Assembly: GCA_013377005.1 (NCBI GenBank)
Contig: JACABE010000004.1
Coordinates: 62,001-126,000 of the forward strand
DNA length: 64,000 bases
Direction of reading: 5' to 3'
Source of the DNA: Bacteroidota bacterium
Lineage (GTDB): Bacteria; Bacteroidota; Bacteroidia; Bacteroidales; JACABE01
This document shows, piece after piece, positions 1 through 64,000 of this stretch. Position 1 is the first letter of the stretch, and each line of letters starts with the position of its first letter. The notes below the pieces were generated by a model, which was not told where the DNA came from, ran no database searches, and was given only the letters and a program-made list of their open reading frames with translations. Made by a program: the position numbers and the translations under genes.

Positions 1-1029
1 TGGAGTCCATACATTTACATTGATAAGTAAATCGCCTCTTCCATAAGCATTAATATCAGGCAATCCTTTTCCTTTCAAACGCAATACTTTACCAGCTTGT
101 GTCCCTGCATCAATTTTTATTTTAACCTTACCTTCAATGGTAGGAATTTCAACACTTGTGCCTAATGCTACTTCAGGAATACTCATATAATGATCATATA
201 AGAGATTATTCCCATCTCTTTTAAGCAGAGAATGTTCAATTTCTTCAACTAAAACGATTAAATCTCCATTAACACCTCCACGTGCTGCTGCATTTCCTCT
301 TCCGCCTACTGATAATTGCATACCATCCTGTACTCCAGCAGGAATATTTAATGTTATCACTTCTTCGCCCTGAGTAATACCATTTCCGGCACATTCAGGA
401 CATTTATGATTGATTATCTGGCCTTCACCACCACAGGCAGGGCATGCAGAAGAAGTTTGCATCTGTCCCAAAATTGTATTGGTAATACGCGTAACCTGAC
501 CACTTCCATGGCAAGTTGAACAGGTTGAATAACCTGAACCATCTTTTGCGCCTGTACCTTTACATGGCTTACAATCAATATATTTATTTACTTTTATCTT
601 CTTTTCAACACCTTTGGCAATTTCTTCTAAAGTAAGTTTTACTTTCACCCTTAGGTTTGAACCTCTGTTAACTCTGCGTCCACGTGAACGACCACCACCA
701 AAGCCACCAAAACCACCGCCAAAAGCACCTTCAAAGATATCTCCAAAATGACTGAATATATCATCCATATTCATTCCACCACCTCCACCAAAGCCAGCAT
801 TGTTTCCTAATCCTGCATGGCCATATTGGTCGTAACGAGCACGTTTTTCTTTATGACTAAGCACTTCATAAGCTTCGGCAGCTTCTTTAAAATTTTCTTC
901 GGATTTTTTATCTCCCGGATTTTTATCAGGATGAAATTGTATTGCTTTTTGGCGATATGCTTTTTTTAATTCTGCTTCAGTAGCGTTTTTTGAAACGCCC
1001 AATATTTCATAGTAATCTCTTTTCGTCAT
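1..1029 (-). CDS. dnaJ: Chaperone protein DnaJ (3' end cut by window edge)
   Basis: Co-chaperone that stimulates the DnaK ATPase and delivers unfolded clients in the cytoplasm. Read on the minus strand, the frame stays open from the ATG at 1029 to the window edge, giving 343 residues. It begins [20 protein letters not shown]. The J domain covers about residues 1-70 with the HPD motif at 33-35. A glycine/phenylalanine-rich linker follows (about 75-115), then four CxxCxGxG zinc-finger repeats ([32 protein letters not shown]), then the C-terminal client-binding region. This is the type I DnaJ architecture. Only the last few tens of residues are missing. It lies 24 bp downstream of grpE in the same direction, so the two are probably co-transcribed. 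Confidence 0.97.
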
Positions 1030-1053
1030 TTTAAATATTCGTTTACTTTCTTA

Positions 1054-1659
1054 TTAATTTGCAACTACAACTTTAGCATGGCGAATTACTTTATCATGTA
1101 AATAATAGCCTTTTACAACCTCATCAAATACTTTTCCTTTATCTTCTTCTTTGGATGCAGGCATTTGAGCAATTGCATCATGTAATTCAGGATCAAAGAT
1201 ACTTCCAATACTTTCCATCGCTTTTAATCCCTTTTGGGTTAAAACATTTTGCAGTTTGTTATAAATCAACTCTACGCCTTCGCGTAATACATTCGTATTT
1301 TCATTCGGTTCAATTGCTTTTAAAGCTCTCTCAAAATCGTCAAGTACAGGTAATAAACTTACAATCATTTCCTCAGAAGCAGTTTTGCTTAACTCAACAC
1401 GTTCTTTTGATGTACGTTTGCGATAATTATCAAATTCAGAATATAATCGAAGATATTTGTCGTTGGTTTCAACCAATTTAGTGCCTAAATCATTGATAGT
1501 GTCTTCAAGTTTTTCCTTCTCTGTTTTCTTGCTTTCATTTTTAATTTTATCTTTTTTCTTATCTTTTTCATTCACAGAATCCTGCAAGTTTTCTTCCGAA
1601 AATTCTTTTTCCTTTTGTTTCTTTTCTTTGTCGGACATATCTTTAAATATTTTAAACAT
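1054..1659 (-). CDS. grpE: Nucleotide exchange factor GrpE
   Basis: GrpE releases ADP from DnaK and works with DnaJ encoded just downstream. The 201-residue protein has a highly charged, lysine/glutamate-rich N-terminus (about residues 1-55). A long helical coiled-coil region follows, containing the family stretch LRLYSEFDNYRKRTSKER. The C-terminal beta-domain includes the signature around LLPVLDDFERAL and the closing HAKVVVAN. Length is normal for Bacteroidota GrpE. The ATG at 1659 gives a conventional start, and a TAnnTTTG -7 box lies about 100 bp upstream at 1762-1769. The lysine-rich N-terminus is longer than in Escherichia coli but common in this phylum. Confidence 0.97.
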   Translation of the reverse strand: MFKIFKDMSDKEKKQKEKEFSEENLQDSVNEKDKKKDKIKNESKKTEKEKLEDTINDLGTKLVETNDKYLRLYSEFDNYRKRTSKERVELSKTASEEMIVSLLPVLDDFERALKAIEPNENTNVLREGVELIYNKLQNVLTQKGLKAMESIGSIFDPELHDAIAQMPASKEEDKGKVFDEVVKGYYLHDKVIRHAKVVVAN

Positions 1660-1717
1660 TAAATTTCATGGTTATTGATACTCTGCCCTATCAAAAACAC
1701 TGCCATATTTGAAAAAT

Positions 1718-1732
1718 CTGACAAATTGACAG
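1718..1732. promoter_or_regulatory. Near-palindromic TGnCA-N3-TGnCA element in the grpE-dnaJ leader
   Basis: The 15-bp site ctgacaaattgacag reads as two TGACA half-sites three bases apart and is close to palindromic when the middle base of each half is ignored. A weaker similar string (TGCCATATTTGAA) sits at 1701-1713. Both lie between the grpE -7 box (1762-1769) and the grpE start (1659), where a heat-shock regulator could bind. The role is inference; no regulator is encoded in the window. Confidence 0.3.
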
Positions 1733-1761
1733 TCATTAAGTTGTTTTTAATAATTAGCTGA

Positions 1762-1769
1762 CAAAAGTA
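1762..1769 (-). promoter_or_regulatory. Promoter -7 box (TAnnTTTG) for grpE-dnaJ
   Basis: On the minus strand the octamer TACTTTTG matches the Bacteroidota -7 consensus TAnnTTTG exactly. It would start transcription near 1755, giving a leader of roughly 95 nt before the grpE ATG. I found no clear TTTG -33 box at the usual spacing, so the call rests on the -7 match and its position. Confidence 0.5.
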
Positions 1770-1849
1770 GTATTTTTTATTGATTGATAGTATTTTGATG
1801 TTTGTATATTTTTATAAAATTGTTTAAAAACATATCATTATATAAAAGA

Positions 1850-1887
1850 AAAAACGTTCAATCTGTGACATTTGACTGAACGTTTTT
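1850..1887 (-). terminator. Hairpin terminator after the BNR-repeat T9SS gene
   Basis: Perfect 11-bp inverted repeat, AAAAACGTTCA at 1850-1860 and TGAACGTTTTT at 1877-1887, with a 16-nt loop. It starts about 30 bp downstream of the stop of the minus-strand gene ending at 1916. The A/T-rich ends supply a U-run in either direction. Confidence 0.7.
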
Positions 1888-1915
1888 GTTTTATAACCAA
1901 AGTATTTTAAAAAGC

Positions 1916-4177
1916 TTACCTTCTTATAATAGTTTTTCTATAAATATTATTGTTTGATTTGATGACTACAACATAACTACCTGATGCAAAGTTTTTCATA
2001 TTTAATTGAAATTGATTTTTGTTAATTGTATTATTTACAATCTCTCTTCCATCTAAACTGTATAAAGAAACTATTGCTGTTTTTCCATTAAAATCAGGTA
2101 TCATAATATTGATGATATCGGAAGTAGGATTTGGGAATATTTGCAAATCATTATCTTTAAGTTGTTCTAAAATCCCTAAAGCAATGTCAGCAACCCAAAC
2201 ACCATTTGCAATTGTTCCTAAAAATGCTTTGTTTCCAATCATCTGAATACAATTAACAAATATTCCGCTTTGCCAAGAAGCTGCATTATGAGTCATTATC
2301 CAGTTGGCTCCAGCATCAGTACTTTTATACAAACCTGTAGTTGTAGCAAGTAACCATACATTATTGCCTACATATTTAATACTATTTGCAAGATAATTTA
2401 AAGGAAGCCCAGTTGTAGTAATTTCTGACCATGTTGTTGATAAAATGTCAAATTGATAAAGTCGATCAGTGCCATTACCCATCGTTCTATCTCTAACCGC
2501 AAATATCGCTTTATTAGTTGCTACATTCAAATCCATCATGGCATTGCCTTTATTGCCACTATTGTCTAAAATTCTTTTAATTAAAAAATTACTATTAAAC
2601 AAACCAGCTGTATTTATGTCAGTAAAACTAGCACCAAAATTATTTGTTTTGGAAACATTGGTAAAATCTTCCCAATTATTATTGTTTTGGGCATAAAAAG
2701 CAAATAAACAATTTTTAGAGCCTTTTAAATAAATAGGAGTACTACTATTTGTATTATTTGGTTTTACCCAAGTACTACCATTGTTAAATGTAACAATTAG
2801 AGGGTATGTAGAATTGGCAGTATCATAATAACTAACGAATAATGCAGAATCACATTTTCCTGAAAATAAATAATCTTCTCCAGCATTGTATGGTGCAGGA
2901 ATAGGAGATGAAACCCAAGATGCTCCATTATTAGATGATTTAAATAATTCAACTTTTTTATTATTTGGATCAGGACGACAAAATGAAAAAAGGGTGTCTT
3001 TTACTTGTCCCATTTCGCTTACAAAATATGCTATACCACTAAAGCCCGGAATTCCATTATTAGCAGTGTTCCAACTTACACCTTGATTATTTGAAAGTAT
3101 TAATCCTCTGACATCTCTCGAAAATAAAAGGTTATTACCAGAACGGGTAAGATTGGCTGACGAAGAAGCTATGTATTGATTATTTGAAGATGACCAACTG
3201 TTTCCTCCATTTGAAGAAATCAAGATTCTTTCGTCTAACCAATTGCCGATAAAGTTAGTAGCAGAAACTTCAATAATATTTCCTATCATTGGCAAATTCA
3301 TACCTGTTGAGGTAATTTCTGGAAATGAACTTCCTTGATCTGTTGATCTATAAAGCCTCATACCAAGTGTATTACTCATTGCAACTACAAAAATTGCATT
3401 ATCAGTAACTGAATATTGTACAATTTGAAATCCAGTTGCGATTTTACCTGTTGAAATATCACTCCATGATTTCGAAGTAAAATTGTATTTATAAACAACA
3501 TCTCTGCAATAATACAAACTTCCTAATGCATCACCATCAATATTATTGGTATTATCTGAAAAACTATTTGAAGAATTAAGTCCTGTGGTTTTAACAGTAT
3601 CAATGGTATTACCATCAGAAGTGAAATATAAATTATTATTGCATACGATATAAAGCTTAGTTTGGTTAAAAGATAATAATTCACAGTTGCCATTTTGACC
3701 TGAAGAACCCCAAAGCATAGCCTTTTGTGTCCATGAATTTCCATCAGTGGAAGAATATAAATATCCACCTGTATTATTTCCACCCATTACATACAAAGTA
3801 TTTGAAATTTTCCCTAAAGATTGCGGACCCCAGGACGTAAAAGATAATTGATTCCAATTAGACCCATTATTAGTGCTTTTGTATATATGAGGTCCGCTAT
3901 TATTATCTGACATTGCATAAAAATCGTTGCCTATGTTTAAAATTTTTCTGCAACTAACAGAATTTGGATCAAAACCAAGTGTAGCATTTGTCCAACTTTG
4001 CCCTTGATTGGTAGTTTTAAATATTCCGCCATCGGTGGCTACAAGCACACAATTTGTGTTTTTTGCATAAGATCTAATTCCTCCTCCATACATCGAAGAA
4101 TCATTAAACTGACTAATTTGGCTTTGTGCATTAAAGCAAATTAATAATCCGATAAAAAATAAATAAATCTTTTTCAT
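1916..4177 (-). CDS. T9SS-secreted protein with BNR/Asp-box-like repeats
   Basis: Probably a secreted or cell-surface beta-propeller protein. A signal peptide (MKKIYLFFIGLLICFNAQSQ) opens the protein. The body holds at least seven repeats of the type YKSTNNGSNW, SSTDGNSW, RSTDQGSSF, KSTDAGANW, which resemble the BNR/Asp-box turns of sialidase-like and photosynthesis-factor-like propellers. The last ~75 residues form a T9SS type-A sorting domain beginning LQIFPNPTSD and ending in a basic tail (KTIIRR). I use the ATG at 4177 rather than the in-frame ATG at 4213, because the -7 box at 4200-4207 would lie inside the longer version and the signal peptide starts cleanly here. No catalytic sialidase arginine triad or FRIP motif was recognised, so enzymatic activity is not claimed. 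Confidence 0.88.
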   Translation of the reverse strand: MKKIYLFFIGLLICFNAQSQISQFNDSSMYGGGIRSYAKNTNCVLVATDGGIFKTTNQGQSWTNATLGFDPNSVSCRKILNIGNDFYAMSDNNSGPHIYKSTNNGSNWNQLSFTSWGPQSLGKISNTLYVMGGNNTGGYLYSSTDGNSWTQKAMLWGSSGQNGNCELLSFNQTKLYIVCNNNLYFTSDGNTIDTVKTTGLNSSNSFSDNTNNIDGDALGSLYYCRDVVYKYNFTSKSWSDISTGKIATGFQIVQYSVTDNAIFVVAMSNTLGMRLYRSTDQGSSFPEITSTGMNLPMIGNIIEVSATNFIGNWLDERILISSNGGNSWSSSNNQYIASSSANLTRSGNNLLFSRDVRGLILSNNQGVSWNTANNGIPGFSGIAYFVSEMGQVKDTLFSFCRPDPNNKKVELFKSSNNGASWVSSPIPAPYNAGEDYLFSGKCDSALFVSYYDTANSTYPLIVTFNNGSTWVKPNNTNSSTPIYLKGSKNCLFAFYAQNNNNWEDFTNVSKTNNFGASFTDINTAGLFNSNFLIKRILDNSGNKGNAMMDLNVATNKAIFAVRDRTMGNGTDRLYQFDILSTTWSEITTTGLPLNYLANSIKYVGNNVWLLATTTGLYKSTDAGANWIMTHNAASWQSGIFVNCIQMIGNKAFLGTIANGVWVADIALGILEQLKDNDLQIFPNPTSDIINIMIPDFNGKTAIVSLYSLDGREIVNNTINKNQFQLNMKNFASGSYVVVIKSNNNIYRKTIIRR

Positions 4178-4199
4178 AGCTGTTGTTATTAAGTTCACA

Positions 4200-4207
4200 C
4201 AAAGATA
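4200..4207 (-). promoter_or_regulatory. Promoter -7 box (TATCTTTG) for the BNR-repeat gene
   Basis: Minus-strand TATCTTTG matches TAnnTTTG exactly. Transcription would begin near 4193, about 16 nt before the ATG at 4177. This placement excludes the alternative upstream start at 4213. Confidence 0.55.
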
Positions 4208-4289
4208 CAACAAATATGAAGTAATTGTATAATTTATTAATTTTTTGTAAAAAATAAGTAGAAATACACAACTGGGTTTTGCCTAATTC

Positions 4290-6194
4290 CTAATATGCTC
4301 TTTCATTTTTGCCTTCGATATAGTTAATAAATGATTTATTCACTACTTTGTTTCCTCCCGGTGTAGGATATTTTCCGGTAAAATACCAATCGCCCAAATC
4401 TTCGGGGCAGGCTTGATGCAAATCTTCGATAGTTTGAAAAACTATTTGTACTTTGGCTTTGGCACCTTCAGGTGTAATTAACTGGGCTATCTTTTGTGAA
4501 ATTTGTTCGATAGTAAAAGGTTTGTAAATCTCTCTTACATAATTTACAATTTCTTCTTTTGGGAAGTTTTCCTGAATTTTAGATTTTTTATATACTTCGT
4601 TGATGATATGCGTTTGTTTGGTTTCTTTGAGCAATTCAATGACTGCTTTAAAAGCAATAAAATCGCCTAACTTTGCCATATCAATACCATAACAATCGGG
4701 GTAACGGATTTGTGGAGCAGATGATGCTATTACAATCATCTTTGGACCCAATCGATCGAGGATGCGAACGATACTTTGCTTTAAGGTAGTTCCGCGAACA
4801 ATAGAATCGTCAACGACAATTAAATTATCAACACCTTCTTTAACTACACCGTAAGTAACATCATAAACATGTGCCACCAAATCATCCCGTTGTTTATCCT
4901 GAGTAATAAAAGTTCGAAGTTTAACATCTTTTACCGCAATGGTTTCAATACGGGGACGGATTGAAAGAATTTCATCTAATTTTTCCGGTGTTACGTTTGC
5001 ACCTTGTTCTAATATTCTATCTTTGTGAACATCTCTGCAAAAATCATTTAACCCTTCTACTAAACCCTGAAAAGCCACAGAAGCTGTATTGGGAATATAC
5101 GAAAATACCGTATTTTTAAGATCATAGTTAACCGATTTTAATAAAGCTGGAGTTAATAATCTTCCTAATTTTTTTCGTTCTTTGTAGATTTTAGCATCAG
5201 TGCCTCTTGAAAAATAAATTCGTTCAAACGAGCATGATTTTTTGTCAGTTGTAGGCTGCTTAACCAATACTTCCTCTACTTTTCCATCCCGCTTTACAAT
5301 CAATGCATGACCAGGTTGAATAGGTTGAATAGCGTCAAACGGAACATTAAAAGCTGTTTGAATAACAGGGCGTTCGGAAGTGACTACCACAACTTCATCA
5401 TCCTTATAATAAAAAACAGGACGTATTCCTGATGGATCGCGCATGATGAATGCATCGCCATGACCCAATAATCCTGCAATTACATAACCACCATCCCAAT
5501 ATTTCGACGCACGGTGTAATATTTTTTGAATATTAAGATTTTTTGCAATCAAATCAGAAATTTCACGGTTCGAATGTCCTTCAGCTTTGTACTTGGTAAA
5601 CAAATCCTGATTTTCATCATCCAGGAATTTTCCTATTTTCTCTAATATAGTAATGGTATCGTTGGTTTGTAATGGATGTTGTCCTAATCTAACTAATTTA
5701 TTGAACAATTCATCAACATTGGTAAGGTTAAAATTGCCAGCCGTAACTAAGTTGCGCGACATCCAATTGTTGGCACGAACAAATGGGTGAATATTTTCAA
5801 TGCTGTTCTTACCAAAAGTTCCATAACGTAAATGTCCAAGAAACATTTCGCCTGTAAAATCAACATTTTCTTTCATCCAATTTACATCGTTCAGTAAATC
5901 GGGACTTTTATCTTTTATTTTCTGGATGTTCGCATAAATTTGTCCGAAAATATCTTTGATGGGGCTTTCTTTATTAGAGCGGGCAATATTAATATATTCT
6001 CTGCCGGGTTTTAAATCAAATTTTATGCTAGCCATTCCCGCTCCATCCTGACCTCTATTGTGTTGTTTTTCCATCAACAAATACAACTTATTTAAGCCAT
6101 AAAGAGAGGTTCCATATTTGGAAAAATAATATTCAGCAGGTTTTAATAATCGGATAAATGCGATACCGCATTCGTGTTTTATTTGTTCGCTCAT
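4290..6194 (-). CDS. purF: Amidophosphoribosyltransferase (long Bacteroidota form)
   Basis: Catalyses the first step of purine synthesis: PRPP + glutamine to 5-phosphoribosylamine. The N-terminal class II glutamine amidotransferase domain has the nucleophile candidate Cys9 in KHECGIAF, then QHNRGQDGAG and GHLRYGT. The C-terminal phosphoribosyltransferase domain carries the PRPP-binding loop VVDDSIVRGTT. I start at the ATG at 6194 (MSEQIKHECG) because it puts an eight-residue leader before Cys9, like the removable propeptide of Bacillus PurF. The in-frame ATG at 6233 lies almost on the predicted transcription start. At 634 residues it is over 100 longer than E. coli PurF, as in related Bacteroidota proteins. 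A second PurF-like paralogue elsewhere in the genome cannot be excluded. Confidence 0.93.
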   Translation of the reverse strand: MSEQIKHECGIAFIRLLKPAEYYFSKYGTSLYGLNKLYLLMEKQHNRGQDGAGMASIKFDLKPGREYINIARSNKESPIKDIFGQIYANIQKIKDKSPDLLNDVNWMKENVDFTGEMFLGHLRYGTFGKNSIENIHPFVRANNWMSRNLVTAGNFNLTNVDELFNKLVRLGQHPLQTNDTITILEKIGKFLDDENQDLFTKYKAEGHSNREISDLIAKNLNIQKILHRASKYWDGGYVIAGLLGHGDAFIMRDPSGIRPVFYYKDDEVVVVTSERPVIQTAFNVPFDAIQPIQPGHALIVKRDGKVEEVLVKQPTTDKKSCSFERIYFSRGTDAKIYKERKKLGRLLTPALLKSVNYDLKNTVFSYIPNTASVAFQGLVEGLNDFCRDVHKDRILEQGANVTPEKLDEILSIRPRIETIAVKDVKLRTFITQDKQRDDLVAHVYDVTYGVVKEGVDNLIVVDDSIVRGTTLKQSIVRILDRLGPKMIVIASSAPQIRYPDCYGIDMAKLGDFIAFKAVIELLKETKQTHIINEVYKKSKIQENFPKEEIVNYVREIYKPFTIEQISQKIAQLITPEGAKAKVQIVFQTIEDLHQACPEDLGDWYFTGKYPTPGGNKVVNKSFINYIEGKNERAY

Positions 6195-6242
6195 TTTGCC
6201 TAAAAGTTTGGAAAGCTTATCACTTTTAAGCATGCAAATTTA

Positions 6243-6250
6243 CAAAAATA
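6243..6250 (-). promoter_or_regulatory. Promoter -7 box (TATTTTTG) for purF
   Basis: Minus-strand TATTTTTG matches TAnnTTTG exactly and predicts transcription from about 6236, giving a leader of about 40 nt before the ATG at 6194. No good -33 box is visible. Confidence 0.45.
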
Positions 6251-6325
6251 ATCAGGAATATTTTGAATAAGTTTATTCCTATTTTAATTCAACCAAAATA
6301 TTAATAATTCGATTTAAAAATAAAA

Positions 6326-6365
6326 AAAGCTTTGCTGGTTATATAAATACAACCAGCAAAGCTTT
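6326..6365 (-). terminator. Strong hairpin terminator after the PID-CTERM-like gene
   Basis: Perfect 15-bp inverted repeat, AAAGCTTTGCTGGTT at 6326-6340 and AACCAGCAAAGCTTT at 6351-6365, with a 10-nt loop. On the minus strand it is followed by a run of T (AAAAAAA on the plus strand). It lies about 25 bp beyond the stop of the 69-aa gene and separates it from purF. Confidence 0.8.
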
Positions 6366-6389
6366 AAAAAGGATAAAACCATCTTTCGA

Positions 6390-6599
6390 TTATTCTACCT
6401 CTATTGATTTTTTCTTTAAAAAACAAACTTTTTTTGCACCAAAAGCTGCACCCATTATCAATAATACACTTAATCCCCCATCAATCGGTGCTCCAGGTTG
6501 ATCAGTCGTTTCGCCATGAGAATAAGGCGGTGGTAATGGTTGTGCAAACAATCCAATACTACAAATAGCTATTAGTGCTGTTAAAACCAGTTTTTTCAT
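6390..6599 (-). CDS. Short PID-CTERM-like exosortase substrate candidate (69 aa)
   Basis: A tiny exported protein with two sorting signals and little between them. Residues 1-20 (MKKLVLTALIAICSIGLFAQ) are a signal peptide. A short proline/polar segment follows. The C-terminus has GAPIDGG, a short hydrophobic stretch (LSVLLIMGAAFGA) and a lysine-rich tail starting KK. The order motif, short membrane segment, basic tail is that of PEP-CTERM-like exosortase signals, and the PID motif matches what I recall as the PID-CTERM class of small Bacteroidota proteins. An exosortase-family gene lies in the same window at 58991-59641. The gene is monocistronic, with a strong terminator at 6326-6365. What the mature ~25-residue middle part does is unknown. 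Confidence 0.75.
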   Translation of the reverse strand: MKKLVLTALIAICSIGLFAQPLPPPYSHGETTDQPGAPIDGGLSVLLIMGAAFGAKKVCFLKKKSIEVE

Positions 6600-6758
6600 A
6601 TTTCTCTATCTTAAAATCTTTATTCACTTCTTCCTTTTGGGAAGAGAATCAGAATAAAGCTTTATTATTAATTTATTTACTTTTAAAGAACAATGTTAAT
6701 AATTAATACTTACCCTAAAATCCCTCCCCAAAATGGGGAGGGATAGGGTGAGGTCTTT

Positions 6759-9700
6759 TTATTTAATCAACACTTTTTCTGAATACACATTTTTGTTGGT
6801 TATTACTCTTACAACATAATAGCCTACAGCATTTTCTTTCATATTAACAATAGCTTTACCGTTTGTATTTGCAACGGTTTTAATCAATTGTCCCAATGTA
6901 TTGTAGATAGCAATTTGTTTAATTGTTTCGTTGCTATTTACATAAATACTGCTGTTGTTTGAATAAATACTTGTATTCTCAATTACATTATCTGAAATAC
7001 TCAATGGTGATAGTGCAAATAATAGTTGGAAACGATTTGCATTATCTGTAGTTGAAGCTGCAAAAGTATAATCTGCAGTTTGATTCAAATCTGTAATAGT
7101 GTTTGTAAATAAATCTTTTAGATATACATACGTAGTGGTAGCGAAGCTATTTAATTCACTTGCATGAATGGTATAATTACCATTTGCACCTGCTTTAAAA
7201 CTAACAGGCACTACTGAATGTTGAGCAATAGTAGTCAAATAATTGATACCCCAATTTTTATTCAATTTTGTTGAATATAAACTTGGTGCGGTTGCATACA
7301 TGCTGAACATTTTTTCACCACCTTTTAAATCGCTTGCGTTGCCAAATCTAACTAACATTTCATCACGATATGTATTAGCTGTACCTGTAACTTTCAAACG
7401 AATTTGTTCTGAAGTAGATGTTGATGATTTCCAGAATGGTTGAGCATTATGTAATCTTGCTCCATCATTCATAGTAAACTCACCAGCTTCATTAAACAAT
7501 TGAATCCAGAATCCATGTGCTGATGGTATCATTGAAGTAAGTCCGTTAGTAGCACCTCCTCCGTTTGAAATATAATTACCATAAGAACCGGCATCTGCAT
7601 TCCACATCCACATTGAATAATTACCATATCCTACATCTTCTAATGCCGTTCTCATTAAACCATTTGGATCTGAATTATCATAGTTATTATCCCAATCAAT
7701 TGCTGATGGATAAGGATTAGAAACAAAGTTCCAACCTTCATACAATGAACCAACTGTTTTTGATAGAGCAATAGTATGAGAACCATCATTTAATGATCCG
7801 GTAAATGTTTTAACTGTATCGCCAGGATATGTTAAAGTTGGATAAGATACTGCATAACCTAAACCTGGAGTAAATGTTCCTGTTGGATTTAAAGCCATAA
7901 AATCAGGTGTACCGAAACCAACCCATTCGCCGGTAACTTCATTCCATCCGTAGAAACCATCAGTTTCATTAAAATGATTTTCTATTACCTGAGCTGCAAC
8001 TGGTGAACCTAACATATAGAATTCATCTGCTACTTCGTTATGAATATTACGCTCTACAGTTGCCAAAACACCTGAATTGTGATGTATCAACGAACCTGTA
8101 CCAGAACCAGTAGATTTAATAACGAAATGAGATTCATCTGCATTATTTGTTAGCGTTCCGTTTACTGTTAAATATTTACCAGCATCAATTGTTAATGTTA
8201 AAGATGATCCTAGTGCAATAGTTAAATCATTACATTCTGCAGTGGTATTTACATGTGGCGAACGTGGTGCTGTTGCAGGAATTACTACATTTACACCTGC
8301 GATTGGTTCTAAATGATCACTCCAGTTAGTAACATCTGACCAATTATTAGATGTAACTGAAAGACCAGTCCATAAACCTGGAACAGGAAGTGCATCTGTT
8401 GTAAATGTTCCGGGTAATGACCAGTTTCCTGCAATACTTCCGCAATCACCTATAATTTGATAATGATAGGCTGTTGCGCCACTTAAACCTGAAATATTAA
8501 AATAATGAGGATCAGTACTGTTACCTGTTACTATGTGATTTGGAACACCTGTAAAAGCAGTACTTAGTGGTTGAACTTCAATACCAAAATTGGTAGAAGG
8601 AGATGTCCAGTAAAGTTTTGCAGTTGTTGCTCCTATTACATTAGATGCAGGTACAAGAACCGGTGCAGGGCATGTTAATACAACGTTTACACTGCCACTA
8701 TTTGTACAACCACCTATAAGTGAAGTAGCTGTTGCAGTATAAGTAGTATTTGAACTTGGATTTGCGTAAACTGTCGTAGCATAACTTCCTGTATAAGGAA
8801 TTGTAGCTGCTGCATCAGTATATAAACCACTTGTTGGAGCCCATGCCATAGTGGCTGTTCCTGTTCCTGTTATTTTTACATTATCAATTAACCAACCATA
8901 ATAAAATACTGAACCATCAGTTCTAATTCTAAATCTAATTTTGAAATCAGGAGTTAATGCATCATTAGGAATGTTAATTGTTTCTGTTTTCCATAAACTT
9001 GTAGCAGGTGGAGTACCAGGTGTTGAAGCACTTGATGTAAATTGTGTACCCCAGTCTGAATAACTTGATTTGTCAAAACATACCGCACCCAGTTTCAACG
9101 TTCCGGCTCCTGCATAACTTGATGTTGGGAATGTTATCCATGTAGCACCATTATCAGTAGAATACTGAACAGCACAATAATCAAAACCAGCTTCCATTGC
9201 ACAAATGTGATTAAATGAAAGAATTGATGAAGTATAACTTGTCATGTTTATCGCATTTGACATTTCATACCATGCAGTATCAGATATTGTACTTGTAGAA
9301 AGCAAATAAGAGCTAATTCCTTCAGAATAATAAGTTGTATTTTGAACAGCTGTTATATTATTCGTACCGGATTTTGAACCCAAAACAAATGAAGAAGAAG
9401 CACCATCGAAGTTTTCACTAAAAATCTGAACACCTGATACTGCTCCACCATTTGCAGTTAATGATTGAACTGAACCATAAGGAATAGATGCTGATGATGG
9501 ACTTATTGTAACTGAACTTGGAGTTTCATTAACAACTACTGTTGTAGTAGCTGTATCTGAACATCCATTCAGTGTAGCAATTAATCTATAAGTGCCTGAA
9601 GCAGATGATAATACAGAATTGATAATTGGGTCTTGACTGGTTGAAGTAAACGAATTAGGACCCGTCCAACTAAATGAAGTTCCATAAGTAGTTCCTCCGG

Positions 9701-12700
9701 TAAGATTTAGAGTAAAACCACTACATACAGGTGAATTACTTGAAGGAACTGATCCCGGACGAGGTTTAACAGTTAAATGAGCAACAGTACTGGTTGCAGG
9801 TGTTCCGCAAATAGCATTAATTACTACATCATAATTATCAACATCAGCATTAGTAACAGCAGGTAAAACCAAACTTGCTGTCAACGCACTTGCATTATCA
9901 GCAATACTTACGCCATTTTTCCTCCATTGATAAGTTAAGCCTACACCAGTTGCATTTACTGTAAATGTAGCATCATTGCCGGCACAAACAGAAGAAGCAA
10001 TAGGTTGTGAAGTAATAACTGCACCCTGAGAAACAGTAATAGGTGTAGGAAACATCTTAGAACATCCATCAGACTCTGTAAGGGTCATGAAATAAATGGT
10101 TGTTCCACTAGGAGCAACTGTAATAGAAGATGAAGTACCTAAAGAGAACTGACCATCAGACCATGCATAAGAATACAAATCAGCACCACCGGTGATATTT
10201 ATAGTATATTCTTCGTATTCACCATAAGAAAAAATCTGAGATGAAGATGTTACCAAGCCTTCCTTACTAATTACTCTCATCCTTGTATTACCATTATATG
10301 CTGTAAGAGGAATTGTAATATTGGTTGTATCTGTATGATTACCGGAAACGGTAGCTGCTGAAAGATATACTGCTTCACCTGGATCAGTAAACACACCGTT
10401 GTGATTATAGTCAATATAAACTCCAAAAGCATTGCTATAATTATAAGCACTTGCGGTAATTGAAGATAAAGTCATTTGGTAAGTATTTCCTGCGGTATAA
10501 TTATAGGGACCAAAAGCAGTAAAATCTGAATAACTGCCTGCAGTTCCCACTGCATCACCTATAGTTCCTACCAATGAATTTACAGTTGTTGTATTATTTA
10601 AACTACCAAAAGTAATATTTCCTAAATCTTCATAACTTGTTGGATATAAAACTGATGGTGTTGTATAAACTGCTGCATTTGTAATTGCAGATATTGTAGT
10701 ACTATTTCCATCACAAATAGGATTCAGTGATGTAGTAACCGTAATACCTGGAGCAGAACGAACTGTAACTTTGGTAGTAGCTACATTTGCACATGAATAT
10801 GCACCAACATTACTTGCATTACAAGTATAAGTATAGTTACCTGCTTTAGTAGATTTAAAATAAACAGTAGTTGCACTTGCACCGGTATAAGGAGTAGTAG
10901 CTGTTGCATCTAAATATAAACTATCTACAGGACTCCATACATAAAAAGCATAATCTCCAATAGTAGAAGTAACATGTTTTGCAACAATTAAAGGTTCATT
11001 TTGAATATTTACATTTATTTGTGTATTACAAACGGTATCTGTTCCGGTTAATGTTAATGCCGAAGGAGGAGTTACAAATACTGTATCAGCAACTCGTGTA
11101 CCTCTGCACAAAGCAGTTCCTGAAAAGATTACATTTAAACGTGACTTTGAAGTAGTTGCAGCTGGAGATGAAGTGAAAAAACCAGAATTATCTGAGTAAG
11201 AGTATGCATAAACAACAGTATTATCGGTTGTTGCTGTATAATAGGTAGTAGCATTTGCATCTCCATAACCACCATTTCCTCTGATATCAATAATTATATT
11301 TGAAACGCCATCCCAATAATAAGGAGTACTTAATGTAAAAACATTAAACCCTGTGGTCATTGTTGGAGTAACAGGTCCATAAACATTTGTTAAACCTGTT
11401 GTAGTGAAGCCAGAGAGAGAAGATGAAGCGGTAGTACCCATTTTTATTGTATATCCACTTGGAGAAGCATCTGCAACAGCACCTAATTTAAATGTTAATG
11501 CAGTAATATTACCAGCAGCTAAACCGGCATTAGCTAATTCAGAAGCTGTATAAACCATTTGCGACCAATCCTGATACCAATAATTACCATAAAGAGTAGG
11601 ATAACTAGTAGAACTTGTAAGTGTAGAAGCTGTACCAAAAGGAGCAGTACCTCCAACGCTAGTAGTATTTGATTCAGCATAATAAATTGTAGTTGCATTT
11701 ATTATCGGTGTGGTAAAAGATACACCTGAACCCAATTTTGAACCATCAATAGCACTATCATACCATGATATTCCGGTACCGGTTGTTGTTGCACTTAACG
11801 TTGCAGTTCCAGTACCACAACGAGTAACAGAAGTAGAAGATAATGATAGAATGCCCGGATCGCAAAGCGTAGTAAAAGTAAGATCATTACCATAGAAAGT
11901 TCCTAAACTATTGGTTGCATAAGCTCTGATATGATATAAAGTAGCTGCTGTGGGTAATGTAAGATTACTTACAAAACTTCCCATGCCTGTACCATCTGTA
12001 GTATGAGTTCCTGAAATATCTGGAGTTGAGGCTGTACCATAACATACACCACGAGCTGTAATTAGATTTCCACCATCACTGATAATATTACCACCACTGA
12101 TAGCAGTAAATGGTGTAATAGCAGAAGCTGCAGTAGTTGTAAGTCCAATGGTAGTAAACGAAGTAGCAGTTCCATAAGATGTTCCTACACTATTTTTAGC
12201 AAAAGCATTGATATAATACAATGTTCCTGCAGTTAAGCCTGTTATGCCTACAGAGTAACCACCAACACCAGGAGTAACAACAGTATCAACAACTACACCA
12301 GGTGTTGTAATCAATGGATTCGCAACTGTAGTAGAAATAACAAAACCGTTCATTAATATAGGACCACTTCCACCATCATTATCAACAGTTCCATTTGCAG
12401 TAGCAGAAATATTAGTAATATTTGCTAAAAAATCCATTGTTACACCAGGTGCAAATACATTTAAAGTTTTAAATATAGAATCTCCACCATAAGATGTTCC
12501 CATTGCATTGGTAGCATAAGCTCTTAAATGATACCATTGATCTGGAGCCAATGAAGTAAGACTACTTACAAAAGCACCGTTTCCACCACCATCTGTAGTA
12601 TAAGCATCTAATAAACTAGGAGCTGCATTTGTACTCCAGCAAACACCTCTAGCAGTAACCACAGCACCACCATTATCGGTAACAACACCACCAGAGGTAG

Positions 12701-15700
12701 CTGTACTTCCGGTAATTGCAGTAGCTTTAGTTGTAGTAACTGTTGGAGATGTAATATTTTCAATTCTAAATTCATCTATTCCATGATTAGTAAGATTATA
12801 TCCATAATTTGAGTAAGAAATAAATCTGAATTGTACATAGAGCCCTTGCCCTGCAAAAGCAGTTAAATCTATAGTATTTAATGTCCAAGGTGAAGTTGAT
12901 GAAGTTGCAAATGTAGAATTACCTGCTCTATGATTAAATAGTGTATCAGCTGGTAACCAAGTATTTCCAAAATCTCTACTTATTTGCAAAGCAAGAGGAA
13001 CTGGTAAATAACTATCATTACCTATCCAATAATAATATTTAAGTTGCTTAGGAGCACCATCTAATCTAAATACCGGAGAATACAAATAGTAAGGATTATA
13101 TGTTGTTGATGCATTATAACAATTTAAGTTAAAGAAATATGTACCAGCCTGTGGTGCAGCAGCACCATGAGCTGCATCAGCAGTAGTATAAGACCAATTA
13201 TATGAACTTCCAGTACCTGATGCAACTGACCAACAAGATATAGTAGCCGGTGAAACACTTTCTAAAAATGGATAAGTTGTTACAGGATCACATTTGGTTA
13301 ATACAGTAAGTGTACTTGAATAAACACTATAACATGAAGTATTATCATAAGCTCTCACTCTTACATAATAATAAGTACTAGGCAACAAACCTGTTAAAGC
13401 ATCTGTTAATACATCTGCTCCGATAGTTTTAGGATACCCACTTACAAAGCTTGTAAAAGCATTATCAGTAGCCACATCTAAAATATAACTCACACCTGCA
13501 CCGGATGTAGTCCATGATACATTAAAACCAACATTGGTAATAACAGAAGCTGTTAGAGTTCCGGGAACGGTAACTGCGGCAGCACAAGTAGTAACATTGT
13601 ATGATAAAGGAGAAGTGGCATTATACACAGGACCATAGCATCCGCTATTGTTATAACTATAAACATAATAAGTATATGTTTTACCAGCTGTAAGTCCGGT
13701 TTGTATAAATGAAGTTGCATTACTGATAGATACAATAGTACCGAGTGCTGCATTCGTACTTCCAACAGTGTAAGTTGTATAATTAACCGGTGCAATAATA
13801 TTGATACTATCCACAGGATAACGAACTATTAAATAGTTACTTGGAGCAGAAACTGCAGCAGTAAATGAAGCATTTACTCCAGTTGAAGTAGTATATTGAG
13901 TTGAAAAATTAGTAGGTTGATTAGCTGGAGCTGTACAAGGCGTTAAATTTCCATAAGAAAAATAACCGGTATAAGCAGCTGCTAATATTTGCGAACCAGT
14001 TGTGGTAAGCGTTTTTATTGTACCTGTTGTAAATAATGAAGCAGGAACAATAGCACCATAAGCACCGGCAGCAGATGGAGCTTGTATAATCTGATTACCG
14101 CTGGCAATATCTACATCGCCTAATTGAATATATGAACCTGTAAAATTAGCAATACCTGAGGTAACCTTTGCTTCCCAACGTTCTGGAGAAAGGTAAGTAA
14201 CACCAGGACCACCGCTTCCGCTATTGGTAGCAAATGCTTCACCTGACATTACCACAGGATTGGTAACTACTGTAGGATCCATCCAGATAGGAAGATACAA
14301 AGCTCCTTTTCCAACAGGATATAAAGTTGTTGTAGTATAAGTTCCTGTAGCTGTACGAGCTGCAAAAGTACGTGCAAAAGGACCGCTAATATAAGCAGTA
14401 GCACCACCACCTGATAATGTACCGGCAGCCGTTGCTGTTCCTAAGGTAAGTATATTTGCAGTTGTGGTATTTACAATACCTGCAGTTAATGTAAGGGTTC
14501 CACTAACTGATAATGGAGTTCCCATTGTAACACCCGATGCGTTGGTATTATTTACAGTAAGAGAAGCTAAACTTGCAGTTGGAGCTAAATTTGTAAGCGT
14601 AGTTAATGTACAACCAGAACCTGTTCCTCCTGAAGTTGAAGCAGGTGTTGTTGGTAGTACAGAATAATTTGAATAACCACGAGCCATAACACTTGTAACA
14701 GCACCACTTGTAACTGCAGTTACAACAAATTGGGCTTGAGATGTATACGTACCACCTAATAATGTAAGTACATCACCTACAACATAACCAGTTCCTCCGA
14801 CTGAAATAGCAGCAGTAGGAAGTAAATTTCTGAAATTACCTGCACCGGAAATAGTTTGAGCATTAGTTGAAGCTGTGGCAGTTCCACTTGCAAAGTTTCC
14901 TAATGTTATAGTATTAGGATTCGTTAAAACGCCTCCACTATTTACAGTAATATTTCCTGCAATATAGTTAGCTGTTGAACTTGTTCGCAATTCACCACCA
15001 TTATTTATGGTAAGATTTCCTAAAATTCCAACATAAGAAGTAAAGTTAACAAATCTGTTTATACCCAATGGACCATTAACTACAACATTTCCTAAAATAA
15101 AATAACTTGAAGGCCAAAAATAAGTGTAAAATCCATTTGCACTACCTGGATCTGTAGAAACACCGTCGCCAAAAGCAAAAGTATGTCCTGTAGTACAATT
15201 AGTTGCTGGTGAAACACCCATATACAATGCATATTGTGCAGAAACATGAGGGTCAACAACAGTAAATGTACCACCAGTAAAGAAAACAGTAGTTGGAGAT
15301 CCAGATGAAAGTTGTACTAAATAAGTAGCAGCTGCTACAGAATTGGCTGCAACACCTGCAGCATTTCCATCTACATTAATATTACCACCTGATTGGGTAA
15401 ATATGTTATTGGTAGAAGATGAATTGTAGAAGTTACCATTGATATTTAAGGTACCGGAAGCTACGGTTAAACTACCATAATTAGAAAAAGTTCTGTTTCC
15501 GCCGCCGGCAGGTCCTAAGGTTAAAGTACCGCCATTAATATTGATTAAACCACCGGCATAATTATAAACACCTGTAGTAGAAGCTCCGATAACAGTAAGA
15601 GTACCGGCTGATGCTGTTAAAACACCACCACTGTTAACAGCAACGGTATAAGCACTTTGAGCATCAGTAACGGTAATTGTATGTGTATTTAATATAACAA

Positions 15701-18700
15701 CTACATCGGTAGGGCCTGGTACAAGACCACCAACCCAACTTGAAGGTAGATTCCAATTTCCGGTTTGTGCAGAATAAATAACATTAGACATATTTGAATC
15801 TGCAGCACCTACATAAAAAGAACCACTTGAAAGATTAGCAAGTTTTAAGAGTGTTCTGTTAACCCAAGGATCAGTGTTTGTATTTGTTCCGGCAGAATGT
15901 CTTCCTGCGATAGAGGCTGATTGAACTAAATGCAAATAAGTATAATTATTTGTAGCAATTACACCAGTTGCCTGAGCTCTCATGATAATAGTTCCTGTAT
16001 CGGCAATGCCAGCACCAGGAGTTAATGTCCATGAAGAATTTGTACGACGATTTATAATATAATTTGGTACAGTATCAGCTATTGATAAACCAGTAGTTAA
16101 TCCTGCCGCATGTGCAACAGCACAAGTAATAGTTCCTCCTGCGGTTAATGCTGTAGCTGAAGAAAATGCAAGTTTAACCTCACGATTCGTTGCAACTCCA
16201 CCTACACTAACTGCCATTGGATAATATCCAATACCTGTTCCTACAGATGTTGGTAAACCAGTAATTGGGAACCAACGAGTAAACGTACCACCGGTTGTTA
16301 CAATTAAGCCTGATGAATATGACAATGTTCCAGGAACCGCAACACTTGTACCAAGTGTAAGATTATTAGTTCCAATAGTAAAATTACCGCTTGTCATAGT
16401 CAAGGTTGTACTTACTGCTAAAGTTTTGTCAAGTGTTATACCACTTGTATTATTTATAGTTAAAGCACTAATTCCTGTGGAAGGAAGTTCACTCCCTGTT
16501 GAATAGGCTGCAGCAGGGGTTGGAGCATTATAAACCCATGTATTGGTTTGTCCTGTACCCAAATTAAAACTTACAGGGCAAGTTACAGATCCACTGGATC
16601 TGGTCATTGTAAATCCCAACTGTAAACCTAAAGTAAGTGGATTTGAACCACTTAAAACTCCAGATGTAAGTATTAAAGCAGTCTTAACAACTGCATCTGC
16701 TGCATTCAACGTTATTCCGCTAGGATTATTTATCGTTAAACTACTGATTAATGCAGAAGGAGGAAGTTCATTCCCTGTTGAATAAGCTGCTGCAGGGGTA
16801 GGTGCATTATAAACCCAAGCATTAGTTGGTCCTGAAGCTAAATTACAACTTACAGGGCAAGTTACAGATCCACTGGTTCTGGTCATAGTAAATGGCAAAG
16901 TTGTTCCTCCATTACCCAAAGTAAGTGTATTTGAACCACTTAAAACACCCGATGTAAGTGTTAAAGCGCCTGTAACAATTAAGTTTGAAGCCAATGTTAT
17001 ACCACCCGGATTATTAATTAATAATGTTCCAGAAATTGAAGGAGGTAATCCTAAACCTGTTGTTTGTGCGGAAGTGCCGTTGTACGTGTAATTAACAGCT
17101 CCTGATCCGAATGCGAATATAGGAGCATTTGGAAGGCTACCTTCTGTTCTGATTACATTAAAACCTGCTGTACCACCAGCCCCGAAAGTAAGTGAAGTAG
17201 CTACCAAGCTACCTGCTGTTAAATTCAGATTTGGAGATATAGAAGCATCTTTAAAACCTAGTCCATTTGGAAGAGTAACACTACCTCCGGCAAAAGTATT
17301 ATTAATGGTTAAAGTAGTGGGTAATTGACTATTAGTAATGGTTCCATTATTAGTAAATGTTTGATTACCAACAGAACTGGAAAAAGTAAGTGACTGTGTT
17401 GAACCTGCATTTAATGTAAAAGTCCCATTGTTAACAATATTTCCAGGATAAGATGCATTCATACCTTTCATGTTCAGGTTATATTGTGTACTTAAAGAGA
17501 AAACACCTGTTCCGTTCATGGTAAAATCACCATAAACAGTTGTATGTCCAAAAAGTGTCAACCCATGATTGGCTGAAGCATTATCAACAATTAAATTGGG
17601 TGTTGCACCAGCAATTTTAAATGTTTTTGCTGTTCCAGATGAGCTATTTCCAATTTTTAAAGTTCCACCTGTAATATTTATAACAGATGCTAAATTGTAA
17701 TAATCATATTGAGTACCACCAGTACTTACTCCCTGAATGATAATGTTACCACCGCTCATGTTAAAAACACTACTTGTAGATGTTATCCCGAAACTTGCAT
17801 TAGAAGAAGAAGCATTTCCACTTATATTAACAGTTACATTCCCTGCACTTTGTGTATAAGTACATGCACTTGTAAGATTTAATCTACCTGCTACATTTAC
17901 AATACCACCTTCTATAAGCACAACAGCACCGGCTCCGTTACCCAATGAATTTCCTGTTCCTGTACCAACATTATAAGTTCCACTACTAATTCTCAATAAA
18001 CCGGTTACAGTTGGAGAACCTGCAGTACCCAAAGCAGTAAAATTAGCATTATTCAACCACAAACCACCCAAGGCTGGAATTGTATATGCTGCGGTAGTAA
18101 AAAGAGGATTAGATTGGGTATAACTTCCGCTAATTTTTAAAACACCGGCAGTATGTGTACCGATTAAACCAACGGTATTTGCTCCCTGTACAGTAAAAGG
18201 AACCTGAATATCCAAAATTGGAGGTGTAACTAATGTTGTTGCTGTTACAGCTCCTTTGTTCAGAGTTATTGAACTAAAATTTGTAGTACCTGTTCCTGAA
18301 ACAGAGGTGTTAGAACTTCCATAAAATGCTACAGTTGCTTTTCCATTAGTAGCACCTATCCACATATTAAAGATACCATTATTAAGAAGATTACCTATAC
18401 TTCCAGCAGCAGCAACATTACCACCAATATATAAAGTATGAGTAAGAGAAGCACCACCGGTAGCACCAGCGTCAAAAATTCCGCCTGCTTCAACAGTTAC
18501 ACTTCCATTTACATTAAGAGTAGCCGCAGTAGTTCCAAATCTTAATATGCTACCTGCTGCTACAGTTAAATTATAACATACAGGTGTTGCTAAGTCAATA
18601 GTATCTATGGCACCACTCACAATAGTTACATTATCAGTAGCAGTAGGTACAACACCACCTACCCATGTGGTAGTAGCACTCCATTTACCACCGGTAGCAG

Positions 18701-19592
18701 TAGAAACAATATTTCCCGGAGGATTGGTTGCCTGGCTACCTGTTAAATAAGGAGATTCAGCTTCATAAACGGCAACTATCCTATAATAATAAGTTATACC
18801 CGCTAATAAACCAGTTTGATTCTGAGTATAAAGAGTACCTGTAGTAGCCGTAGAAGTTGAGGTAATATCAGAACCTTGTTGTGTAAAATTAATATTATCA
18901 GAAGAGCGATACACTCTGAATGCAATTTCATTCGTTGAGTTATCATTCCAGCCAATGGTCATTCCTGTTTGAGTAACCGAAGTTGAAGTAAATGCATTAG
19001 GAGCAGCATCTGCAGGAGCAGGTATATAAACCCTAATTTCATCAATACCAATATCTGTAGTTCCATAATCACTTGTAGCAGTGAATTTAATCTTGGTAGT
19101 AGCTGAATTACCTGGTAGGGTAATTGATTTCAAAGTCCATGAGGCAGATGTTCCAATAGGAGATGGTGCAAGTGCAGACGACCAAGTAGCACCATTATCA
19201 TTAGATACATAAACATTTAACGCATCAGTTCCTGATGTATTAATATGATAAAAACTAAGCTTTACAGTTCCTGCTGTATAGGCAGAAAGATTAATTGTTG
19301 GTGAAATTAAATCACCCGTAGTTGCACTAGCAGCATCATAAGTATGAAACCTTGCTGCAGCTGTAGTTGAATTAGCACCTAAAGGTGAAAATGCACCAGA
19401 GCTACTAGTCCATCCGGTTGTGTAACTGGATTTTTGCCACACATCATCGGCAGGAGTTGTCGTGCCACTCCACGCAGGAGATAACGATGATGCATTAGTC
19501 CATGTACCTTCAAAGTTCTGGGTAAAAATTGTTTGTCCCCAACCAACGATACTGAAGACCATCGCGATTAATAAAAATAATAATTTTTTCAT
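6759..19592 (-). CDS. Giant T9SS-exported multidomain adhesin-like protein (4277 aa)
   Basis: Very large surface or secreted protein. It starts with a signal peptide (MKKLLFLLIAMVFSIVGWGQ). Next come a jelly-roll/MAM-like domain (about 25-190), an FN3 domain (about 200-290), and a long glycine/threonine/asparagine-rich region of beta-solenoid-like repeats (about 300-1800). Further FN3 domains and a second MAM-like domain follow (about 1850-2260), then repeats around ARGVCWSTN..YHLRAYATN (about 2280-2540), Ig-like modules and a GEVED-type domain (FGVYIDYNHNGVFTDPGEAV, near 3000). It ends with a T9SS type-A sorting domain (YNTLGQLIKTV..YSEKVLIK). A 93-residue unit is tandemly duplicated at 16498-16893. 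The protein is intact, with no frameshift. Adhesion or gliding/biofilm roles are inferred from architecture only. Confidence 0.9.
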   Translation of the reverse strand: MKKLLFLLIAMVFSIVGWGQTIFTQNFEGTWTNASSLSPAWSGTTTPADDVWQKSSYTTGWTSSSGAFSPLGANSTTAAARFHTYDAASATTGDLISPTINLSAYTAGTVKLSFYHINTSGTDALNVYVSNDNGATWSSALAPSPIGTSASWTLKSITLPGNSATTKIKFTATSDYGTTDIGIDEIRVYIPAPADAAPNAFTSTSVTQTGMTIGWNDNSTNEIAFRVYRSSDNINFTQQGSDITSTSTATTGTLYTQNQTGLLAGITYYYRIVAVYEAESPYLTGSQATNPPGNIVSTATGGKWSATTTWVGGVVPTATDNVTIVSGAIDTIDLATPVCYNLTVAAGSILRFGTTAATLNVNGSVTVEAGGIFDAGATGGASLTHTLYIGGNVAAAGSIGNLLNNGIFNMWIGATNGKATVAFYGSSNTSVSGTGTTNFSSITLNKGAVTATTLVTPPILDIQVPFTVQGANTVGLIGTHTAGVLKISGSYTQSNPLFTTAAYTIPALGGLWLNNANFTALGTAGSPTVTGLLRISSGTYNVGTGTGNSLGNGAGAVVLIEGGIVNVAGRLNLTSACTYTQSAGNVTVNISGNASSSNASFGITSTSSVFNMSGGNIIIQGVSTGGTQYDYYNLASVINITGGTLKIGNSSSGTAKTFKIAGATPNLIVDNASANHGLTLFGHTTVYGDFTMNGTGVFSLSTQYNLNMKGMNASYPGNIVNNGTFTLNAGSTQSLTFSSSVGNQTFTNNGTITNSQLPTTLTINNTFAGGSVTLPNGLGFKDASISPNLNLTAGSLVATSLTFGAGGTAGFNVIRTEGSLPNAPIFAFGSGAVNYTYNGTSAQTTGLGLPPSISGTLLINNPGGITLASNLIVTGALTLTSGVLSGSNTLTLGNGGTTLPFTMTRTSGSVTCPVSCNLASGPTNAWVYNAPTPAAAYSTGNELPPSALISSLTINNPSGITLNAADAVVKTALILTSGVLSGSNPLTLGLQLGFTMTRSSGSVTCPVSFNLGTGQTNTWVYNAPTPAAAYSTGSELPSTGISALTINNTSGITLDKTLAVSTTLTMTSGNFTIGTNNLTLGTSVAVPGTLSYSSGLIVTTGGTFTRWFPITGLPTSVGTGIGYYPMAVSVGGVATNREVKLAFSSATALTAGGTITCAVAHAAGLTTGLSIADTVPNYIINRRTNSSWTLTPGAGIADTGTIIMRAQATGVIATNNYTYLHLVQSASIAGRHSAGTNTNTDPWVNRTLLKLANLSSGSFYVGAADSNMSNVIYSAQTGNWNLPSSWVGGLVPGPTDVVVILNTHTITVTDAQSAYTVAVNSGGVLTASAGTLTVIGASTTGVYNYAGGLININGGTLTLGPAGGGNRTFSNYGSLTVASGTLNINGNFYNSSSTNNIFTQSGGNINVDGNAAGVAANSVAAATYLVQLSSGSPTTVFFTGGTFTVVDPHVSAQYALYMGVSPATNCTTGHTFAFGDGVSTDPGSANGFYTYFWPSSYFILGNVVVNGPLGINRFVNFTSYVGILGNLTINNGGELRTSSTANYIAGNITVNSGGVLTNPNTITLGNFASGTATASTNAQTISGAGNFRNLLPTAAISVGGTGYVVGDVLTLLGGTYTSQAQFVVTAVTSGAVTSVMARGYSNYSVLPTTPASTSGGTGSGCTLTTLTNLAPTASLASLTVNNTNASGVTMGTPLSVSGTLTLTAGIVNTTTANILTLGTATAAGTLSGGGATAYISGPFARTFAARTATGTYTTTTLYPVGKGALYLPIWMDPTVVTNPVVMSGEAFATNSGSGGPGVTYLSPERWEAKVTSGIANFTGSYIQLGDVDIASGNQIIQAPSAAGAYGAIVPASLFTTGTIKTLTTTGSQILAAAYTGYFSYGNLTPCTAPANQPTNFSTQYTTSTGVNASFTAAVSAPSNYLIVRYPVDSINIIAPVNYTTYTVGSTNAALGTIVSISNATSFIQTGLTAGKTYTYYVYSYNNSGCYGPVYNATSPLSYNVTTCAAAVTVPGTLTASVITNVGFNVSWTTSGAGVSYILDVATDNAFTSFVSGYPKTIGADVLTDALTGLLPSTYYYVRVRAYDNTSCYSVYSSTLTVLTKCDPVTTYPFLESVSPATISCWSVASGTGSSYNWSYTTADAAHGAAAPQAGTYFFNLNCYNASTTYNPYYLYSPVFRLDGAPKQLKYYYWIGNDSYLPVPLALQISRDFGNTWLPADTLFNHRAGNSTFATSSTSPWTLNTIDLTAFAGQGLYVQFRFISYSNYGYNLTNHGIDEFRIENITSPTVTTTKATAITGSTATSGGVVTDNGGAVVTARGVCWSTNAAPSLLDAYTTDGGGNGAFVSSLTSLAPDQWYHLRAYATNAMGTSYGGDSIFKTLNVFAPGVTMDFLANITNISATANGTVDNDGGSGPILMNGFVISTTVANPLITTPGVVVDTVVTPGVGGYSVGITGLTAGTLYYINAFAKNSVGTSYGTATSFTTIGLTTTAASAITPFTAISGGNIISDGGNLITARGVCYGTASTPDISGTHTTDGTGMGSFVSNLTLPTAATLYHIRAYATNSLGTFYGNDLTFTTLCDPGILSLSSTSVTRCGTGTATLSATTTGTGISWYDSAIDGSKLGSGVSFTTPIINATTIYYAESNTTSVGGTAPFGTASTLTSSTSYPTLYGNYWYQDWSQMVYTASELANAGLAAGNITALTFKLGAVADASPSGYTIKMGTTASSSLSGFTTTGLTNVYGPVTPTMTTGFNVFTLSTPYYWDGVSNIIIDIRGNGGYGDANATTYYTATTDNTVVYAYSYSDNSGFFTSSPAATTSKSRLNVIFSGTALCRGTRVADTVFVTPPSALTLTGTDTVCNTQINVNIQNEPLIVAKHVTSTIGDYAFYVWSPVDSLYLDATATTPYTGASATTVYFKSTKAGNYTYTCNASNVGAYSCANVATTKVTVRSAPGITVTTSLNPICDGNSTTISAITNAAVYTTPSVLYPTSYEDLGNITFGSLNNTTTVNSLVGTIGDAVGTAGSYSDFTAFGPYNYTAGNTYQMTLSSITASAYNYSNAFGVYIDYNHNGVFTDPGEAVYLSAATVSGNHTDTTNITIPLTAYNGNTRMRVISKEGLVTSSSQIFSYGEYEEYTINITGGADLYSYAWSDGQFSLGTSSSITVAPSGTTIYFMTLTESDGCSKMFPTPITVSQGAVITSQPIASSVCAGNDATFTVNATGVGLTYQWRKNGVSIADNASALTASLVLPAVTNADVDNYDVVINAICGTPATSTVAHLTVKPRPGSVPSSNSPVCSGFTLNLTGGTTYGTSFSWTGPNSFTSTSQDPIINSVLSSASGTYRLIATLNGCSDTATTTVVVNETPSSVTISPSSASIPYGSVQSLTANGGAVSGVQIFSENFDGASSSFVLGSKSGTNNITAVQNTTYYSEGISSYLLSTSTISDTAWYEMSNAINMTSYTSSILSFNHICAMEAGFDYCAVQYSTDNGATWITFPTSSYAGAGTLKLGAVCFDKSSYSDWGTQFTSSASTPGTPPATSLWKTETINIPNDALTPDFKIRFRIRTDGSVFYYGWLIDNVKITGTGTATMAWAPTSGLYTDAAATIPYTGSYATTVYANPSSNTTYTATATSLIGGCTNSGSVNVVLTCPAPVLVPASNVIGATTAKLYWTSPSTNFGIEVQPLSTAFTGVPNHIVTGNSTDPHYFNISGLSGATAYHYQIIGDCGSIAGNWSLPGTFTTDALPVPGLWTGLSVTSNNWSDVTNWSDHLEPIAGVNVVIPATAPRSPHVNTTAECNDLTIALGSSLTLTIDAGKYLTVNGTLTNNADESHFVIKSTGSGTGSLIHHNSGVLATVERNIHNEVADEFYMLGSPVAAQVIENHFNETDGFYGWNEVTGEWVGFGTPDFMALNPTGTFTPGLGYAVSYPTLTYPGDTVKTFTGSLNDGSHTIALSKTVGSLYEGWNFVSNPYPSAIDWDNNYDNSDPNGLMRTALEDVGYGNYSMWMWNADAGSYGNYISNGGGATNGLTSMIPSAHGFWIQLFNEAGEFTMNDGARLHNAQPFWKSSTSTSEQIRLKVTGTANTYRDEMLVRFGNASDLKGGEKMFSMYATAPSLYSTKLNKNWGINYLTTIAQHSVVPVSFKAGANGNYTIHASELNSFATTTYVYLKDLFTNTITDLNQTADYTFAASTTDNANRFQLLFALSPLSISDNVIENTSIYSNNSSIYVNSNETIKQIAIYNTLGQLIKTVANTNGKAIVNMKENAVGYYVVRVITNKNVYSEKVLIK
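16498..16893 (-). repeat. 279-bp in-frame tandem duplication inside the giant adhesin gene
   Basis: Segments beginning at 16498 and 16777 are highly similar over more than 100 bp and are 279 bp (93 codons) apart. Both encode TNxWVYNAPTPAAAYSTG followed by a short beta-repeat. This suggests a fairly recent in-frame duplication. Confidence 0.7.
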
Positions 19593-19669
19593 AAGAGATA
19601 AAAATTTAATTAATAAATATTGATTTAAAAATTGTTTTTGTGCTTAAATTACGTTATAAAAATAACCAT

Positions 19670-19697
19670 AAGCCTCATCACCCTTAAGGCGAGGCTT
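19670..19697. other. Hairpin upstream of the giant adhesin gene
   Basis: AAGCCTC at 19670-19676 pairs with GAGGCTT at 19691-19697 across a 14-nt loop. It sits 78-105 bp upstream of the adhesin start, so it could be in the 5' leader. It is GC-rich compared with its surroundings. Function unknown. Confidence 0.35.
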
Positions 19698-20209
19698 TAT
19701 TTAAATTACTCATAATAAAATGTTTACGTTAATACTATATTGATTTAGTTTGTATTTAATTACGAACTTGTAAAATTAGCATATTTTTTTGTTTATTTCA
19801 TTTTTTTCATAAAAAAAAAGTTAAACGATTATTATTAATAATCATTCTAAATAATAGTTATTGTTTTTCAATTATTTAAATATTTTTCGAGATGTTTTTA
19901 TAAAAATACATATTGTAAAAATTTCTCAGAACATCTTTTATAATTTTTACGATTAAAATTTGTAAAAGATGCAAAATAATAAAGAAAAATATATTTATGT
20001 TCTTTTTCAAATGGAACGCGGATTATGCAGATACGTTTCGTAAACTCGGATTATGTAATTTTAAAATATTTATTTTTAACAAGAAATTTATCAGTCCACG
20101 TATAACTTAGTATTCTGTTTTAATGAATTTTATTTCAGTATAAAAAGTAATTAGAATAATTTAATGTTACATTTAAACTAAAGTATTGAATCTTTTGATT
20201 TGTTTATTT

Positions 20210-20850
20210 GAACGCGGATAACGCGAATCCCTAAAGGGAAACGCAGATAAAACGGATTTTAAACAATAAAATATCAGACACATATAAAAATTCGCGAATA
20301 TCAGCGTTTACGGAACGTATCCGTTTCATTTGCGTTCTAAATTTTTTATTACATAATTTCTAAAATTTAAAAGACTTTTTACTACTTAAATACTAACAAT
20401 CATTTATTGTCATATTTAAAATATAGCATTTATTTTTCATGAACACGGATGACGCAGATCCCTCAGGTAAACGCGAATTTAACTGGATTTTAAACAATAA
20501 CGTATCAAATACATATATAAAATCCGCGAATATCAGCTTTTACGGAACGTATCCGTTTCATCTGCGTTCTAAATTTTTTAATGCATAATTTCTATAATTT
20601 AAAAGACTTTTTACTACTTAAATACTAACAATCATTTATTGTCATATTTAAAATATAGCATTTATTTTTCATGAACACGGATGACGCAGATCCCTCAGGT
20701 AAACGCGAATTTAACTGGATTTTAAACAATAACGTATCAAATACATATATAAAATCCGCGAATATCAGCTTTTACGGAACGTATCCGTTTCATCTGCGTT
20801 CTAAATTTTTTAATGCATAATTTCTAAAATTTAAAAGACTTTTACTACTT
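20210..20850. repeat. Three tandem copies of a 231-232 bp MITE-like unit
   Basis: Units begin at 20210, 20441 and 20673 (steps 231 and 232 bp). Each has a 128-129 bp core that starts GAACRCGGATRACGC and ends TCTGCGTTC or TTTGCGTTC, so the core ends are inverted repeats of each other. The cores are 20210-20337, 20441-20569 and 20673-20801. The second and third units are almost identical, including the AT-rich spacer; the third is truncated near 20850. Each core also contains the small palindrome ACGGAACGTATCCGT. No transposase is present. The structure suggests a non-autonomous repeat amplified by tandem duplication. Confidence 0.8.
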
Positions 20851-20953
20851 ATAAAAACGCTTCCTGTTGAAATAAACATCATATTTATATTATTTTAAAA
20901 CGTATTTTTAGAAAATTAAACAAATAAAGCTAAGAAATGCTTAAATATTTTAT

Positions 20954-21011
20954 TATTTTTGCATTCGTTTTAGCCTTGTTGGTACATGATTTTTTATGTA
21001 ACTGACAGGGC
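20954..21011 (+). ncRNA. Promoter-like box followed at once by a long stem-loop (putative small RNA or leader)
   Basis: TATTTTTG at 20954-20961 matches the Bacteroidota -7 box. A few bases after the expected transcription start, 20973-20987 (GCCTTGTTGGTACAT) pairs with 20996-21011 (ATGTAACTGACAGGGC). By eye this is a stem of about 15 pairs including three G-T wobbles and one bulged A, with loop GATTTTTT. No coding frame explains it and no -33 box is evident. It could be a short structured RNA or the 5' end of a long leader for the DUF5674 gene. Confidence 0.35.
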
Positions 21012-21051
21012 GAAGCTGTGTATATGCAACACTTATTACAATTCTAAGCAA

Positions 21052-21083
21052 TTGAAATTCAATAGTTACTTTTTGTATTTTTG
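21052..21083 (+). promoter_or_regulatory. Candidate promoter for the DUF5674 gene pair
   Basis: TTG at 21052-21054 and TATTTTTG at 21076-21083 are 21 bp apart, close to the Bacteroidota -33/-7 arrangement. The resulting leader to the ATG at 21233 would be about 140 nt. Confidence 0.4.
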
Positions 21084-21232
21084 ATTATAAATATTTTTTA
21101 ATAAAAAGCCTAAAACCAAGCTTATTTCAATATGAAATGAGCAACAAAAATGTTTTCAAGCAATAAAATGAACTAATATTTTCAAATCTATCTTTCACTT
21201 TATAGGATTATATCTTTTACAATTTTACAGAA

Positions 21233-21574
21233 ATGCAAATAATATCGGAACCGAAAACATTAACAAGTCTTTGGAAAAATAAGAAAACTGATTTTTCTGA
21301 AATGATGAAGATTGTTGTGGATGTAGATAAAGAAATTTTAGCCATTGATGCTGAAATGCATTCAGATCTTGAGAGTTTTCTGTTGATAAATAATTCTGAA
21401 CAACAAAACTTATGGGGTGCTAATATTTATCCTTTTAAACATGACGATGATTACCTCGAATACACTTCGTTTATAAATATTCGTCCTTCGCAAGACAATA
21501 GAAGCATGGAAGTGATAAATTCAGCTATTCGTGAAAGAATAAAAAAAATAGTACATAATTTGATAATACGCTAA
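21233..21574 (+). CDS. DUF5674-like protein
   Basis: A 113-residue soluble protein without signal peptide or membrane segment. It resembles small proteins I recall as DUF5674. The features are an N-terminal EPKTLTSL segment, a central VVDVDKEILAIDAEMHSD, then the pattern LWGANIYPFK..DYLEYTSFINIRPSQDNRS and a basic C-terminal helix. Function unknown. The next gene starts 4 bp after its stop, suggesting translation from one transcript. The family assignment is from memory of conserved residues (INIRPSQ-N-S) and should be treated as likely. Confidence 0.65.
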   Translation: MQIISEPKTLTSLWKNKKTDFSEMMKIVVDVDKEILAIDAEMHSDLESFLLINNSEQQNLWGANIYPFKHDDDYLEYTSFINIRPSQDNRSMEVINSAIRERIKKIVHNLIIR

Positions 21575-21578
21575 CATA

Positions 21579-21929
21579 ATGCATGTTCTTCAATATCATA
21601 AATCTCTTAGTATTGAAAAATGGAGTATGTATCCTAAAATGCAACAAGTTTTAATGATTTCAAATGAATTAAACAGAGCAAAGAACTGGATTCTTAAAAA
21701 CCAAAACCTCGAAGCAAACTTAGCTTATGAGCGTGCATTTGAATTAATTTATTTAACCTTAGCAGATAATAAATGGCTTAATACGTCTAAAGAGTTATTC
21801 AGATTAAAAGAAACTTTAGGAGAACTTTACTGTCAGGAAACTAAAGATTTAAAAAAAAACAATTTATGTTTGCAGTTATTGTTAACTTTTACAACAGAAT
21901 CTTATAACCTTTTGGCTAATTATAATTAA
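21579..21929 (+). CDS. Hypothetical helical protein paired with the DUF5674 gene
   Basis: A 116-residue protein I do not recognise. It appears entirely helical (for example SNELNRAKNWILKN and LAYERAFELIYLTL), with no signal peptide or membrane segment. It starts 4 bp after the DUF5674-like gene, so the two are probably co-translated. The close pairing of two small soluble proteins could suggest a physical complex. There is no specific evidence for a toxin-antitoxin or any enzymatic function. Confidence 0.6.
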   Translation: MHVLQYHKSLSIEKWSMYPKMQQVLMISNELNRAKNWILKNQNLEANLAYERAFELIYLTLADNKWLNTSKELFRLKETLGELYCQETKDLKKNNLCLQLLLTFTTESYNLLANYN

Positions 21930-22012
21930 ATTTAGTTATTTTACTTTTCTCATTACTTCAACACTTTAAAAGCTTTATAAATTCATTAAATTTCACTTAA
22001 ACCCATTCCATT

Positions 22013-23206
22013 ATGCATTTCGATTATTTAATTATAGGTGGAGGAATTATCGGTTTGTCCATTGCCAGGGATTTGAGAAACAGATTTCCAGATGCAAAAA
22101 TTGCTTTGCTTGAGAAAGAAGCAGATGTTGCTTATCACAGTAGTGGAAGAAATAGTGGCGTATTACATGCCGGTTTTTATTACACAGCTGATTCATTAAA
22201 GGCAAAATTTACCCGCGACGGCAACAAACTGATGAGAGAATATTGTTATGCCAATAAGTTAAAAATAAACGAATGTAAAAAAGTTGTTGTTGCCAAAGAT
22301 GAAAGCGAATTACCTTCTTTGTTTGAACTAGATAAAAGAGGAAAAGCTAACGGTGTTGATGTTAGCATCATTGACGAAAAACAATTGTTTGATATAGACC
22401 CCAATGTCAAGACTTTCAAACATGCTTTGTATTCTCCCAGCACAGCTACAGTTGATCCGGTTGAAGTAAATCAGGCAGTTAAAAATGAACTGAAACAAAA
22501 AGGTGTTACGTTTTTTTTCGGAGAAGCATATTCAGCAAGAGTTGAGGGAAATAAAATAAAAACTTTAAAAGGAAATATATATTCAGCCACTAAATTAATA
22601 AATGCAGCCGGTTTATATGCCGATAAAGTTGCAAAGGATTTCGGGTTCTCAAAAAAATATACTATCATTCCGTTTAAAGGTGTTTACCTGAAATACCATG
22701 GAAACGAAAAACCGGTTTCGACAAATGTATATCCTGTTCCTAATTTAAAAAATCCATTTCTAGGTGTACATTTTACCGTAACAGTAGATGGTACAGTAAA
22801 GATAGGTCCAACTTCAATGCCTGCTTTTTGGAGAGAAAACTACAAAGGCTTCGACCAATTTAGTGCTACTGAAACTATAAATATTTTATCTTGGGAAGCC
22901 CGACTCTTTTTGAGCAACGCATTTGGGTTTAGAAATCTTGCTATAGATGAGATAAAAAAATACAATATGAAGTATTTTGCAGGTTTAGCCGAAAATCTTG
23001 TTAAAAACTTAGATGTAAAAGGTTTTAACGAATGGGGAAAGCCAGGCATTCGGGCTCAATTACTTAATATGCAAACCAAAGAATTGGTGATGGACTTTGT
23101 AGTTGAAGGAGATAAAGATTGTATTCATGTATTGAATGCAGTTTCGCCTGCATTTACTTGTAGTTTTCCATTTGCAAAATGGGTAGTGGATAATTATGTA
23201 ATTTAG
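22013..23206 (+). CDS. lhgO: L-2-hydroxyglutarate oxidase
   Basis: FAD-dependent enzyme that oxidises L-2-hydroxyglutarate to 2-oxoglutarate, passing electrons to oxygen or the quinone pool. The 397-residue protein begins with the dinucleotide-binding motif IIGGGIIGLSIARDL. It continues with the hallmark HSSGRNSGVLHAGFYY, where DAO-family enzymes carry flavin-contacting residues. The C-terminal part has the expected WGKPGIRAQL and a closing VLNAVSPAFTCSFPFAKWV. Length and motifs fit LhgO better than other DAO-family oxidases. It precedes the polysaccharide locus but shows no metabolic link to it. Confidence 0.93.
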   Translation: MHFDYLIIGGGIIGLSIARDLRNRFPDAKIALLEKEADVAYHSSGRNSGVLHAGFYYTADSLKAKFTRDGNKLMREYCYANKLKINECKKVVVAKDESELPSLFELDKRGKANGVDVSIIDEKQLFDIDPNVKTFKHALYSPSTATVDPVEVNQAVKNELKQKGVTFFFGEAYSARVEGNKIKTLKGNIYSATKLINAAGLYADKVAKDFGFSKKYTIIPFKGVYLKYHGNEKPVSTNVYPVPNLKNPFLGVHFTVTVDGTVKIGPTSMPAFWRENYKGFDQFSATETINILSWEARLFLSNAFGFRNLAIDEIKKYNMKYFAGLAENLVKNLDVKGFNEWGKPGIRAQLLNMQTKELVMDFVVEGDKDCIHVLNAVSPAFTCSFPFAKWVVDNYVI

Positions 23207-23329
23207 GATTGTATAGGGAATGATACAAATATTAACTATTTTTAAATAACAATTAAATCATAAAAATACTCCTAGATACTTTCAAATTTTTTAAATTAGT
23301 AAAAATATTAACTTTAAAACTCAAATCCT

Positions 23330-24607
23330 ATGTCTCATAAAATTTGTATGATTGGTTTAGGCTATGTGGGGCTTCCTTTGGCTGTTGAATTTGCTAAACA
23401 TTTCCCTGTTATTGGCTTTGACATTAAGAAAGAACGTATTAAAGAACTCAACCAAGGGCACGATAATACATTAGAAGTAGAGGATCAAAATCTACAATCA
23501 GTTTTAAAAACAAATATTCAAAAAGGAAATGGGTTATACCTTACGAGTTTATTGGACGAAATTCGTGATTGCAACATTTACATCGTTACTGTTCCCACAC
23601 CAGTTGACAAAAATAACCGTCCTGACCTAACACCTTTGATAAAAGCCAGTGAAACAATTGGGAAAGTAATTAGCAAAGGAGATATAGTTATTTACGAATC
23701 AACTGTTTACCCAGGTTGTACTGAAGAAGATTGTTTGCCAGTAATAGAAAATGTATCTGGTATGAAACTCAATGTTGATTTTTATGCCGGTTATTCACCA
23801 GAGCGAATCAATCCTGGTGATAAAGAGCATACCGTAACTACTATTCATAAAGTAACTTCCGGATCTACTCCCGAAATAGCCGAAGTAGTTGACCAATTAT
23901 ACAAAACTGTTATAAAAGCAGGAACACACAAAGCTCCTTCTATTCGTGTTGCAGAAACTGCAAAAGTTATTGAAAATTCACAACGTGATATAAACATAGC
24001 TTTTGTAAACGAATTGGCACGTATATGTGCTCACATGAACCTCGACACACGTGCGGTTTTGGATGCAGCCGGAACAAAATGGAATTTTTTGAAATTTTCG
24101 CCAGGATTAGTGGGTGGGCACTGCATTGGAGTTGATCCTTATTATATTGCTCAAAAAGCACAAGAGTTGGGTTATCACCCTGAAATTATTCTTGCCGGAC
24201 GGCGTATGAATGATAGTATGGGAGCATGGATTGCTTCCCAAACCATTAAATTAATGATTAAAAAGAGCATCCCCGTCAATAATTCTCATGTGTTGGTATT
24301 GGGTATAACCTTTAAAGAAAATTGTCCTGATGTAAGAAATACAAAAGTAGTGGATGTAGTAAATGAACTTCGCCAATTCGGATGCAATGTTGATATTTAT
24401 GATCCTTGGGGTAGTGCAGAAGAAGTAAGACACGAATACAACGAAGCACTAATTCCTTCCTTTGAGTTGGAAGATTATGATACCATCGTTTTGGCAGTTG
24501 CACACAATGAATTTAAGGAAATTAATTTCAGTGAACGCAAAAAAAAATCAGTATTATACGATATTAAATCGATACTTCCTTCAGAAATCGTTGATGGTAG
24601 GCTATAG
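23330..24607 (+). CDS. tviB: UDP-N-acetyl-hexosamine 6-dehydrogenase (TviB/WbpO type)
   Basis: NAD-dependent four-electron oxidation of C6 of a UDP-HexNAc to the uronic acid, first committed step of the locus's UDP-GalNAcA-type sugar. The N-terminal Rossmann motif is GLGYVGLPLA (residues 7-16). The catalytic cysteine is Cys265 in GLVGGHCIGVDPYYI. The C-terminal UDP-binding domain contains GITFKENCPDVRNTKV. Length (425 aa) and the sequence around SPERINPGD fit the TviB/WbpO group acting on UDP-GlcNAc/GalNAc rather than UDP-glucose. The TviC/WbpP-like epimerase follows 164 bp downstream, the classical pair. Confidence 0.9.
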   Translation: MSHKICMIGLGYVGLPLAVEFAKHFPVIGFDIKKERIKELNQGHDNTLEVEDQNLQSVLKTNIQKGNGLYLTSLLDEIRDCNIYIVTVPTPVDKNNRPDLTPLIKASETIGKVISKGDIVIYESTVYPGCTEEDCLPVIENVSGMKLNVDFYAGYSPERINPGDKEHTVTTIHKVTSGSTPEIAEVVDQLYKTVIKAGTHKAPSIRVAETAKVIENSQRDINIAFVNELARICAHMNLDTRAVLDAAGTKWNFLKFSPGLVGGHCIGVDPYYIAQKAQELGYHPEIILAGRRMNDSMGAWIASQTIKLMIKKSIPVNNSHVLVLGITFKENCPDVRNTKVVDVVNELRQFGCNVDIYDPWGSAEEVRHEYNEALIPSFELEDYDTIVLAVAHNEFKEINFSERKKKSVLYDIKSILPSEIVDGRL

Positions 24608-24771
24608 CTAGTAATTGATAATTAATGTAATAAAAGAATCAGAAACGTAGAAGCAAAGTCTTCTGCTTTTACAAACATTAATAATTATTATAACTAAATA
24701 AATTTCTAAAATACTATCTGGTCTAATTATATCAATTTCCTCCTAACTTAACAATTCTAACCATAAATCAA

Positions 24772-25764
24772 ATGTCCTACAACAAAATTAATAATACTCG
24801 TATACTTGTAACTGGTGGCGCAGGGTTTATCGGATCAAATCTTTGCGAAGATTTATTGAAATATGACAATGAAGTTGTTTGTTTAGATAATTTTGCAACT
24901 GGACGTGTTGAAAATATTAAAGATTTCCTGAATCATCCAAAATTTAAATTAATAGTTGGTGATATTCGTAATCCGGATGATTGCAAAAAGGCAATGGAAG
25001 GCATAGAAATAGTACTTCAAGAGGCAGCTTTAGGCTCTGTACCAAGATCACTAAACGATCCAGCAACTTCAAATGCAGTAAATATTAGCGGTTTTCTGAA
25101 TATACTCATAGCAGCACGCGATGAAAAAGTAAAACGTGTTGTTTATGCAGCCAGTTCCTCTACATACGGAGATTCCCCAAATTTACCAAAAATAGAAGAT
25201 GTTATCGGAAAACCACTTTCACCTTATGCCGTTACAAAATATGTAAATGAACTTTATGCACAAGTTTTTAAATTAAACTATGGGTTAGATACTATTGGGT
25301 TACGTTACTTTAATGTATATGGCAGAAGACAAAATCCAAACGGAGCCTATGCTGCTGTAATTCCAAAATTTACCATGCAGTTGATGGACTACGAATCTCC
25401 CCTAATAAATGGAGATGGTACCAATTCCCGTGATTTTACATACATTGACAATGTAATTCAAATGAATCACCTGGCAGCTATAACATCAAAAAAAGAAGCA
25501 ATAGGAGAAATATTTAATACAGCAGTCGGAGACAGAAACGATTTAAACATGTTAGTTCATTATCTTAAACAGTATTTAAGTGAGTTTGATTCTACTATAT
25601 CTAATGTTGAAATAAAATATGGATCAAACAGACAAGGAGATATCCCCCACTCGCTAGCAAGTATAGAAAAAGCACAAACGCTTCTTAATTACAAGCCTAC
25701 ACATAATTTACAAATGGGTTTGAAAGAAGCGGTTAAATGGTATTGGGAAAATCTGAAAAAATAG
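24772..25764 (+). CDS. tviC: UDP-N-acetylglucosamine(-uronate) 4-epimerase (TviC/WbpP type)
   Basis: SDR enzyme interconverting gluco and galacto forms of UDP-HexNAc or its uronic acid. The NAD-binding motif is VTGGAGFIGSNL near the N-terminus. Catalytic Tyr152 and Lys156 lie in SPYAVTK, preceded by YAASSSTYGDS. The signature EAALGSVPRSLNDP marks the WbpP/TviC branch rather than GalE. With the upstream dehydrogenase it would supply UDP-GalNAcA. The C-terminus (NLQMGLKEAVKWYW) is complete, and the next gene begins within about 30 bp. Confidence 0.9.
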   Translation: MSYNKINNTRILVTGGAGFIGSNLCEDLLKYDNEVVCLDNFATGRVENIKDFLNHPKFKLIVGDIRNPDDCKKAMEGIEIVLQEAALGSVPRSLNDPATSNAVNISGFLNILIAARDEKVKRVVYAASSSTYGDSPNLPKIEDVIGKPLSPYAVTKYVNELYAQVFKLNYGLDTIGLRYFNVYGRRQNPNGAYAAVIPKFTMQLMDYESPLINGDGTNSRDFTYIDNVIQMNHLAAITSKKEAIGEIFNTAVGDRNDLNMLVHYLKQYLSEFDSTISNVEIKYGSNRQGDIPHSLASIEKAQTLLNYKPTHNLQMGLKEAVKWYWENLKK

Positions 25765-25790
25765 TATTGAAGCAAAAATTAAAAAAACTA

Positions 25791-27152
25791 ATGATAAATG
25801 TACTTGAAAAAATAAAAAAGATTATTAATAATGGGCAAGAAAGAACCGTTAAATTTAAAAAAAATATTTTAAAAATGGTTATAAACAGAGGTCTAAGTCT
25901 TATTTTAAGCCTTCTTTTTGTTCCATTATTTTTAAATTGTCTTGATGTAGTGCATTATGGTATTTGGGTTACTATTTTTACTTTGGTTAATTGGATTGGA
26001 TTTTTTGATATTGGAATAGGTCAGGGATTAAGAAATAAACTAGCTGAATCTATTGCAAAGGGTGATTTCCAATTAGCAAAATCTTATGTAAGTACCGCAT
26101 ATGTTGCATTATTTATACTTTTTTTTGCGATAATATTTGTCTTTTTAATACTTTCAATTTTTATTGACTGGTCTTTCATTGTCAATCCTCCTTTAGGAAT
26201 TGAAAACGAAACGAATAGGCTAATAATAATCGTTTTTTGTATGATGTGTGTTAATTTTGCAATTCGAATTTTTAATTCCATATTATTAGCCATGCAAATG
26301 CCTTCTGTTTCATCCTATAGCGATTTAATAAGTCAGGGAGCTTGCTTGATAATAATATTTATCATGTCAAAAACTGATTATTCTAAGTCTTTATTTACAT
26401 TTGGTTTAGTAATGACGATAGTCCCATCTATCGTAACATTTTTATTCAGTTATTACTTTTTTAGAAATAAGTTTAAACTAATTTCTCCTTCATATAAATA
26501 TTTTGAAAAAGGTAAAATAAAATCAATACTAATGCTTGGAGGTAGTTTTTTTATAATACAGGTAACATGGATAATATTAACACAAACAAATAACATAATT
26601 ATTGCAAATCTTACAGGCCCTCAAGATGTTGCCGAATATTATATTGCTTTCAGGTATATGTCCATATTACTTATGGGATTTACAATTATCACAACTCCAT
26701 TATGGTCTGCTACAACTGAAGCATACGTTAAAAATGACATAAAATGGATAAGAAAAACGGTAAGAACTATGATTATTTTATTGACTTTTGTTTTTATTAT
26801 TGGTGTATTCATGTTAATTTTTTCTGACCTTGCTTTTAAGCTATGGATAAAAAATAAGATACCAATTAGCAAACTAATGCTTTTTTTACTCTTTATTTAC
26901 TTTATCATTCAAATGCTTTGGTCAATATTTGGAAGTGTAATTAATGGAATAGGTAAAATTCGGTTTCAACTAATTGTTACTGTTATTGGGGCATGTATAC
27001 ATGTACCATTGGCTATAATTTTAGGCAGAAAATTCGGTTCTTCTGGTGTTGTATTATCAATGTTGATTATAACTTCCACTTTTTTAATTTGGGCACCCTA
27101 TCAATATAAAAAACTATTAAACCACACTGCTAAAGGTATTTGGAGTAAATAA
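25791..27152 (+). CDS. wzx: Wzx-type polysaccharide flippase
   Basis: Inner-membrane MATE-like transporter that flips lipid-linked repeat units to the periplasm. About 12-14 hydrophobic segments cover almost the whole protein. The N-terminal part has the pattern NGQERTVKFKKNIL..GLSLILSLLFVPLFLNCL and DIGIGQGLRNKLAESIAKGD, characteristic of Bacteroidota flippases in capsule loci. I use the ATG at 25791 (MINVLEKIKK). An upstream in-frame ATG at 25737 overlaps the epimerase gene and would add a nonconserved basic extension. The Wzy-like polymerase starts 6 bp after the stop, which indicates an operon and a Wzx/Wzy-dependent pathway. Base composition is visibly more AT-rich than in the preceding sugar-nucleotide genes. 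Confidence 0.88.
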   Translation: MINVLEKIKKIINNGQERTVKFKKNILKMVINRGLSLILSLLFVPLFLNCLDVVHYGIWVTIFTLVNWIGFFDIGIGQGLRNKLAESIAKGDFQLAKSYVSTAYVALFILFFAIIFVFLILSIFIDWSFIVNPPLGIENETNRLIIIVFCMMCVNFAIRIFNSILLAMQMPSVSSYSDLISQGACLIIIFIMSKTDYSKSLFTFGLVMTIVPSIVTFLFSYYFFRNKFKLISPSYKYFEKGKIKSILMLGGSFFIIQVTWIILTQTNNIIIANLTGPQDVAEYYIAFRYMSILLMGFTIITTPLWSATTEAYVKNDIKWIRKTVRTMIILLTFVFIIGVFMLIFSDLAFKLWIKNKIPISKLMLFLLFIYFIIQMLWSIFGSVINGIGKIRFQLIVTVIGACIHVPLAIILGRKFGSSGVVLSMLIITSTFLIWAPYQYKKLLNHTAKGIWSK

Positions 27153-27158
27153 ATCTGT

Positions 27159-28433
27159 ATGGAAAGAATTAAAAAAGAAACATCAGGAATAATAGGAATT
27201 AAAGATTTTTTATTATTACTATATCTAATTATAGTGATTGCAAATGCTTCTATATTAACTTCTGAAGCATCCTTCCTTTATTATGGGCTTTTGATAACTT
27301 TCCTAATCTTCCTTTTTACAAATGGTATAAAAATAGATAGGTTTATCTTGATAATTTTAATTTTTTGGATATTTATTAATTTTTTTTCAAGCATATTCAA
27401 TGTTTCCTATTTTAATTTTAATCTAGTTATTGGTTATCCTATACGCTTTTTGATTTCCTATTTTATTTTAAAAATTATTGGAAACGAATTCTGGAAAAAA
27501 TTTGAAAAAATAATATTCTTTTTGACTGTTTTATCTTCAATTATTTATTTACTGAATATTTTATTTCCAAGTTTCTTTATTGAATTATCAGAAATATTTA
27601 AGCCAATTACAGCAAAAATATTCACTGACAGGTACCTTTATTACTGGAATTCTATTATTTACACCCATGCTTTTATAGGTACCGATATCAATAGTATAAG
27701 TTATCTGCGTAATTCAGGATTTATGTGGGAACCCGGTGCCTTTTCAATGATAATTATAATTTCTATTATTTATAACTGGTTGATTGATGGTATTAAAATT
27801 TCCCATAAAATATTTATATATATCATCGTACTCATTACTACATTTTCAACAGCAGGATATTTAAGCCTAGCACTTTTATTGATAATTTATTTATTTGCAA
27901 GTAAAAATTATTTTGCATGGGTCTTCATTATAGTTTTTGCAACTTTCGGTCTAACATCATTGTTGCAAGTTGATTTTCTTGCACCAAAAATAAATCAACT
28001 TATTACAGATCAAAATCAGGGTAATGCTGGTTATGATAAAAACAAACAAATTTATGAGGTCAACCGTTATGCTGCTTTTCTGCTGAAGTTTTATCAGTTT
28101 ACAAAATACCCCTTTGGTAATGGAGTAGTTGCTGACAAGGAAGTAAAAGGGGATGTATTCAGAACTGATGGCGTAAATGGAATTGGAGATATTTTATTCA
28201 GATGGGGGATAGTCGGGATTATTTTTTTATTTAATTCATTTATCAAATTTATCAGATTATTGGGAGACGGTTTTAAAAAAGGATGGTTTGTTTACTTAAT
28301 TTTAATTTCTGCTATAACCATAGTGTTTTTTTCGAATCCAATAGAAACGAATCCAATACTGTACTTAATAGTATTTACTCCTTATGTATTTAAAGCAAAA
28401 AACAATCAATTGGCAAAAAAACACAATGGATAA
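27159..28433 (+). CDS. wzy: Wzy-type O-antigen/capsule polymerase
   Basis: Integral membrane protein (424 aa) with about ten hydrophobic segments and a large extracytoplasmic loop near the middle containing SYLRNSGFMWEPGAFS, a motif frequent in Wzy/EpsG-like polymerases of Bacteroidota. It would polymerise repeat units in the periplasm. Sequences of this class diverge fast, so the assignment rests on topology, the RNSGFMWEPG motif and its position between the flippase and a glycosyltransferase. It overlaps the next gene by 8 bp. Confidence 0.8.
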   Translation: MERIKKETSGIIGIKDFLLLLYLIIVIANASILTSEASFLYYGLLITFLIFLFTNGIKIDRFILIILIFWIFINFFSSIFNVSYFNFNLVIGYPIRFLISYFILKIIGNEFWKKFEKIIFFLTVLSSIIYLLNILFPSFFIELSEIFKPITAKIFTDRYLYYWNSIIYTHAFIGTDINSISYLRNSGFMWEPGAFSMIIIISIIYNWLIDGIKISHKIFIYIIVLITTFSTAGYLSLALLLIIYLFASKNYFAWVFIIVFATFGLTSLLQVDFLAPKINQLITDQNQGNAGYDKNKQIYEVNRYAAFLLKFYQFTKYPFGNGVVADKEVKGDVFRTDGVNGIGDILFRWGIVGIIFLFNSFIKFIRLLGDGFKKGWFVYLILISAITIVFFSNPIETNPILYLIVFTPYVFKAKNNQLAKKHNG

Positions 28434-29631
28434 AGTAAATCATATTGGGATAATTTGTGGTTATCCATTTCCTTCGGGAATGGCAGCAACAAATAGAATT
28501 ATTTCATATTCAAAAGGTTTTATTGAAAATGATATATCTGTTGATATTTTTGTTTTTTGCCCATTTGAAAGATTGCAAAATGTCAATAATATTCAGGGGG
28601 AAATAAGTGGCGTAAATTATTATTATCCTAATTGGAGGTGGTCAAAAAACAAATTCACAAGGGTATTATTTGATAGACTTATAGCATTATTTTATACATT
28701 TAGAAGAATCAATCTCGAGCATAAAAAAAGAAAATTTGATTTTATATTTATCAGTAATGATTTTATATATATTTTATTCTTATTTCTTCCTTTTTTAAAA
28801 ATAAAAAGAATTAAGACAATTTTTATAACGGATGAATATCCCACGCCTATTCGGATTTATTTAAAAAACAATATACCAAAATGGAAGAGTATTACATACA
28901 ATATTATTTTCAAGTATTTTACTGCAATGGTATTTATGACTGAAAACCTCTCAAGATTCTTTAATAATTTTGCCCAAAAGCCCAGTTTTATTATGTCAAC
29001 AATAACTGACACCTCTCGTTTTGATAACAAAAGCGATACAATATCAGATAAAAGCATAAGAAAATACATTTGTTATATGGGTAATCTAGAATTATCAAAG
29101 GATAATGTTGATAATATTATCAGAGCATTTGAGAAAATAAAAGATTTTCATACTGAAATTGACTTATATATTTATGGAGAATCTTCAATAAAAGATATGA
29201 ATTTTATTAAAAATCTTATTGTAAATCTATCACTGGAAACCAGAGTCATTTTAAAAGGACGTATTGATTTTAATGAAGTACCAAAAATATTGAAAAATGC
29301 ATATATTCTAGTTTCGTCACAGCCAAAAACTAAAAGAGCAGAAGGTGGGTTTCCAACAAAATTAGGAGAATACATGGCATCAAATGTACCAACATTAATA
29401 ACTGACGTCGGAGAGATAACAAAATATGTTAAAGATCAAGAAAATGTATTTATTTGTGAAGCAGAAAATGATTTTAAGTACGCAGAAAAATTAAATTTTA
29501 TTATAAATAATTACGATTTTGCAAAAAAAGTAGCCTTACAAGGCAAAATCTTTTTATACGAAAATTATGATTATAAATCTGTAGGTAAAAAATTGGTAGA
29601 TTTTTTATATTCAGTTAACCAAATAGATTAA
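28426..29631 (+). CDS. GT4-type glycosyltransferase
   Basis: GT-B fold sugar transferase for repeat-unit assembly at the cytoplasmic face. The N-terminus IGIICGYPFPSGMAATNR is the acceptor-side Rossmann start, and the C-terminal domain carries GGFPTKLGEYMASNVPTLITDVGE, the nucleotide-sugar-binding E-x7-E region of GT4 enzymes. I start at the ATG at 28426, overlapping wzy by 8 bp; the longer frame from 28384 adds residues without family similarity. It shares its N-terminal AATNR motif and the GGFPTKLGEY motif with the transferase at 40072-41262, so the two appear related. Sugar specificity cannot be read. Confidence 0.82.
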   Translation: MDKVNHIGIICGYPFPSGMAATNRIISYSKGFIENDISVDIFVFCPFERLQNVNNIQGEISGVNYYYPNWRWSKNKFTRVLFDRLIALFYTFRRINLEHKKRKFDFIFISNDFIYILFLFLPFLKIKRIKTIFITDEYPTPIRIYLKNNIPKWKSITYNIIFKYFTAMVFMTENLSRFFNNFAQKPSFIMSTITDTSRFDNKSDTISDKSIRKYICYMGNLELSKDNVDNIIRAFEKIKDFHTEIDLYIYGESSIKDMNFIKNLIVNLSLETRVILKGRIDFNEVPKILKNAYILVSSQPKTKRAEGGFPTKLGEYMASNVPTLITDVGEITKYVKDQENVFICEAENDFKYAEKLNFIINNYDFAKKVALQGKIFLYENYDYKSVGKKLVDFLYSVNQID

Positions 29632-29729
29632 TAAATTTGTTTTAATCACTAAGCAGAACTATGTTATTCTTTAGCAAATAAAAATACTTAAGTATTTAAT
29701 TTCCTTTCATTGTATTATTAAATTAAAAA

Positions 29730-31073
29730 ATGCAAAAGAAAATACTTCTTCTTGGAAATTCATTCAATTCTAAGAATGCGACAGGGATAACTCTTAGCAA
29801 TTTGTTTAAAGGATTTCCAAAAGACAAGATATTAATAGCTTCAACCTATAAAGATGCAATTATTTCTGTACAGGATGGTTATAAACATATATATTCTATA
29901 GGGAGCAAAGAATTAAAATATTATTTTCCTTTAAATTTTATTAAAAAAAAATATTTTTCAGGTAATATTTTTGAGAAAATCAACAAAATTCCTATACATA
30001 AAATAGAACCTGAAAATAATAATAAAGCAGTCCTTAATTTTAGCATTTCTAATTATCTTAAATTTTTTATCGTAAATTTACTCGAAAACTTCCTACATAT
30101 TATTGGTTATTATCATTTTGCAACTAAAATAAATTTTTCAATCAACCTGCAAAATTGGATTAAAGAAAACAATCCTGATATTATATACACATTATTATCG
30201 ACCCGTTCCTCTATTCTATTGGCAATAGAAATACATAAAAAATTAAATATTCCTATAATCATTCATATTATGGACGATTGGCCTACAACAATTGTTCAGA
30301 AAGGTTTGTTTTCAAAATATTGGAGAAAAAAAATTGATAAAGAGTTTAGAATTCTGTTGTCATTATCATACAAGAGGTTAGCTATCTCAGAATTAATGAG
30401 TATTGAATATAGCCAACGATACTCATGTAGCTGGAATTATTATCACAATCCTGTCGATTGCTCGTTCTGGAATCCCAAAACGAAAATAACACCTGTTAAT
30501 ATTGAAAAATACAGAATTATATATACAGGAAGAATCGGATTAGGAATATCGCAATCTTTGGTTCAAATCGCCAGAGCAGTACAATTTTTAAACACTGAAT
30601 ATAGATTTGATATTGAGTTTGTCATTCAGACCAAAGATATAGAACATAAAATATGTAAAAAGCTAAAAAAGTATTCTTCGTATGTAACATTGCAAAATTA
30701 CACAGAATATAATAATTTGCCTGAATTCCTAAAAAGGAGTCAATTACTAATGTTACCCTATGATTTTAATGGTAGAAATTTTCAATTCATAAGATTATCA
30801 ATGCCTACCAAAGCCTCAGAGTATATTGCAACATTAAGACCTGTTTTGTATTTTGGACCAAAGGAAACAGCTCTTTATTATCATGCAATGAAATATAAAT
30901 GGGGACATGTAGTTGTTGAAAATAATTATAAAACTCTGGCTAAGGAAATTATGTTGACACTAACCAACAAAGATTTAGTTGATAAGTATTTAGATAATGC
31001 TAAAAACACAGCAATGAATCAATTTGATATTAACAAAGTATCTATTGAATTCCAAAATGAAATATTGAATTAA
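29730..31073 (+). CDS. Glycosyltransferase, GT4-like
   Basis: A 447-residue protein with an N-terminal Rossmann start (KKILLLGNSFNSKNATG) and, in the C-terminal domain, YRIIYTGRIGLGISQSL followed by LSMPTKASEYIATLRPVLYFGPKE, the donor-binding region of GT-B enzymes. This fits a GT4-like transferase, though it is divergent. It stands 98 bp after the previous transferase and 11 bp before capE, so it probably belongs to the same transcript. Substrate unknown. Confidence 0.72.
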   Translation: MQKKILLLGNSFNSKNATGITLSNLFKGFPKDKILIASTYKDAIISVQDGYKHIYSIGSKELKYYFPLNFIKKKYFSGNIFEKINKIPIHKIEPENNNKAVLNFSISNYLKFFIVNLLENFLHIIGYYHFATKINFSINLQNWIKENNPDIIYTLLSTRSSILLAIEIHKKLNIPIIIHIMDDWPTTIVQKGLFSKYWRKKIDKEFRILLSLSYKRLAISELMSIEYSQRYSCSWNYYHNPVDCSFWNPKTKITPVNIEKYRIIYTGRIGLGISQSLVQIARAVQFLNTEYRFDIEFVIQTKDIEHKICKKLKKYSSYVTLQNYTEYNNLPEFLKRSQLLMLPYDFNGRNFQFIRLSMPTKASEYIATLRPVLYFGPKETALYYHAMKYKWGHVVVENNYKTLAKEIMLTLTNKDLVDKYLDNAKNTAMNQFDINKVSIEFQNEILN

Positions 31074-31084
31074 TAAATGAAAAA

Positions 31085-32110
31085 ATGAAAAAATTATTGA
31101 TTACAGGAGGCACGGGATCTTTTGGCAATGCTGTTTTGCAACGTTTTCTTTTAACGGATGAATTTAATGAAATCCGTATTTTTTCGCGGGATGAAAAGAA
31201 ACAAGACGATATGCGACATAATCTTCAAAGCCCTAAAGTTAAATTTTACATCGGAGATGTAAGGGATAAGCGGAGTGTGGATGGTGCAATGGATGGTGTC
31301 GATTTTGTTTTTCATGCAGCTGCTTTGAAACAAGTTCCTTCTTGTGAATTCTTTCCGATACAAGCTGTTAACACTAATGTATTAGGCACTGAAAATGTGT
31401 TGGATTCTGCCATAGCCCACGGAGTGAAAAAAGTAGTGGTTTTAAGTACAGATAAAGCTTGCTATCCAATCAATGCGATGGGTATTAGTAAAGCAATGAT
31501 GGAAAAGGTGGCGATTGCAAAAGGACGTGCACTGGGAAATAATGCCACCACAACTATTTGTTGCACCCGCTATGGTAATGTGATGGCATCCAGAGGTTCT
31601 GTTATCCCATTGTTTGTTGATCAACTCAAAGATAGAAAGAATCTTACCGTAACAGATCCAAATATGACCCGTTTTATGATGACACTGGAAGATGCAGTGG
31701 ATTTAGTATTATATGCTTGGGAACGTGGGCAAAACGGAGATCTTTTTGTGCAAAAAGCACCTGCTGCAACACTGGAAACTTTAGCTAAATCACTTATATC
31801 TCTATATAAATCAAACAGTACAATTGGTATTATCGGTACCAGACATGGTGAAAAACTGTATGAAACATTGGTAACCCGTGAAGAAATGGCAAAGAGCGAA
31901 GATATGGGGAAATATTTTCGTATTCCATGCGACTCCAGGGACTTAAATTACGACAAATTCTTTATTGAGGGAGAAGAAGAAATTACCAATATTGAAGACT
32001 ATCATTCACATAATACAATAAGACTGGATGTAGAAGGGATGAAAAAAATGCTACTGAAACTGGATATGATAAGGGAAGATTTAGGTATAAAGCAGAATAC
32101 AATTAAATAA
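31085..32110 (+). CDS. capE: UDP-GlcNAc 4,6-dehydratase, 5-inverting (CapE/FnlA/WbjB)
   Basis: First enzyme of UDP-L-FucNAc synthesis: converts UDP-GlcNAc to a 4-keto-6-deoxy-L-sugar intermediate. NAD-binding motif TGGTGSFGNAVL lies at the N-terminus. The typical SDR tyrosine is replaced by Met132 (in NAMGISK), with Asp123-Lys124 eight residues earlier. As I recall, the same Lys-to-Met spacing (K126, M134) is reported for Staphylococcus CapE, and it separates this family from ordinary SDRs. The motif FHAAALKQVPSCEFFP is also family-typical. capF and capG follow in the locus, supporting the pathway. Confidence 0.92.
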   Translation: MKKLLITGGTGSFGNAVLQRFLLTDEFNEIRIFSRDEKKQDDMRHNLQSPKVKFYIGDVRDKRSVDGAMDGVDFVFHAAALKQVPSCEFFPIQAVNTNVLGTENVLDSAIAHGVKKVVVLSTDKACYPINAMGISKAMMEKVAIAKGRALGNNATTTICCTRYGNVMASRGSVIPLFVDQLKDRKNLTVTDPNMTRFMMTLEDAVDLVLYAWERGQNGDLFVQKAPAATLETLAKSLISLYKSNSTIGIIGTRHGEKLYETLVTREEMAKSEDMGKYFRIPCDSRDLNYDKFFIEGEEEITNIEDYHSHNTIRLDVEGMKKMLLKLDMIREDLGIKQNTIK

Positions 32111-32201
32111 GATGTAGCACCAAAATAAAGAAAACATTGATTAATCTTATAATCTATTGCAAAAAAATACATATTATGTTACCAATGTCCAAAATTATTT
32201 T

Positions 32202-32615
32202 ATGAATATCAAAGGCAACACTTTTACTGATTCACGTGGCACTATAAACTTTGTCAATGACTTTCACTTTGAAAATATTAAAAGATTTTATACTATAACT
32301 CATCCAGATACAAACATTGTAAGGGCATGGCAAGGACATAAAATTGAAACCAAGCATTTCTTTGTCAGCAAAGGAAATTTTTTAATCTGCTGGATTGAAA
32401 TTGACAATTGGGAAAATCCTTCAAAAGAATTAATTATCAATAAACAAATATTGAGCGTTGAAACCCCTCAAATATTGATAGTTCCACCAGGAACAGCCAA
32501 TGGATTTAAAGCACTGGAAACTAATTCTACACTAGTGATATTTTCAGATTTAACACTGGAAGCATCATCGGAAGATATATATCGTTTTGAAAGTAATTAT
32601 TGGGATTTAGAATAA
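32202..32615 (+). CDS. Cupin-fold sugar epimerase-like protein (RmlC/WxcM-like)
   Basis: A 137-residue single-domain cupin. It begins MNIKGNTFTDSRGTINFVND, then has RAWQGHKIETKHFFVSKG and LIVPPGTANGFKALE, which align in pattern with RmlC-type 3,5-epimerases and WxcM-like sugar isomerases. I use the ATG at 32202; the longer frame begins with TTG. The gene lies between capE and capF, suggesting action on the keto-sugar intermediate or a side branch. Staphylococcal capE-capF-capG needs no extra epimerase, so this enzyme may tune stereochemistry or make another sugar. Confidence 0.72.
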   Translation: MNIKGNTFTDSRGTINFVNDFHFENIKRFYTITHPDTNIVRAWQGHKIETKHFFVSKGNFLICWIEIDNWENPSKELIINKQILSVETPQILIVPPGTANGFKALETNSTLVIFSDLTLEASSEDIYRFESNYWDLE

Positions 32616-32631
32616 AATCAGAACTTGAGTG

Positions 32632-32685
32632 ACACAGATTAAAAAGATAACGCACCAGTAAAAAAATATTCAGTAACATCTGTGT
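32632..32685. repeat. Degenerate inverted-repeat unit between cupin gene and capF
   Basis: ACACAGAT at 32632-32639 and ATCTGTGT at 32678-32685 are perfect inverted repeats. The flanks (GAACTTGAGTGACACAGATT..) recall the ends of the tandem units at 20210-20850, so this may be a decayed relative. It fills most of the 85-bp gap. Confidence 0.4.
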
Positions 32686-32700
32686 AAAAATAAAAAAATT

Positions 32701-33819
32701 ATGCTAAAGATTGGAATAACAGGGCAAACTGGTTTTGTGGGAACACATTTGTTTAACACTTTGGGTTTATACCCAGAAAGATTTATAAGAATTTCTTTTG
32801 AAGATCAATACTTTCAGAATGGAACAACTTTACAAGAATTTGTTCAACAATGTGATGTAATTATACATTTAGCTGCCATGAACCGGCATAATGATCCGGA
32901 AGTAATTTATCAAACCAATACAGGGCTTGTTAAACAACTGATTGAAGCCTGTGAAACGACCCACTCTACTCCACATATACTATTTTCTTCGTCCACTCAG
33001 GAAGAACGTGATAATTTATACGGTAAGTCGAAAAAAGAAGGACGACTGTTATTGGAACAGTGGGCCGCAAGGAATCATGCAAAATTTACAGGTCTTGTAA
33101 TACCCAATGTGTTCGGCTCATTCGGGAATCCTTATTACAATTCAGTAATTGCAACATTTTGCCACCAGCTAACCCATAACGAAACACCCAAAATAGAAAT
33201 TGACGGCGAAATAAAACTTATTTATGTCGGCGAACTGGTTAGTGAAATCATCCATCTTATCAGTGTTGAGCAGCCACCGATCACAATTTTTATACCCCAC
33301 ACCTCAACCATCAAAGTTTCTGAATTACTCCAGAAACTCTCTGATATCAAAACAAATTATTTTGAAAAAGGTGAAATTCCTTCATTACAGGATAATTTCG
33401 ACAGGAATTTATTTATTACTTTCCTTTGTTATATTGACCACAGTAACTTTTTCCCTTTTCTTTTGAAAAAAAATACCGACAACCGCGGATCTTTTGTAGA
33501 AACTATAAAACTAAACAGCGGAGGCCAAATCTCTTTTTCTACCACCGCAGCTGACATTACCCGTGGAAATCATTTTCATATCCGCAAGGCAGAACGTTTT
33601 GCCGTAATCAAAGGTAAAGCACTGATTGAATTAAGAAGAATAGGAACAGATGAAGTATTGTCTTTTGAGCTTGATGGTGAAAACCCATCATTTGTGGACA
33701 TGCCTATATGGTTTACCCACAATATAAAAAATATTGGGGATGAAGAAGTCTATACTATTTTCTGGATTAACGAACATTTTGATACCCATGATCCTGATAC
33801 TTATTTCGAAAAAGTATAG
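32701..33819 (+). CDS. capF: Bifunctional UDP-L-FucNAc pathway reductase/epimerase (CapF/WbjC/FnlB)
   Basis: Second enzyme of UDP-L-FucNAc synthesis. It has an N-terminal SDR-like reductase domain (residues 1-~240; GITGQTGFVGTHLF, IHLAAMNRHNDP, YGKSKKEG). The C-terminal cupin domain (about 255-372) contains DNRGSFVE, RGNHFHIRKAERF and MPIWFTHNI, with histidines suited to metal binding. This two-domain layout is diagnostic for CapF. In Staphylococcus the cupin epimerises C3 and the SDR reduces C4. Next in the pathway is capG, but here it is displaced to 38929 by a large T9SS gene. Confidence 0.93.
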   Translation: MLKIGITGQTGFVGTHLFNTLGLYPERFIRISFEDQYFQNGTTLQEFVQQCDVIIHLAAMNRHNDPEVIYQTNTGLVKQLIEACETTHSTPHILFSSSTQEERDNLYGKSKKEGRLLLEQWAARNHAKFTGLVIPNVFGSFGNPYYNSVIATFCHQLTHNETPKIEIDGEIKLIYVGELVSEIIHLISVEQPPITIFIPHTSTIKVSELLQKLSDIKTNYFEKGEIPSLQDNFDRNLFITFLCYIDHSNFFPFLLKKNTDNRGSFVETIKLNSGGQISFSTTAADITRGNHFHIRKAERFAVIKGKALIELRRIGTDEVLSFELDGENPSFVDMPIWFTHNIKNIGDEEVYTIFWINEHFDTHDPDTYFEKV

Positions 33820-34002
33820 CATTCTTTTTACATACTGCCATTATACATGCAAGCTTTTGAATCAAATAAAATAACCATATCAAGATAATATAGGATGAAC
33901 AATTTATCACCAATATTGTTAATGTTCGTCTATCAAAAGCAATGTCTTAGGTTATTTTTTGTGGATTTTCCTAAAACAAATTATTTTAACAAATTATAAC
34001 AA

Positions 34003-34030
34003 TTTGTTCATAAACAGAATATTACTTTTA
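34003..34030 (+). promoter_or_regulatory. Candidate promoter for the inserted 1553-aa T9SS gene
   Basis: TTTG at 34003-34006 lies 16 bp before TACTTTTA at 34023-34030, close to the -33/-7 pattern but with a short spacer and a mismatch at the last -7 base. The -33 box lies in the right arm of a hairpin (AACAAATT 33988-33995, AATTTGTT 34001-34008). It would let the T9SS gene be transcribed separately from capF. Confidence 0.35.
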
Positions 34031-34092
34031 CCATCTTTTAATTTAACACAAATAGAATATACTCAAAATCGTCTTTACATTAAACCCATTCT

Positions 34093-37000
34093 ATGAAAAA
34101 GTTTACTTTTTTCTTTTTGTTCACTTTGTATTTTGTATTTAGTTTTGCGCAGATTGTAAAAATAAACCCTCATTATCTGAGTCTGCAAGCAGGGACTTCC
34201 TATAAATTAAGTTTATACTCCAATCAATCTTTAAATCAGATAAAATGGACTTCAAATAATCCATTGGTTACAGTAACAAAATCGGGTATTGTAACAGCTC
34301 TACTTGATACTTTAGGTAACCCCGCAAGAGCTCAGATTATTGCCAGAGACACTATTACCAATGTAAAAGACACTTGTTTTGTTACTATTGTAAGCTGGGT
34401 AGCAAATGTTTCCAGATTGTATATCACAGACACTTTGCCATACCATGTTAGAATTTTAGGAAAAAAAAATGACTCCATCGTTTTCTTAAAAAACTACACA
34501 GATTTGTACATAGGAACTGATATTGATGATTCTTATTACATAACTTCTTTTGACAAAAGTATAACAGATAGTTATCCAAGATTTTTTTCAACACCTTTTG
34601 GCTACTTTATCAGGTATGATAAAAAAATTCTGAAATCAACAAATTTGAAAACATGGAGTTTAGTTTTTGAAACCAAGTCTTTAGAGACTTGTCACTCTAT
34701 TGATACTTATTTTGATAGTATATCAAATACAGGTTATGTTTTTGCCAGTGATTACACTCCTTCTACTGATTCTGATTCAATCAGACATTGTGTTTATAGG
34801 GGGAGATATTATCCTAACAATACCAGTGTTTGGGATACTATTTTCAGTTTCTATTGCAAAAATGATTTTATGGCTAACAAAGAAACATGGCCTTATGTAC
34901 GACATATACATGTTGTTTTTATGGATCCGAAAACAGGTAGTTTATGGCTTAGTACCGGAGATGAAGACAATCAATCCAGTATATATTATTCTGATAACTT
35001 TGGAGATACTTTCCATTTATTGGGAGTTGGTTCACAAGACTGGAGGTCTTTATCTTTCTTTTTTACAGATAAAAATATTTACTGGAGCATGGATTCACAG
35101 CAAAAACAGCATATCTGGCAATTACCAAGATCTGTTTTTACTTTAAATAATAATAGCTGGCCTACAATAACACCTACTTTAAAAAGTGGGAAACAAACAA
35201 AAATCGGAATCAAATATTATGTATTAAAACAAAGAAACAATGCTTTTTTCCCTGTTCCATCTGGAAATTTCTATACAGAAAATACTATAAGAAATTTAAA
35301 CGATTCAAATTATGTGATAGAATGCAATAATCCAGACAATGATTATCGGAGAAATGCAGTTTCACTCATTAATAGTGCTTTATGGAGTCATGCAAAAATA
35401 AAGTCTCAATCGGGTAGGGAGTTATTTTTAATGACTTCTAATTCCGAAGGTCAGTTCAGAGATATGAATAATAGACTATTTGGTTTTTATGAAAAAAATG
35501 ACAGTGTGCTGAATATTCAGGAAATAATAACTCAGGTTTCAGATAATCCTTATACACAACTATATCCTATTTGTCAGGATAAAAACAAAGGGATTTATTT
35601 GTATCAATTATGCCAAGGCAGTGGATGGCCAATAAATGTTTATAAAGCCAGTATTCACTGGAACGATAGTATTACTCAGAATGGAGAAATTATTATTCTG
35701 GACTCTTTAATAACAGCTAATAACAAATCTTATCTGTTAAAATTAACAGACCATGGGAATAAGATTGTAAGATGGGAATACAAAAATTGTTCCTCTCAAA
35801 CCTGGATTCCTATAAATGATACAGCTGAAACTATTTATTCAATAGCAATGAATAACCAGATTTATCAATACAGAGTTGTAATGACAGATGCTTTGGGAAA
35901 CAGTTTATATTCATCAACGATACTGCTTCCTACTGATAACAATATAGTTACCCCTTCTGATCCCGGTCCGATAAATGGGATAACAGTTGTTTGTCAGGGA
36001 CAGAATAATGTAGTATATTCAGTTCCAACAATAAATAATGCAACATCCTATCAATGGAATTTACCTACAGGAACTCATGGCTATTCCAACACAAATACAA
36101 TTGCTGTTTCATTTGATTCAAGTGCTGTTTCAGGAATTATATCGGTAAAGGGTTTAAATGCGTGCTTAACCGGAAATTCTTCTGAAAAAATTATATCTGT
36201 AAAAAAACTACCCAAACAACCATCTTCAATCGAAAACATTCAACCAATATGTGCAGGTCAGGTGGTTAGTTTTTCAACACCTCCTATGTACAATTCTACT
36301 GGCTTTCAATGGTATCTGAATAATGTTGCGACATCTAATCATACTACAACGGTTAATTTTAATTTGAGTTCTATTATAGGTGATACTTTCTATATAAAAG
36401 TACAAAATTTAAATACATGCGGATCAAGTTCAACTACTCAAAAGAAATATATTATTACACATTTACCCATTACACCTAATTTTTCAAATAATTCGATTTC
36501 AATCTGCGAAGGAAATAAATATAAGATGCCTTTACCAAATTTAAATATTATTGATTCTTTGGTTTGGAATTTACCACAACATATCAATGAAAGCACTTCG
36601 AATGATTCAGTACTTTTTGGAATGGATTCTATGTTTACTAATGGCATTGTGACTGTAAAAAATATTAATCAATGTGGACTATCTAATTCCTTTAATATCA
36701 CGGTAAATAAATTATACATTCCAAACTCAGCAGGTGTCATTACGGGCTTTGATACAGTATGTGCAGGGCAAAATTCTGTCGTTTATTCTACGCCTGTAAT
36801 ACCCAATGCAACGGCATATAATTGGTCTTTTCCTCAGGGTGTTAATGCAAATATAACTCTAAACACAGCAATTGCAAATTATACCACTAATAGCTCTTCT
36901 GGAAATATTGTGATATCAGGTCAAAATATTTGTGGAAATGGACAATCTTCAACAAAAGTTGTTTTCGTAAATCATAAACCCACATTTACCAATACATCAA

Positions 37001-38754
37001 TCCCTCCTTTAACTCTTTGTTCAAATCAAAGCAATATTCCTGTAATGATTCCACAAGCAAACAATGCTACTTCTTATTTATGGAATCTTTCTCACGGGTT
37101 ACAGGGTTCAACTGTTGCAAATACAATTTACTTAAATGTTAATGATAGCATTACTTCAGGAATCATTAAAGTAAAGTCACAAAATAATTGTGGAATAGGC
37201 GATTCTTTGTCAGTCAATTTACTAATTAATAAACCGCCATTACAACCTGATACAATTTATGGACCTCAGCAGGTTTGTAGAGGAGAGAACAATTTATCTT
37301 ATTTCGTTCCTTTAGCTAATAATGCAACATCTTATCTCTGGAAAATACCAGCTACATACTCAGGAAACACTACTTCTAACAACATACATATAAATATTTC
37401 CCAAAATGCAATTAGTGATACAATAAAGGTAAAAAGTGTGAATTCCTGTGGTGAAAGCCCATTAACCAATTTGACTATTGCCGTTAAATCAACACCTTTA
37501 ACTCCATTACAACTGAACGCACCGGATACTATTTGTGCAAATGAAAATTTTGTACTTTCTGTCCCTTTTGATTCCATGGCTTCAGAATATAAATGGAACT
37601 TACCTAACGGAATTTATTCCAGTTTTCAGAATTATTTGAGTTCATCTATTGCTGGAAATACTTCCAACTACACCATCAGTGTAAAACTTTCAAATTACTG
37701 TGGAGAGAGCCCTGAAATAACAAAAAATATCTATGTAAGAAACTTGCCTCAGCTAATTCCCCCCATCATCGGACAAATTTCAATTTGTCCTTGGGAACAG
37801 AATTTAAGTTACTCCATATCAGGTGATAGTAATGCCTTTGAATATCAGTGGATTTTACCCAATGGTCTTTACGGAAACAGTAACGATACCATGATATTGA
37901 TACAAAATGACAGTAATATTTTTAACTCAGGTGTTATTACTGTAAGTGCTGCTAACCAGTGTGGGAGTAGTAATCATATTTCTCTTTATATTGCTGCTAA
38001 TCCCTTGCCTCAGATGACTGGAAGTATATCCGGACCTTCAGTTGCTTGCCAGAACGATCAGAATATTTCATACTTTATACCACCTATTCTAAATGCATCA
38101 CTTTATCATTGGCTAGCACCTAATGGTATCACAATTGCTTCTGTTCAAAATAATACTATTTATTTAAATGCAAACAACGCTTCTTCGTCAGGATTTTTAA
38201 CAGTAACTGGAGAAAACAACTGTGGTATCAGTACTACAGACTCTTTATATATTCAGGTATTTTCTATTCCTCTAACTCCTATCATTTCACAAAGCGGAAA
38301 TCATTTGTTGTCAAATGCTCAAGATGGAAACCAATGGTATGAAACGAATAGTGGACTTATAACTGATGCTACTGATACCGTATTTTATCCCTCTCAAAAC
38401 GGGAATTATTTTGTAACGGTTTATCAAAACGGTTGTTTGTCAAATTCTTCAGATACAATCTACTATGATTTTGTTAAAAATGATGAAATCTTTAAAGACA
38501 ATACCAAAGCAGAAATCTTTCCAAATCCTGTTACAAATACAGGTCATTTACAGTTTTTCTTAACTATGACCCAATCCATCAGTTATCAAATATTTGACGT
38601 ATTAGGGAATCTTGTTTTCAACTCAACTGAGGTGCAAAAAAGCAAAGGTAACAACATTGAAAATTTTGATGTTGGTCATTTTGGCAAAGGGATTTATTTT
38701 CTCAATCTGAAAATTGGTAAAGATCATACTATTCTGAAATTTGCAGTTCAATAG
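34093..38754 (+). CDS. T9SS-exported protein with BIG2-like and PKD/Ig-like repeats (1553 aa)
   Basis: Large surface or secreted protein inserted in the UDP-FucNAc gene set. It has a signal peptide (MKKFTFFFLFTLYFVFSFAQ), a BIG2-like domain (about 25-115; IKWTSNNPLVTV), a unique region to about 630 with BNR-like turns, then nine repeats of about 85-90 residues. Each repeat follows the pattern C-x-GQN..YS.P..NAT.Y.W..P.G, resembling PKD-like/Ig-like modules. The last ~75 residues are a T9SS type-A sorting domain (AEIFPNPVTNTGH..GIYFLNLKIGK). An N-terminal hydrophobic signal and a good ATG support the start. It may be a glycan-associated adhesin; A-type sorting domains are often exchanged for anionic LPS anchors. 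Confidence 0.88.
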   Translation: MKKFTFFFLFTLYFVFSFAQIVKINPHYLSLQAGTSYKLSLYSNQSLNQIKWTSNNPLVTVTKSGIVTALLDTLGNPARAQIIARDTITNVKDTCFVTIVSWVANVSRLYITDTLPYHVRILGKKNDSIVFLKNYTDLYIGTDIDDSYYITSFDKSITDSYPRFFSTPFGYFIRYDKKILKSTNLKTWSLVFETKSLETCHSIDTYFDSISNTGYVFASDYTPSTDSDSIRHCVYRGRYYPNNTSVWDTIFSFYCKNDFMANKETWPYVRHIHVVFMDPKTGSLWLSTGDEDNQSSIYYSDNFGDTFHLLGVGSQDWRSLSFFFTDKNIYWSMDSQQKQHIWQLPRSVFTLNNNSWPTITPTLKSGKQTKIGIKYYVLKQRNNAFFPVPSGNFYTENTIRNLNDSNYVIECNNPDNDYRRNAVSLINSALWSHAKIKSQSGRELFLMTSNSEGQFRDMNNRLFGFYEKNDSVLNIQEIITQVSDNPYTQLYPICQDKNKGIYLYQLCQGSGWPINVYKASIHWNDSITQNGEIIILDSLITANNKSYLLKLTDHGNKIVRWEYKNCSSQTWIPINDTAETIYSIAMNNQIYQYRVVMTDALGNSLYSSTILLPTDNNIVTPSDPGPINGITVVCQGQNNVVYSVPTINNATSYQWNLPTGTHGYSNTNTIAVSFDSSAVSGIISVKGLNACLTGNSSEKIISVKKLPKQPSSIENIQPICAGQVVSFSTPPMYNSTGFQWYLNNVATSNHTTTVNFNLSSIIGDTFYIKVQNLNTCGSSSTTQKKYIITHLPITPNFSNNSISICEGNKYKMPLPNLNIIDSLVWNLPQHINESTSNDSVLFGMDSMFTNGIVTVKNINQCGLSNSFNITVNKLYIPNSAGVITGFDTVCAGQNSVVYSTPVIPNATAYNWSFPQGVNANITLNTAIANYTTNSSSGNIVISGQNICGNGQSSTKVVFVNHKPTFTNTSIPPLTLCSNQSNIPVMIPQANNATSYLWNLSHGLQGSTVANTIYLNVNDSITSGIIKVKSQNNCGIGDSLSVNLLINKPPLQPDTIYGPQQVCRGENNLSYFVPLANNATSYLWKIPATYSGNTTSNNIHINISQNAISDTIKVKSVNSCGESPLTNLTIAVKSTPLTPLQLNAPDTICANENFVLSVPFDSMASEYKWNLPNGIYSSFQNYLSSSIAGNTSNYTISVKLSNYCGESPEITKNIYVRNLPQLIPPIIGQISICPWEQNLSYSISGDSNAFEYQWILPNGLYGNSNDTMILIQNDSNIFNSGVITVSAANQCGSSNHISLYIAANPLPQMTGSISGPSVACQNDQNISYFIPPILNASLYHWLAPNGITIASVQNNTIYLNANNASSSGFLTVTGENNCGISTTDSLYIQVFSIPLTPIISQSGNHLLSNAQDGNQWYETNSGLITDATDTVFYPSQNGNYFVTVYQNGCLSNSSDTIYYDFVKNDEIFKDNTKAEIFPNPVTNTGHLQFFLTMTQSISYQIFDVLGNLVFNSTEVQKSKGNNIENFDVGHFGKGIYFLNLKIGKDHTILKFAVQ

Positions 38755-38928
38755 TTAATAAATATTAATTCTCATTTGCAACATAAGTTTTAAAAATCCT
38801 AACAGAAACAGATTGGACTTTAATCTTCAGATATTATAATCTCACAGATAGAAGAGGGAAAACTATAGATTATTTTATCAAAAATCAGGTTTAAACCAAC
38901 CATCACATCTGCGTTCAAAAATACACCT

Positions 38929-40071
38929 ATGAAAGCCAAACTAAAAGTAATGACAGTAGTGGGAACACGTCCGGAAATTATTCGTTTATCCCGTACCATG
39001 GCACTTCTGGATCAATACCTGAATCAGATAATTGTCCATACCGGACAAAATTACGATTATGAACTCAATGAAATTTTCTGGAATGAACTTGAATTGCGTA
39101 AACCCGATCATTTTCTGAAAATAGATACGACCTCATTAGGAAGTAGTATCGGTGATCTTTTCTGTAAAACAGAAGAAGTATTAAAACTGGAACAACCAGA
39201 TGCCTTATTGGTATTAGGTGATACTAATTCATGTCTGGCAGCCTATATGGCAAAACGTATGCACATTCCTGTTTTTCACATGGAAGCCGGTAATCGGAGT
39301 TATGATTTTAATGTACCAGAAGAGGTTAACCGTAGGGTAGTAGATCATATTTCAGATTTTAATCTGGTATATACTGAGCATGCCCGCCGTCATCTGATTT
39401 CTGAAGGTCTGCCCCATCGCAGGATCTACCTCACAGGCTCACCCATGAAAGAAATACTAGATTACTACCTTCCTAAAATTAAAGCTTCTTTAGCACTTGA
39501 AAGTTTAAATATAAAAGCTGGCAGTTATTTTCTTGTTTCCACTCATCGTGAAGAAAATGTTGACAATCCTGAAAATCTTAAAAAGATATTACATGTTTTA
39601 ATTTCTTTATCAAATGAATATCAATTACCTGTCATTGTCTCCACTCATCCCCGAACCAGAAAGAGAATAGAAGAACTTAACCAATCACTTATCTCTGATA
39701 GTCCTTTGATACATTTCATGAAACCCTTTGGCTTTCTTGATTATGTGTATTTACAGATGAATGCACTATGCACAGTTTCCGATAGCGGTACTATTAGCGA
39801 AGAATCATCAATATTAAACTTTCCAGCTATTTCATTGCGTCAGTCCATGGAAAGACCAGAAGCTCAGGATGCAGGAAGCATTATACTCTCAGGTTTTGAT
39901 CCACAAGCAGTGATTGACAGCATCTGCGTTGCCATAGATGAACCCAATGTCAGAAAGAATCATGTAATTGCACAGGATTACACTATTACTGACACTTCAT
40001 GGAGGGTGTTAAAATTAATTCTTGGGAACACAGGTTTAAGCAATTTATGGTGGGGTATTAAAAAAAAATAA
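38929..40071 (+). CDS. capG: UDP-N-acetyl-L-fucosamine pathway 2-epimerase (CapG/WbjD/FnlC)
   Basis: Last step of UDP-L-FucNAc synthesis, C2 epimerisation, by a non-hydrolysing epimerase of the WecB fold. Motifs seen are VVGTRPEIIRL, HTGQNYDYELNEIF, LVLGDTNSCLAAYMA, FHMEAGNRSYD, STHREENVDNPENL and SDSGTISEESS. The RSYD pattern following MEAGN matches CapG-type proteins rather than WecB (which has MEAGLR). Immediately after its stop the next ATG begins (40072), so a glycosyltransferase is directly coupled to it. It is separated from capE-capF by the T9SS gene at 34093-38754. Confidence 0.92.
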   Translation: MKAKLKVMTVVGTRPEIIRLSRTMALLDQYLNQIIVHTGQNYDYELNEIFWNELELRKPDHFLKIDTTSLGSSIGDLFCKTEEVLKLEQPDALLVLGDTNSCLAAYMAKRMHIPVFHMEAGNRSYDFNVPEEVNRRVVDHISDFNLVYTEHARRHLISEGLPHRRIYLTGSPMKEILDYYLPKIKASLALESLNIKAGSYFLVSTHREENVDNPENLKKILHVLISLSNEYQLPVIVSTHPRTRKRIEELNQSLISDSPLIHFMKPFGFLDYVYLQMNALCTVSDSGTISEESSILNFPAISLRQSMERPEAQDAGSIILSGFDPQAVIDSICVAIDEPNVRKNHVIAQDYTITDTSWRVLKLILGNTGLSNLWWGIKKK

Positions 40072-41262
40072 ATGCAGGTTATTGTTATTACAATTGGCTC
40101 CTATCCTTATGGAGGTGCAGCGACAAACAGACATTTATCATATTTAAAAGGGCTGGTAGATCTTGGTATAAATGTAAAACTTGTAATTTTGCAACCGGAT
40201 AATCAACAATCTAAATTTAGTAATCTTAGTTCAGGTCATTTTAACGGAATAAATTTTATATATGCTATCTGGTATAATAAACCTTTAAATTCTATTATAG
40301 AAAAAATATTTTATAGAATCAGGGCACATATAAATGCAATAAAGAAAATAAATCAAGAGATAAAACTGTATAAAACAGACTCAAAAATAATTATACTTTT
40401 AACAAATCCATTTGATATTCTACCTTACTTATTTATTGCTAAGAAAAATAAAATATCTTGTTTTCATGAAAGAACTGAGTATCCTTTTCTAGGTGCAAAT
40501 AGTATTATAAAAAAAATAATTTTAAATATCTATTTAACTAAGATTGTAAGTAAGTTTGACGGTATTTATTTGATATCAAATGCATTAATTAAATATTTTT
40601 CTGGTTACATTAAAGATACAGGCAGGATACTACATTTACCAATGACTGTAGAATTCGAAAGATTTAATCTCGAAAAAAAACTTAATAATAAGTATGGGAA
40701 ATATATTGCTTATTGTGGTTCAATGTACACTGATAAAGATGGTGTGCCCGATTTAATAAAAGCATTTAATATTTTTGCGAGAAACAACACAAATACAAAC
40801 TTACTTTTAATTGGAGATAACTCAGATAAAGAGAAATTTAAATTAATAAATGATTTAATTAATTCTTCAATTTATAAAGATAGAATTTTTGTAACTGGTT
40901 GGATTGAAAGAGATCAAATGCCAGAATTACTTATAAATGCTCAGATTCTTGCATTGGCAAGACCTGACAATATACAAGCAAAAGGTGGTTTTCCAACAAA
41001 ATTAGGTGAATATCTAGCTACTGGTAATCCTGTTGTAATTACCGATGTCGGAGAACATAAAGACTACTTAAAAGATGGAGTCTCTGCTTTTATTTCAGAA
41101 CCTGATAATCCATTTTTATTTGCAGAAAAGCTTTCCGAGGCTATTAATAATCCTCAAAAAGCATCATTAATTGGCAAAGAAGGTAAAAAAATTGCATTAC
41201 AACATTTTAATTACCAAATTCAATCAAAAAAGCTATTACAATTCATTAATTCAAGCATTTAA
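40072..41262 (+). CDS. GT4-type glycosyltransferase
   Basis: GT-B sugar transferase starting directly at the base after the capG stop, so translational coupling is likely. The N-terminus has GSYPYGGAATNRHLSYLKGL. The C-terminal domain has GKYIAYCGSMYTDKDGVPDLI and KGGFPTKLGEYLATGNPVVITDVGE. Both regions resemble the transferase at 28426-29631. Coupling to capG makes it a reasonable FucNAc transferase candidate, but that is inference only. Confidence 0.83.
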   Translation: MQVIVITIGSYPYGGAATNRHLSYLKGLVDLGINVKLVILQPDNQQSKFSNLSSGHFNGINFIYAIWYNKPLNSIIEKIFYRIRAHINAIKKINQEIKLYKTDSKIIILLTNPFDILPYLFIAKKNKISCFHERTEYPFLGANSIIKKIILNIYLTKIVSKFDGIYLISNALIKYFSGYIKDTGRILHLPMTVEFERFNLEKKLNNKYGKYIAYCGSMYTDKDGVPDLIKAFNIFARNNTNTNLLLIGDNSDKEKFKLINDLINSSIYKDRIFVTGWIERDQMPELLINAQILALARPDNIQAKGGFPTKLGEYLATGNPVVITDVGEHKDYLKDGVSAFISEPDNPFLFAEKLSEAINNPQKASLIGKEGKKIALQHFNYQIQSKKLLQFINSSI

Positions 41263-41263
41263 A

Positions 41264-42310
41264 ATGGTTAATGTTTCTTTTTTAGGAGATATATCTTTGA
41301 ATGATAATTATGTAACTTTATATAAAGAAGGCATTAATCCTTTTTCAAACTTAAATCCTTATTTAAAAAAAACTGATCTTATTATCGGTAATTTGGAGTG
41401 TTTTTCAAAAGGTGATTTTGGAGAAAATAAACTAAAAAACCCAAGACTTACAACAACTATAGAAACATTAAATTATTTAAAATTAATTAAACTAAATGTT
41501 GCTTGTTTGGCAAACAATCATGTTTATGATCATTTAGAAGATGGATTTAAAAAAACTACTGATTTTTTACAAAATAACGAAATCAGTTTTCTTGGAGCTT
41601 CTTATGAAAAAGGGAAAGAAAGTGAACCGAAAATTATAGAAAAAGACGATCTAAAAATTGGGTTATTTAATTATGTAACAGAAGATACACATCCAAATTT
41701 ACCAAGTAATGCCAGCGTATTTTTAAATATATTCAATTTAGATAAAGCATTGATTGATATAAAATCAATCAAAAACCGAGTTAATCATTTGGTTATTTTA
41801 TTTCATTGGGGTGGAAGTGTTGAAGGCGGAAATTATCCGGATTGGTATCAGATAACAATCTCACGTAAATTAATAGATGCAGGTGCAGATTTAATTATTG
41901 GACATCATTCACATACGTTACAACCTTATGAAGAGTATAAAGGGAAATATATTTTTTACAGTTTAGGCAATTTTTGCATTAGTAATTTCTCAATTGGGAA
42001 TAAAGATTATAATTATTACAACTACAACTATATATCCGCAATACCAACTTTTACCTTTGATAATAAAATAAAATTAAAGAAAATACTTTTTATTCAAAAC
42101 TTTGAAACCTATTATAAAGTAACTGACACTTCATTTAAATTTATATTAAAAAAAACCTTTTTTAAATTATTTATAAGGTTCAAACCTTTTTTTTATTTAT
42201 ATAAATTTGATTATAAATATTTTAAAACAATACGTAGTTTATTGCTCTGTAAAAAATTCTCTTCAAATAAAAAATTAGATATTATAAAAACTAAAATTAG
42301 AAGCAAATGA
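41264..42310 (+). CDS. CapA/PgsA-type metallophosphatase-fold protein
   Basis: Calcineurin-like fold of the PGA_cap family. Metal-ligand motifs occur in the expected order: FLGDISLND, IIGNLECF, CLANNHVYDH, LFHWGGSVEGG, GADLIIGHHSHTLQ and YSLGNFCIS. I start at the ATG at 41264, two bases after the previous stop; a longer frame inside the previous gene is unlikely. It lacks the N-terminal membrane anchor of CapA from Bacillus. The downstream ATP-grasp gene overlaps it by 4 bp (ATGA). In this setting it may act on a nucleotide or amino-acid substituent of the glycan rather than build polyglutamate. Confidence 0.85.
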   Translation: MVNVSFLGDISLNDNYVTLYKEGINPFSNLNPYLKKTDLIIGNLECFSKGDFGENKLKNPRLTTTIETLNYLKLIKLNVACLANNHVYDHLEDGFKKTTDFLQNNEISFLGASYEKGKESEPKIIEKDDLKIGLFNYVTEDTHPNLPSNASVFLNIFNLDKALIDIKSIKNRVNHLVILFHWGGSVEGGNYPDWYQITISRKLIDAGADLIIGHHSHTLQPYEEYKGKYIFYSLGNFCISNFSIGNKDYNYYNYNYISAIPTFTFDNKIKLKKILFIQNFETYYKVTDTSFKFILKKTFFKLFIRFKPFFYLYKFDYKYFKTIRSLLLCKKFSSNKKLDIIKTKIRSK

Positions 42311-43326
42311 ATAAAATTATTTTACTAACTGACTACAGAGGACATTTTTACTCTTCAACAACAACTAATTATGCTTCATTAAATTTTAATAAAGTAGCTA
42401 AAATTTTCGAAAGTAGTGGATTTGTTGTTGAAATTAAGTCATTTAGCGATATTGACTTTAGAAACCAAAATTATTCTAAAATATTTGTATTGTATCAATC
42501 TTCTGAAGATCCTGATTTAAGATATAAAAGCTTTATTGATGATATTATTTATGGATTACATTTGCAAGGAGCGATATTAATTCCAGGTTATGAGTTTTTT
42601 AAAGCGCACCATAATAAAGTTTTTATGGAAATATTAAGAGACTTGTCAGCAAATTATGAAATTAAAAATATCAAAACAAAATATTATGGTACCCTGGAAG
42701 ATTTTATAAACAGAAAATCAGATTTAAAATATCCTTTAGTATTGAAAAGTTCAGAGGGTGCCGGAAGTAGAGGTGTTGTAAAAGTAAATAATTTCAAACA
42801 GGCATTTAAAAAAGTAAAATTTCTATCAAAATCAATCTCTTTAAAGTATTCTTTTAAAGATTTTTTAAAGCAGTATTATTTTAAAAATTATGTAAGTTAT
42901 TCAAACTTTCGTAGAAAGTTAATTGCGCAAAATTTTATTAGTAACCTTAATAATGACTACAAGATATTAGTTTATCCTTATCAGATTTTTATACTTAAAA
43001 GAGAAAATCGAAAAAATGATTTTCGTGCAAGTGGTAGTGGGCTATTTGAATTCACAGATCAATTACCCGAAGGGATTTTAGAATATTCCTACCAAATTTT
43101 CAAAAGCTTTAATGTACCCTATATTTCCTTAGATGTCGCATTTAACGGAAACGCGTTTTATCTAATTGAATTTCAATTTGTTAGTTTTGGAACATTAACA
43201 CTTGAAAAATCTCCATTTCATTATGAATATCAGAATGAGAAATGGATGAAAATAGATGGCAAAAAGAATTTAGAAGATGTTTTTGCTCACAGTATCATTT
43301 ATTATTTGAAATCAAATTTTAAATGA
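42307..43326 (+). CDS. ATP-grasp enzyme (putative amino-acid or carboxylate ligase)
   Basis: A 339-residue cytoplasmic protein. The central nucleotide-binding part YPLVLKSSEGAGSRGVVKV looks like the ATP-grasp glycine-rich loop. NDYKILVYPYQIFILKREN and the acidic segment ISLDVAFNGNAFYLIEFQF match the magnesium/ATP-binding C-terminal lobe. Such ligases join a carboxylate to an amine through an acyl-phosphate. It overlaps the CapA-like gene and the next glycosyltransferase gene by 4 bp each, so the three are translationally coupled. A role in attaching an amino acid to a uronic acid or amino sugar of the glycan is plausible, not shown. Confidence 0.72.
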   Translation: MNKIILLTDYRGHFYSSTTTNYASLNFNKVAKIFESSGFVVEIKSFSDIDFRNQNYSKIFVLYQSSEDPDLRYKSFIDDIIYGLHLQGAILIPGYEFFKAHHNKVFMEILRDLSANYEIKNIKTKYYGTLEDFINRKSDLKYPLVLKSSEGAGSRGVVKVNNFKQAFKKVKFLSKSISLKYSFKDFLKQYYFKNYVSYSNFRRKLIAQNFISNLNNDYKILVYPYQIFILKRENRKNDFRASGSGLFEFTDQLPEGILEYSYQIFKSFNVPYISLDVAFNGNAFYLIEFQFVSFGTLTLEKSPFHYEYQNEKWMKIDGKKNLEDVFAHSIIYYLKSNFK

Positions 43327-44495
43327 TGAATAAAATACTATTTATTGAAATTTGCAACTATGATGACTTCCCAATTGGCGGTTATCTTTCTTTTGCCAAA
43401 CAAATGCTAACTGCTTTTGGAAATCAGCTTTCATTAGTGGGGATGTCAACTGATGAAACCCCTGTTGGGAAATGGGTAAAAAAAGATATTAATGGAATAA
43501 GTTATGATTATTTTTCTGTCAGAAAAGTTAAAAAGTCGAGTAAAAAATCCTGGATTCCAGCTAGATTAATTTCCTATTTTGCTGTCAGAAAATACAAAAA
43601 GCAAATATTTAGTCTTGGTATTGACAATGTTTTTATACAAACACCGGAAGTTTTATTTGCTATAAAAGGATGTAAAATAAAAAACCCATGCACAAGAATA
43701 CCTGGGGTTGAAAATCCTTTAAGTTTTTCAAGATATTGGTATGGGAAATATTTTGCAAAAATTTTTGATTTTTTCTTTTTTAAAGAATTAGAAAAAATTG
43801 AGGTTATACTTGCCTCTGCTGATAAAAATGCAATAAACAGATTCTTAAAAAGAGGAAAAAATATTTTAAATGAGGAAAAAGTAATACAATTTCCAACTCG
43901 TATAAATAGAGATATTTTCAGCCCATCCTCAAAAATAAATGCAAGGAAAAAATTAAAAATTGACACCTCAAAAATAATAATAGTTACTACTGGACGACTA
44001 AGTACATTAAAAGGATGGGAATTTATGCTAAATGCATATATTGAGTTTAAGAAACAGTTTCCTGAATCATTGTTCATTTTTTTGGGAGATGGCGAAGATC
44101 GTCTAAAAATCGAAGATTTCATTAAAGCGAATAATATTAATGAAAATGTGATGTTAGCCGGTAGATTATCACATTATGATTTGTCTCTTTATTTGAATGC
44201 AGCAGATATTTACGTTATGGGTTCATATGTAGAAGGTTGGGCAACTTCATTGGTTGAAGCTATTGCATGTGCTAAACCTATAGTATGTACAAATTTTAGT
44301 AGTGCAGATGAGCTCGTTAATAATGGTTATAATGGTTTTATTATTGAATCCCATAATGTTAGTCTGTTTACTGATTCAATGATAAAATGCTTTGATATAC
44401 CCAAAGAAAATTTATTGTTAAAATCAAATGAGATGCAAAAATACGCCTCATCTAATTTGAAAAATTCAATTCTGAAAAATTGGAAACTTTTATAA
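43323..44495 (+). CDS. GT4-type glycosyltransferase
   Basis: GT-B transferase of 390 residues. The N-terminal domain begins NKILFIEICNYDDFPIGGY. The C-terminal donor-binding domain has VTTGRLSTLKGW, FLGDGEDR and YVEGWATSLVEAIACAKPIVCTNFSSADE, the typical GT4 E-x7-E region. It overlaps the ATP-grasp gene by 4 bp; either ATG of the tandem pair at 43323/43326 could be used. A promoter-bearing gap of 236 bp follows, so this gene likely ends the upstream sub-operon. Donor sugar unknown. Confidence 0.86.
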   Translation: MMNKILFIEICNYDDFPIGGYLSFAKQMLTAFGNQLSLVGMSTDETPVGKWVKKDINGISYDYFSVRKVKKSSKKSWIPARLISYFAVRKYKKQIFSLGIDNVFIQTPEVLFAIKGCKIKNPCTRIPGVENPLSFSRYWYGKYFAKIFDFFFFKELEKIEVILASADKNAINRFLKRGKNILNEEKVIQFPTRINRDIFSPSSKINARKKLKIDTSKIIIVTTGRLSTLKGWEFMLNAYIEFKKQFPESLFIFLGDGEDRLKIEDFIKANNINENVMLAGRLSHYDLSLYLNAADIYVMGSYVEGWATSLVEAIACAKPIVCTNFSSADELVNNGYNGFIIESHNVSLFTDSMIKCFDIPKENLLLKSNEMQKYASSNLKNSILKNWKLL

Positions 44496-44636
44496 TACCT
44501 ATAAAAAGTGATTTTTTTCGAGATATGATTTTTAAAACAACTAAATGAAAGCATTCTTTTTGTTTTTTCCTAAGTTGCAAAAAGACAAATTAAAAATATT
44601 TTTTTCAGATAAAGTAATATTATAATAAATCTTTAC

Positions 44637-44644
44637 TAACTTTG
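44637..44644 (+). promoter_or_regulatory. Promoter -7 box (TAACTTTG) for the acyl/ACP operon
   Basis: TAACTTTG matches TAnnTTTG exactly, 88 bp before the ATG of the acyltransferase gene. A clear -33 box is not seen. It falls in the only large gap between the CapA-containing sub-operon and the acyl module, where a new transcript would be expected. Confidence 0.45.
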
Positions 44645-44652
44645 GCTTTTTA

Positions 44653-44716
44653 TTCCTTATAAATAAGGAAAATATATTTATTCTAAAGTTTATATAGTTC
44701 AAATTTATATAAACTT
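44653..44716 (+). promoter_or_regulatory. Two hairpins in the leader of the acyl/ACP operon
   Basis: Directly after the -7 box, TTCCTTAT (44653-44660) pairs with ATAAGGAA (44663-44670). Then AAGTTTATATA (44686-44696) pairs perfectly with TATATAAACTT (44706-44716), only 15 bp before the ATG at 44732. The first is near-palindromic and could be a protein-binding site; the second could affect ribosome access. Function is inference. Confidence 0.4.
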
Positions 44717-44731
44717 ATAATAAAATTTAAA

Positions 44732-45376
44732 ATGATTCGTATAAGAAAAAAAATTTCATTAAATCTATTTTTATCAGCAATTAATGGATTTTATAGAAAC
44801 TATTTTCAAACAAAACGTAAAAATTTTGGATACATAGATTACACAGCACGGGTAAGATTTCCAATTTTAATCAAAGGTATTGAAAACGTTTTTTTGTATG
44901 AGAATACCCATATACTTGGGCATTCAGTGTTAATAACTACTAAAGCAAAATTTATCATGAAAAAAAATTCTGCTGCAGCAGAAGGATTAACAGTAGTTAC
45001 TGGAAGCCATAATCCTGTTATTGGTGAATTTTTCCTTCAAAAAGCTGCTGAAGATATTCAAGAAGCTAAAGATGTTATTGTGGAAGAGGATGTTTGGATT
45101 GCTGCAAATGTAACACTTCTATCAGGGATTACTGTTGGTCGGGGCGCTATATTAGGTAGTGGATCTATTTGTAGAAACTCAATTCCTCCTTATGCTATTG
45201 TTATTGGAAATCCAGCAAAAATTATTGGATTTAAGTTTACACCTGAAGAGGTAATTACTCACGAAAAAAAGTTATATTCTGAAATTGAAAGAATTAATAT
45301 AGATTTATTAATAAACAATTACAATAAATATTTTATTAATAAAATAAATGAAATCAAATCTTTTGTTAAATTATAA
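44732..45376 (+). CDS. Left-handed beta-helix (hexapeptide) acyltransferase
   Basis: Acyltransferase of the WbbJ/maltose-acetyltransferase group, 214 residues. Hexapeptide turns are visible in IVEEDVWIAANVTLLSGITVGRG, followed by the closing PPYAIVIGNPAKIIGFKF. The likely catalytic histidine lies in VTGSHNP. It would transfer an acetyl or longer acyl group to a sugar hydroxyl or amine. An ACP gene starts 10 bp after its stop, so acyl-ACP rather than acetyl-CoA may be the donor; this is inference. Its start follows two hairpins and a consensus -7 box. Confidence 0.83.
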   Translation: MIRIRKKISLNLFLSAINGFYRNYFQTKRKNFGYIDYTARVRFPILIKGIENVFLYENTHILGHSVLITTKAKFIMKKNSAAAEGLTVVTGSHNPVIGEFFLQKAAEDIQEAKDVIVEEDVWIAANVTLLSGITVGRGAILGSGSICRNSIPPYAIVIGNPAKIIGFKFTPEEVITHEKKLYSEIERINIDLLINNYNKYFINKINEIKSFVKL

Positions 45377-45386
45377 AAATAATATT

Positions 45387-45614
45387 ATGGAATTACAAGA
45401 TTTTATTAAAGAGTTCGCAGATCAATTTGATGATACTGATCCAAAAGAATTTACCGCATCTACGAAATTTCAAGAATTTGATGAATGGAGTTCATTAACT
45501 ACAATGGTAATAATTGCTTTTGTTAAAACAAAATTAGGTAAAAATATTACTGGTACAGAAATACGTAGTTGCACAACTGTTAAAGAGCTATTTGATTTTA
45601 TTGTATCAAAATGA
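45387..45614 (+). CDS. Acyl carrier protein (first copy)
   Basis: Small acidic four-helix carrier protein of 75 residues, from the ATG at 45387 (MELQDFIKEFADQF). The phosphopantetheine attachment serine is most likely Ser36 in DEWSSLT, the position of the DSL motif, where the aspartate is replaced by serine (WSSL). It is followed with a 4-bp overlap by a FabG-like reductase. The earlier in-frame ATG at 45348 lies inside the acyltransferase gene and is less likely. It probably serves this locus rather than bulk fatty-acid synthesis. Confidence 0.85.
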   Translation: MELQDFIKEFADQFDDTDPKEFTASTKFQEFDEWSSLTTMVIIAFVKTKLGKNITGTEIRSCTTVKELFDFIVSK

Positions 45615-46363
45615 TAGCGACTTACAATCCTTATTCATTATTAGAAAAAAAGATTCTTGTTACTGGTGCTTCATCCGGTATTGGGAAAAGTATTGCTATA
45701 GAATGCTCAAAATTAGGTGCTAAATTAGTTATTACAGGTCGTAATTTTGACCGATTAAAAGAAACAATGTCTTTACTTACTGGAGATGGGCATATATTGA
45801 AAGTTTTAGACTTAAATGATACAGATAATCTACAGGAATTTATCCTTGATATTCCAAAATTGGATGGAATAGTTTATTGTGCAGGAATTCAAAAAACCTG
45901 CCCAACAAAATTAATTCAAAGAGTAGATTTAGATGAAGTGTTTGAAACAAATTTTTTCTCCATAATAGACTTAAACACAACTATTCTAAGTAAAAAGCTT
46001 CTAAACAAAGAAGCTTCGATTGTGTTTATATCATCCACAGCTGCAGGTATTGTAGCTGAATATGGTAATGCAATTTATAGTGCAACAAAAGGTGCTTTAA
46101 CATCTTTTGCTAAAGTTTTAGCACTCGAATTAATAGCTCAACGAATAAGAGTGAATTGTATACTACCAGGTATGATAAAAACACCTCTTTTAAACAAAAT
46201 ATTAGTGGATGAAGAACAGTTAAAGAAAGATGAAGAAAGATATCCTCTGGGTTATGGTAATCCCGAAGATGTTGCATATGCTGTAATTTATTTGTTATCC
46301 AATGCTTCTAAATGGATAACTGGTACAAATTTATTATTGGATGGTGGTTTAACATTAAAATAA
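45611..46363 (+). CDS. 3-oxoacyl-ACP reductase-like SDR (FabG-like)
   Basis: Classical SDR of 250 residues. Cofactor motif VTGASSGIGKSIA lies near residues 15-27, with an NRDR-like region at TGRNFDR suggesting NADP. Catalytic Tyr156 and Lys160 lie in YSATK, after VFISSTAAG. The C-terminus NASKWITGTNLLLDGG is the standard ending. It overlaps the ACP gene by 4 bp and is followed by a KAS III gene, so beta-ketoacyl-ACP reduction is the natural role. Sugar oxidoreduction by an SDR in a glycan locus is the alternative. Confidence 0.85.
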   Translation: MIATYNPYSLLEKKILVTGASSGIGKSIAIECSKLGAKLVITGRNFDRLKETMSLLTGDGHILKVLDLNDTDNLQEFILDIPKLDGIVYCAGIQKTCPTKLIQRVDLDEVFETNFFSIIDLNTTILSKKLLNKEASIVFISSTAAGIVAEYGNAIYSATKGALTSFAKVLALELIAQRIRVNCILPGMIKTPLLNKILVDEEQLKKDEERYPLGYGNPEDVAYAVIYLLSNASKWITGTNLLLDGGLTLK

Positions 46364-46368
46364 TATTT

Positions 46369-47373
46369 ATGAAAGCTTATATAAAAAATATTTCTTACTA
46401 TTTACCTGAAAATATATTAACCAACGAAGAATTAGTTAAAGAATTTCCAGAATGGAGTGTTGAAAAAGTTGCTGATAAAATTGGAATTAAACAAAGGCAT
46501 GTTTCTGCAAATGAAGAAACAGCTGGAGATATGGCTGTTAAAGCAGCTGAAAAGCTTTTTCAAGAACATACAATAAAACCAGAATCTATAGATTTTATAC
46601 TATTTTGCACACAAAGTCCTGATTATTTTCTGCCTACAACTGCCTGTTTACTGCAAAACAAACTAGGTATTCCAACAACTTCAGGAGCAATAGATTTCAA
46701 TCTTGGGTGCTCAGGTTATGTTTATGGTTTATCATTAGCTAAAGGATTATTATTTGCCAATATTGCTAAAAATGTATTACTTCTTACTTCCGAAACATAT
46801 ACTAAATATATTCATGCACTTGATAAAAGTAATCGTTCAATATTCGGTGATGGAGCCACTGCTACTTTAATTTCAACAGATGGATTTGCCGAAATTGGAG
46901 ATTTTGTAGTAGGAACTGATGGACAAGGCGCCAGCAATTTAATAATTAAAACAGGTTGCTCTCGCCATCCAGAAAGAAAAAACACCCTTGATTCTGATGA
47001 TGGTGGCTATCTCGTTTCTCCTGATCATTTATATATGAATGGTTCCGAAATTTTTAATTTTACTTTAGAAGCTGTCCCCAAATTAATAAATTCAACTTTA
47101 GCTAAAAATAATTTAGAATTATCTGAAATTGATCTATTTATTTTACATCAAGCAAATAAATTTATGTTAAACACTCTACGAAAAGTTTGTGCCATTGATA
47201 AAGAAAACTTCTATCTTGATTTAGAAGACGTTGGAAATACAGTTTCTTCAACAATACCAATAGCAATTTCGCGAAGTAAAAATTTGAGTCTATTAAAAAA
47301 TGGATCAAAAATACTATTGGCTGGCTTTGGTGTTGGCTATTCTTGGGGTGGATGTGTTTTGACATGTAAATAA
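46369..47373 (+). CDS. 3-oxoacyl-ACP synthase III (FabH-like)
   Basis: Condensing enzyme of the KAS III family, 334 residues from the ATG at 46369 (MKAYIKNISYYLP). The catalytic triad is complete: Cys114 in NLGCSGY, His260 in ILHQANK and Asn290 in DVGNTVSST. The C-terminus ILLAGFGVGYSWGGCVL is family-typical. It would start or extend an acyl chain with malonyl-ACP on the ACP two genes upstream. No FabZ/FabI homologue is encoded beside it, so the product may remain a 3-hydroxyacyl chain, or general enzymes may finish it. Confidence 0.9.
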   Translation: MKAYIKNISYYLPENILTNEELVKEFPEWSVEKVADKIGIKQRHVSANEETAGDMAVKAAEKLFQEHTIKPESIDFILFCTQSPDYFLPTTACLLQNKLGIPTTSGAIDFNLGCSGYVYGLSLAKGLLFANIAKNVLLLTSETYTKYIHALDKSNRSIFGDGATATLISTDGFAEIGDFVVGTDGQGASNLIIKTGCSRHPERKNTLDSDDGGYLVSPDHLYMNGSEIFNFTLEAVPKLINSTLAKNNLELSEIDLFILHQANKFMLNTLRKVCAIDKENFYLDLEDVGNTVSSTIPIAISRSKNLSLLKNGSKILLAGFGVGYSWGGCVLTCK

Positions 47374-47679
47374 GAAAAATAAGGTTTCTGCTTTTTTCAC
47401 AATCTTTTCATTTACTATCAAAATAATACACCTAAGAATTATCAGATTTCCAAATAATAAATTACCTTTTTAAAGTGGATATATAGTTTTTAAAGTTTGT
47501 TTGTTTATTCTGAAATAAATGCTTGTATCTATTACCATTAATTATTTCTGATTTATTAGATATCAAACTTTGCAAACTTCATATTGAAGCGGAAATCCTG
47601 CTAAATTTATTAAGTTCAGATTTACCGAAGCAGAAATCCTAAAACATGAATCAATAATTAATTAATTATATTATTGTAT
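47374..47679. other. 306-bp gap before the WecG/TagA gene
   Basis: No gene seen. The only structure is a short direct repeat: GAAGCGGAAATCCT at 47586-47599 and GAAGCAGAAATCCT at 47627-47640, 41 bp apart. No clear terminator or -33/-7 promoter pair was found. Confidence 0.6.
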
Positions 47680-48405
47680 ATGAATACTATTCGATTTATG
47701 GGATATACGATTTCAGCTTCTTCTGTAAAAGAGTTTGCAAAAGAGCAGTGTATAATTAATACAATAAACCCACATTCGTACTATGTAGCAAAGAATGATG
47801 CAATTTTTAAAAAATCACTTCAAACTGCAAACATACTGCTACCTGATGGGAGTGGTATTGTTTGGGCAACAAGAATATTATTAGGTGTTAAAATAAAAAG
47901 AATAGCAGGTGCAGATATTCACCTTCAATTATTAGAAAAGGCAAATAATGAAAATTTGAACGTTTTTTATTTAGGTTCAAGTGAAAATACACTTTCTAAA
48001 ATAAAAAATCGAATCAAAACTGAATTTCCAAATATTAAAGTATCTTCTTATAGTCCACCTTTTAAACCGGAATTTTCCGAAAATGATAATAAATTAATAA
48101 TTGAGGCTATTAATTCATTTAAACCAGATATTTTATTTGTAGGAATGACAGCTCCTAAGCAGGAAAAGTGGGTTTTACAAAACAAAGAAAGGTTAAAAAT
48201 ACATATTATATCTTCAATAGGTGCAGTATTTGATTTTTATTCTGGTAATGTTAAACGATCATCGCAATTTTGGATAAATATCGGGTTAGAAGGACTACCC
48301 AGATTCTTTAGGGAACCTCGCCGATTATGGAAACGACTTTTCATTTCATTTCCACTTTTTTTTGTGGATGTATTCAAAACAAAATTGGGCTTGCTTAAGT
48401 TTTAA
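47680..48405 (+). CDS. WecG/TagA/CpsF-family glycosyltransferase (GT26)
   Basis: Transfers a sugar, typically ManNAc or ManNAcA or another HexNAc, to a polyprenyl-linked first sugar. The motifs NPHSYYVAKND, LLPDGSGIVWAT, RIAGADIHLQLL, FYLGSSENTL and FVGMTAPKQEKW occur in the order expected for GT26. The C-terminal RLWKRLFISFP is the membrane-contacting end. I use the ATG at 47680; the frame can be extended two codons to a TTG. As the probable second-step transferase, it implies an initiating phosphoglycosyl transferase encoded outside this window. Confidence 0.9.
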   Translation: MNTIRFMGYTISASSVKEFAKEQCIINTINPHSYYVAKNDAIFKKSLQTANILLPDGSGIVWATRILLGVKIKRIAGADIHLQLLEKANNENLNVFYLGSSENTLSKIKNRIKTEFPNIKVSSYSPPFKPEFSENDNKLIIEAINSFKPDILFVGMTAPKQEKWVLQNKERLKIHIISSIGAVFDFYSGNVKRSSQFWINIGLEGLPRFFREPRRLWKRLFISFPLFFVDVFKTKLGLLKF

Positions 48406-48710
48406 TATTATATTATTTCATTGAATTAAATAAAAATTTGCAATAAAATTAATCCAAATAAAATCTTACACCAATTAAAAGCATTTTCCGAAATTATCCA
48501 ATTTAATAATCTCAATCATGGCAAACGCATCTTAATTTATTCAGTTTGAATATCAGGCTATTAGTTTTTCTGTATTTATATTTTTAGAAAAAGATACGAA
48601 GTTAATGTTCTGAGAACTAAATGCAAAATAATTTATATGCGTTTGCCCTGTGATCTCAATAAGATTATTTTCAAATTATAAAAATATATATTATTATAAA
48701 ATTAACTCAA
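48406..48710. other. 305-bp gap before gmd with a long-range inverted repeat
   Basis: No gene seen. GGCAAACGCAT at 48520-48530 and ATGCGTTTGCC at 48637-48647 are perfect 11-bp inverted repeats, 106 bp apart, with further partial similarity outside (ATCA..). The enclosed sequence is AT-rich and noncoding. It may be a decayed miniature element. Confidence 0.6.
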
Positions 48711-49790
48711 ATGTCAAAAATAGCACTTATCACAGGTATTACCGGACAAGATGGTTCCTACTTAGCTGAATTTTTACTAGAAAAAGGGTACGAAGTTCAT
48801 GGAATAATGCGCCGTGCATCAACGTTTAATACCAATAGAATCGAGCATCTTTATTTCGATGAATGGATTAAAGATACTAAACAAAAACGTAGTATTAATC
48901 TACATTATGGTGATATGACTGATAGTAGTTCTTTGATTCGTATTATACAAGCTGTAAAACCAGACGAAATATACAATCTTGCTGCTCAAAGCCATGTTCA
49001 AGTTTCATTTGAAGTACCAGAATATACAGCAGAAGCAGATGCTGTAGGTACTTTGCGAATATTAGAAGCCGTTCGTATATTAGATTTAGAGAAGAAATGC
49101 AAAATATATCAGGCATCTACCTCAGAATTGTATGGTAAAGTACAGGAAGTTCCTCAAAAGGAAACGACTCCTTTTTATCCTCGATCGCCTTATGGGGTTG
49201 CTAAACAGTATGGATTTTGGATTACAAAAAATTATCGTGAATCCTATAATATGTTTGCAGTAAATGGAATTCTATTTAACCATGAAAGCGAACGTCGTGG
49301 CGAAACCTTTGTTACTCGAAAAATTACCTTAGCAGCAAGTCGTATTGCTCATGGTTTACAAAAAAAATTATACATGGGCAACTTGGATGCTTTACGAGAT
49401 TGGGGTTATGCCAAAGATTATGTTCAATGTATGTGGATGATGTTGCAACATTCTAAACCGGAAGATTTTGTAATTGCAACAGGAGAAATGCATACAGTAC
49501 GTGAATTTATTGAGTTGGCTTTTAAGGAAGCAGAAATAGAAATTACATGGCAAGGAAGTGGTATAAATGAAAAAGGAATAAATAAACTTACCGGAGATGT
49601 ATTGGTAGAAGTTGATGCTAAATACTTTCGACCTGCTGAAGTAGAACAACTTTGTGGAGATCCTACAAAAGCAAAAACTTTGCTTGGATGGAATCCTACA
49701 CAGACCAGTTTTAAAGAATTGGTAAAATTGATGATGAAACATGATTTGGTATATGTGAAAAAGTTGCATGAATCGAAAGTGGAATTATAA
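48711..49790 (+). CDS. gmd: GDP-mannose 4,6-dehydratase
   Basis: Converts GDP-D-mannose to GDP-4-keto-6-deoxy-D-mannose, first step to GDP-L-fucose. The NADP motif is [17 protein letters not shown], followed by [14 protein letters not shown], characteristic of Gmd. Catalytic serine/threonine, Tyr and Lys lie in [10 protein letters not shown] and [26 protein letters not shown] is the substrate-binding signature. Length (359 aa) is normal. The fucose synthase gene follows 45 bp downstream. Confidence 0.97.
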
Positions 49791-49835
49791 TTAAAAGAAC
49801 TAATATTACAAACATTATTTTCAAATAAAGAAAAT

Positions 49836-50930
49836 ATGGATAAAAATAGCAAAATATATATTGCTGGTCATAAAGGCTTAGTAGGTTCTGCACTATGGAA
49901 CAACCTATTAATAAAAGGATATACCAATTTAATTGGTCGATCTATCGAAGAACTTGATTTAATGAATCAGTCAGCTGTTGCAGATTTTTTTCAGGCAGAA
50001 AAGCCTGAATATGTTATTCTGGCAGCAGCAAAAGTAGGCGGAATCGTAGCTAATAATACCTATAGAGGACAATTTATATATGAGAATCTGCAAATCCAAA
50101 ACAATGTGATTCATCAGGCGTATCTGAACAATGTAAAAAAACTTCTTTTTCTGGGTTCAACATGCATTTACCCAAGAGATGCACAACAACCTATGTCTGA
50201 AGATTGTTTATTAACAAATATTCTGGAATATACCAATGAACCCTATGCAATTGCTAAGATTGCCGGATTAAAAATGTGTGAAAGTTATAATCTTCAATAC
50301 GGAACTAACTTTATTGCAGTAATGCCAACCAATCTTTATGGCCCTAATGATAACTTTGATTTGGAGAAAAGTCATGTTTTACCGGCAATGATTCGAAAAA
50401 TTTATCTTGGAAAATGTATTGAAGATGAAAACTGGCATGCAATACAAAATGATCTCAACAAACGTCCTATTGAAGGCATCACAGGTAAAAATAATAAAGA
50501 GGAAATTATAAGTAAGCTTTCAAAATACGGCATTTCATATTCACAGCAAGCCAATGTTGAAATTTGGGGAACCGGAGCTCCTTTGCGTGAATTTTTGTGG
50601 AGCGAAGAGATGGCAGATGCTTGTATTTACATCATGGAAAATGTAGATTTTAAAGATTTAAAAGAAAAATCAGCAGATAATCAATCAAATGAAATTCGCA
50701 ATAAACACATCAACATTGGTACCGGAGAAGAAATTACTATTAAAAATCTGGCTTTTCTGATTAAAGAAATTATTGGTTATACTGGAAATTTAGAATTTAA
50801 CACCTCTAAACCTGACGGAACCATGCGAAAACTAACAAATCCTTCTAAACTACACAATTTAGGATGGCATCATAAAATTGAAATCGAAGAAGGTATCAAG
50901 AAATTATTTAATTGGTATATTGACAACTAG
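49836..50930 (+). CDS. fcl: GDP-L-fucose synthase
   Basis: Bifunctional 3,5-epimerase and 4-reductase making GDP-L-fucose. The NADP motif is IAGHKGLVGSALW, with LAAAKVGGI, FLGSTCIYPRDAQQP and the catalytic YAIAKIAGLKM. Substrate residues follow in PTNLYGPNDNFD. At 364 residues it is longer than E. coli Fcl because of an insertion around residues 200-235 (PIEGITGKNNKEE..), which I have seen in Bacteroidota homologues. With gmd it gives the locus a third deoxy sugar. Confidence 0.96.
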   Translation: MDKNSKIYIAGHKGLVGSALWNNLLIKGYTNLIGRSIEELDLMNQSAVADFFQAEKPEYVILAAAKVGGIVANNTYRGQFIYENLQIQNNVIHQAYLNNVKKLLFLGSTCIYPRDAQQPMSEDCLLTNILEYTNEPYAIAKIAGLKMCESYNLQYGTNFIAVMPTNLYGPNDNFDLEKSHVLPAMIRKIYLGKCIEDENWHAIQNDLNKRPIEGITGKNNKEEIISKLSKYGISYSQQANVEIWGTGAPLREFLWSEEMADACIYIMENVDFKDLKEKSADNQSNEIRNKHINIGTGEEITIKNLAFLIKEIIGYTGNLEFNTSKPDGTMRKLTNPSKLHNLGWHHKIEIEEGIKKLFNWYIDN

Positions 50931-50999
50931 TTCCTAATAAAAATAACTTTTAGTAAGAACAAATATAGCCTATTTTTGCTTAGTTTCTTTTTTAATAAC

Positions 51000-51377
51000 A
51001 TGAATAAAAAAATAATACTTTTTCTTTATCTTTCTTTTATCAGTCTGCTGAGTATTATGCCACCATCTGATATACCCAAAATTCGGGTTTTCTCTCATTT
51101 TGACAAACTGGTTCACATGCTTTTCTACGCAGGGCTAACATTTTTACTGATATGGAATCTGAATAAAAATAAAAATAAATTCTGGTTCATCCTTTCCTTT
51201 GTATTTTGCTGGGGTTTATTCATGGAAATTATTCAAGGTGTAAGTAATTTAGGACGAACTTTTGATCTTCTTGATGTTTTGTCAAATTCATTTGGATTTT
51301 TATTAGGCTTATTAGTATGGGAAATAATATTTCGATTTCAAAAGAAGAAACATCTCAAAACTATTATAAAACAATAA
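51000..51377 (+). CDS. VanZ-family small membrane protein
   Basis: A 125-residue integral membrane protein with four hydrophobic segments. It has the VanZ-type motif HFDKLVHMLFYAGLTFLL in the first half and MEIIQGVSN..RTFDLLDVLSNSFG in the second. The family has no firm biochemical role; the founding member gives low-level teicoplanin resistance. I use the ATG at 51000 because the longer frame begins with TTG. Homologues often sit in exopolysaccharide and exosortase loci, in line with the gene content here. Confidence 0.82.
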   Translation: MNKKIILFLYLSFISLLSIMPPSDIPKIRVFSHFDKLVHMLFYAGLTFLLIWNLNKNKNKFWFILSFVFCWGLFMEIIQGVSNLGRTFDLLDVLSNSFGFLLGLLVWEIIFRFQKKKHLKTIIKQ

Positions 51378-51578
51378 ATTATTCTTATTTTAAATCAAAA
51401 ATTTAAAATAAATTAAACTTTAATTCGCCATATAAAATATTTTACACATCTTTGAATTGATTTGTTGCATTTGTAACTTGAATCTACCCCTAGCTTTGGT
51501 TGCTTTTATTTTTTTTTAAATACTGGGCTCTTGTTTAAAATAACTAACTTTACAGAGCTCTTCAAAACTTTAATAATT

Positions 51579-51809
51579 ATGAATATACAAGAAAATGTCG
51601 TTAATTTAATTGCCAGGGTATTAGAAGTTACTCCAGAAAAAATAAATGAAGATACTGCAATAGGTGATATTCCTTCATGGGATTCTTTAAGGCATGTAAC
51701 AATTATTATTGAACTTGAAAAACATTTTAAAGTGAATTTCGAACCAGAAATTATTATGAACATGGAAGATGTTAGTGATATTGTTGCAGCTATTGAAGAA
51801 CGAATTTGA
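51579..51809 (+). CDS. Acyl carrier protein (second copy)
   Basis: A 76-residue carrier protein from the ATG at 51579 (MNIQENVVNLIARVLEV). The phosphopantetheine site is Ser36 in WDSLRHV, matching DSL fully, unlike the first ACP. It is acidic and helical, with a closing EDVSDIVAAIEERI. An AMP-forming acyl ligase starts 13 bp downstream, followed by an alcohol dehydrogenase and a LuxE-LuxC fusion, all in one direction. This ACP likely carries the acyl group that the module activates and reduces. A TTG-started extension from 51531 is unlikely. Confidence 0.9.
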   Translation: MNIQENVVNLIARVLEVTPEKINEDTAIGDIPSWDSLRHVTIIIELEKHFKVNFEPEIIMNMEDVSDIVAAIEERI

Positions 51810-51822
51810 AAATTAAAAATTT

Positions 51823-53280
51823 ATGTTAGAAAGTGTTGTAAATCAAATTTTTTCTAAAGCACTGCTTTTCCCGAATAAAAAGGCACTCATTGAAGAAAAT
51901 AAAGCTATATCTTATTCAGAATTAGCTTCAAAAATTTTAGCAACAAAATTTGCTTTGGAAAACGATCTTAACATAAAAAAAGGGGATCGGGTGATAATTT
52001 CTGCAAATAAACAAATCGGGTTTGTATATGCTTATTTTGGAGCACATTTAGCAGGTGTAATAGTAGTTCCTGTTGATTTTGATACAAATCAAACACGATT
52101 ACAATATATAATTCTGAAAATAAAGCCAGCATTAATGATAGGTTTTGAAAACCCAATTTCGAACATAATGAATATTCCAATTGATTATTTTGATAATTTA
52201 AAAGGAAGCTCTGAAATAAACAAAGAGTTTCCTCAGATAGATGAAATTGCTGATATAGTTTTTACTACAGGCACAACAGGAGATCCTAAAGGTGTAATAT
52301 TAAAACACCGGAATATAGCTGCATCTGCAAATAACATCAATATATTTATACAAAACACATCAGAAGATGTCGAATTACTTGCTTTACCTGTTTCTCATTC
52401 CTTCGGATTAGGAAGAATAAGATGCGTTCTTTCAAAGGGAGCTACACTTATTTTATTGGGAAGCTTTACAAATGTAAAAAAAATATTCAGGATTATTGAA
52501 ACACATGGTGTAACCGGCTTCGCAATGGTACCTTCAAGTTGGGCATATATTAAAAAGATGAGCGGAACAAAAATTGGTAAATTTTCTCATTTGATTAAAT
52601 ATATCGAGATTGGCAGTGCTCCTATGCCTATGGAAGACAAACATCTGCTAATAAAATTATTTCCTCTGACCAGAATTTGTATGCATTATGGATTAACTGA
52701 GGCATCCCGGTCATCTTTTATAGAATTTAACAGTCAAAAAGATAAACTTGAAACAGTTGGAAAATCAACTCCAAATGTGTTAATTACAATAAAAGACGAA
52801 AACGGAACAGATTTACCTATTGGTGTTGAAGGAGAAATTTGTGTAAAAGGAGATTCTGTTACAAGTGGTTACTGGAATGATACAAAAACAACTACAGATT
52901 CTTTTTGGAGTGATTCTTTTCGTACCGGAGATTGGGGCGTTTTTGATGAATCTGGATATCTTTCTTTAAAAAGCAGGAAAAAAGAAATAATTAATGTTGG
53001 CGGTAAAAAAGTCAGTCCAATTGAGGTTGAGGTTGTATTAGTAACATATCCCGGAATAAAAGAATGTGCATGTATCGGAATAGAAGATCCGAATCAGCTA
53101 TTGGGTGAAGTTATTAAAGCTTTTATAGTATTAGATGATGGAATTAATCTAAATTTTAATGATGTTAAGAAATATGTCGGCGAGCATCTTGAGGCATATA
53201 AAATTCCTGTTGTTTTTGAAACAATCCCTGAAATACCTAAAACTTCATCAGGTAAAATTCAACGTTTGATTTTAAAATAA
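51823..53280 (+). CDS. AMP-forming acyl-CoA/acyl-ACP synthetase
   Basis: ANL-superfamily adenylating ligase of 485 residues. Signature motifs are complete: the phosphate-binding loop IVFTTGTTGDPKGV, MHYGLTEASRSS, the FRTGDWG segment and GKKVSPIEVE. The closing PKTSSGKIQR contains the adenylation lysine. It would activate a fatty or other carboxylic acid as acyl-AMP and load it on the adjacent ACP or on CoA. There are no condensation or NRPS domains attached. Its partners (ACP before; alcohol dehydrogenase and acyl reductase after) suggest supply of a substrate to be reduced. Confidence 0.9.
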   Translation: MLESVVNQIFSKALLFPNKKALIEENKAISYSELASKILATKFALENDLNIKKGDRVIISANKQIGFVYAYFGAHLAGVIVVPVDFDTNQTRLQYIILKIKPALMIGFENPISNIMNIPIDYFDNLKGSSEINKEFPQIDEIADIVFTTGTTGDPKGVILKHRNIAASANNINIFIQNTSEDVELLALPVSHSFGLGRIRCVLSKGATLILLGSFTNVKKIFRIIETHGVTGFAMVPSSWAYIKKMSGTKIGKFSHLIKYIEIGSAPMPMEDKHLLIKLFPLTRICMHYGLTEASRSSFIEFNSQKDKLETVGKSTPNVLITIKDENGTDLPIGVEGEICVKGDSVTSGYWNDTKTTTDSFWSDSFRTGDWGVFDESGYLSLKSRKKEIINVGGKKVSPIEVEVVLVTYPGIKECACIGIEDPNQLLGEVIKAFIVLDDGINLNFNDVKKYVGEHLEAYKIPVVFETIPEIPKTSSGKIQRLILK

Positions 53281-53287
53281 TAAATAT

Positions 53288-54421
53288 ATGTGGGAACCAC
53301 AAGGGCTTTATAGTAAATTTCTATTAAAACAGCCAACTTTATTGTTTGGTGAAAATTCGATCAGAGGTTTAAGAAATTTTCCTTGTTCAAAAGTTGCTGT
53401 AATACACGGCAAAGGTTTAACTGAAGAATCAAAAAGTGTTTTTATTTCAACTTTTGGCGTATTTGACTTGCTGTTCATAAATAAGACCTGGAAAAATGAA
53501 CCAATTTTAGAAGAGCTACATACTACTATTCAAATACTTGAAGATTTTAAACCTGATCTCATTATTGCTGTGGGTGGAGGTGCCGTAATTGATGGGAGTA
53601 AAATGGCTCGTTTATATTATGAATTCCCTTTTTTTAATGTTATAAATCCAAAATTTACATATTTAGAATGGAGTACTAAATTCATTGCAATTCCAACTAC
53701 TGTGGGAAGTGGCTCTGAAATATCTTCAGCTATTGTTTTATTTAATACTGTAAAAAAAACAAAAGAGATGATTGTAAACCATTCTCTTTTACCCGATGTT
53801 GTTATTCTTGATCCTTTATTTATCAAAGGTTCATCAGAGAAAATAATACTCTCTTCTTCTGTTGATGCTTTATCACATATTATTGAAGGTTATGTATCAA
53901 AAGTAGAAAACACATTTTCTGATGTTTATGCTGAAAAATCCTGTCAAATTATTTATGAAACATTTTCTTCATTAGCATTTAATTTAAATACTACAGATAT
54001 TAATCGTTTGCAATTTGCAGGATACTTGGGTGGCATTGTGCAAAATCACTGCATAGTTGGCAGTACGCATGCAATTGCGCATCAATTAACCAGTTTTGGT
54101 TTTTCTCATTCCATAGCTATCTCTTTACTTTTAACTTCAGTAATAAAATCAAATGCAATTAACTTAGAAACTAAATTAAGATACGATTTGCTTGCTAAGA
54201 GATGTGGTATTCAAGATGGTATTGATGGATTAATTGATTTTATTGATCATTTAATTATTAAAATGGATATTGAAGAAGAGAAAAACAGATTAAGATATTT
54301 AATCCCCTCTTTAATTTCTGATCAGACTTTTATTGAAAATGTACAAAAAGACAAAGGAGGATTTGGTAACCCTATAACAATAACGGAAGATTATATTATA
54401 AATATTTTAAATATGATTTAA
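53288..54421 (+). CDS. Iron-containing alcohol dehydrogenase family protein
   Basis: Group III (Fe-type) alcohol dehydrogenase fold, 377 residues. The nucleotide loop is IIAVGGGAVIDGSKMA, and the family block IPTTVGSGSEISSAIV follows. The metal ligands appear complete: Asp and His in VDALSHIIEGY, and two histidines in GSTHAIAHQL. It would interconvert an aldehyde and an alcohol with NAD(P)H. It overlaps the LuxE-LuxC gene by 1 bp, so it probably reduces the aldehyde released by that enzyme. KdnB-type sugar oxidases belong to the same family, so a sugar substrate is an alternative. Confidence 0.86.
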   Translation: MWEPQGLYSKFLLKQPTLLFGENSIRGLRNFPCSKVAVIHGKGLTEESKSVFISTFGVFDLLFINKTWKNEPILEELHTTIQILEDFKPDLIIAVGGGAVIDGSKMARLYYEFPFFNVINPKFTYLEWSTKFIAIPTTVGSGSEISSAIVLFNTVKKTKEMIVNHSLLPDVVILDPLFIKGSSEKIILSSSVDALSHIIEGYVSKVENTFSDVYAEKSCQIIYETFSSLAFNLNTTDINRLQFAGYLGGIVQNHCIVGSTHAIAHQLTSFGFSHSIAISLLLTSVIKSNAINLETKLRYDLLAKRCGIQDGIDGLIDFIDHLIIKMDIEEEKNRLRYLIPSLISDQTFIENVQKDKGGFGNPITITEDYIINILNMI

Positions 54422-56907
54422 TGATGGAAGATTCATTAGTAGAAGTATTAATAAATAAACCACCCTATAATTTTTCTAAACAGGAGAAAGATATTGATTT
54501 TTATAATGCTTTACTGGAAGAGTTAAATTTTCATTATACGAATAATAAATTATTCAAACATTTTTGTGATAATAAGAATTTTAATCCACAAAACTTTGTT
54601 GGGAATTTATCGGAAATTCCATATATTTCAGTAAATGTATTTAAAGAATTAGGAGAAGATTTGATTTCTGTCCCAAACGAAGATATTAAATTTAATTTAC
54701 AGTCATCTGCTACTTCAGGCATACCAAGCACTATCCTTGTAGATAAAATCACATCTAAAAGGCAGTCAAAAGTAATGATTAAAGTGGTTCAAGAGTTTAT
54801 TGGAAAAGATCGTAAACCTTTTCTGGTTATGGATATAAATCCTCAAAGCGAGTATCGTAATTTATTGGGAGCAAGGTATGCAGCAATAAGTGGATATTTA
54901 AATTTCGCCAATGAAATTAGCTATTTTTTAAAGGTTGATGAAAAAAATAAGTATTTTTTTGATATAAAAGGTATCCGTGAATATATAAGCAAACTAACAG
55001 CTTCTCAGCCAGCTATTATTTTTGGATTTACATATATTTTGTTTTCTGAAGTGATAAGACCATATCTTGAAAAAGGTGAAATGTTTCAGTTACCTGTAGG
55101 ATCAAAAATAATTCATATTGGGGGATGGAAAAAATTAGAAAACGAAAAAGTTACTAAAGAAGAGTTTAACAAAAATGCATCTGTCCTTTTTGGGATAAAT
55201 CCTGATGACGTAATTGATATATATGGGTTCACAGAACAAATGGGATTAAATTATCCTGACTGTCTTTGTGGTTTTAAACATGCTTCTTTATATTCAGAAG
55301 TTATTATTCGTGATACAGTTACTAAAGAAGTATTGCCTGAAGGAAATGAAGGAATGTTGGAATTTTTGTCACCTATCCCTCATTCATATCCCGGTAACGT
55401 CGTTCTTACAGATGATATTGGAATCATAGATAAAAATCCATGCCCCTATGGTAAACAGGGAACTCGTTTTAAGATTATAGGAAGATTGAAAAAAGCAGAA
55501 ATCAGAGGGTGTGGAGACATTTTATCAAGTAAATTGAAATTTTTAGATTCTAAAATAATTAGTATTAATGATGAAGTACAATTATTCAAAGTAGAGTTTT
55601 GGAAAGGTGAAGATGTATCAAACTTAAAATCAAATGAAGAGCAATTAACAAGTATAATTGATCAATTAAATCAATCTGTGAAATGGCTTAGGAGTCAACC
55701 TATTGATGCTTTAATTGGCTTGATTGGGAAAATTGCATTAAAATGGATGGACTTTGAAAAGTCAGAAAACGAAATTTTAAAAGACAAAGGTTTATCATTT
55801 TTATCCGCTTGGTGTAGCCCTGAACATCTGGTTCGAATTTCAACAATTGGGTTAAGAGGAAACCGAAAATATATGAATTCTTTTCTTCCAATGGAAGATT
55901 CTACAATTCAGTATATGAAAGCTACTTCCCGTGGTCTTGTTTGTCACTGGTTGGCAGGGAATGTACAAGTTTTGGGAATGTTTGCTTTAGTGCAATCAAT
56001 TTTAACTAAAAATGTGAATCTTTTGAAAATATCTTCAAAAGATGATGGTATATTTTCATTAATGTTAAGTGCTTTCGAAAATGTATCCTTTACAACGAAA
56101 GGTGGGTATACAATAAAAGCAGATGATTTGCTAAAAACAATCGGAGTTATATATTATGATCATAATGAGTCCAAATTAGGAGAAATTATGTCTAAGGCTG
56201 CAAAAGCAAGAATTGCCTGGGGTGGACGAGATGCAGTACAAACAGTATCAACTTATCCAGCAGCTTATGATTGTGAAGATCTTATTTTAGGTCCAAAACT
56301 TTCATTTTCTGTTATTGCTAAAGAAAAACTGGAAGATGAACGGAAAGTAAAAAAATTAGCACGCAAAATTGCCGTTGATGCAAGTGTTTTTGACCAGACA
56401 GGATGTGCATCACCCCACAATTTATTTATTGAGCGAGGTGGTAATATTTCTCCAAAAGAATTTTCAGTATTACTTGCCGAAGGAATGAAAAAAACAACTT
56501 TACAAATCCCCAAAGGGAGTATTTCGCCTGAACAGATTTCTGCAATTCACTCTATACGAAGCTTATATGATTTCAAAGGTATTGCATGGACAAGCACAGA
56601 TTCAACATGGACTGTATTGTACAGTGAAGATATGAATTTAAATCAACCTGTATATTCACGTGTACTATTTGTACATCCAGTTAATCATATTGATGAAACG
56701 CTTATCTTTATAAATGATAACATTCAAACAATAGGATTGGCAGCTACAGGTAAAAAGGCTATTTCATACGCAGATAAAGCAACAGCCAAAGGAGCAATGC
56801 GTTTACCAGATTTAGGAAAAATGCTTAATTTTGAGTCTCCATGGGATGGTTTATTTATTATGGATAGACTCGTTCGTTGGAATACAATGGGTGGACCTCT
56901 TGTTTAA
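54421..56907 (+). CDS. LuxE-LuxC fusion: acyl-protein synthetase/acyl reductase
   Basis: Two enzymes of the bioluminescence fatty-acid reductase complex fused in one 828-residue chain. Residues ~1-385 resemble LuxE/PaaK-type acyl-protein synthetase: NFVGNLSEIPYISVNVFKEL, the loop QSSATSGIPSTI, and DIYGFTEQMGLNYPDC. Residues ~440-828 resemble LuxC acyl reductase: LVCHWLAGNVQVLGMFALVQ, RIAWGGRDAVQTVS and the likely acyl-enzyme Cys662 in FDQTGCASPHNLF. Together they would activate an acyl chain, move it to the cysteine and reduce it to an aldehyde with NADPH. No luciferase (luxAB) is present. Reading is continuous, without frameshift. Two-gene versions are common; the fusion is less so. Confidence 0.87.
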   Translation: MMEDSLVEVLINKPPYNFSKQEKDIDFYNALLEELNFHYTNNKLFKHFCDNKNFNPQNFVGNLSEIPYISVNVFKELGEDLISVPNEDIKFNLQSSATSGIPSTILVDKITSKRQSKVMIKVVQEFIGKDRKPFLVMDINPQSEYRNLLGARYAAISGYLNFANEISYFLKVDEKNKYFFDIKGIREYISKLTASQPAIIFGFTYILFSEVIRPYLEKGEMFQLPVGSKIIHIGGWKKLENEKVTKEEFNKNASVLFGINPDDVIDIYGFTEQMGLNYPDCLCGFKHASLYSEVIIRDTVTKEVLPEGNEGMLEFLSPIPHSYPGNVVLTDDIGIIDKNPCPYGKQGTRFKIIGRLKKAEIRGCGDILSSKLKFLDSKIISINDEVQLFKVEFWKGEDVSNLKSNEEQLTSIIDQLNQSVKWLRSQPIDALIGLIGKIALKWMDFEKSENEILKDKGLSFLSAWCSPEHLVRISTIGLRGNRKYMNSFLPMEDSTIQYMKATSRGLVCHWLAGNVQVLGMFALVQSILTKNVNLLKISSKDDGIFSLMLSAFENVSFTTKGGYTIKADDLLKTIGVIYYDHNESKLGEIMSKAAKARIAWGGRDAVQTVSTYPAAYDCEDLILGPKLSFSVIAKEKLEDERKVKKLARKIAVDASVFDQTGCASPHNLFIERGGNISPKEFSVLLAEGMKKTTLQIPKGSISPEQISAIHSIRSLYDFKGIAWTSTDSTWTVLYSEDMNLNQPVYSRVLFVHPVNHIDETLIFINDNIQTIGLAATGKKAISYADKATAKGAMRLPDLGKMLNFESPWDGLFIMDRLVRWNTMGGPLV

Positions 56908-56984
56908 GCTTTTAGATGTATATTGTCAAAAAAAACGTTTGTAACTATTAAATTTCAAAATTATATTGAATATTGATTAAATGT

Positions 56985-57953
56985 ATGAATATTGAAATTA
57001 AAAGAACAACCGAATTAAATTCAAATGAATGGGAGATATATACCAGTTCATTCAATCAGGTTTTTAATAAAATATTTACTATTGATGATTTTAAACAAAA
57101 ATATCTTACTACTATTGATGGTTTATCATACCATTCTCTATTAATGCAGGATGAACTTATTGTTGGCGGTTGCACCGTAATTCCTTTCGAATATTTTATT
57201 AAAAATACAATAGTTCGTGTTGGATTAGCTGTGGACGTTTTTATTTTAGATACCTATCGTTCACACCCTATGATTTTATATCAAATGTATAATAAGTTGA
57301 AAAAGTCACTTACTCCCAATAAGATTGAAATCGTTATTGCAGTTCCAAATGACACTGCATTTTCATATTGGAAAAATATAATAAAATGGAAAGAGGTGGG
57401 CCTTTTAAATTATAATGTACTACCTGTAAAGTTAGGGAATGTAATATCTAAACTTCCTGCAATATTAAATATATTTTCATTTTTTGGCTACCAAATTTTG
57501 TTATGTTGTTCGTATTTGTTTCATTCCACTGAAAGAATATCTGATATCAGAATAAATCGTACAAACAGAATTATTGAAAAGCAAAGGTACACTGCAGAGC
57601 ATAAAAAAATCATACTTCAAGATGCATTTTTTGGGTACAGAATTGTTAATGAAGAAGGAATAATTGCTTGCTATTTAATTGATTTCTATAACACTAAAAA
57701 ATTAATTAGAGACTCTTATTCGCTTAACAAAGCAATCAGATACATCTGTTCAAATGAAAAAGTAGATTTGATTATCTTTATTGGGAAACTTACTTTTTCC
57801 CAAATTCTTTTAATTAAAGTCCCTTTCAAATCAGAACCGAGACATTTGCATTTCATGATTGATATTATAATCGATGATAATATTAAAGATATCGATTTTG
57901 TTTACAATATTAATAATTGGGATTTTGGTCTATTTAATTATGATGTAAGATAA
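56985..57953 (+). CDS. GNAT-like N-acyltransferase
   Basis: A 322-residue cytoplasmic protein. The N-terminal half has the GNAT pattern: GGCTVIPFEYF, then VRVGLAVDVFILDTYRSHPMILYQMY, which resembles the acyl-CoA-binding strand and loop. The C-terminal half is a degenerate second domain. I take the ATG at 56985; the frame can be extended to a TTG. GNAT or FemAB-like proteins are frequent companions of exosortase/PEP-CTERM loci. It could acylate an amino sugar or a lipid precursor. The assignment is from fold pattern only. Confidence 0.6.
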   Translation: MNIEIKRTTELNSNEWEIYTSSFNQVFNKIFTIDDFKQKYLTTIDGLSYHSLLMQDELIVGGCTVIPFEYFIKNTIVRVGLAVDVFILDTYRSHPMILYQMYNKLKKSLTPNKIEIVIAVPNDTAFSYWKNIIKWKEVGLLNYNVLPVKLGNVISKLPAILNIFSFFGYQILLCCSYLFHSTERISDIRINRTNRIIEKQRYTAEHKKIILQDAFFGYRIVNEEGIIACYLIDFYNTKKLIRDSYSLNKAIRYICSNEKVDLIIFIGKLTFSQILLIKVPFKSEPRHLHFMIDIIIDDNIKDIDFVYNINNWDFGLFNYDVR

Positions 57954-57983
57954 ACATCAAAAAATCAAAATGCTGGAATTAAA

Positions 57984-58832
57984 ATGAAAATATTAACTTT
58001 TGATATTGAAGAGTGGTTTCATCTACTCGACAATAATCTCGCCAATACAGAAACAAGTTGGGAAACTTATGAGGTACGTATTCATAAAAATATGGAGCGA
58101 ATCTATAAAATATTGGACGAAACAAATACTCAAGCAACATTTTTTTGCTTAGGTTGGATTGCTAAAAAATATCCTGAAATAATCAAACAGATTGACCAAT
58201 TAGGATATGAAATAGGATGTCATTCTGATCAACATCAATTAGTTTATGAACTATCCCCAGCTTTGTTTAAACGAGATACCGAAGTTGCAATTAACAGACT
58301 TGAAGATATTTTGGGGAAAAAAATTAAATCATATCGTGCTCCATGTTTTTCGTTTACATCAGAAACACCTTGGGCTTTTGAAGTATTAGCTAGCTTAGGA
58401 ATTACTCATGATAGTTCTATTTTCCCATCTGCAAGAATACAAGGTGGTTATGTAAATTTCCCATCAAAAATGCCTAGTATTTTAAATTGCAATGGAATCC
58501 ACATCAAAGAAATTCCTATTACTACAACAAAATTTTTAGGGCAAAATATTGTTTTTAGTGGTGGTGGCTACTTTCGGCTATTTCCTTATTCATTCATTCA
58601 TTATTGGACAAAAAAACAGGATTTCGTAATGGCATATATGCATCCACGTGATTTAGATGCCGATCAGCCTATGATTAATGAATTATCATTAAGTCGTAAA
58701 TTCAAATCATATTATGGACTAAATACAGCAGAAGCAAAATTTAAAAAATGGTTAACTGATTTTAAATTTACGGATATCAGAGAATTTGATAAAAACTTTG
58801 ATTGGAATAATGCAAAAATTATCAATTTATAA
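57984..58832 (+). CDS. Polysaccharide deacetylase, PEP-CTERM-locus-like subfamily
   Basis: NodB-fold metal-dependent deacetylase, 282 residues. The catalytic aspartates are in LTFDIEEWFH. The histidine-rich metal site is GCHSDQH, followed by SYRAPCFSF. The C-terminal half (FSGGGYFRLFPYSFIHYWTK..VMAYMHPRDLD) has the layout of the DUF3473-type extension of deacetylases associated with XrtA loci. It would remove N-acetyl groups from the glycan or from a precursor. No signal peptide is visible. Its place directly before the exosortase gene supports the exosortase-locus reading. Confidence 0.87.
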   Translation: MKILTFDIEEWFHLLDNNLANTETSWETYEVRIHKNMERIYKILDETNTQATFFCLGWIAKKYPEIIKQIDQLGYEIGCHSDQHQLVYELSPALFKRDTEVAINRLEDILGKKIKSYRAPCFSFTSETPWAFEVLASLGITHDSSIFPSARIQGGYVNFPSKMPSILNCNGIHIKEIPITTTKFLGQNIVFSGGGYFRLFPYSFIHYWTKKQDFVMAYMHPRDLDADQPMINELSLSRKFKSYYGLNTAEAKFKKWLTDFKFTDIREFDKNFDWNNAKIINL

Positions 58833-58990
58833 TTATTTGAAATACTGAAATAAGTGCAATCGTTATAAAAAGTATGGTATTATATAATATTTTTTATACA
58901 TTTGTCAAGATAAAAAACACAATAGCTGATGGAAAATTCATATTAGCTGAATTAAACTATTAGCCATTTTTAACCATTTTATATTCATTT

Positions 58991-59641
58991 ATGCAAAAAA
59001 TACTTCAAGAGCTTAAAGCTAATTTTCGGAAACTTAATTTATTTCTTAACAATAATTACCTGCTGAAAACATTTGGTATCAGGTTACTAATTTTGATGGG
59101 TATTGGAGCTATCGTACTATTCATTTTAAGAAATAATCCTGAGCTAAAATATAAAGTACAACATGCTCAGTTTATATATGATTTTTACAGAATCATTATG
59201 TATTCAAGCTTATACTTTCTAAGAGCAATAGGTTTTGATGCTTATATTTATTATTCTGAAACTATGTACAAATATGGTGTGTATGCTATTGGAATAAATG
59301 GATCCGGATCTGTTTTTATGGGAATTTCTTGTATTGGAATTACTTTAATGGGAGGTTTTGTAGCATTAATGGTTTCGTTTCCCGGTAAACTAAAACATAA
59401 ATTGTGGTTTATCCCTTGTGGTCTTATCATTATTCAGCTATTAAATGTTCTACGAATGAGTACTCTTGCCGTTTTAATACATAAAGGATTTAAACATACA
59501 TTTAAAGATTATAACTTCTTAGGAATTTTAAAATTTAATCATCACGACCTTTTCAATTTTTTTATTTATATCGTTATTTTCGGGATGTTTGTCCTTTATA
59601 TAAATAAATTCGCTGTGAAGAAATATCAGGAAAAGGAATAA
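58991..59641 (+). CDS. Exosortase/archaeosortase-family protein
   Basis: Integral membrane protease/transpeptidase that cleaves C-terminal sorting signals such as PEP-CTERM at the inner membrane. The 216-residue protein has five or six hydrophobic segments. The three invariant residues can be placed: Cys114 in MGISCIGITLMGG, Arg155 in LLNVLRMSTLA and a histidine at His184-His185 in KFNHHDLFNFF. This is the Cys-Arg-His triad of the family. It is short, like the Bacteroidota exosortases, and lacks an EpsI domain. A strong terminator follows, so it closes the locus. A candidate substrate with a PID-CTERM-like tail lies at 6390-6599. I cannot assign a subclass. Confidence 0.88.
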   Translation: MQKILQELKANFRKLNLFLNNNYLLKTFGIRLLILMGIGAIVLFILRNNPELKYKVQHAQFIYDFYRIIMYSSLYFLRAIGFDAYIYYSETMYKYGVYAIGINGSGSVFMGISCIGITLMGGFVALMVSFPGKLKHKLWFIPCGLIIIQLLNVLRMSTLAVLIHKGFKHTFKDYNFLGILKFNHHDLFNFFIYIVIFGMFVLYINKFAVKKYQEKE

Positions 59642-59665
59642 AAAAGAAAATAAAAAATATTTATA

Positions 59666-59700
59666 AAAAAGGATTTGCATAAGTTATGCAAATCCTTTTT
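59666..59700 (+). terminator. Strong intrinsic terminator closing the polysaccharide/exosortase locus
   Basis: Perfect 16-bp inverted repeat AAAAAGGATTTGCATA (59666-59681) and TATGCAAATCCTTTTT (59685-59700) with a 3-nt loop, followed by TATTTT. It starts 25 bp after the exosortase stop. Confidence 0.85.
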
Positions 59701-59816
59701 TATTTTATATACCAAAGATAGTTATAAAAAAATGAAAGAGCTTTATGCGTTTAAGAACAAGAATATATACAAGCTTTGAAAAAAAGAACTAATTTTCAAT
59801 AAAATATGAAATTATA

Positions 59817-59848
59817 TTTCGGTAAGTCTTAGATTTAGACTACTTTTG
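59817..59848 (+). promoter_or_regulatory. Promoter of the DEAD-box helicase gene
   Basis: TACTTTTG at 59841-59848 matches TAnnTTTG. TTTC at 59817-59820 is a near match to the -33 box at a spacing of 20 bp. The leader to the ATG at 59874 would be about 20 nt. Confidence 0.55.
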
Positions 59849-59873
59849 CAGATTATTAAAAATTATACACAAA

Positions 59874-61835
<1,962 letters not shown>

Positions 61836-61875
61836 AACAATAAACAATCTATCTTATTGTTTTAAATCAACATAT

Positions 61876-61911
61876 AACCCTGTCATGGTTTTTAGCTAAC
61901 CTAACAGGGTT
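61876..61911 (+). terminator. Terminator after the DEAD-box helicase gene
   Basis: AACCCTGT (61876-61883) pairs with ACAGGGTT (61904-61911), loop 20 nt, followed by TTTTT. It is 40 bp past the helicase stop and ahead of mrdA. Confidence 0.7.
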
Positions 61912-61958
61912 TTTTGAAACCAAAAAGTTTGTTTATTAAAGAGAGAAGTGCAAAATAA

Positions 61959-63770
61959 ATGAAAACAACCTATAACAGCAGAAAATATGTGGTTATTACT
62001 ATTTTTTTAGTGGTGGGTTTTATTTTTATTGCCCGTTTATTTTTCCTTCAGATTATTGATAACAGCTATGTTTTATCTGCCAATAAAAATGCACTTCGCT
62101 TTGTTACGAATTATCCTGCTCGTGGCTTAATCTATGACAGAAATAACAAACTGCTGGTTTATAATGAAGCCGTATATGATCTAATGGTAGTTCCACGACA
62201 GGTTAAAACATTTGACACTACAGAGCTATGTAATTTAGTAGGAATTACCAAAGAAGACTTAATATTTAAACTCCAGAAAGCCAGAGAATATTCTCCTTAT
62301 GCAGCCTCTATTTTTGAAAAACAGATTTCGAAGGAAAATTATGGTTATCTACAGGAAAAATTATACAAGTATAATGGTTTTTATGTACAGTCCCGTACCC
62401 TAAGAAAATATCCTTTATCAATTGCCGGTCATGCATTGGGTTATATTGGCGAAGTTGGAAATGAAGTTACAGATTCTTATTATAAACCCGGCGACTATAT
62501 CGGGATGAGTGGTCTGGAAAAATATTATGAACCCATACTTAGAGGTAAGAAAGGTTCTAAGATATTAATGGTTGATGTTTTTAACCGCGAAAAAGGAAGT
62601 TTTCACAATGGAATTTATGATACTGTGGCTATTGCAGGTGAGGCACTGCATTCTACGCTTGATGCAGATATTCAGGCTTATGGTGAGCTATTGATGAAAA
62701 ACAAAATCGGAAGTATTGTGGCTATTGAACCATCAAGTGGTGAAATTCTATCGATGGTTTCCAGTCCGACTTATGATCCTAATTTGCTAGTTGGAAGGGT
62801 AAGAGGTGTTAATTACAACTTATTACTGAAAGACCCAAGCAAACCTTTATTCGACAGGGCATTGATGGCTGTTTATCCTCCGGGTTCTATTTTTAAGATT
62901 ATTCAGTCTTTAATAGCACTGGAAGAAGGAGTTATTACAGAAAGATCAGCATTTCCATGCGATAAATCTTTATTGGGTTGTCACAACCATCCCAATGCAA
63001 CAGATTTAAAAAGTGCTATCAAAATGTCATGTAATCCATATTTTTATCAGGTTTTCAGGAGGGTTATCCAGCATGGACTTGCAAATGACAGATTTCAGGA
63101 TAGTGAACTAGGTTTGAATTTATGGAATGATAAAGCCTTAAGTTTTGGCTTAGGACAACGTTTAAATGTTGATATTCCTAACTTAAAGAAAGGGCGTATT
63201 CCCGATGCACTTTATTATGATAAAATATACGGTCATCGTGGATGGGCTTTCAGCACTATTTACTCTCTGAGTATCGGACAGGGCGAAATGGGCATCATAC
63301 CTTTACAAATGGCAAATATTGCAGCTATTTTTGCAAACAGAGGATATTACTACACTCCGCATTTTGTAAAATCTATTGGTAATAACAAAACGATTAATCC
63401 CGAATTTTTAAAAAAGAATCTTACAAAAGTATCTGATAAATATTTTCAGGTGGTGGCTGATGCCATGTATGAGGTAGTAAATGAACCAGGAGGAACCGCT
63501 TCACAGGCAAGAATAGACAGTATTATCGTTTGCGGCAAAACCGGTACTGCACAAAATCCTCATGGAGAAGACCATTCCATTTTTATTGCTTTTGCTCCCA
63601 GGGTAAATCCAAAGATTGCCATTGCTGTTTATATTGAAAATGCAGGTTTTGGTGGAGTATGGGCAGCTCCTATTGCCAGTTTAATCATCGAAAAATACCT
63701 GACCAAAAGAATCAAACGCAAAGATTTGGAAGAACGAATGTTAAACGCTAAACTATCATCTAAACATTGA
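61959..63770 (+). CDS. mrdA: Penicillin-binding protein 2
   Basis: Class B PBP, the transpeptidase of the elongasome that makes lateral cell wall, acting in the periplasm with RodA. An N-terminal membrane anchor spans about residues 12-32. The dimerisation domain has RGLIYDRN. The transpeptidase motifs are complete: Ser310-x-x-Lys313 in YPPGSIFK, Ser357-x-Asn in MSCNPYF and Lys527-Thr-Gly in CGKTGTAQ. The gene overlaps the rodA-like start by 4 bp if that begins with TTG at 63767. Length is normal. No odd residues were seen. Confidence 0.96.
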   Translation: MKTTYNSRKYVVITIFLVVGFIFIARLFFLQIIDNSYVLSANKNALRFVTNYPARGLIYDRNNKLLVYNEAVYDLMVVPRQVKTFDTTELCNLVGITKEDLIFKLQKAREYSPYAASIFEKQISKENYGYLQEKLYKYNGFYVQSRTLRKYPLSIAGHALGYIGEVGNEVTDSYYKPGDYIGMSGLEKYYEPILRGKKGSKILMVDVFNREKGSFHNGIYDTVAIAGEALHSTLDADIQAYGELLMKNKIGSIVAIEPSSGEILSMVSSPTYDPNLLVGRVRGVNYNLLLKDPSKPLFDRALMAVYPPGSIFKIIQSLIALEEGVITERSAFPCDKSLLGCHNHPNATDLKSAIKMSCNPYFYQVFRRVIQHGLANDRFQDSELGLNLWNDKALSFGLGQRLNVDIPNLKKGRIPDALYYDKIYGHRGWAFSTIYSLSIGQGEMGIIPLQMANIAAIFANRGYYYTPHFVKSIGNNKTINPEFLKKNLTKVSDKYFQVVADAMYEVVNEPGGTASQARIDSIIVCGKTGTAQNPHGEDHSIFIAFAPRVNPKIAIAVYIENAGFGGVWAAPIASLIIEKYLTKRIKRKDLEERMLNAKLSSKH

Positions 63771-64000
63771 GAGAACAAAAAGGCATATTAGGTAATATTG
63801 ATTGGGTAATGGTTGGCATGTACACAATGCTGGTTTTTATGGGCTGGCTCAATATTTATTCTGCCGTTTACAACGAAAATCATAAAAGTATATTAGACTT
63901 TTCGCAAAGCTATGGCAAGCAATTAATATGGATTGCTTCATCTGCGTTGCTTGCCGTTTTTATAATGGCGATAGATCCAAAGTTTTTCTCACAGTTTGCG
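63767..64000 (+). CDS. rodA: Rod shape-determining protein RodA (5' part, cut by window edge)
   Basis: SEDS-family peptidoglycan glycosyltransferase, partner of PBP2. Only the first ~78 residues are inside the window. They read REQKGILGNIDWVMVGMY, then a first membrane segment with FMGWLNIYSAVYNEN, then a second one beginning near LIWIASSALL. This fits Bacteroidota RodA. The best start is a TTG at 63767, overlapping the mrdA stop by 4 bp (TTGA); no ATG exists upstream in frame before conserved sequence. The mrdA-rodA order is the usual one. Confidence 0.85.
   Translation, partial: MREQKGILGNIDWVMVGMYTMLVFMGWLNIYSAVYNENHKSILDFSQSYGKQLIWIASSALLAVFIMAIDPKFFSQFA

Follow-up and report, generated by a model that had tools for sequence, protein, structure and literature searches.

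The closest described counterpart of the gene analysed here belongs to Vibrio cholerae O1, in which VC0251 is annotated as 'acyl protein synthase/acyl-CoA reductase RfbN', with both names on one gene; the same gene list gives VC0249 as RfbL, VC0250 as an iron-containing alcohol dehydrogenase (Fe-ADH) and VC0252 as an acetyltransferase (PMC9201469). VC0248-VC0252 are termed the tetronate genes, and the O1 antigen genes are located between gmhD and rjg (PMC3441752). According to PMC12208996, RfbL activates 2,4-dihydroxybutanoic acid for either CoA or the carrier RfbK. Sets of LuxE and LuxC accompanied by an acyl carrier protein (ACP) and a ligase have also been described from flagellin glycosylation islands (PMC7874193, PMC4875605).

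The window (the whole 64,000-nucleotide stretch of DNA analysed) contains a fused LuxE-LuxC gene, here LuxEC. Compared by published annotation, both the window and V. cholerae O1 have one LuxE/LuxC-type gene placed after a ligase and an Fe-ADH; RfbN precedes an acetyltransferase gene and lies in an O-antigen locus and the window fusion in a Bacteroidota polysaccharide locus. The RfbN-type traits found in the window are the fusion of LuxE with LuxC, a preceding carrier protein, acid ligase and Fe-ADH, and a surface-polysaccharide setting, and the transferase position downstream is taken by a probable, weakly supported GNAT. Unlike the V. cholerae O1 locus, the window has a probable tandem GNAT as its transferase candidate, and this is followed by a deacetylase with DUF3473 and a gene of the exosortase family.

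Other known systems also resemble the window in part. The Aeromonas group II and Enterobacteriaceae flagellin islands share an ACP, a reductase, an AMP-ligase, LuxE and LuxC within a glycan locus, but luxE and luxC are listed separately and the reductase is of the FabG type, not an Fe-ADH. On a plasmid of Deinococcus sp. NW-56, genes for an ACP, a short-chain dehydrogenase/reductase (SDR), an AMP-ligase, LuxE, LuxC and an acetyltransferase lie beside glycosyltransferases and a sugar transferase; here the genes for LuxE and LuxC overlap but are not fused, and an SDR stands where the window has the Fe-ADH. Finally, the LuxC-LuxE fatty acid reductase complex (7xc6) has the same two domains, with both catalytic cysteines alignable, whereas its subunits are separate, its acyl substrate is long-chain and a luciferase is present. 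The V. cholerae O1 annotation and the flagellin-island sets make the window gene a fusion of an already known kind, so novelty of the fusion is not supported, RfbN (VC0251) already bearing both names (PMC9201469, PMC3441752). The window fusion is another copy of a widespread enzyme set that is best known from the V. cholerae O1 O-antigen.

A single frame with two complete domains

The fused gene and its parts are as follows.

54421-56907, + strand: LuxE-LuxC fusion (RfbN type), acyl-protein synthetase plus acyl reductase, 828 aa
54442-55536, + strand: LuxE domain, residues 8-372, PaaK-like adenylating fold (Pfam, E 1.2e-107)
55510-55512, + strand: Cys364 codon, LuxE domain (invariant in the alignment)
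55537-55695, + strand: inter-domain linker, residues 373-425 (model confidence low at 375-385)
55696-56880, + strand: LuxC domain, residues 426-820, aldehyde-dehydrogenase-like fold (Pfam, E 2.2e-79)
56404-56406, + strand: Cys662 codon, LuxC domain (invariant in the alignment)

The LuxE-LuxC fusion is real. From its ATG start the gene runs as one unbroken frame, as the preliminary description had read it, and its product matches both Pfam families over their full lengths, at 360.7 bits for LuxE (PF04443, cut-off 24.9) and 267.6 bits for LuxC (PF05893, cut-off 21); the Pfam search gave no other domain in the 828 residues. A search of PDB sequences with the fusion matched 7xc6 alone, through its LuxE and LuxC chains. 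Cys364 aligns with the C-terminal LuxE cysteine of 7xc6_E and Cys662 with the LuxC cysteine of 7xc6_A, and both are kept in all 72 aligned proteins, which bears out the earlier assignment of Cys662 as the LuxC-type cysteine. An AlphaFold2 model of the full protein (mean pLDDT 84, pTM 0.71) was compared with known structures using Foldseek; LuxC (7xc6_A) came first, followed by aldehyde dehydrogenases and by PaaK adenylate-forming enzymes (PaaK 2y4o), in agreement with the two-domain make-up.

A sequencing or frame artefact, or a chance fusion, is ruled out by 37 further fused genes together with a conserved linker length (about 61-79 aa in the alignment among proteins of the window's clade). 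It is plausible that the joined domains would pass the acyl group directly from one to the other, as was first suggested.

Light emission can likewise be set aside. The fusion scores 82.0 bits against the luminous LuxE model NF052244 (cut-off 550) and 114.6 bits against the luminous LuxC model NF052251 (cut-off 750), and no protein in the whole genome, which is 97% complete, matches Bac_luciferase (PF00296). Luciferase, which the preliminary description had noted as lacking, was thus not found elsewhere in the genome either.

The operon and its relatives

LuxEC lies in a tight operon whose order is ACP, AMP-ligase, Fe-ADH, LuxE-LuxC, probable tandem-GNAT transferase and polysaccharide deacetylase. 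The first three genes lie upstream of LuxEC on the same strand at spacings of 7-13 bases or with a one-base overlap, the stop codon of the Fe-ADH gene sharing one base with the LuxEC start.

51579-51809, + strand: acyl carrier protein with a DSL phosphopantetheine-serine motif (PF00550, E 2.4e-07)
51823-53280, + strand: AMP-forming acid:CoA/ACP ligase, RfbL-like (PF00501, E 3.7e-63)
53288-54421, + strand: iron-containing alcohol dehydrogenase (PF00465, E 7.3e-25)
56985-57953, + strand: probable tandem-GNAT acyltransferase (matches to GNAT folds; position in the locus)
57984-58832, + strand: polysaccharide deacetylase with DUF3473, XrtA-system type (PF11959, E 4.1e-33; PF01522, E 3.3e-18)

The deacetylase also matches TIGR03006 with an E-value of 1.2e-70, yet falls below the cut-off of that model. 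The protein encoded at 56985-57953 matched no Pfam or NCBIfam family. Its model is poor (pLDDT 53) and serves as a hint only; the folds that it matches are those of GNATs and N-myristoyltransferases. The gene occupies the place that GNAT-like genes take in Vibrio and other loci. Besides this shared place, its link to those genes draws on an iterative search within a small set and on a weak profile match (hhalign E 0.026, probability 2%). Given the low-confidence model, we call it only a probable tandem-GNAT acyltransferase.

As the preliminary description had stated, the surroundings are glycan genes. The wider locus contains gmd/fcl-like, UDP-sugar, WecG-type and FucNAc-type genes, and no aminotransferase gene was noticed in the window. 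Further differences from V. cholerae O1 are the gmd/fcl-like and FucNAc-type genes and that no perosamine aminotransferase was noticed. Three upstream genes have an unsure link to the module.

45348-45614, + strand: second ACP-like ORF, 88 aa (clustering)
45611-46363, + strand: SDR reductase, FabG-like (PF13561, E 2.3e-47)
46369-47373, + strand: beta-ketoacyl-ACP synthase III (KASIII), FabH-like (PRK09352, above cut-off)

The first of these, without a match in the Pfam search, groups with ACP-like ORFs from relative loci, where SDR and KASIII genes come after them. The KASIII gene recurs close to LuxEC in Bacteroidales loci.

To collect relatives, alignment A1 was run against 84,980 species genomes, and 80 loci were kept. 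A quick tree of 72 proteins was built without bootstraps, branch support being given as SH-aLRT. LuxE and LuxC are fused in 38 of these proteins, the window counted. The window falls in a clade of 31 rows (SH-aLRT 99), all of them fused, that spans Bacteroidota, Bacillota, Pseudomonadota including Vibrio, Nitrospirota and Verrucomicrobiota. Seven more fused genes sit in a separate region of the tree, indicating several gains or losses of the fusion.

The search for other fusions and their neighbours, proposed in the preliminary description, yielded 37 fusions and a recurring gene order: ACP, ligase, Fe-ADH and LuxEC follow one another in loci of Lachnospiraceae, Vibrio, Nitrospirota and Verrucomicrobiota. 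The cluster of the module's ACP has 54 members in 53 sequences, the window counted, and across the 80 relative loci an AMP-ligase lies near LuxE/C in 74, an SDR in 36 and an Fe-ADH in 29. The all-fused clade includes proteins of Vibrio sp. 99-8-1 and V. fortis (46-47% identity). In four Vibrio loci the module comes after nonulosonate-type sugar genes and closes, as in the window, with GNAT and deacetylase genes; close by in L061 and L129 there are also genes resembling gmhD and heptosyltransferase genes.

No full-length relative was found in the 39 related genomes searched (three congeners and 36 others), which suggests that the fusion was acquired horizontally, as is usual for surface-glycan cassettes. 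Such an origin could also fit a cassette, for example a vestigial or misplaced one, that uses a small aldehyde for something unconnected with the glycan. We regard this as scarcely credible: the catalytic residues are intact, the operon is tight, and the same gene order is found across distant phyla, often within glycan loci. Among the loci inspected for the window's clade and its surroundings no degradative operon was seen, and the clade's neighbours are biosynthetic. Purely degradative neighbours, or an alignment lacking the LuxC-type cysteine, had been named at the outset as evidence that would count against the reading; neither is seen. The setting points to glycan decoration rather than to light or degradation, in keeping with the earlier view that the aldehyde serves another purpose than light. 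Matches on plasmids of Pantoea, Priestia and Lactiplantibacillus are distant (about 23-25% identity) and lie among transporter or other genes, and a single-sequence query found no viral relatives.

The acyl substrate

The Fe-ADH retains the Asp and His metal-ligand positions in an alignment with 3zdr, and its place in the operon recurs unchanged in the relative loci of the Fe-ADH type. Its matches are reductases of small aldehydes (acetaldehyde/alcohol, lactaldehyde, 1,3-propanediol and 4-hydroxybutyrate). A second clue comes from genes of the lactate/malate dehydrogenase (LDH/MDH) family, which lie close to LuxE/C in 7 of the 80 loci, mostly loci of a type other than the window's Fe-ADH type. 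All seven encode Arg at the malate-specificity position, where the lactate dehydrogenase 1ldn has Gln; this position is known to decide between malate and lactate preference. Three of the proteins (L047, L049 and L050) carry the canonical malate dehydrogenase motif, and the best PDB matches of that from L049 are malate dehydrogenases. The remaining four are LDH-like by sequence. Among them, the L059 protein scores slightly below the L-LDH cut-off, and the best PDB match of the L120 protein, although named an L-lactate dehydrogenase, itself has the arginine. That several relatives have such LDH/MDH-type genes, with the malate-type arginine, close to LuxE/C provides a concrete substrate hypothesis.

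Since the Fe-ADH superfamily is rich in small-aldehyde reductases and a malate-type dehydrogenase lies near some relatives, the most likely substrate is not a fatty acid but a small dicarboxylic one (malate or succinate). The fatty aldehyde or alcohol implied by the preliminary description is correspondingly disfavoured. No LDH/MDH-type gene lies near LuxEC in the window, so that malate, which would give 2,4-dihydroxybutyryl, and succinate, which would give 4-hydroxybutyryl, both remain candidates.

It is rather unlikely that LuxEC acts on fatty acyl-ACP or a free fatty acid and so provides a long-chain aldehyde or alcohol to a lipid or to a glycan modified with lipid. Fatty acyl groups are what LuxE and LuxC work on in luminous bacteria, a lipid component (the liposugar idea) has been proposed for the flagellin islands (PMC7874193, PMC4875605), and the window does contain ACP and KASIII genes. 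However, LuxEC falls far short of the cut-offs of the luminous models, the partner Fe-ADH resembles small-aldehyde reductases, malate-type dehydrogenases adjoin some relatives, and no chain-elongation set was noticed in the window beyond one KASIII and one SDR.

We also considered whether the aldehyde, instead of being reduced, could have its carbon chain extended (by KASIII or, elsewhere, by a transketolase) to yield a longer polyhydroxy acyl group. A split transketolase pair lies near LuxE/C in 19 of the 80 loci and KASIII in 12 of them. By raw counts, transketolase and Fe-ADH appear to be alternative fates of the aldehyde, a transketolase accompanying the Fe-ADH in 1 of 29 loci versus 18 of 51 otherwise (Fisher p 0.0009, uncorrected). 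This anticorrelation is not significant on independent branches of the tree (6 independent pairs: 0.7 in the same direction, 0.6 in the opposite one), and it was therefore not used as evidence. The window itself has the Fe-ADH, and no transketolase was seen there, which makes extension distinctly improbable as an account of this locus.

A proposed route to a hydroxylated acyl group

We consider it probable that the fusion reduces an acid to an aldehyde within a module whose product is a short, hydroxylated acyl group destined for a polysaccharide of the cell surface. We infer the chemistry, the identity of the substrate and the acceptor sugar, and propose the following sequence. The LuxE half would adenylate one carboxyl group of a small (di)carboxylic acid and transfer it to Cys364 as a thioester. 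The LuxC half would then take the acyl group onto Cys662, where reduction by NAD(P)H would give the semialdehyde, which the adjacent Fe-ADH could convert to an omega-hydroxy acid. The AMP-ligase would load the remaining carboxyl group onto the dedicated ACP, and a transferase, probably the GNAT-like protein encoded at 56985-57953, would move the acyl group from the ACP to a sugar amine that the neighbouring deacetylase may expose. The likeliest products would be 2,4-dihydroxybutyryl from malate, which V. cholerae O1 has as its tetronate acyl group, or 4-hydroxybutyryl from succinate. Weighing against this reading are the lack in the window of an LDH/MDH-type gene near LuxEC and of any aminotransferase gene that was noticed, which would have pointed to the precursor and the amino-sugar acceptor, the weak homology of the GNAT-like protein to the GNATs of other loci, and the small share of loci (7 of 80) with LDH/MDH-type genes.

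More tentatively, and with greater doubt than confidence, the genes from the ACP through the ligase, Fe-ADH, LuxEC and GNAT to the deacetylase could constitute a transferable cassette for deacetylation and reacylation. Here the deacetylase would free the sugar amine, and the tandem GNAT, for which there is no Pfam or NCBIfam model, would add a dicarboxylate-derived omega-hydroxyacyl group from the ACP; in sister loci a transketolase might extend the same LuxEC aldehyde.

The step, familiar chiefly from the O-antigen of cholera, thus appears as a widespread module for decorating sugars of the bacterial surface, one that has probably spread horizontally. The tetronate pathway is based on homology and was reportedly called putative in the very title of the work by Morona in 1995; the window locus and those of Lachnospiraceae offer further systems in which it could be tested. 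Genes for holo-ACP synthase lie close to the module in four loci.

Dehydrogenase and transketolase neighbours of LuxE/LuxC

LDH/MDH-family genes lie close to LuxE/LuxC in relative loci L047, L049, L050, L059, L103, L110 and L120. All seven encoded proteins carry Arg at the position known to set malate versus lactate specificity (Gln in lactate dehydrogenase 1ldn); three have the canonical malate-dehydrogenase motif and four are LDH-like. In 19 of the 80 relative loci, LuxE/LuxC is neighboured by a pair of genes for the N and C halves of a split transketolase, for example:

L052:4107-5078, split transketolase beside LuxE/LuxC
L102:11013-11843, split transketolase beside LuxE/LuxC

Most such loci have an SDR in place of the iron alcohol dehydrogenase, and the pair may signal a different acyl product.

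Other genes in the window

45348-47373, ACP-like ORF, SDR and KASIII
58991-59641, XrtX/XrtY-like exosortase-family gene (score above the TIGR04178 cut-off)
41171-42310, CapA-like PGA_cap protein
42307-43326, ATP-grasp-like protein (matches all weak)
6759-19592 (-), repetitive secreted-type protein, 4277 aa

The first set is ordered as in Bacteroidales LuxE-LuxC fusion loci and could be the source of a second acyl group. The exosortase-family gene immediately follows the polysaccharide deacetylase gene. The ATP-grasp-like protein, which adjoins the CapA-like protein, might serve to link the glycan to an amino acid or an acid.

A distant LuxE-like protein

A second, distant LuxE-like protein (~330 aa) is encoded at G000:C45:19962-20900. 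Such proteins, mostly 23–30% identical, are common across Bacteroidota (about 110 of 395 genomes).

Follow-up and report, generated by a model that had tools for sequence, protein, structure and literature searches.

An XrtX-like exosortase of the Bacteroidales and the pairing of PID-CTERM microproteins with T9SS cargo genes

Exosortases are membrane enzymes believed to cleave surface proteins and anchor them anew. The DNA analyzed here (the window, 64,000 nucleotides of one contig of a Bacteroidales genome) contains a candidate exosortase gene at the end of a polysaccharide locus and, 52 kb away, a gene for a 69-aa protein that seemed to carry an exosortase-type sorting signal; the original prediction implied that the two form a pair. 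The locus thus raises the question of what this exosortase and its relatives act upon, and what the product could be used for.

The candidate gene (58991-59641, plus strand) encodes a hydrophobic protein of 216 aa. Its proposed identity was borne out by profile search: an exosortase model, TIGR04178 (exo_archaeo), matches with 39.6 bits at a cut-off of 23, which places the protein in the superfamily, while a Pfam search gave no matches. Among the models of exosortase classes, XrtX (NF046081) scored best with 80.3 bits, followed by XrtY (NF046083, 62.7 bits), and lower scores were obtained with XrtF (TIGR04128, 35.5 bits) and XrtH (TIGR04177, 18.7 bits), all of them under the respective cut-offs of 170, 160, 90, and 86. 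XrtX was also the best-scoring exosortase model for eight of the ten relatives tested, and all tested exosortases of the order stayed under its cut-off. In an alignment of 17 members C114, R155, and H184 are invariant and H185 varies, so the predicted triad Cys114/Arg155/His184-185 is correct save for His185. As judged from profile scores and alignment, the gene is an XrtX-like exosortase of an unnamed branch, a new member of a known superfamily. An AlphaFold2 model built with two sequences as input was of low confidence (mean pLDDT 44), and no solved structures were found among the relatives. The closest relative (81% identity) comes from an uncultured Bacteroidales genome. The orthologue in G290, a genome of the same genus (L077, 166-750), lacks the C-terminal part after HHDLF; a contig end is nearby, and the gene may be either broken or cut by the assembly edge. 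G290 also encodes an XrtH protein (L076, 7751-8356; 93 bits at a cut-off of 86), and no XrtH over the cut-off was found in the window's genome.

The gene of the 69-aa protein (6390-6599) lies on the minus strand, which the original prediction had left unstated. The protein (MKKLVLTALIAICSIGLFA/QPLPPPYSHGETTDQPGAPIDGG/LSVLLIMGAAFGA/KKVCFLKKKSIEVE) consists of a signal peptide, a Pro/Gly-rich linker, the motif GAPIDGG, a hydrophobic stretch of about 14 residues, and a basic tail. With 34.2 bits it passes the cut-off of 26 of the PID_CTERM model (NF046080), in agreement with the sorting signal read from its sequence. As this protein passes PID_CTERM and the exosortase passes the superfamily model, both are of known kinds. 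An intrinsic-terminator-like hairpin with an 18-pair stem followed by a T-run (6326-6365, minus strand; one hairpin of this type found, 0.3 expected) is located directly downstream of the gene. Directly upstream, at a distance of 159 bases, is the gene for a surface protein of 4277 aa with fn3, Ig, GEVED, and MAM-like domains (6759-19592, minus strand). Its residues 4209-4277 (6762-6968, minus strand) form a T9SS type A sorting domain (TIGR04183, 26.1 bits at a cut-off of 23), which makes the protein a T9SS cargo.

A relationship between exosortases and PID-CTERM proteins, proposed in the original prediction to be visible as co-occurrence, proved strong in samples of 295 genomes of the order and 345 genomes of the phylum. 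In the order, an exosortase was found in 72 of the 78 genomes with PID-CTERM and in 53 of the 217 without it (p=4e-27, kinship uncorrected); in the phylum, the corresponding counts were 55 of 55 and 71 of 290 (p=7e-29, kinship uncorrected), and the pattern is seen over many families. The D of the PID motif is often replaced by G in relatives (APIGSG, APIGGG), and the motif variant tracks the exosortase tree, with six changes compared with a mean of 16.9 and a minimum of 11 in 2000 shuffles (relatedness uncontrolled).

The proteins that bear the PID-type tail are strikingly small. We examined 183 of them: a first set of 87 (53-106 aa, median 75), a held-out set of 44 from new sites (58-112 aa, median 78), and a phylum sample of 52 (40-172 aa, median 71), the protein of 172 aa being the longest of all. 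In the 131 microproteins of the order sample the hydrophobic stretch, measured from the motif to the first basic residue, has 14 residues (5-95% range: 14-15), Gly and Pro make up about half of the region preceding the motif, none of the linkers contains Cys, and the peptide predicted to remain after both cuts has a median length of 21 residues (cleavage sites were placed by a simple rule). PID-CTERM is thus nearly always borne by microproteins, and tiny proteins of about 75 residues are the likely substrates of the Bacteroidota exosortases considered here. One larger candidate was seen, an ORF of 973 aa in genome G460 (L285, 4115-7036) with a PID-like C-terminal tail, VPIDGEVWVLLAGGLALAVGQLRRTW (VPIDGE); as a large PID substrate it is a single weak case.

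The location of the microprotein genes follows two patterns. First, in the first set a gene that encodes a T9SS sorting domain is found directly upstream on the same strand in 49 cases out of 87, with such domains present in 21 of the 751 other genes of the same loci. The same arrangement was found for 35 of the 44 held-out genes and 31 of the 52 genes of the phylum sample, or 115 of 183 in all. Chance adjacency was ruled out by the base rate and the held-out set. Second, 18 of the 87 genes are directly upstream of an exosortase gene, and three occur in both arrangements; the earlier remark that the enzyme and substrate genes of such systems usually do not share an operon was therefore half right, as it fits the window and fails for these 18 genes. 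Complete cargo-microprotein-exosortase cassettes were found in six lineages (L011, L133, L102, L109, L062, and L288, the last one outside the order). In L109 and L062 a T9SS gene whose sorting domain belongs to the subclass described below stands beside an exosortase gene, with a gap in which no PID gene had been detected; this arrangement led to a small secreted protein in each gap, a microprotein missed by the tail model (L109, 6376-6630, motif GCPIDRTQ; L062, 877-1080, motif GAPVGSG). Such regular pairing of microprotein and cargo genes suggests that two systems of surface sorting are connected.

Dockerin-like EF-hand repeats such as DLNNDGVTDINDFSIFIGKFGQ often terminate the product of the gene directly upstream of the linked cargo gene (L013, 4611-5339; L144, 3139-3999; L158, 5487-5999; L078, 10182-13013; L175, 3-362). 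This suggests a third member of the cassette; most loci end before the position of that gene.

Since the pairing with T9SS genes is commoner than adjacency to exosortase genes, and cleavage by the exosortase is something that we infer, the microproteins could be seen not as exosortase substrates but as small membrane proteins of two helices that assist the secretion of T9SS cargo, their co-occurrence with exosortases reflecting inheritance within lineages. We regard this as very improbable: all 55 PID genomes of the phylum sample encode an exosortase, the microprotein genes directly adjoin exosortase genes in several lineages, the motif follows the exosortase tree, and the architecture is that of a tripartite CTERM signal.

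The T9SS sorting domains (CTDs) of the linked cargo have features of their own. In the order, their ends follow a pattern like GYYIVKVITDKGVVTQKVFIK, and a classifier distinguishes them from other CTDs with an AUC of 1.0 in seven-fold cross-validation (49 vs 43 CTDs, the unlinked ones being mostly from this genome). Because of this confounder, the CTDs were also ranked within the genome, using a profile whose 35 linked CTDs were all taken from other genomes (five of these CTDs come from the same family as the window's genome). The four microprotein-linked CTDs were 1st, 3rd, 5th, and 6th of 80 matches (61-71 bits); that of the 4277-aa protein scored 64.8 bits and is a member of the subclass. 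Two unlinked CTDs rank among the four linked ones, and the top six are followed by two intermediate matches and then by ordinary CTDs with at most 43 bits. The contrast between four linked CTDs out of six and none out of 130 (about 136 T9SS genes in total) corresponds to p=1e-6, with the threshold picked after the scores had been seen. A taxonomic artefact of the classifier was considered as the cause of the separation and rejected, as the ranking with the profile from other genomes still held. Among the linked CTDs of the held-out set, 34 of 35 belong to the subclass. Three of the seven high-scoring subclass CTDs of this genome (contigs C22, 12493-12708; C8, 2511-2723; and C2, 72489-72704; 53-67 bits) have no microprotein gene behind them. 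Outside the order, the linked CTDs are of the ordinary kind, which rules out the subclass as a general feature; the subclass is local to the order, and the pairing is more general and extends beyond it. The CTD profile can also serve to identify the T9SS proteins involved.

The exosortase gene itself was predicted to close a polysaccharide locus, and it is indeed the last gene of a polysaccharide/acyl-ligase cluster, followed by a bidirectional terminator-like hairpin with a 19-pair stem and a T-run (59663-59703; two hairpins of this type found, 0.2 expected). Glycosyltransferase and nucleotide-sugar genes, including those for GDP-mannose 4,6-dehydratase and a GDP-sugar epimerase (48711-50930, plus strand; syntenic with G290, 90% and 81%), precede a run of plus-strand genes that leads from the ligase to the exosortase. 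It comprises an AMP-forming acyl-CoA ligase (51823-53280), for which the exosortase A-associated TIGR03098 ranks second among the NCBIfam models (249.6 bits, under its cut-off of 592); an iron-type alcohol dehydrogenase (53288-54421); a LuxE-LuxC fusion (acyl-protein synthetase/acyl-CoA reductase, 54421-56907); a putative GNAT-type acyltransferase (56973-57953; a weak match to Pfam Acetyltransf_9, E=0.007, below the cut-off); and a polysaccharide deacetylase (PF01522 and DUF3473, 57984-58832) related to TIGR03006 of the XrtA system (237.8 bits, below the cut-off of 276.2). The joining of LuxE and LuxC in a single protein of 828 aa was noted within this locus. The exosortase locus is conserved in G290, and G100 has part of it. 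Homologs of the deacetylase and the GNAT-like gene are neighbours of the exosortase orthologue in L077 of G290 (74% and 53% identity) and of a related exosortase in L107 from another family (47% and 41%); the exosortase most similar to that of the window, in L045, sits outside any polysaccharide locus.

The XrtA-like deacetylase and the acyl ligase beside the exosortase, together with 15 loci in which a PID-exosortase pair has no T9SS gene alongside, would suit a classical role of the enzyme: the microproteins would be processed and attached to exopolysaccharide or lipid without involvement of T9SS, and the operon pairing would mean only that surface and matrix components are co-expressed. We consider this rather unlikely, as co-expression would require neither 115 of 183 microprotein genes immediately downstream of T9SS cargo genes nor a CTD subclass dedicated to them.

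Whether the exosortase of the window acts on the 69-aa protein is a separate question. Profile searches of the contigs of this genome (G000, 3.69 Mb in 92 contigs) revealed two exosortases, that of the window and one on contig C12 (309385-310349; L011, 9386-10350), which is 72% identical to it over the best BLAST match; the two group together. On C12, the gene of a T9SS cargo of 850 aa is followed after 33 bases by a PID gene for 74 aa and, after a further 95 bases, by the exosortase gene. The genome scan for other proteins with the same tail, suggested along with the original prediction, yielded four more PID-type genes, so that four genes of the genome pass the PID_CTERM cut-off and a fifth contains an in-frame TGA; one of the five has no neighbouring T9SS gene. 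The fifth (L014, 2663-2824; contig C16) lies behind a T9SS cargo gene, its TGA deletes the basic tail, and it is possibly a decaying copy. PorU is present in the genome, and none of its proteins reached the cut-off for PEP-CTERM (PF07589; best score 14.5 bits, cut-off 20.7).

Because another PID-CTERM gene is directly followed by the second exosortase, with its identity of 72%, the implied pairing of the window's enzyme with the 69-aa protein is unsupported and no more than a possibility; the C12 enzyme is an equally good or better candidate partner. The paralogue may even handle all PID microproteins, the 69-aa one included, the window's enzyme having taken another substrate tied to the polysaccharide locus. 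The gene order on C12 speaks for such a division, as does the window's enzyme, which has no nearby PID gene and whose locus is conserved in relatives; the similarity and common grouping of the two enzymes speak against it, and so does the failure to find another C-terminal signal of the PEP-CTERM type in the genome. We rate the division at somewhat less than an even chance, and it is compatible with the general part of the explanation favoured below. Processing of the 69-aa protein by the enzyme of the window rather than by the paralogue is, in our view, evenly balanced.

Taken as a whole, the data are best explained, with moderate confidence, by an XrtX-like exosortase that has PID microproteins as substrates and whose product is used in the display of T9SS cargo. 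Points against it are the three high-scoring subclass CTDs of this genome that lack a microprotein gene, its one PID gene away from any T9SS gene, the ordinary linked CTDs outside the order, the 15 PID-exosortase pairs without a T9SS neighbour, the position of the L045 exosortase, and the 973-aa candidate. The microprotein would be exported by Sec, lose its signal peptide, and be held in the inner membrane by the hydrophobic stretch of about 14 residues and the lysine tail. The exosortase (Cys114/Arg155/His184) would then cleave it at the PID-GG motif, which is the step that we hold to be highly probable; such a cut would leave only a Pro/Gly-rich peptide of about 20 residues. The new C-terminus is probably linked by the enzyme to an acceptor from the polysaccharide/acyl-ligase locus that ends in the exosortase gene, a transfer in which we have clearly less confidence than in the cleavage. 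Finally, the peptide, or a glycan or lipid bearing it, may be used to display at the surface the T9SS cargo whose gene immediately precedes that of the microprotein; for a direct role of this kind the chances appear about equal either way. Each cargo tends to be accompanied by its own microprotein copy, which suggests use in proportion to the cargo. A more specific and rather improbable version is that the exosortase turns the co-encoded microprotein into a peptide tag on a glycan or lipid, by which PorU or a partner anchors the cargo of the same operon; each such cargo would then be made with its own consumable anchor peptide. The operon-like pairing provides a concrete set of candidate exosortase substrates, whose small size suits direct mass spectrometry, and makes the proposed connection between exosortase and T9SS sorting open to test.

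Several known systems resemble the one described here. The PEP-CTERM/exosortase A (EpsH) system combines a tripartite C-terminal signal, a membrane enzyme with a C/R/H triad, and an exopolysaccharide locus with a deacetylase and an acyl ligase. The present system shares the signal, the triad, and a locus with a related deacetylase and acyl ligase, but its substrates are microproteins with almost no mature part and a hydrophobic stretch of 14 residues, and the genome has no PEP-CTERM protein over the cut-off. As for the PID_CTERM and XrtX models, the 69-aa protein passes the former and the tested exosortases of the order fall short of the latter; the T9SS pairing and the microprotein nature are computational findings of this analysis. 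The exosortase superfamily, the PID-CTERM domain, and the T9SS sorting domain are already known. In the open-access literature, no relevant work on PID-CTERM, XrtX, or PIDGG was found, nor, in those parts that we consulted, a description of a set of substrates that are all microproteins and of their pairing with T9SS cargo; these two features and the unnamed XrtX-like branch are thus apparently new.

In Porphyromonas, T9SS cargo is joined to an amino-acyl sugar, whose synthesis is assigned to the acyltransferase VimA and the putative deacetylase VimE (Veith 2020, PMC7468200). The sections of that article consulted note that VimA resembles an exosortase-associated family, speculate that exosortases may use such a compound, describe the exosortase acceptor as unidentified, and contain no description of exosortase substrates beside T9SS cargo genes. 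As in the PorU and Wbp/Vim linking-sugar system, the cargo here has T9SS CTDs and PorU is present; the deacetylase and acyltransferase pair of the window would fit the idea of an amino-acyl sugar used by exosortases, by analogy only. The Wbp/Vim pathway has a VimA-type acyltransferase beside a CE4 deacetylase; the window has a polysaccharide deacetylase, but its GNAT-like gene has no match to the VimA-related family TIGR03019 at E 0.1. Another Bacteroidota exosortase, XrtF, below whose cut-off the window's enzyme scores (35.5 vs 90 bits), has been studied in Flavobacterium johnsoniae, where its deletion is reported to impair surface colonization and biofilm formation, alongside T9SS genes, and its substrates are given as unknown (PMC10936215). 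The rhombosortase/GlyGly-CTERM system, as summarized in the T9SS article (PMC7468200), similarly connects a membrane signal at the C-terminus with secretion across the outer membrane, by T2SS. In that system the enzyme is a rhomboid, and the exported protein is the same one that bears the signal; in the present case an exosortase takes the place of the rhomboid, and the exosortase and T9SS signals reside on the products of two neighbouring genes.
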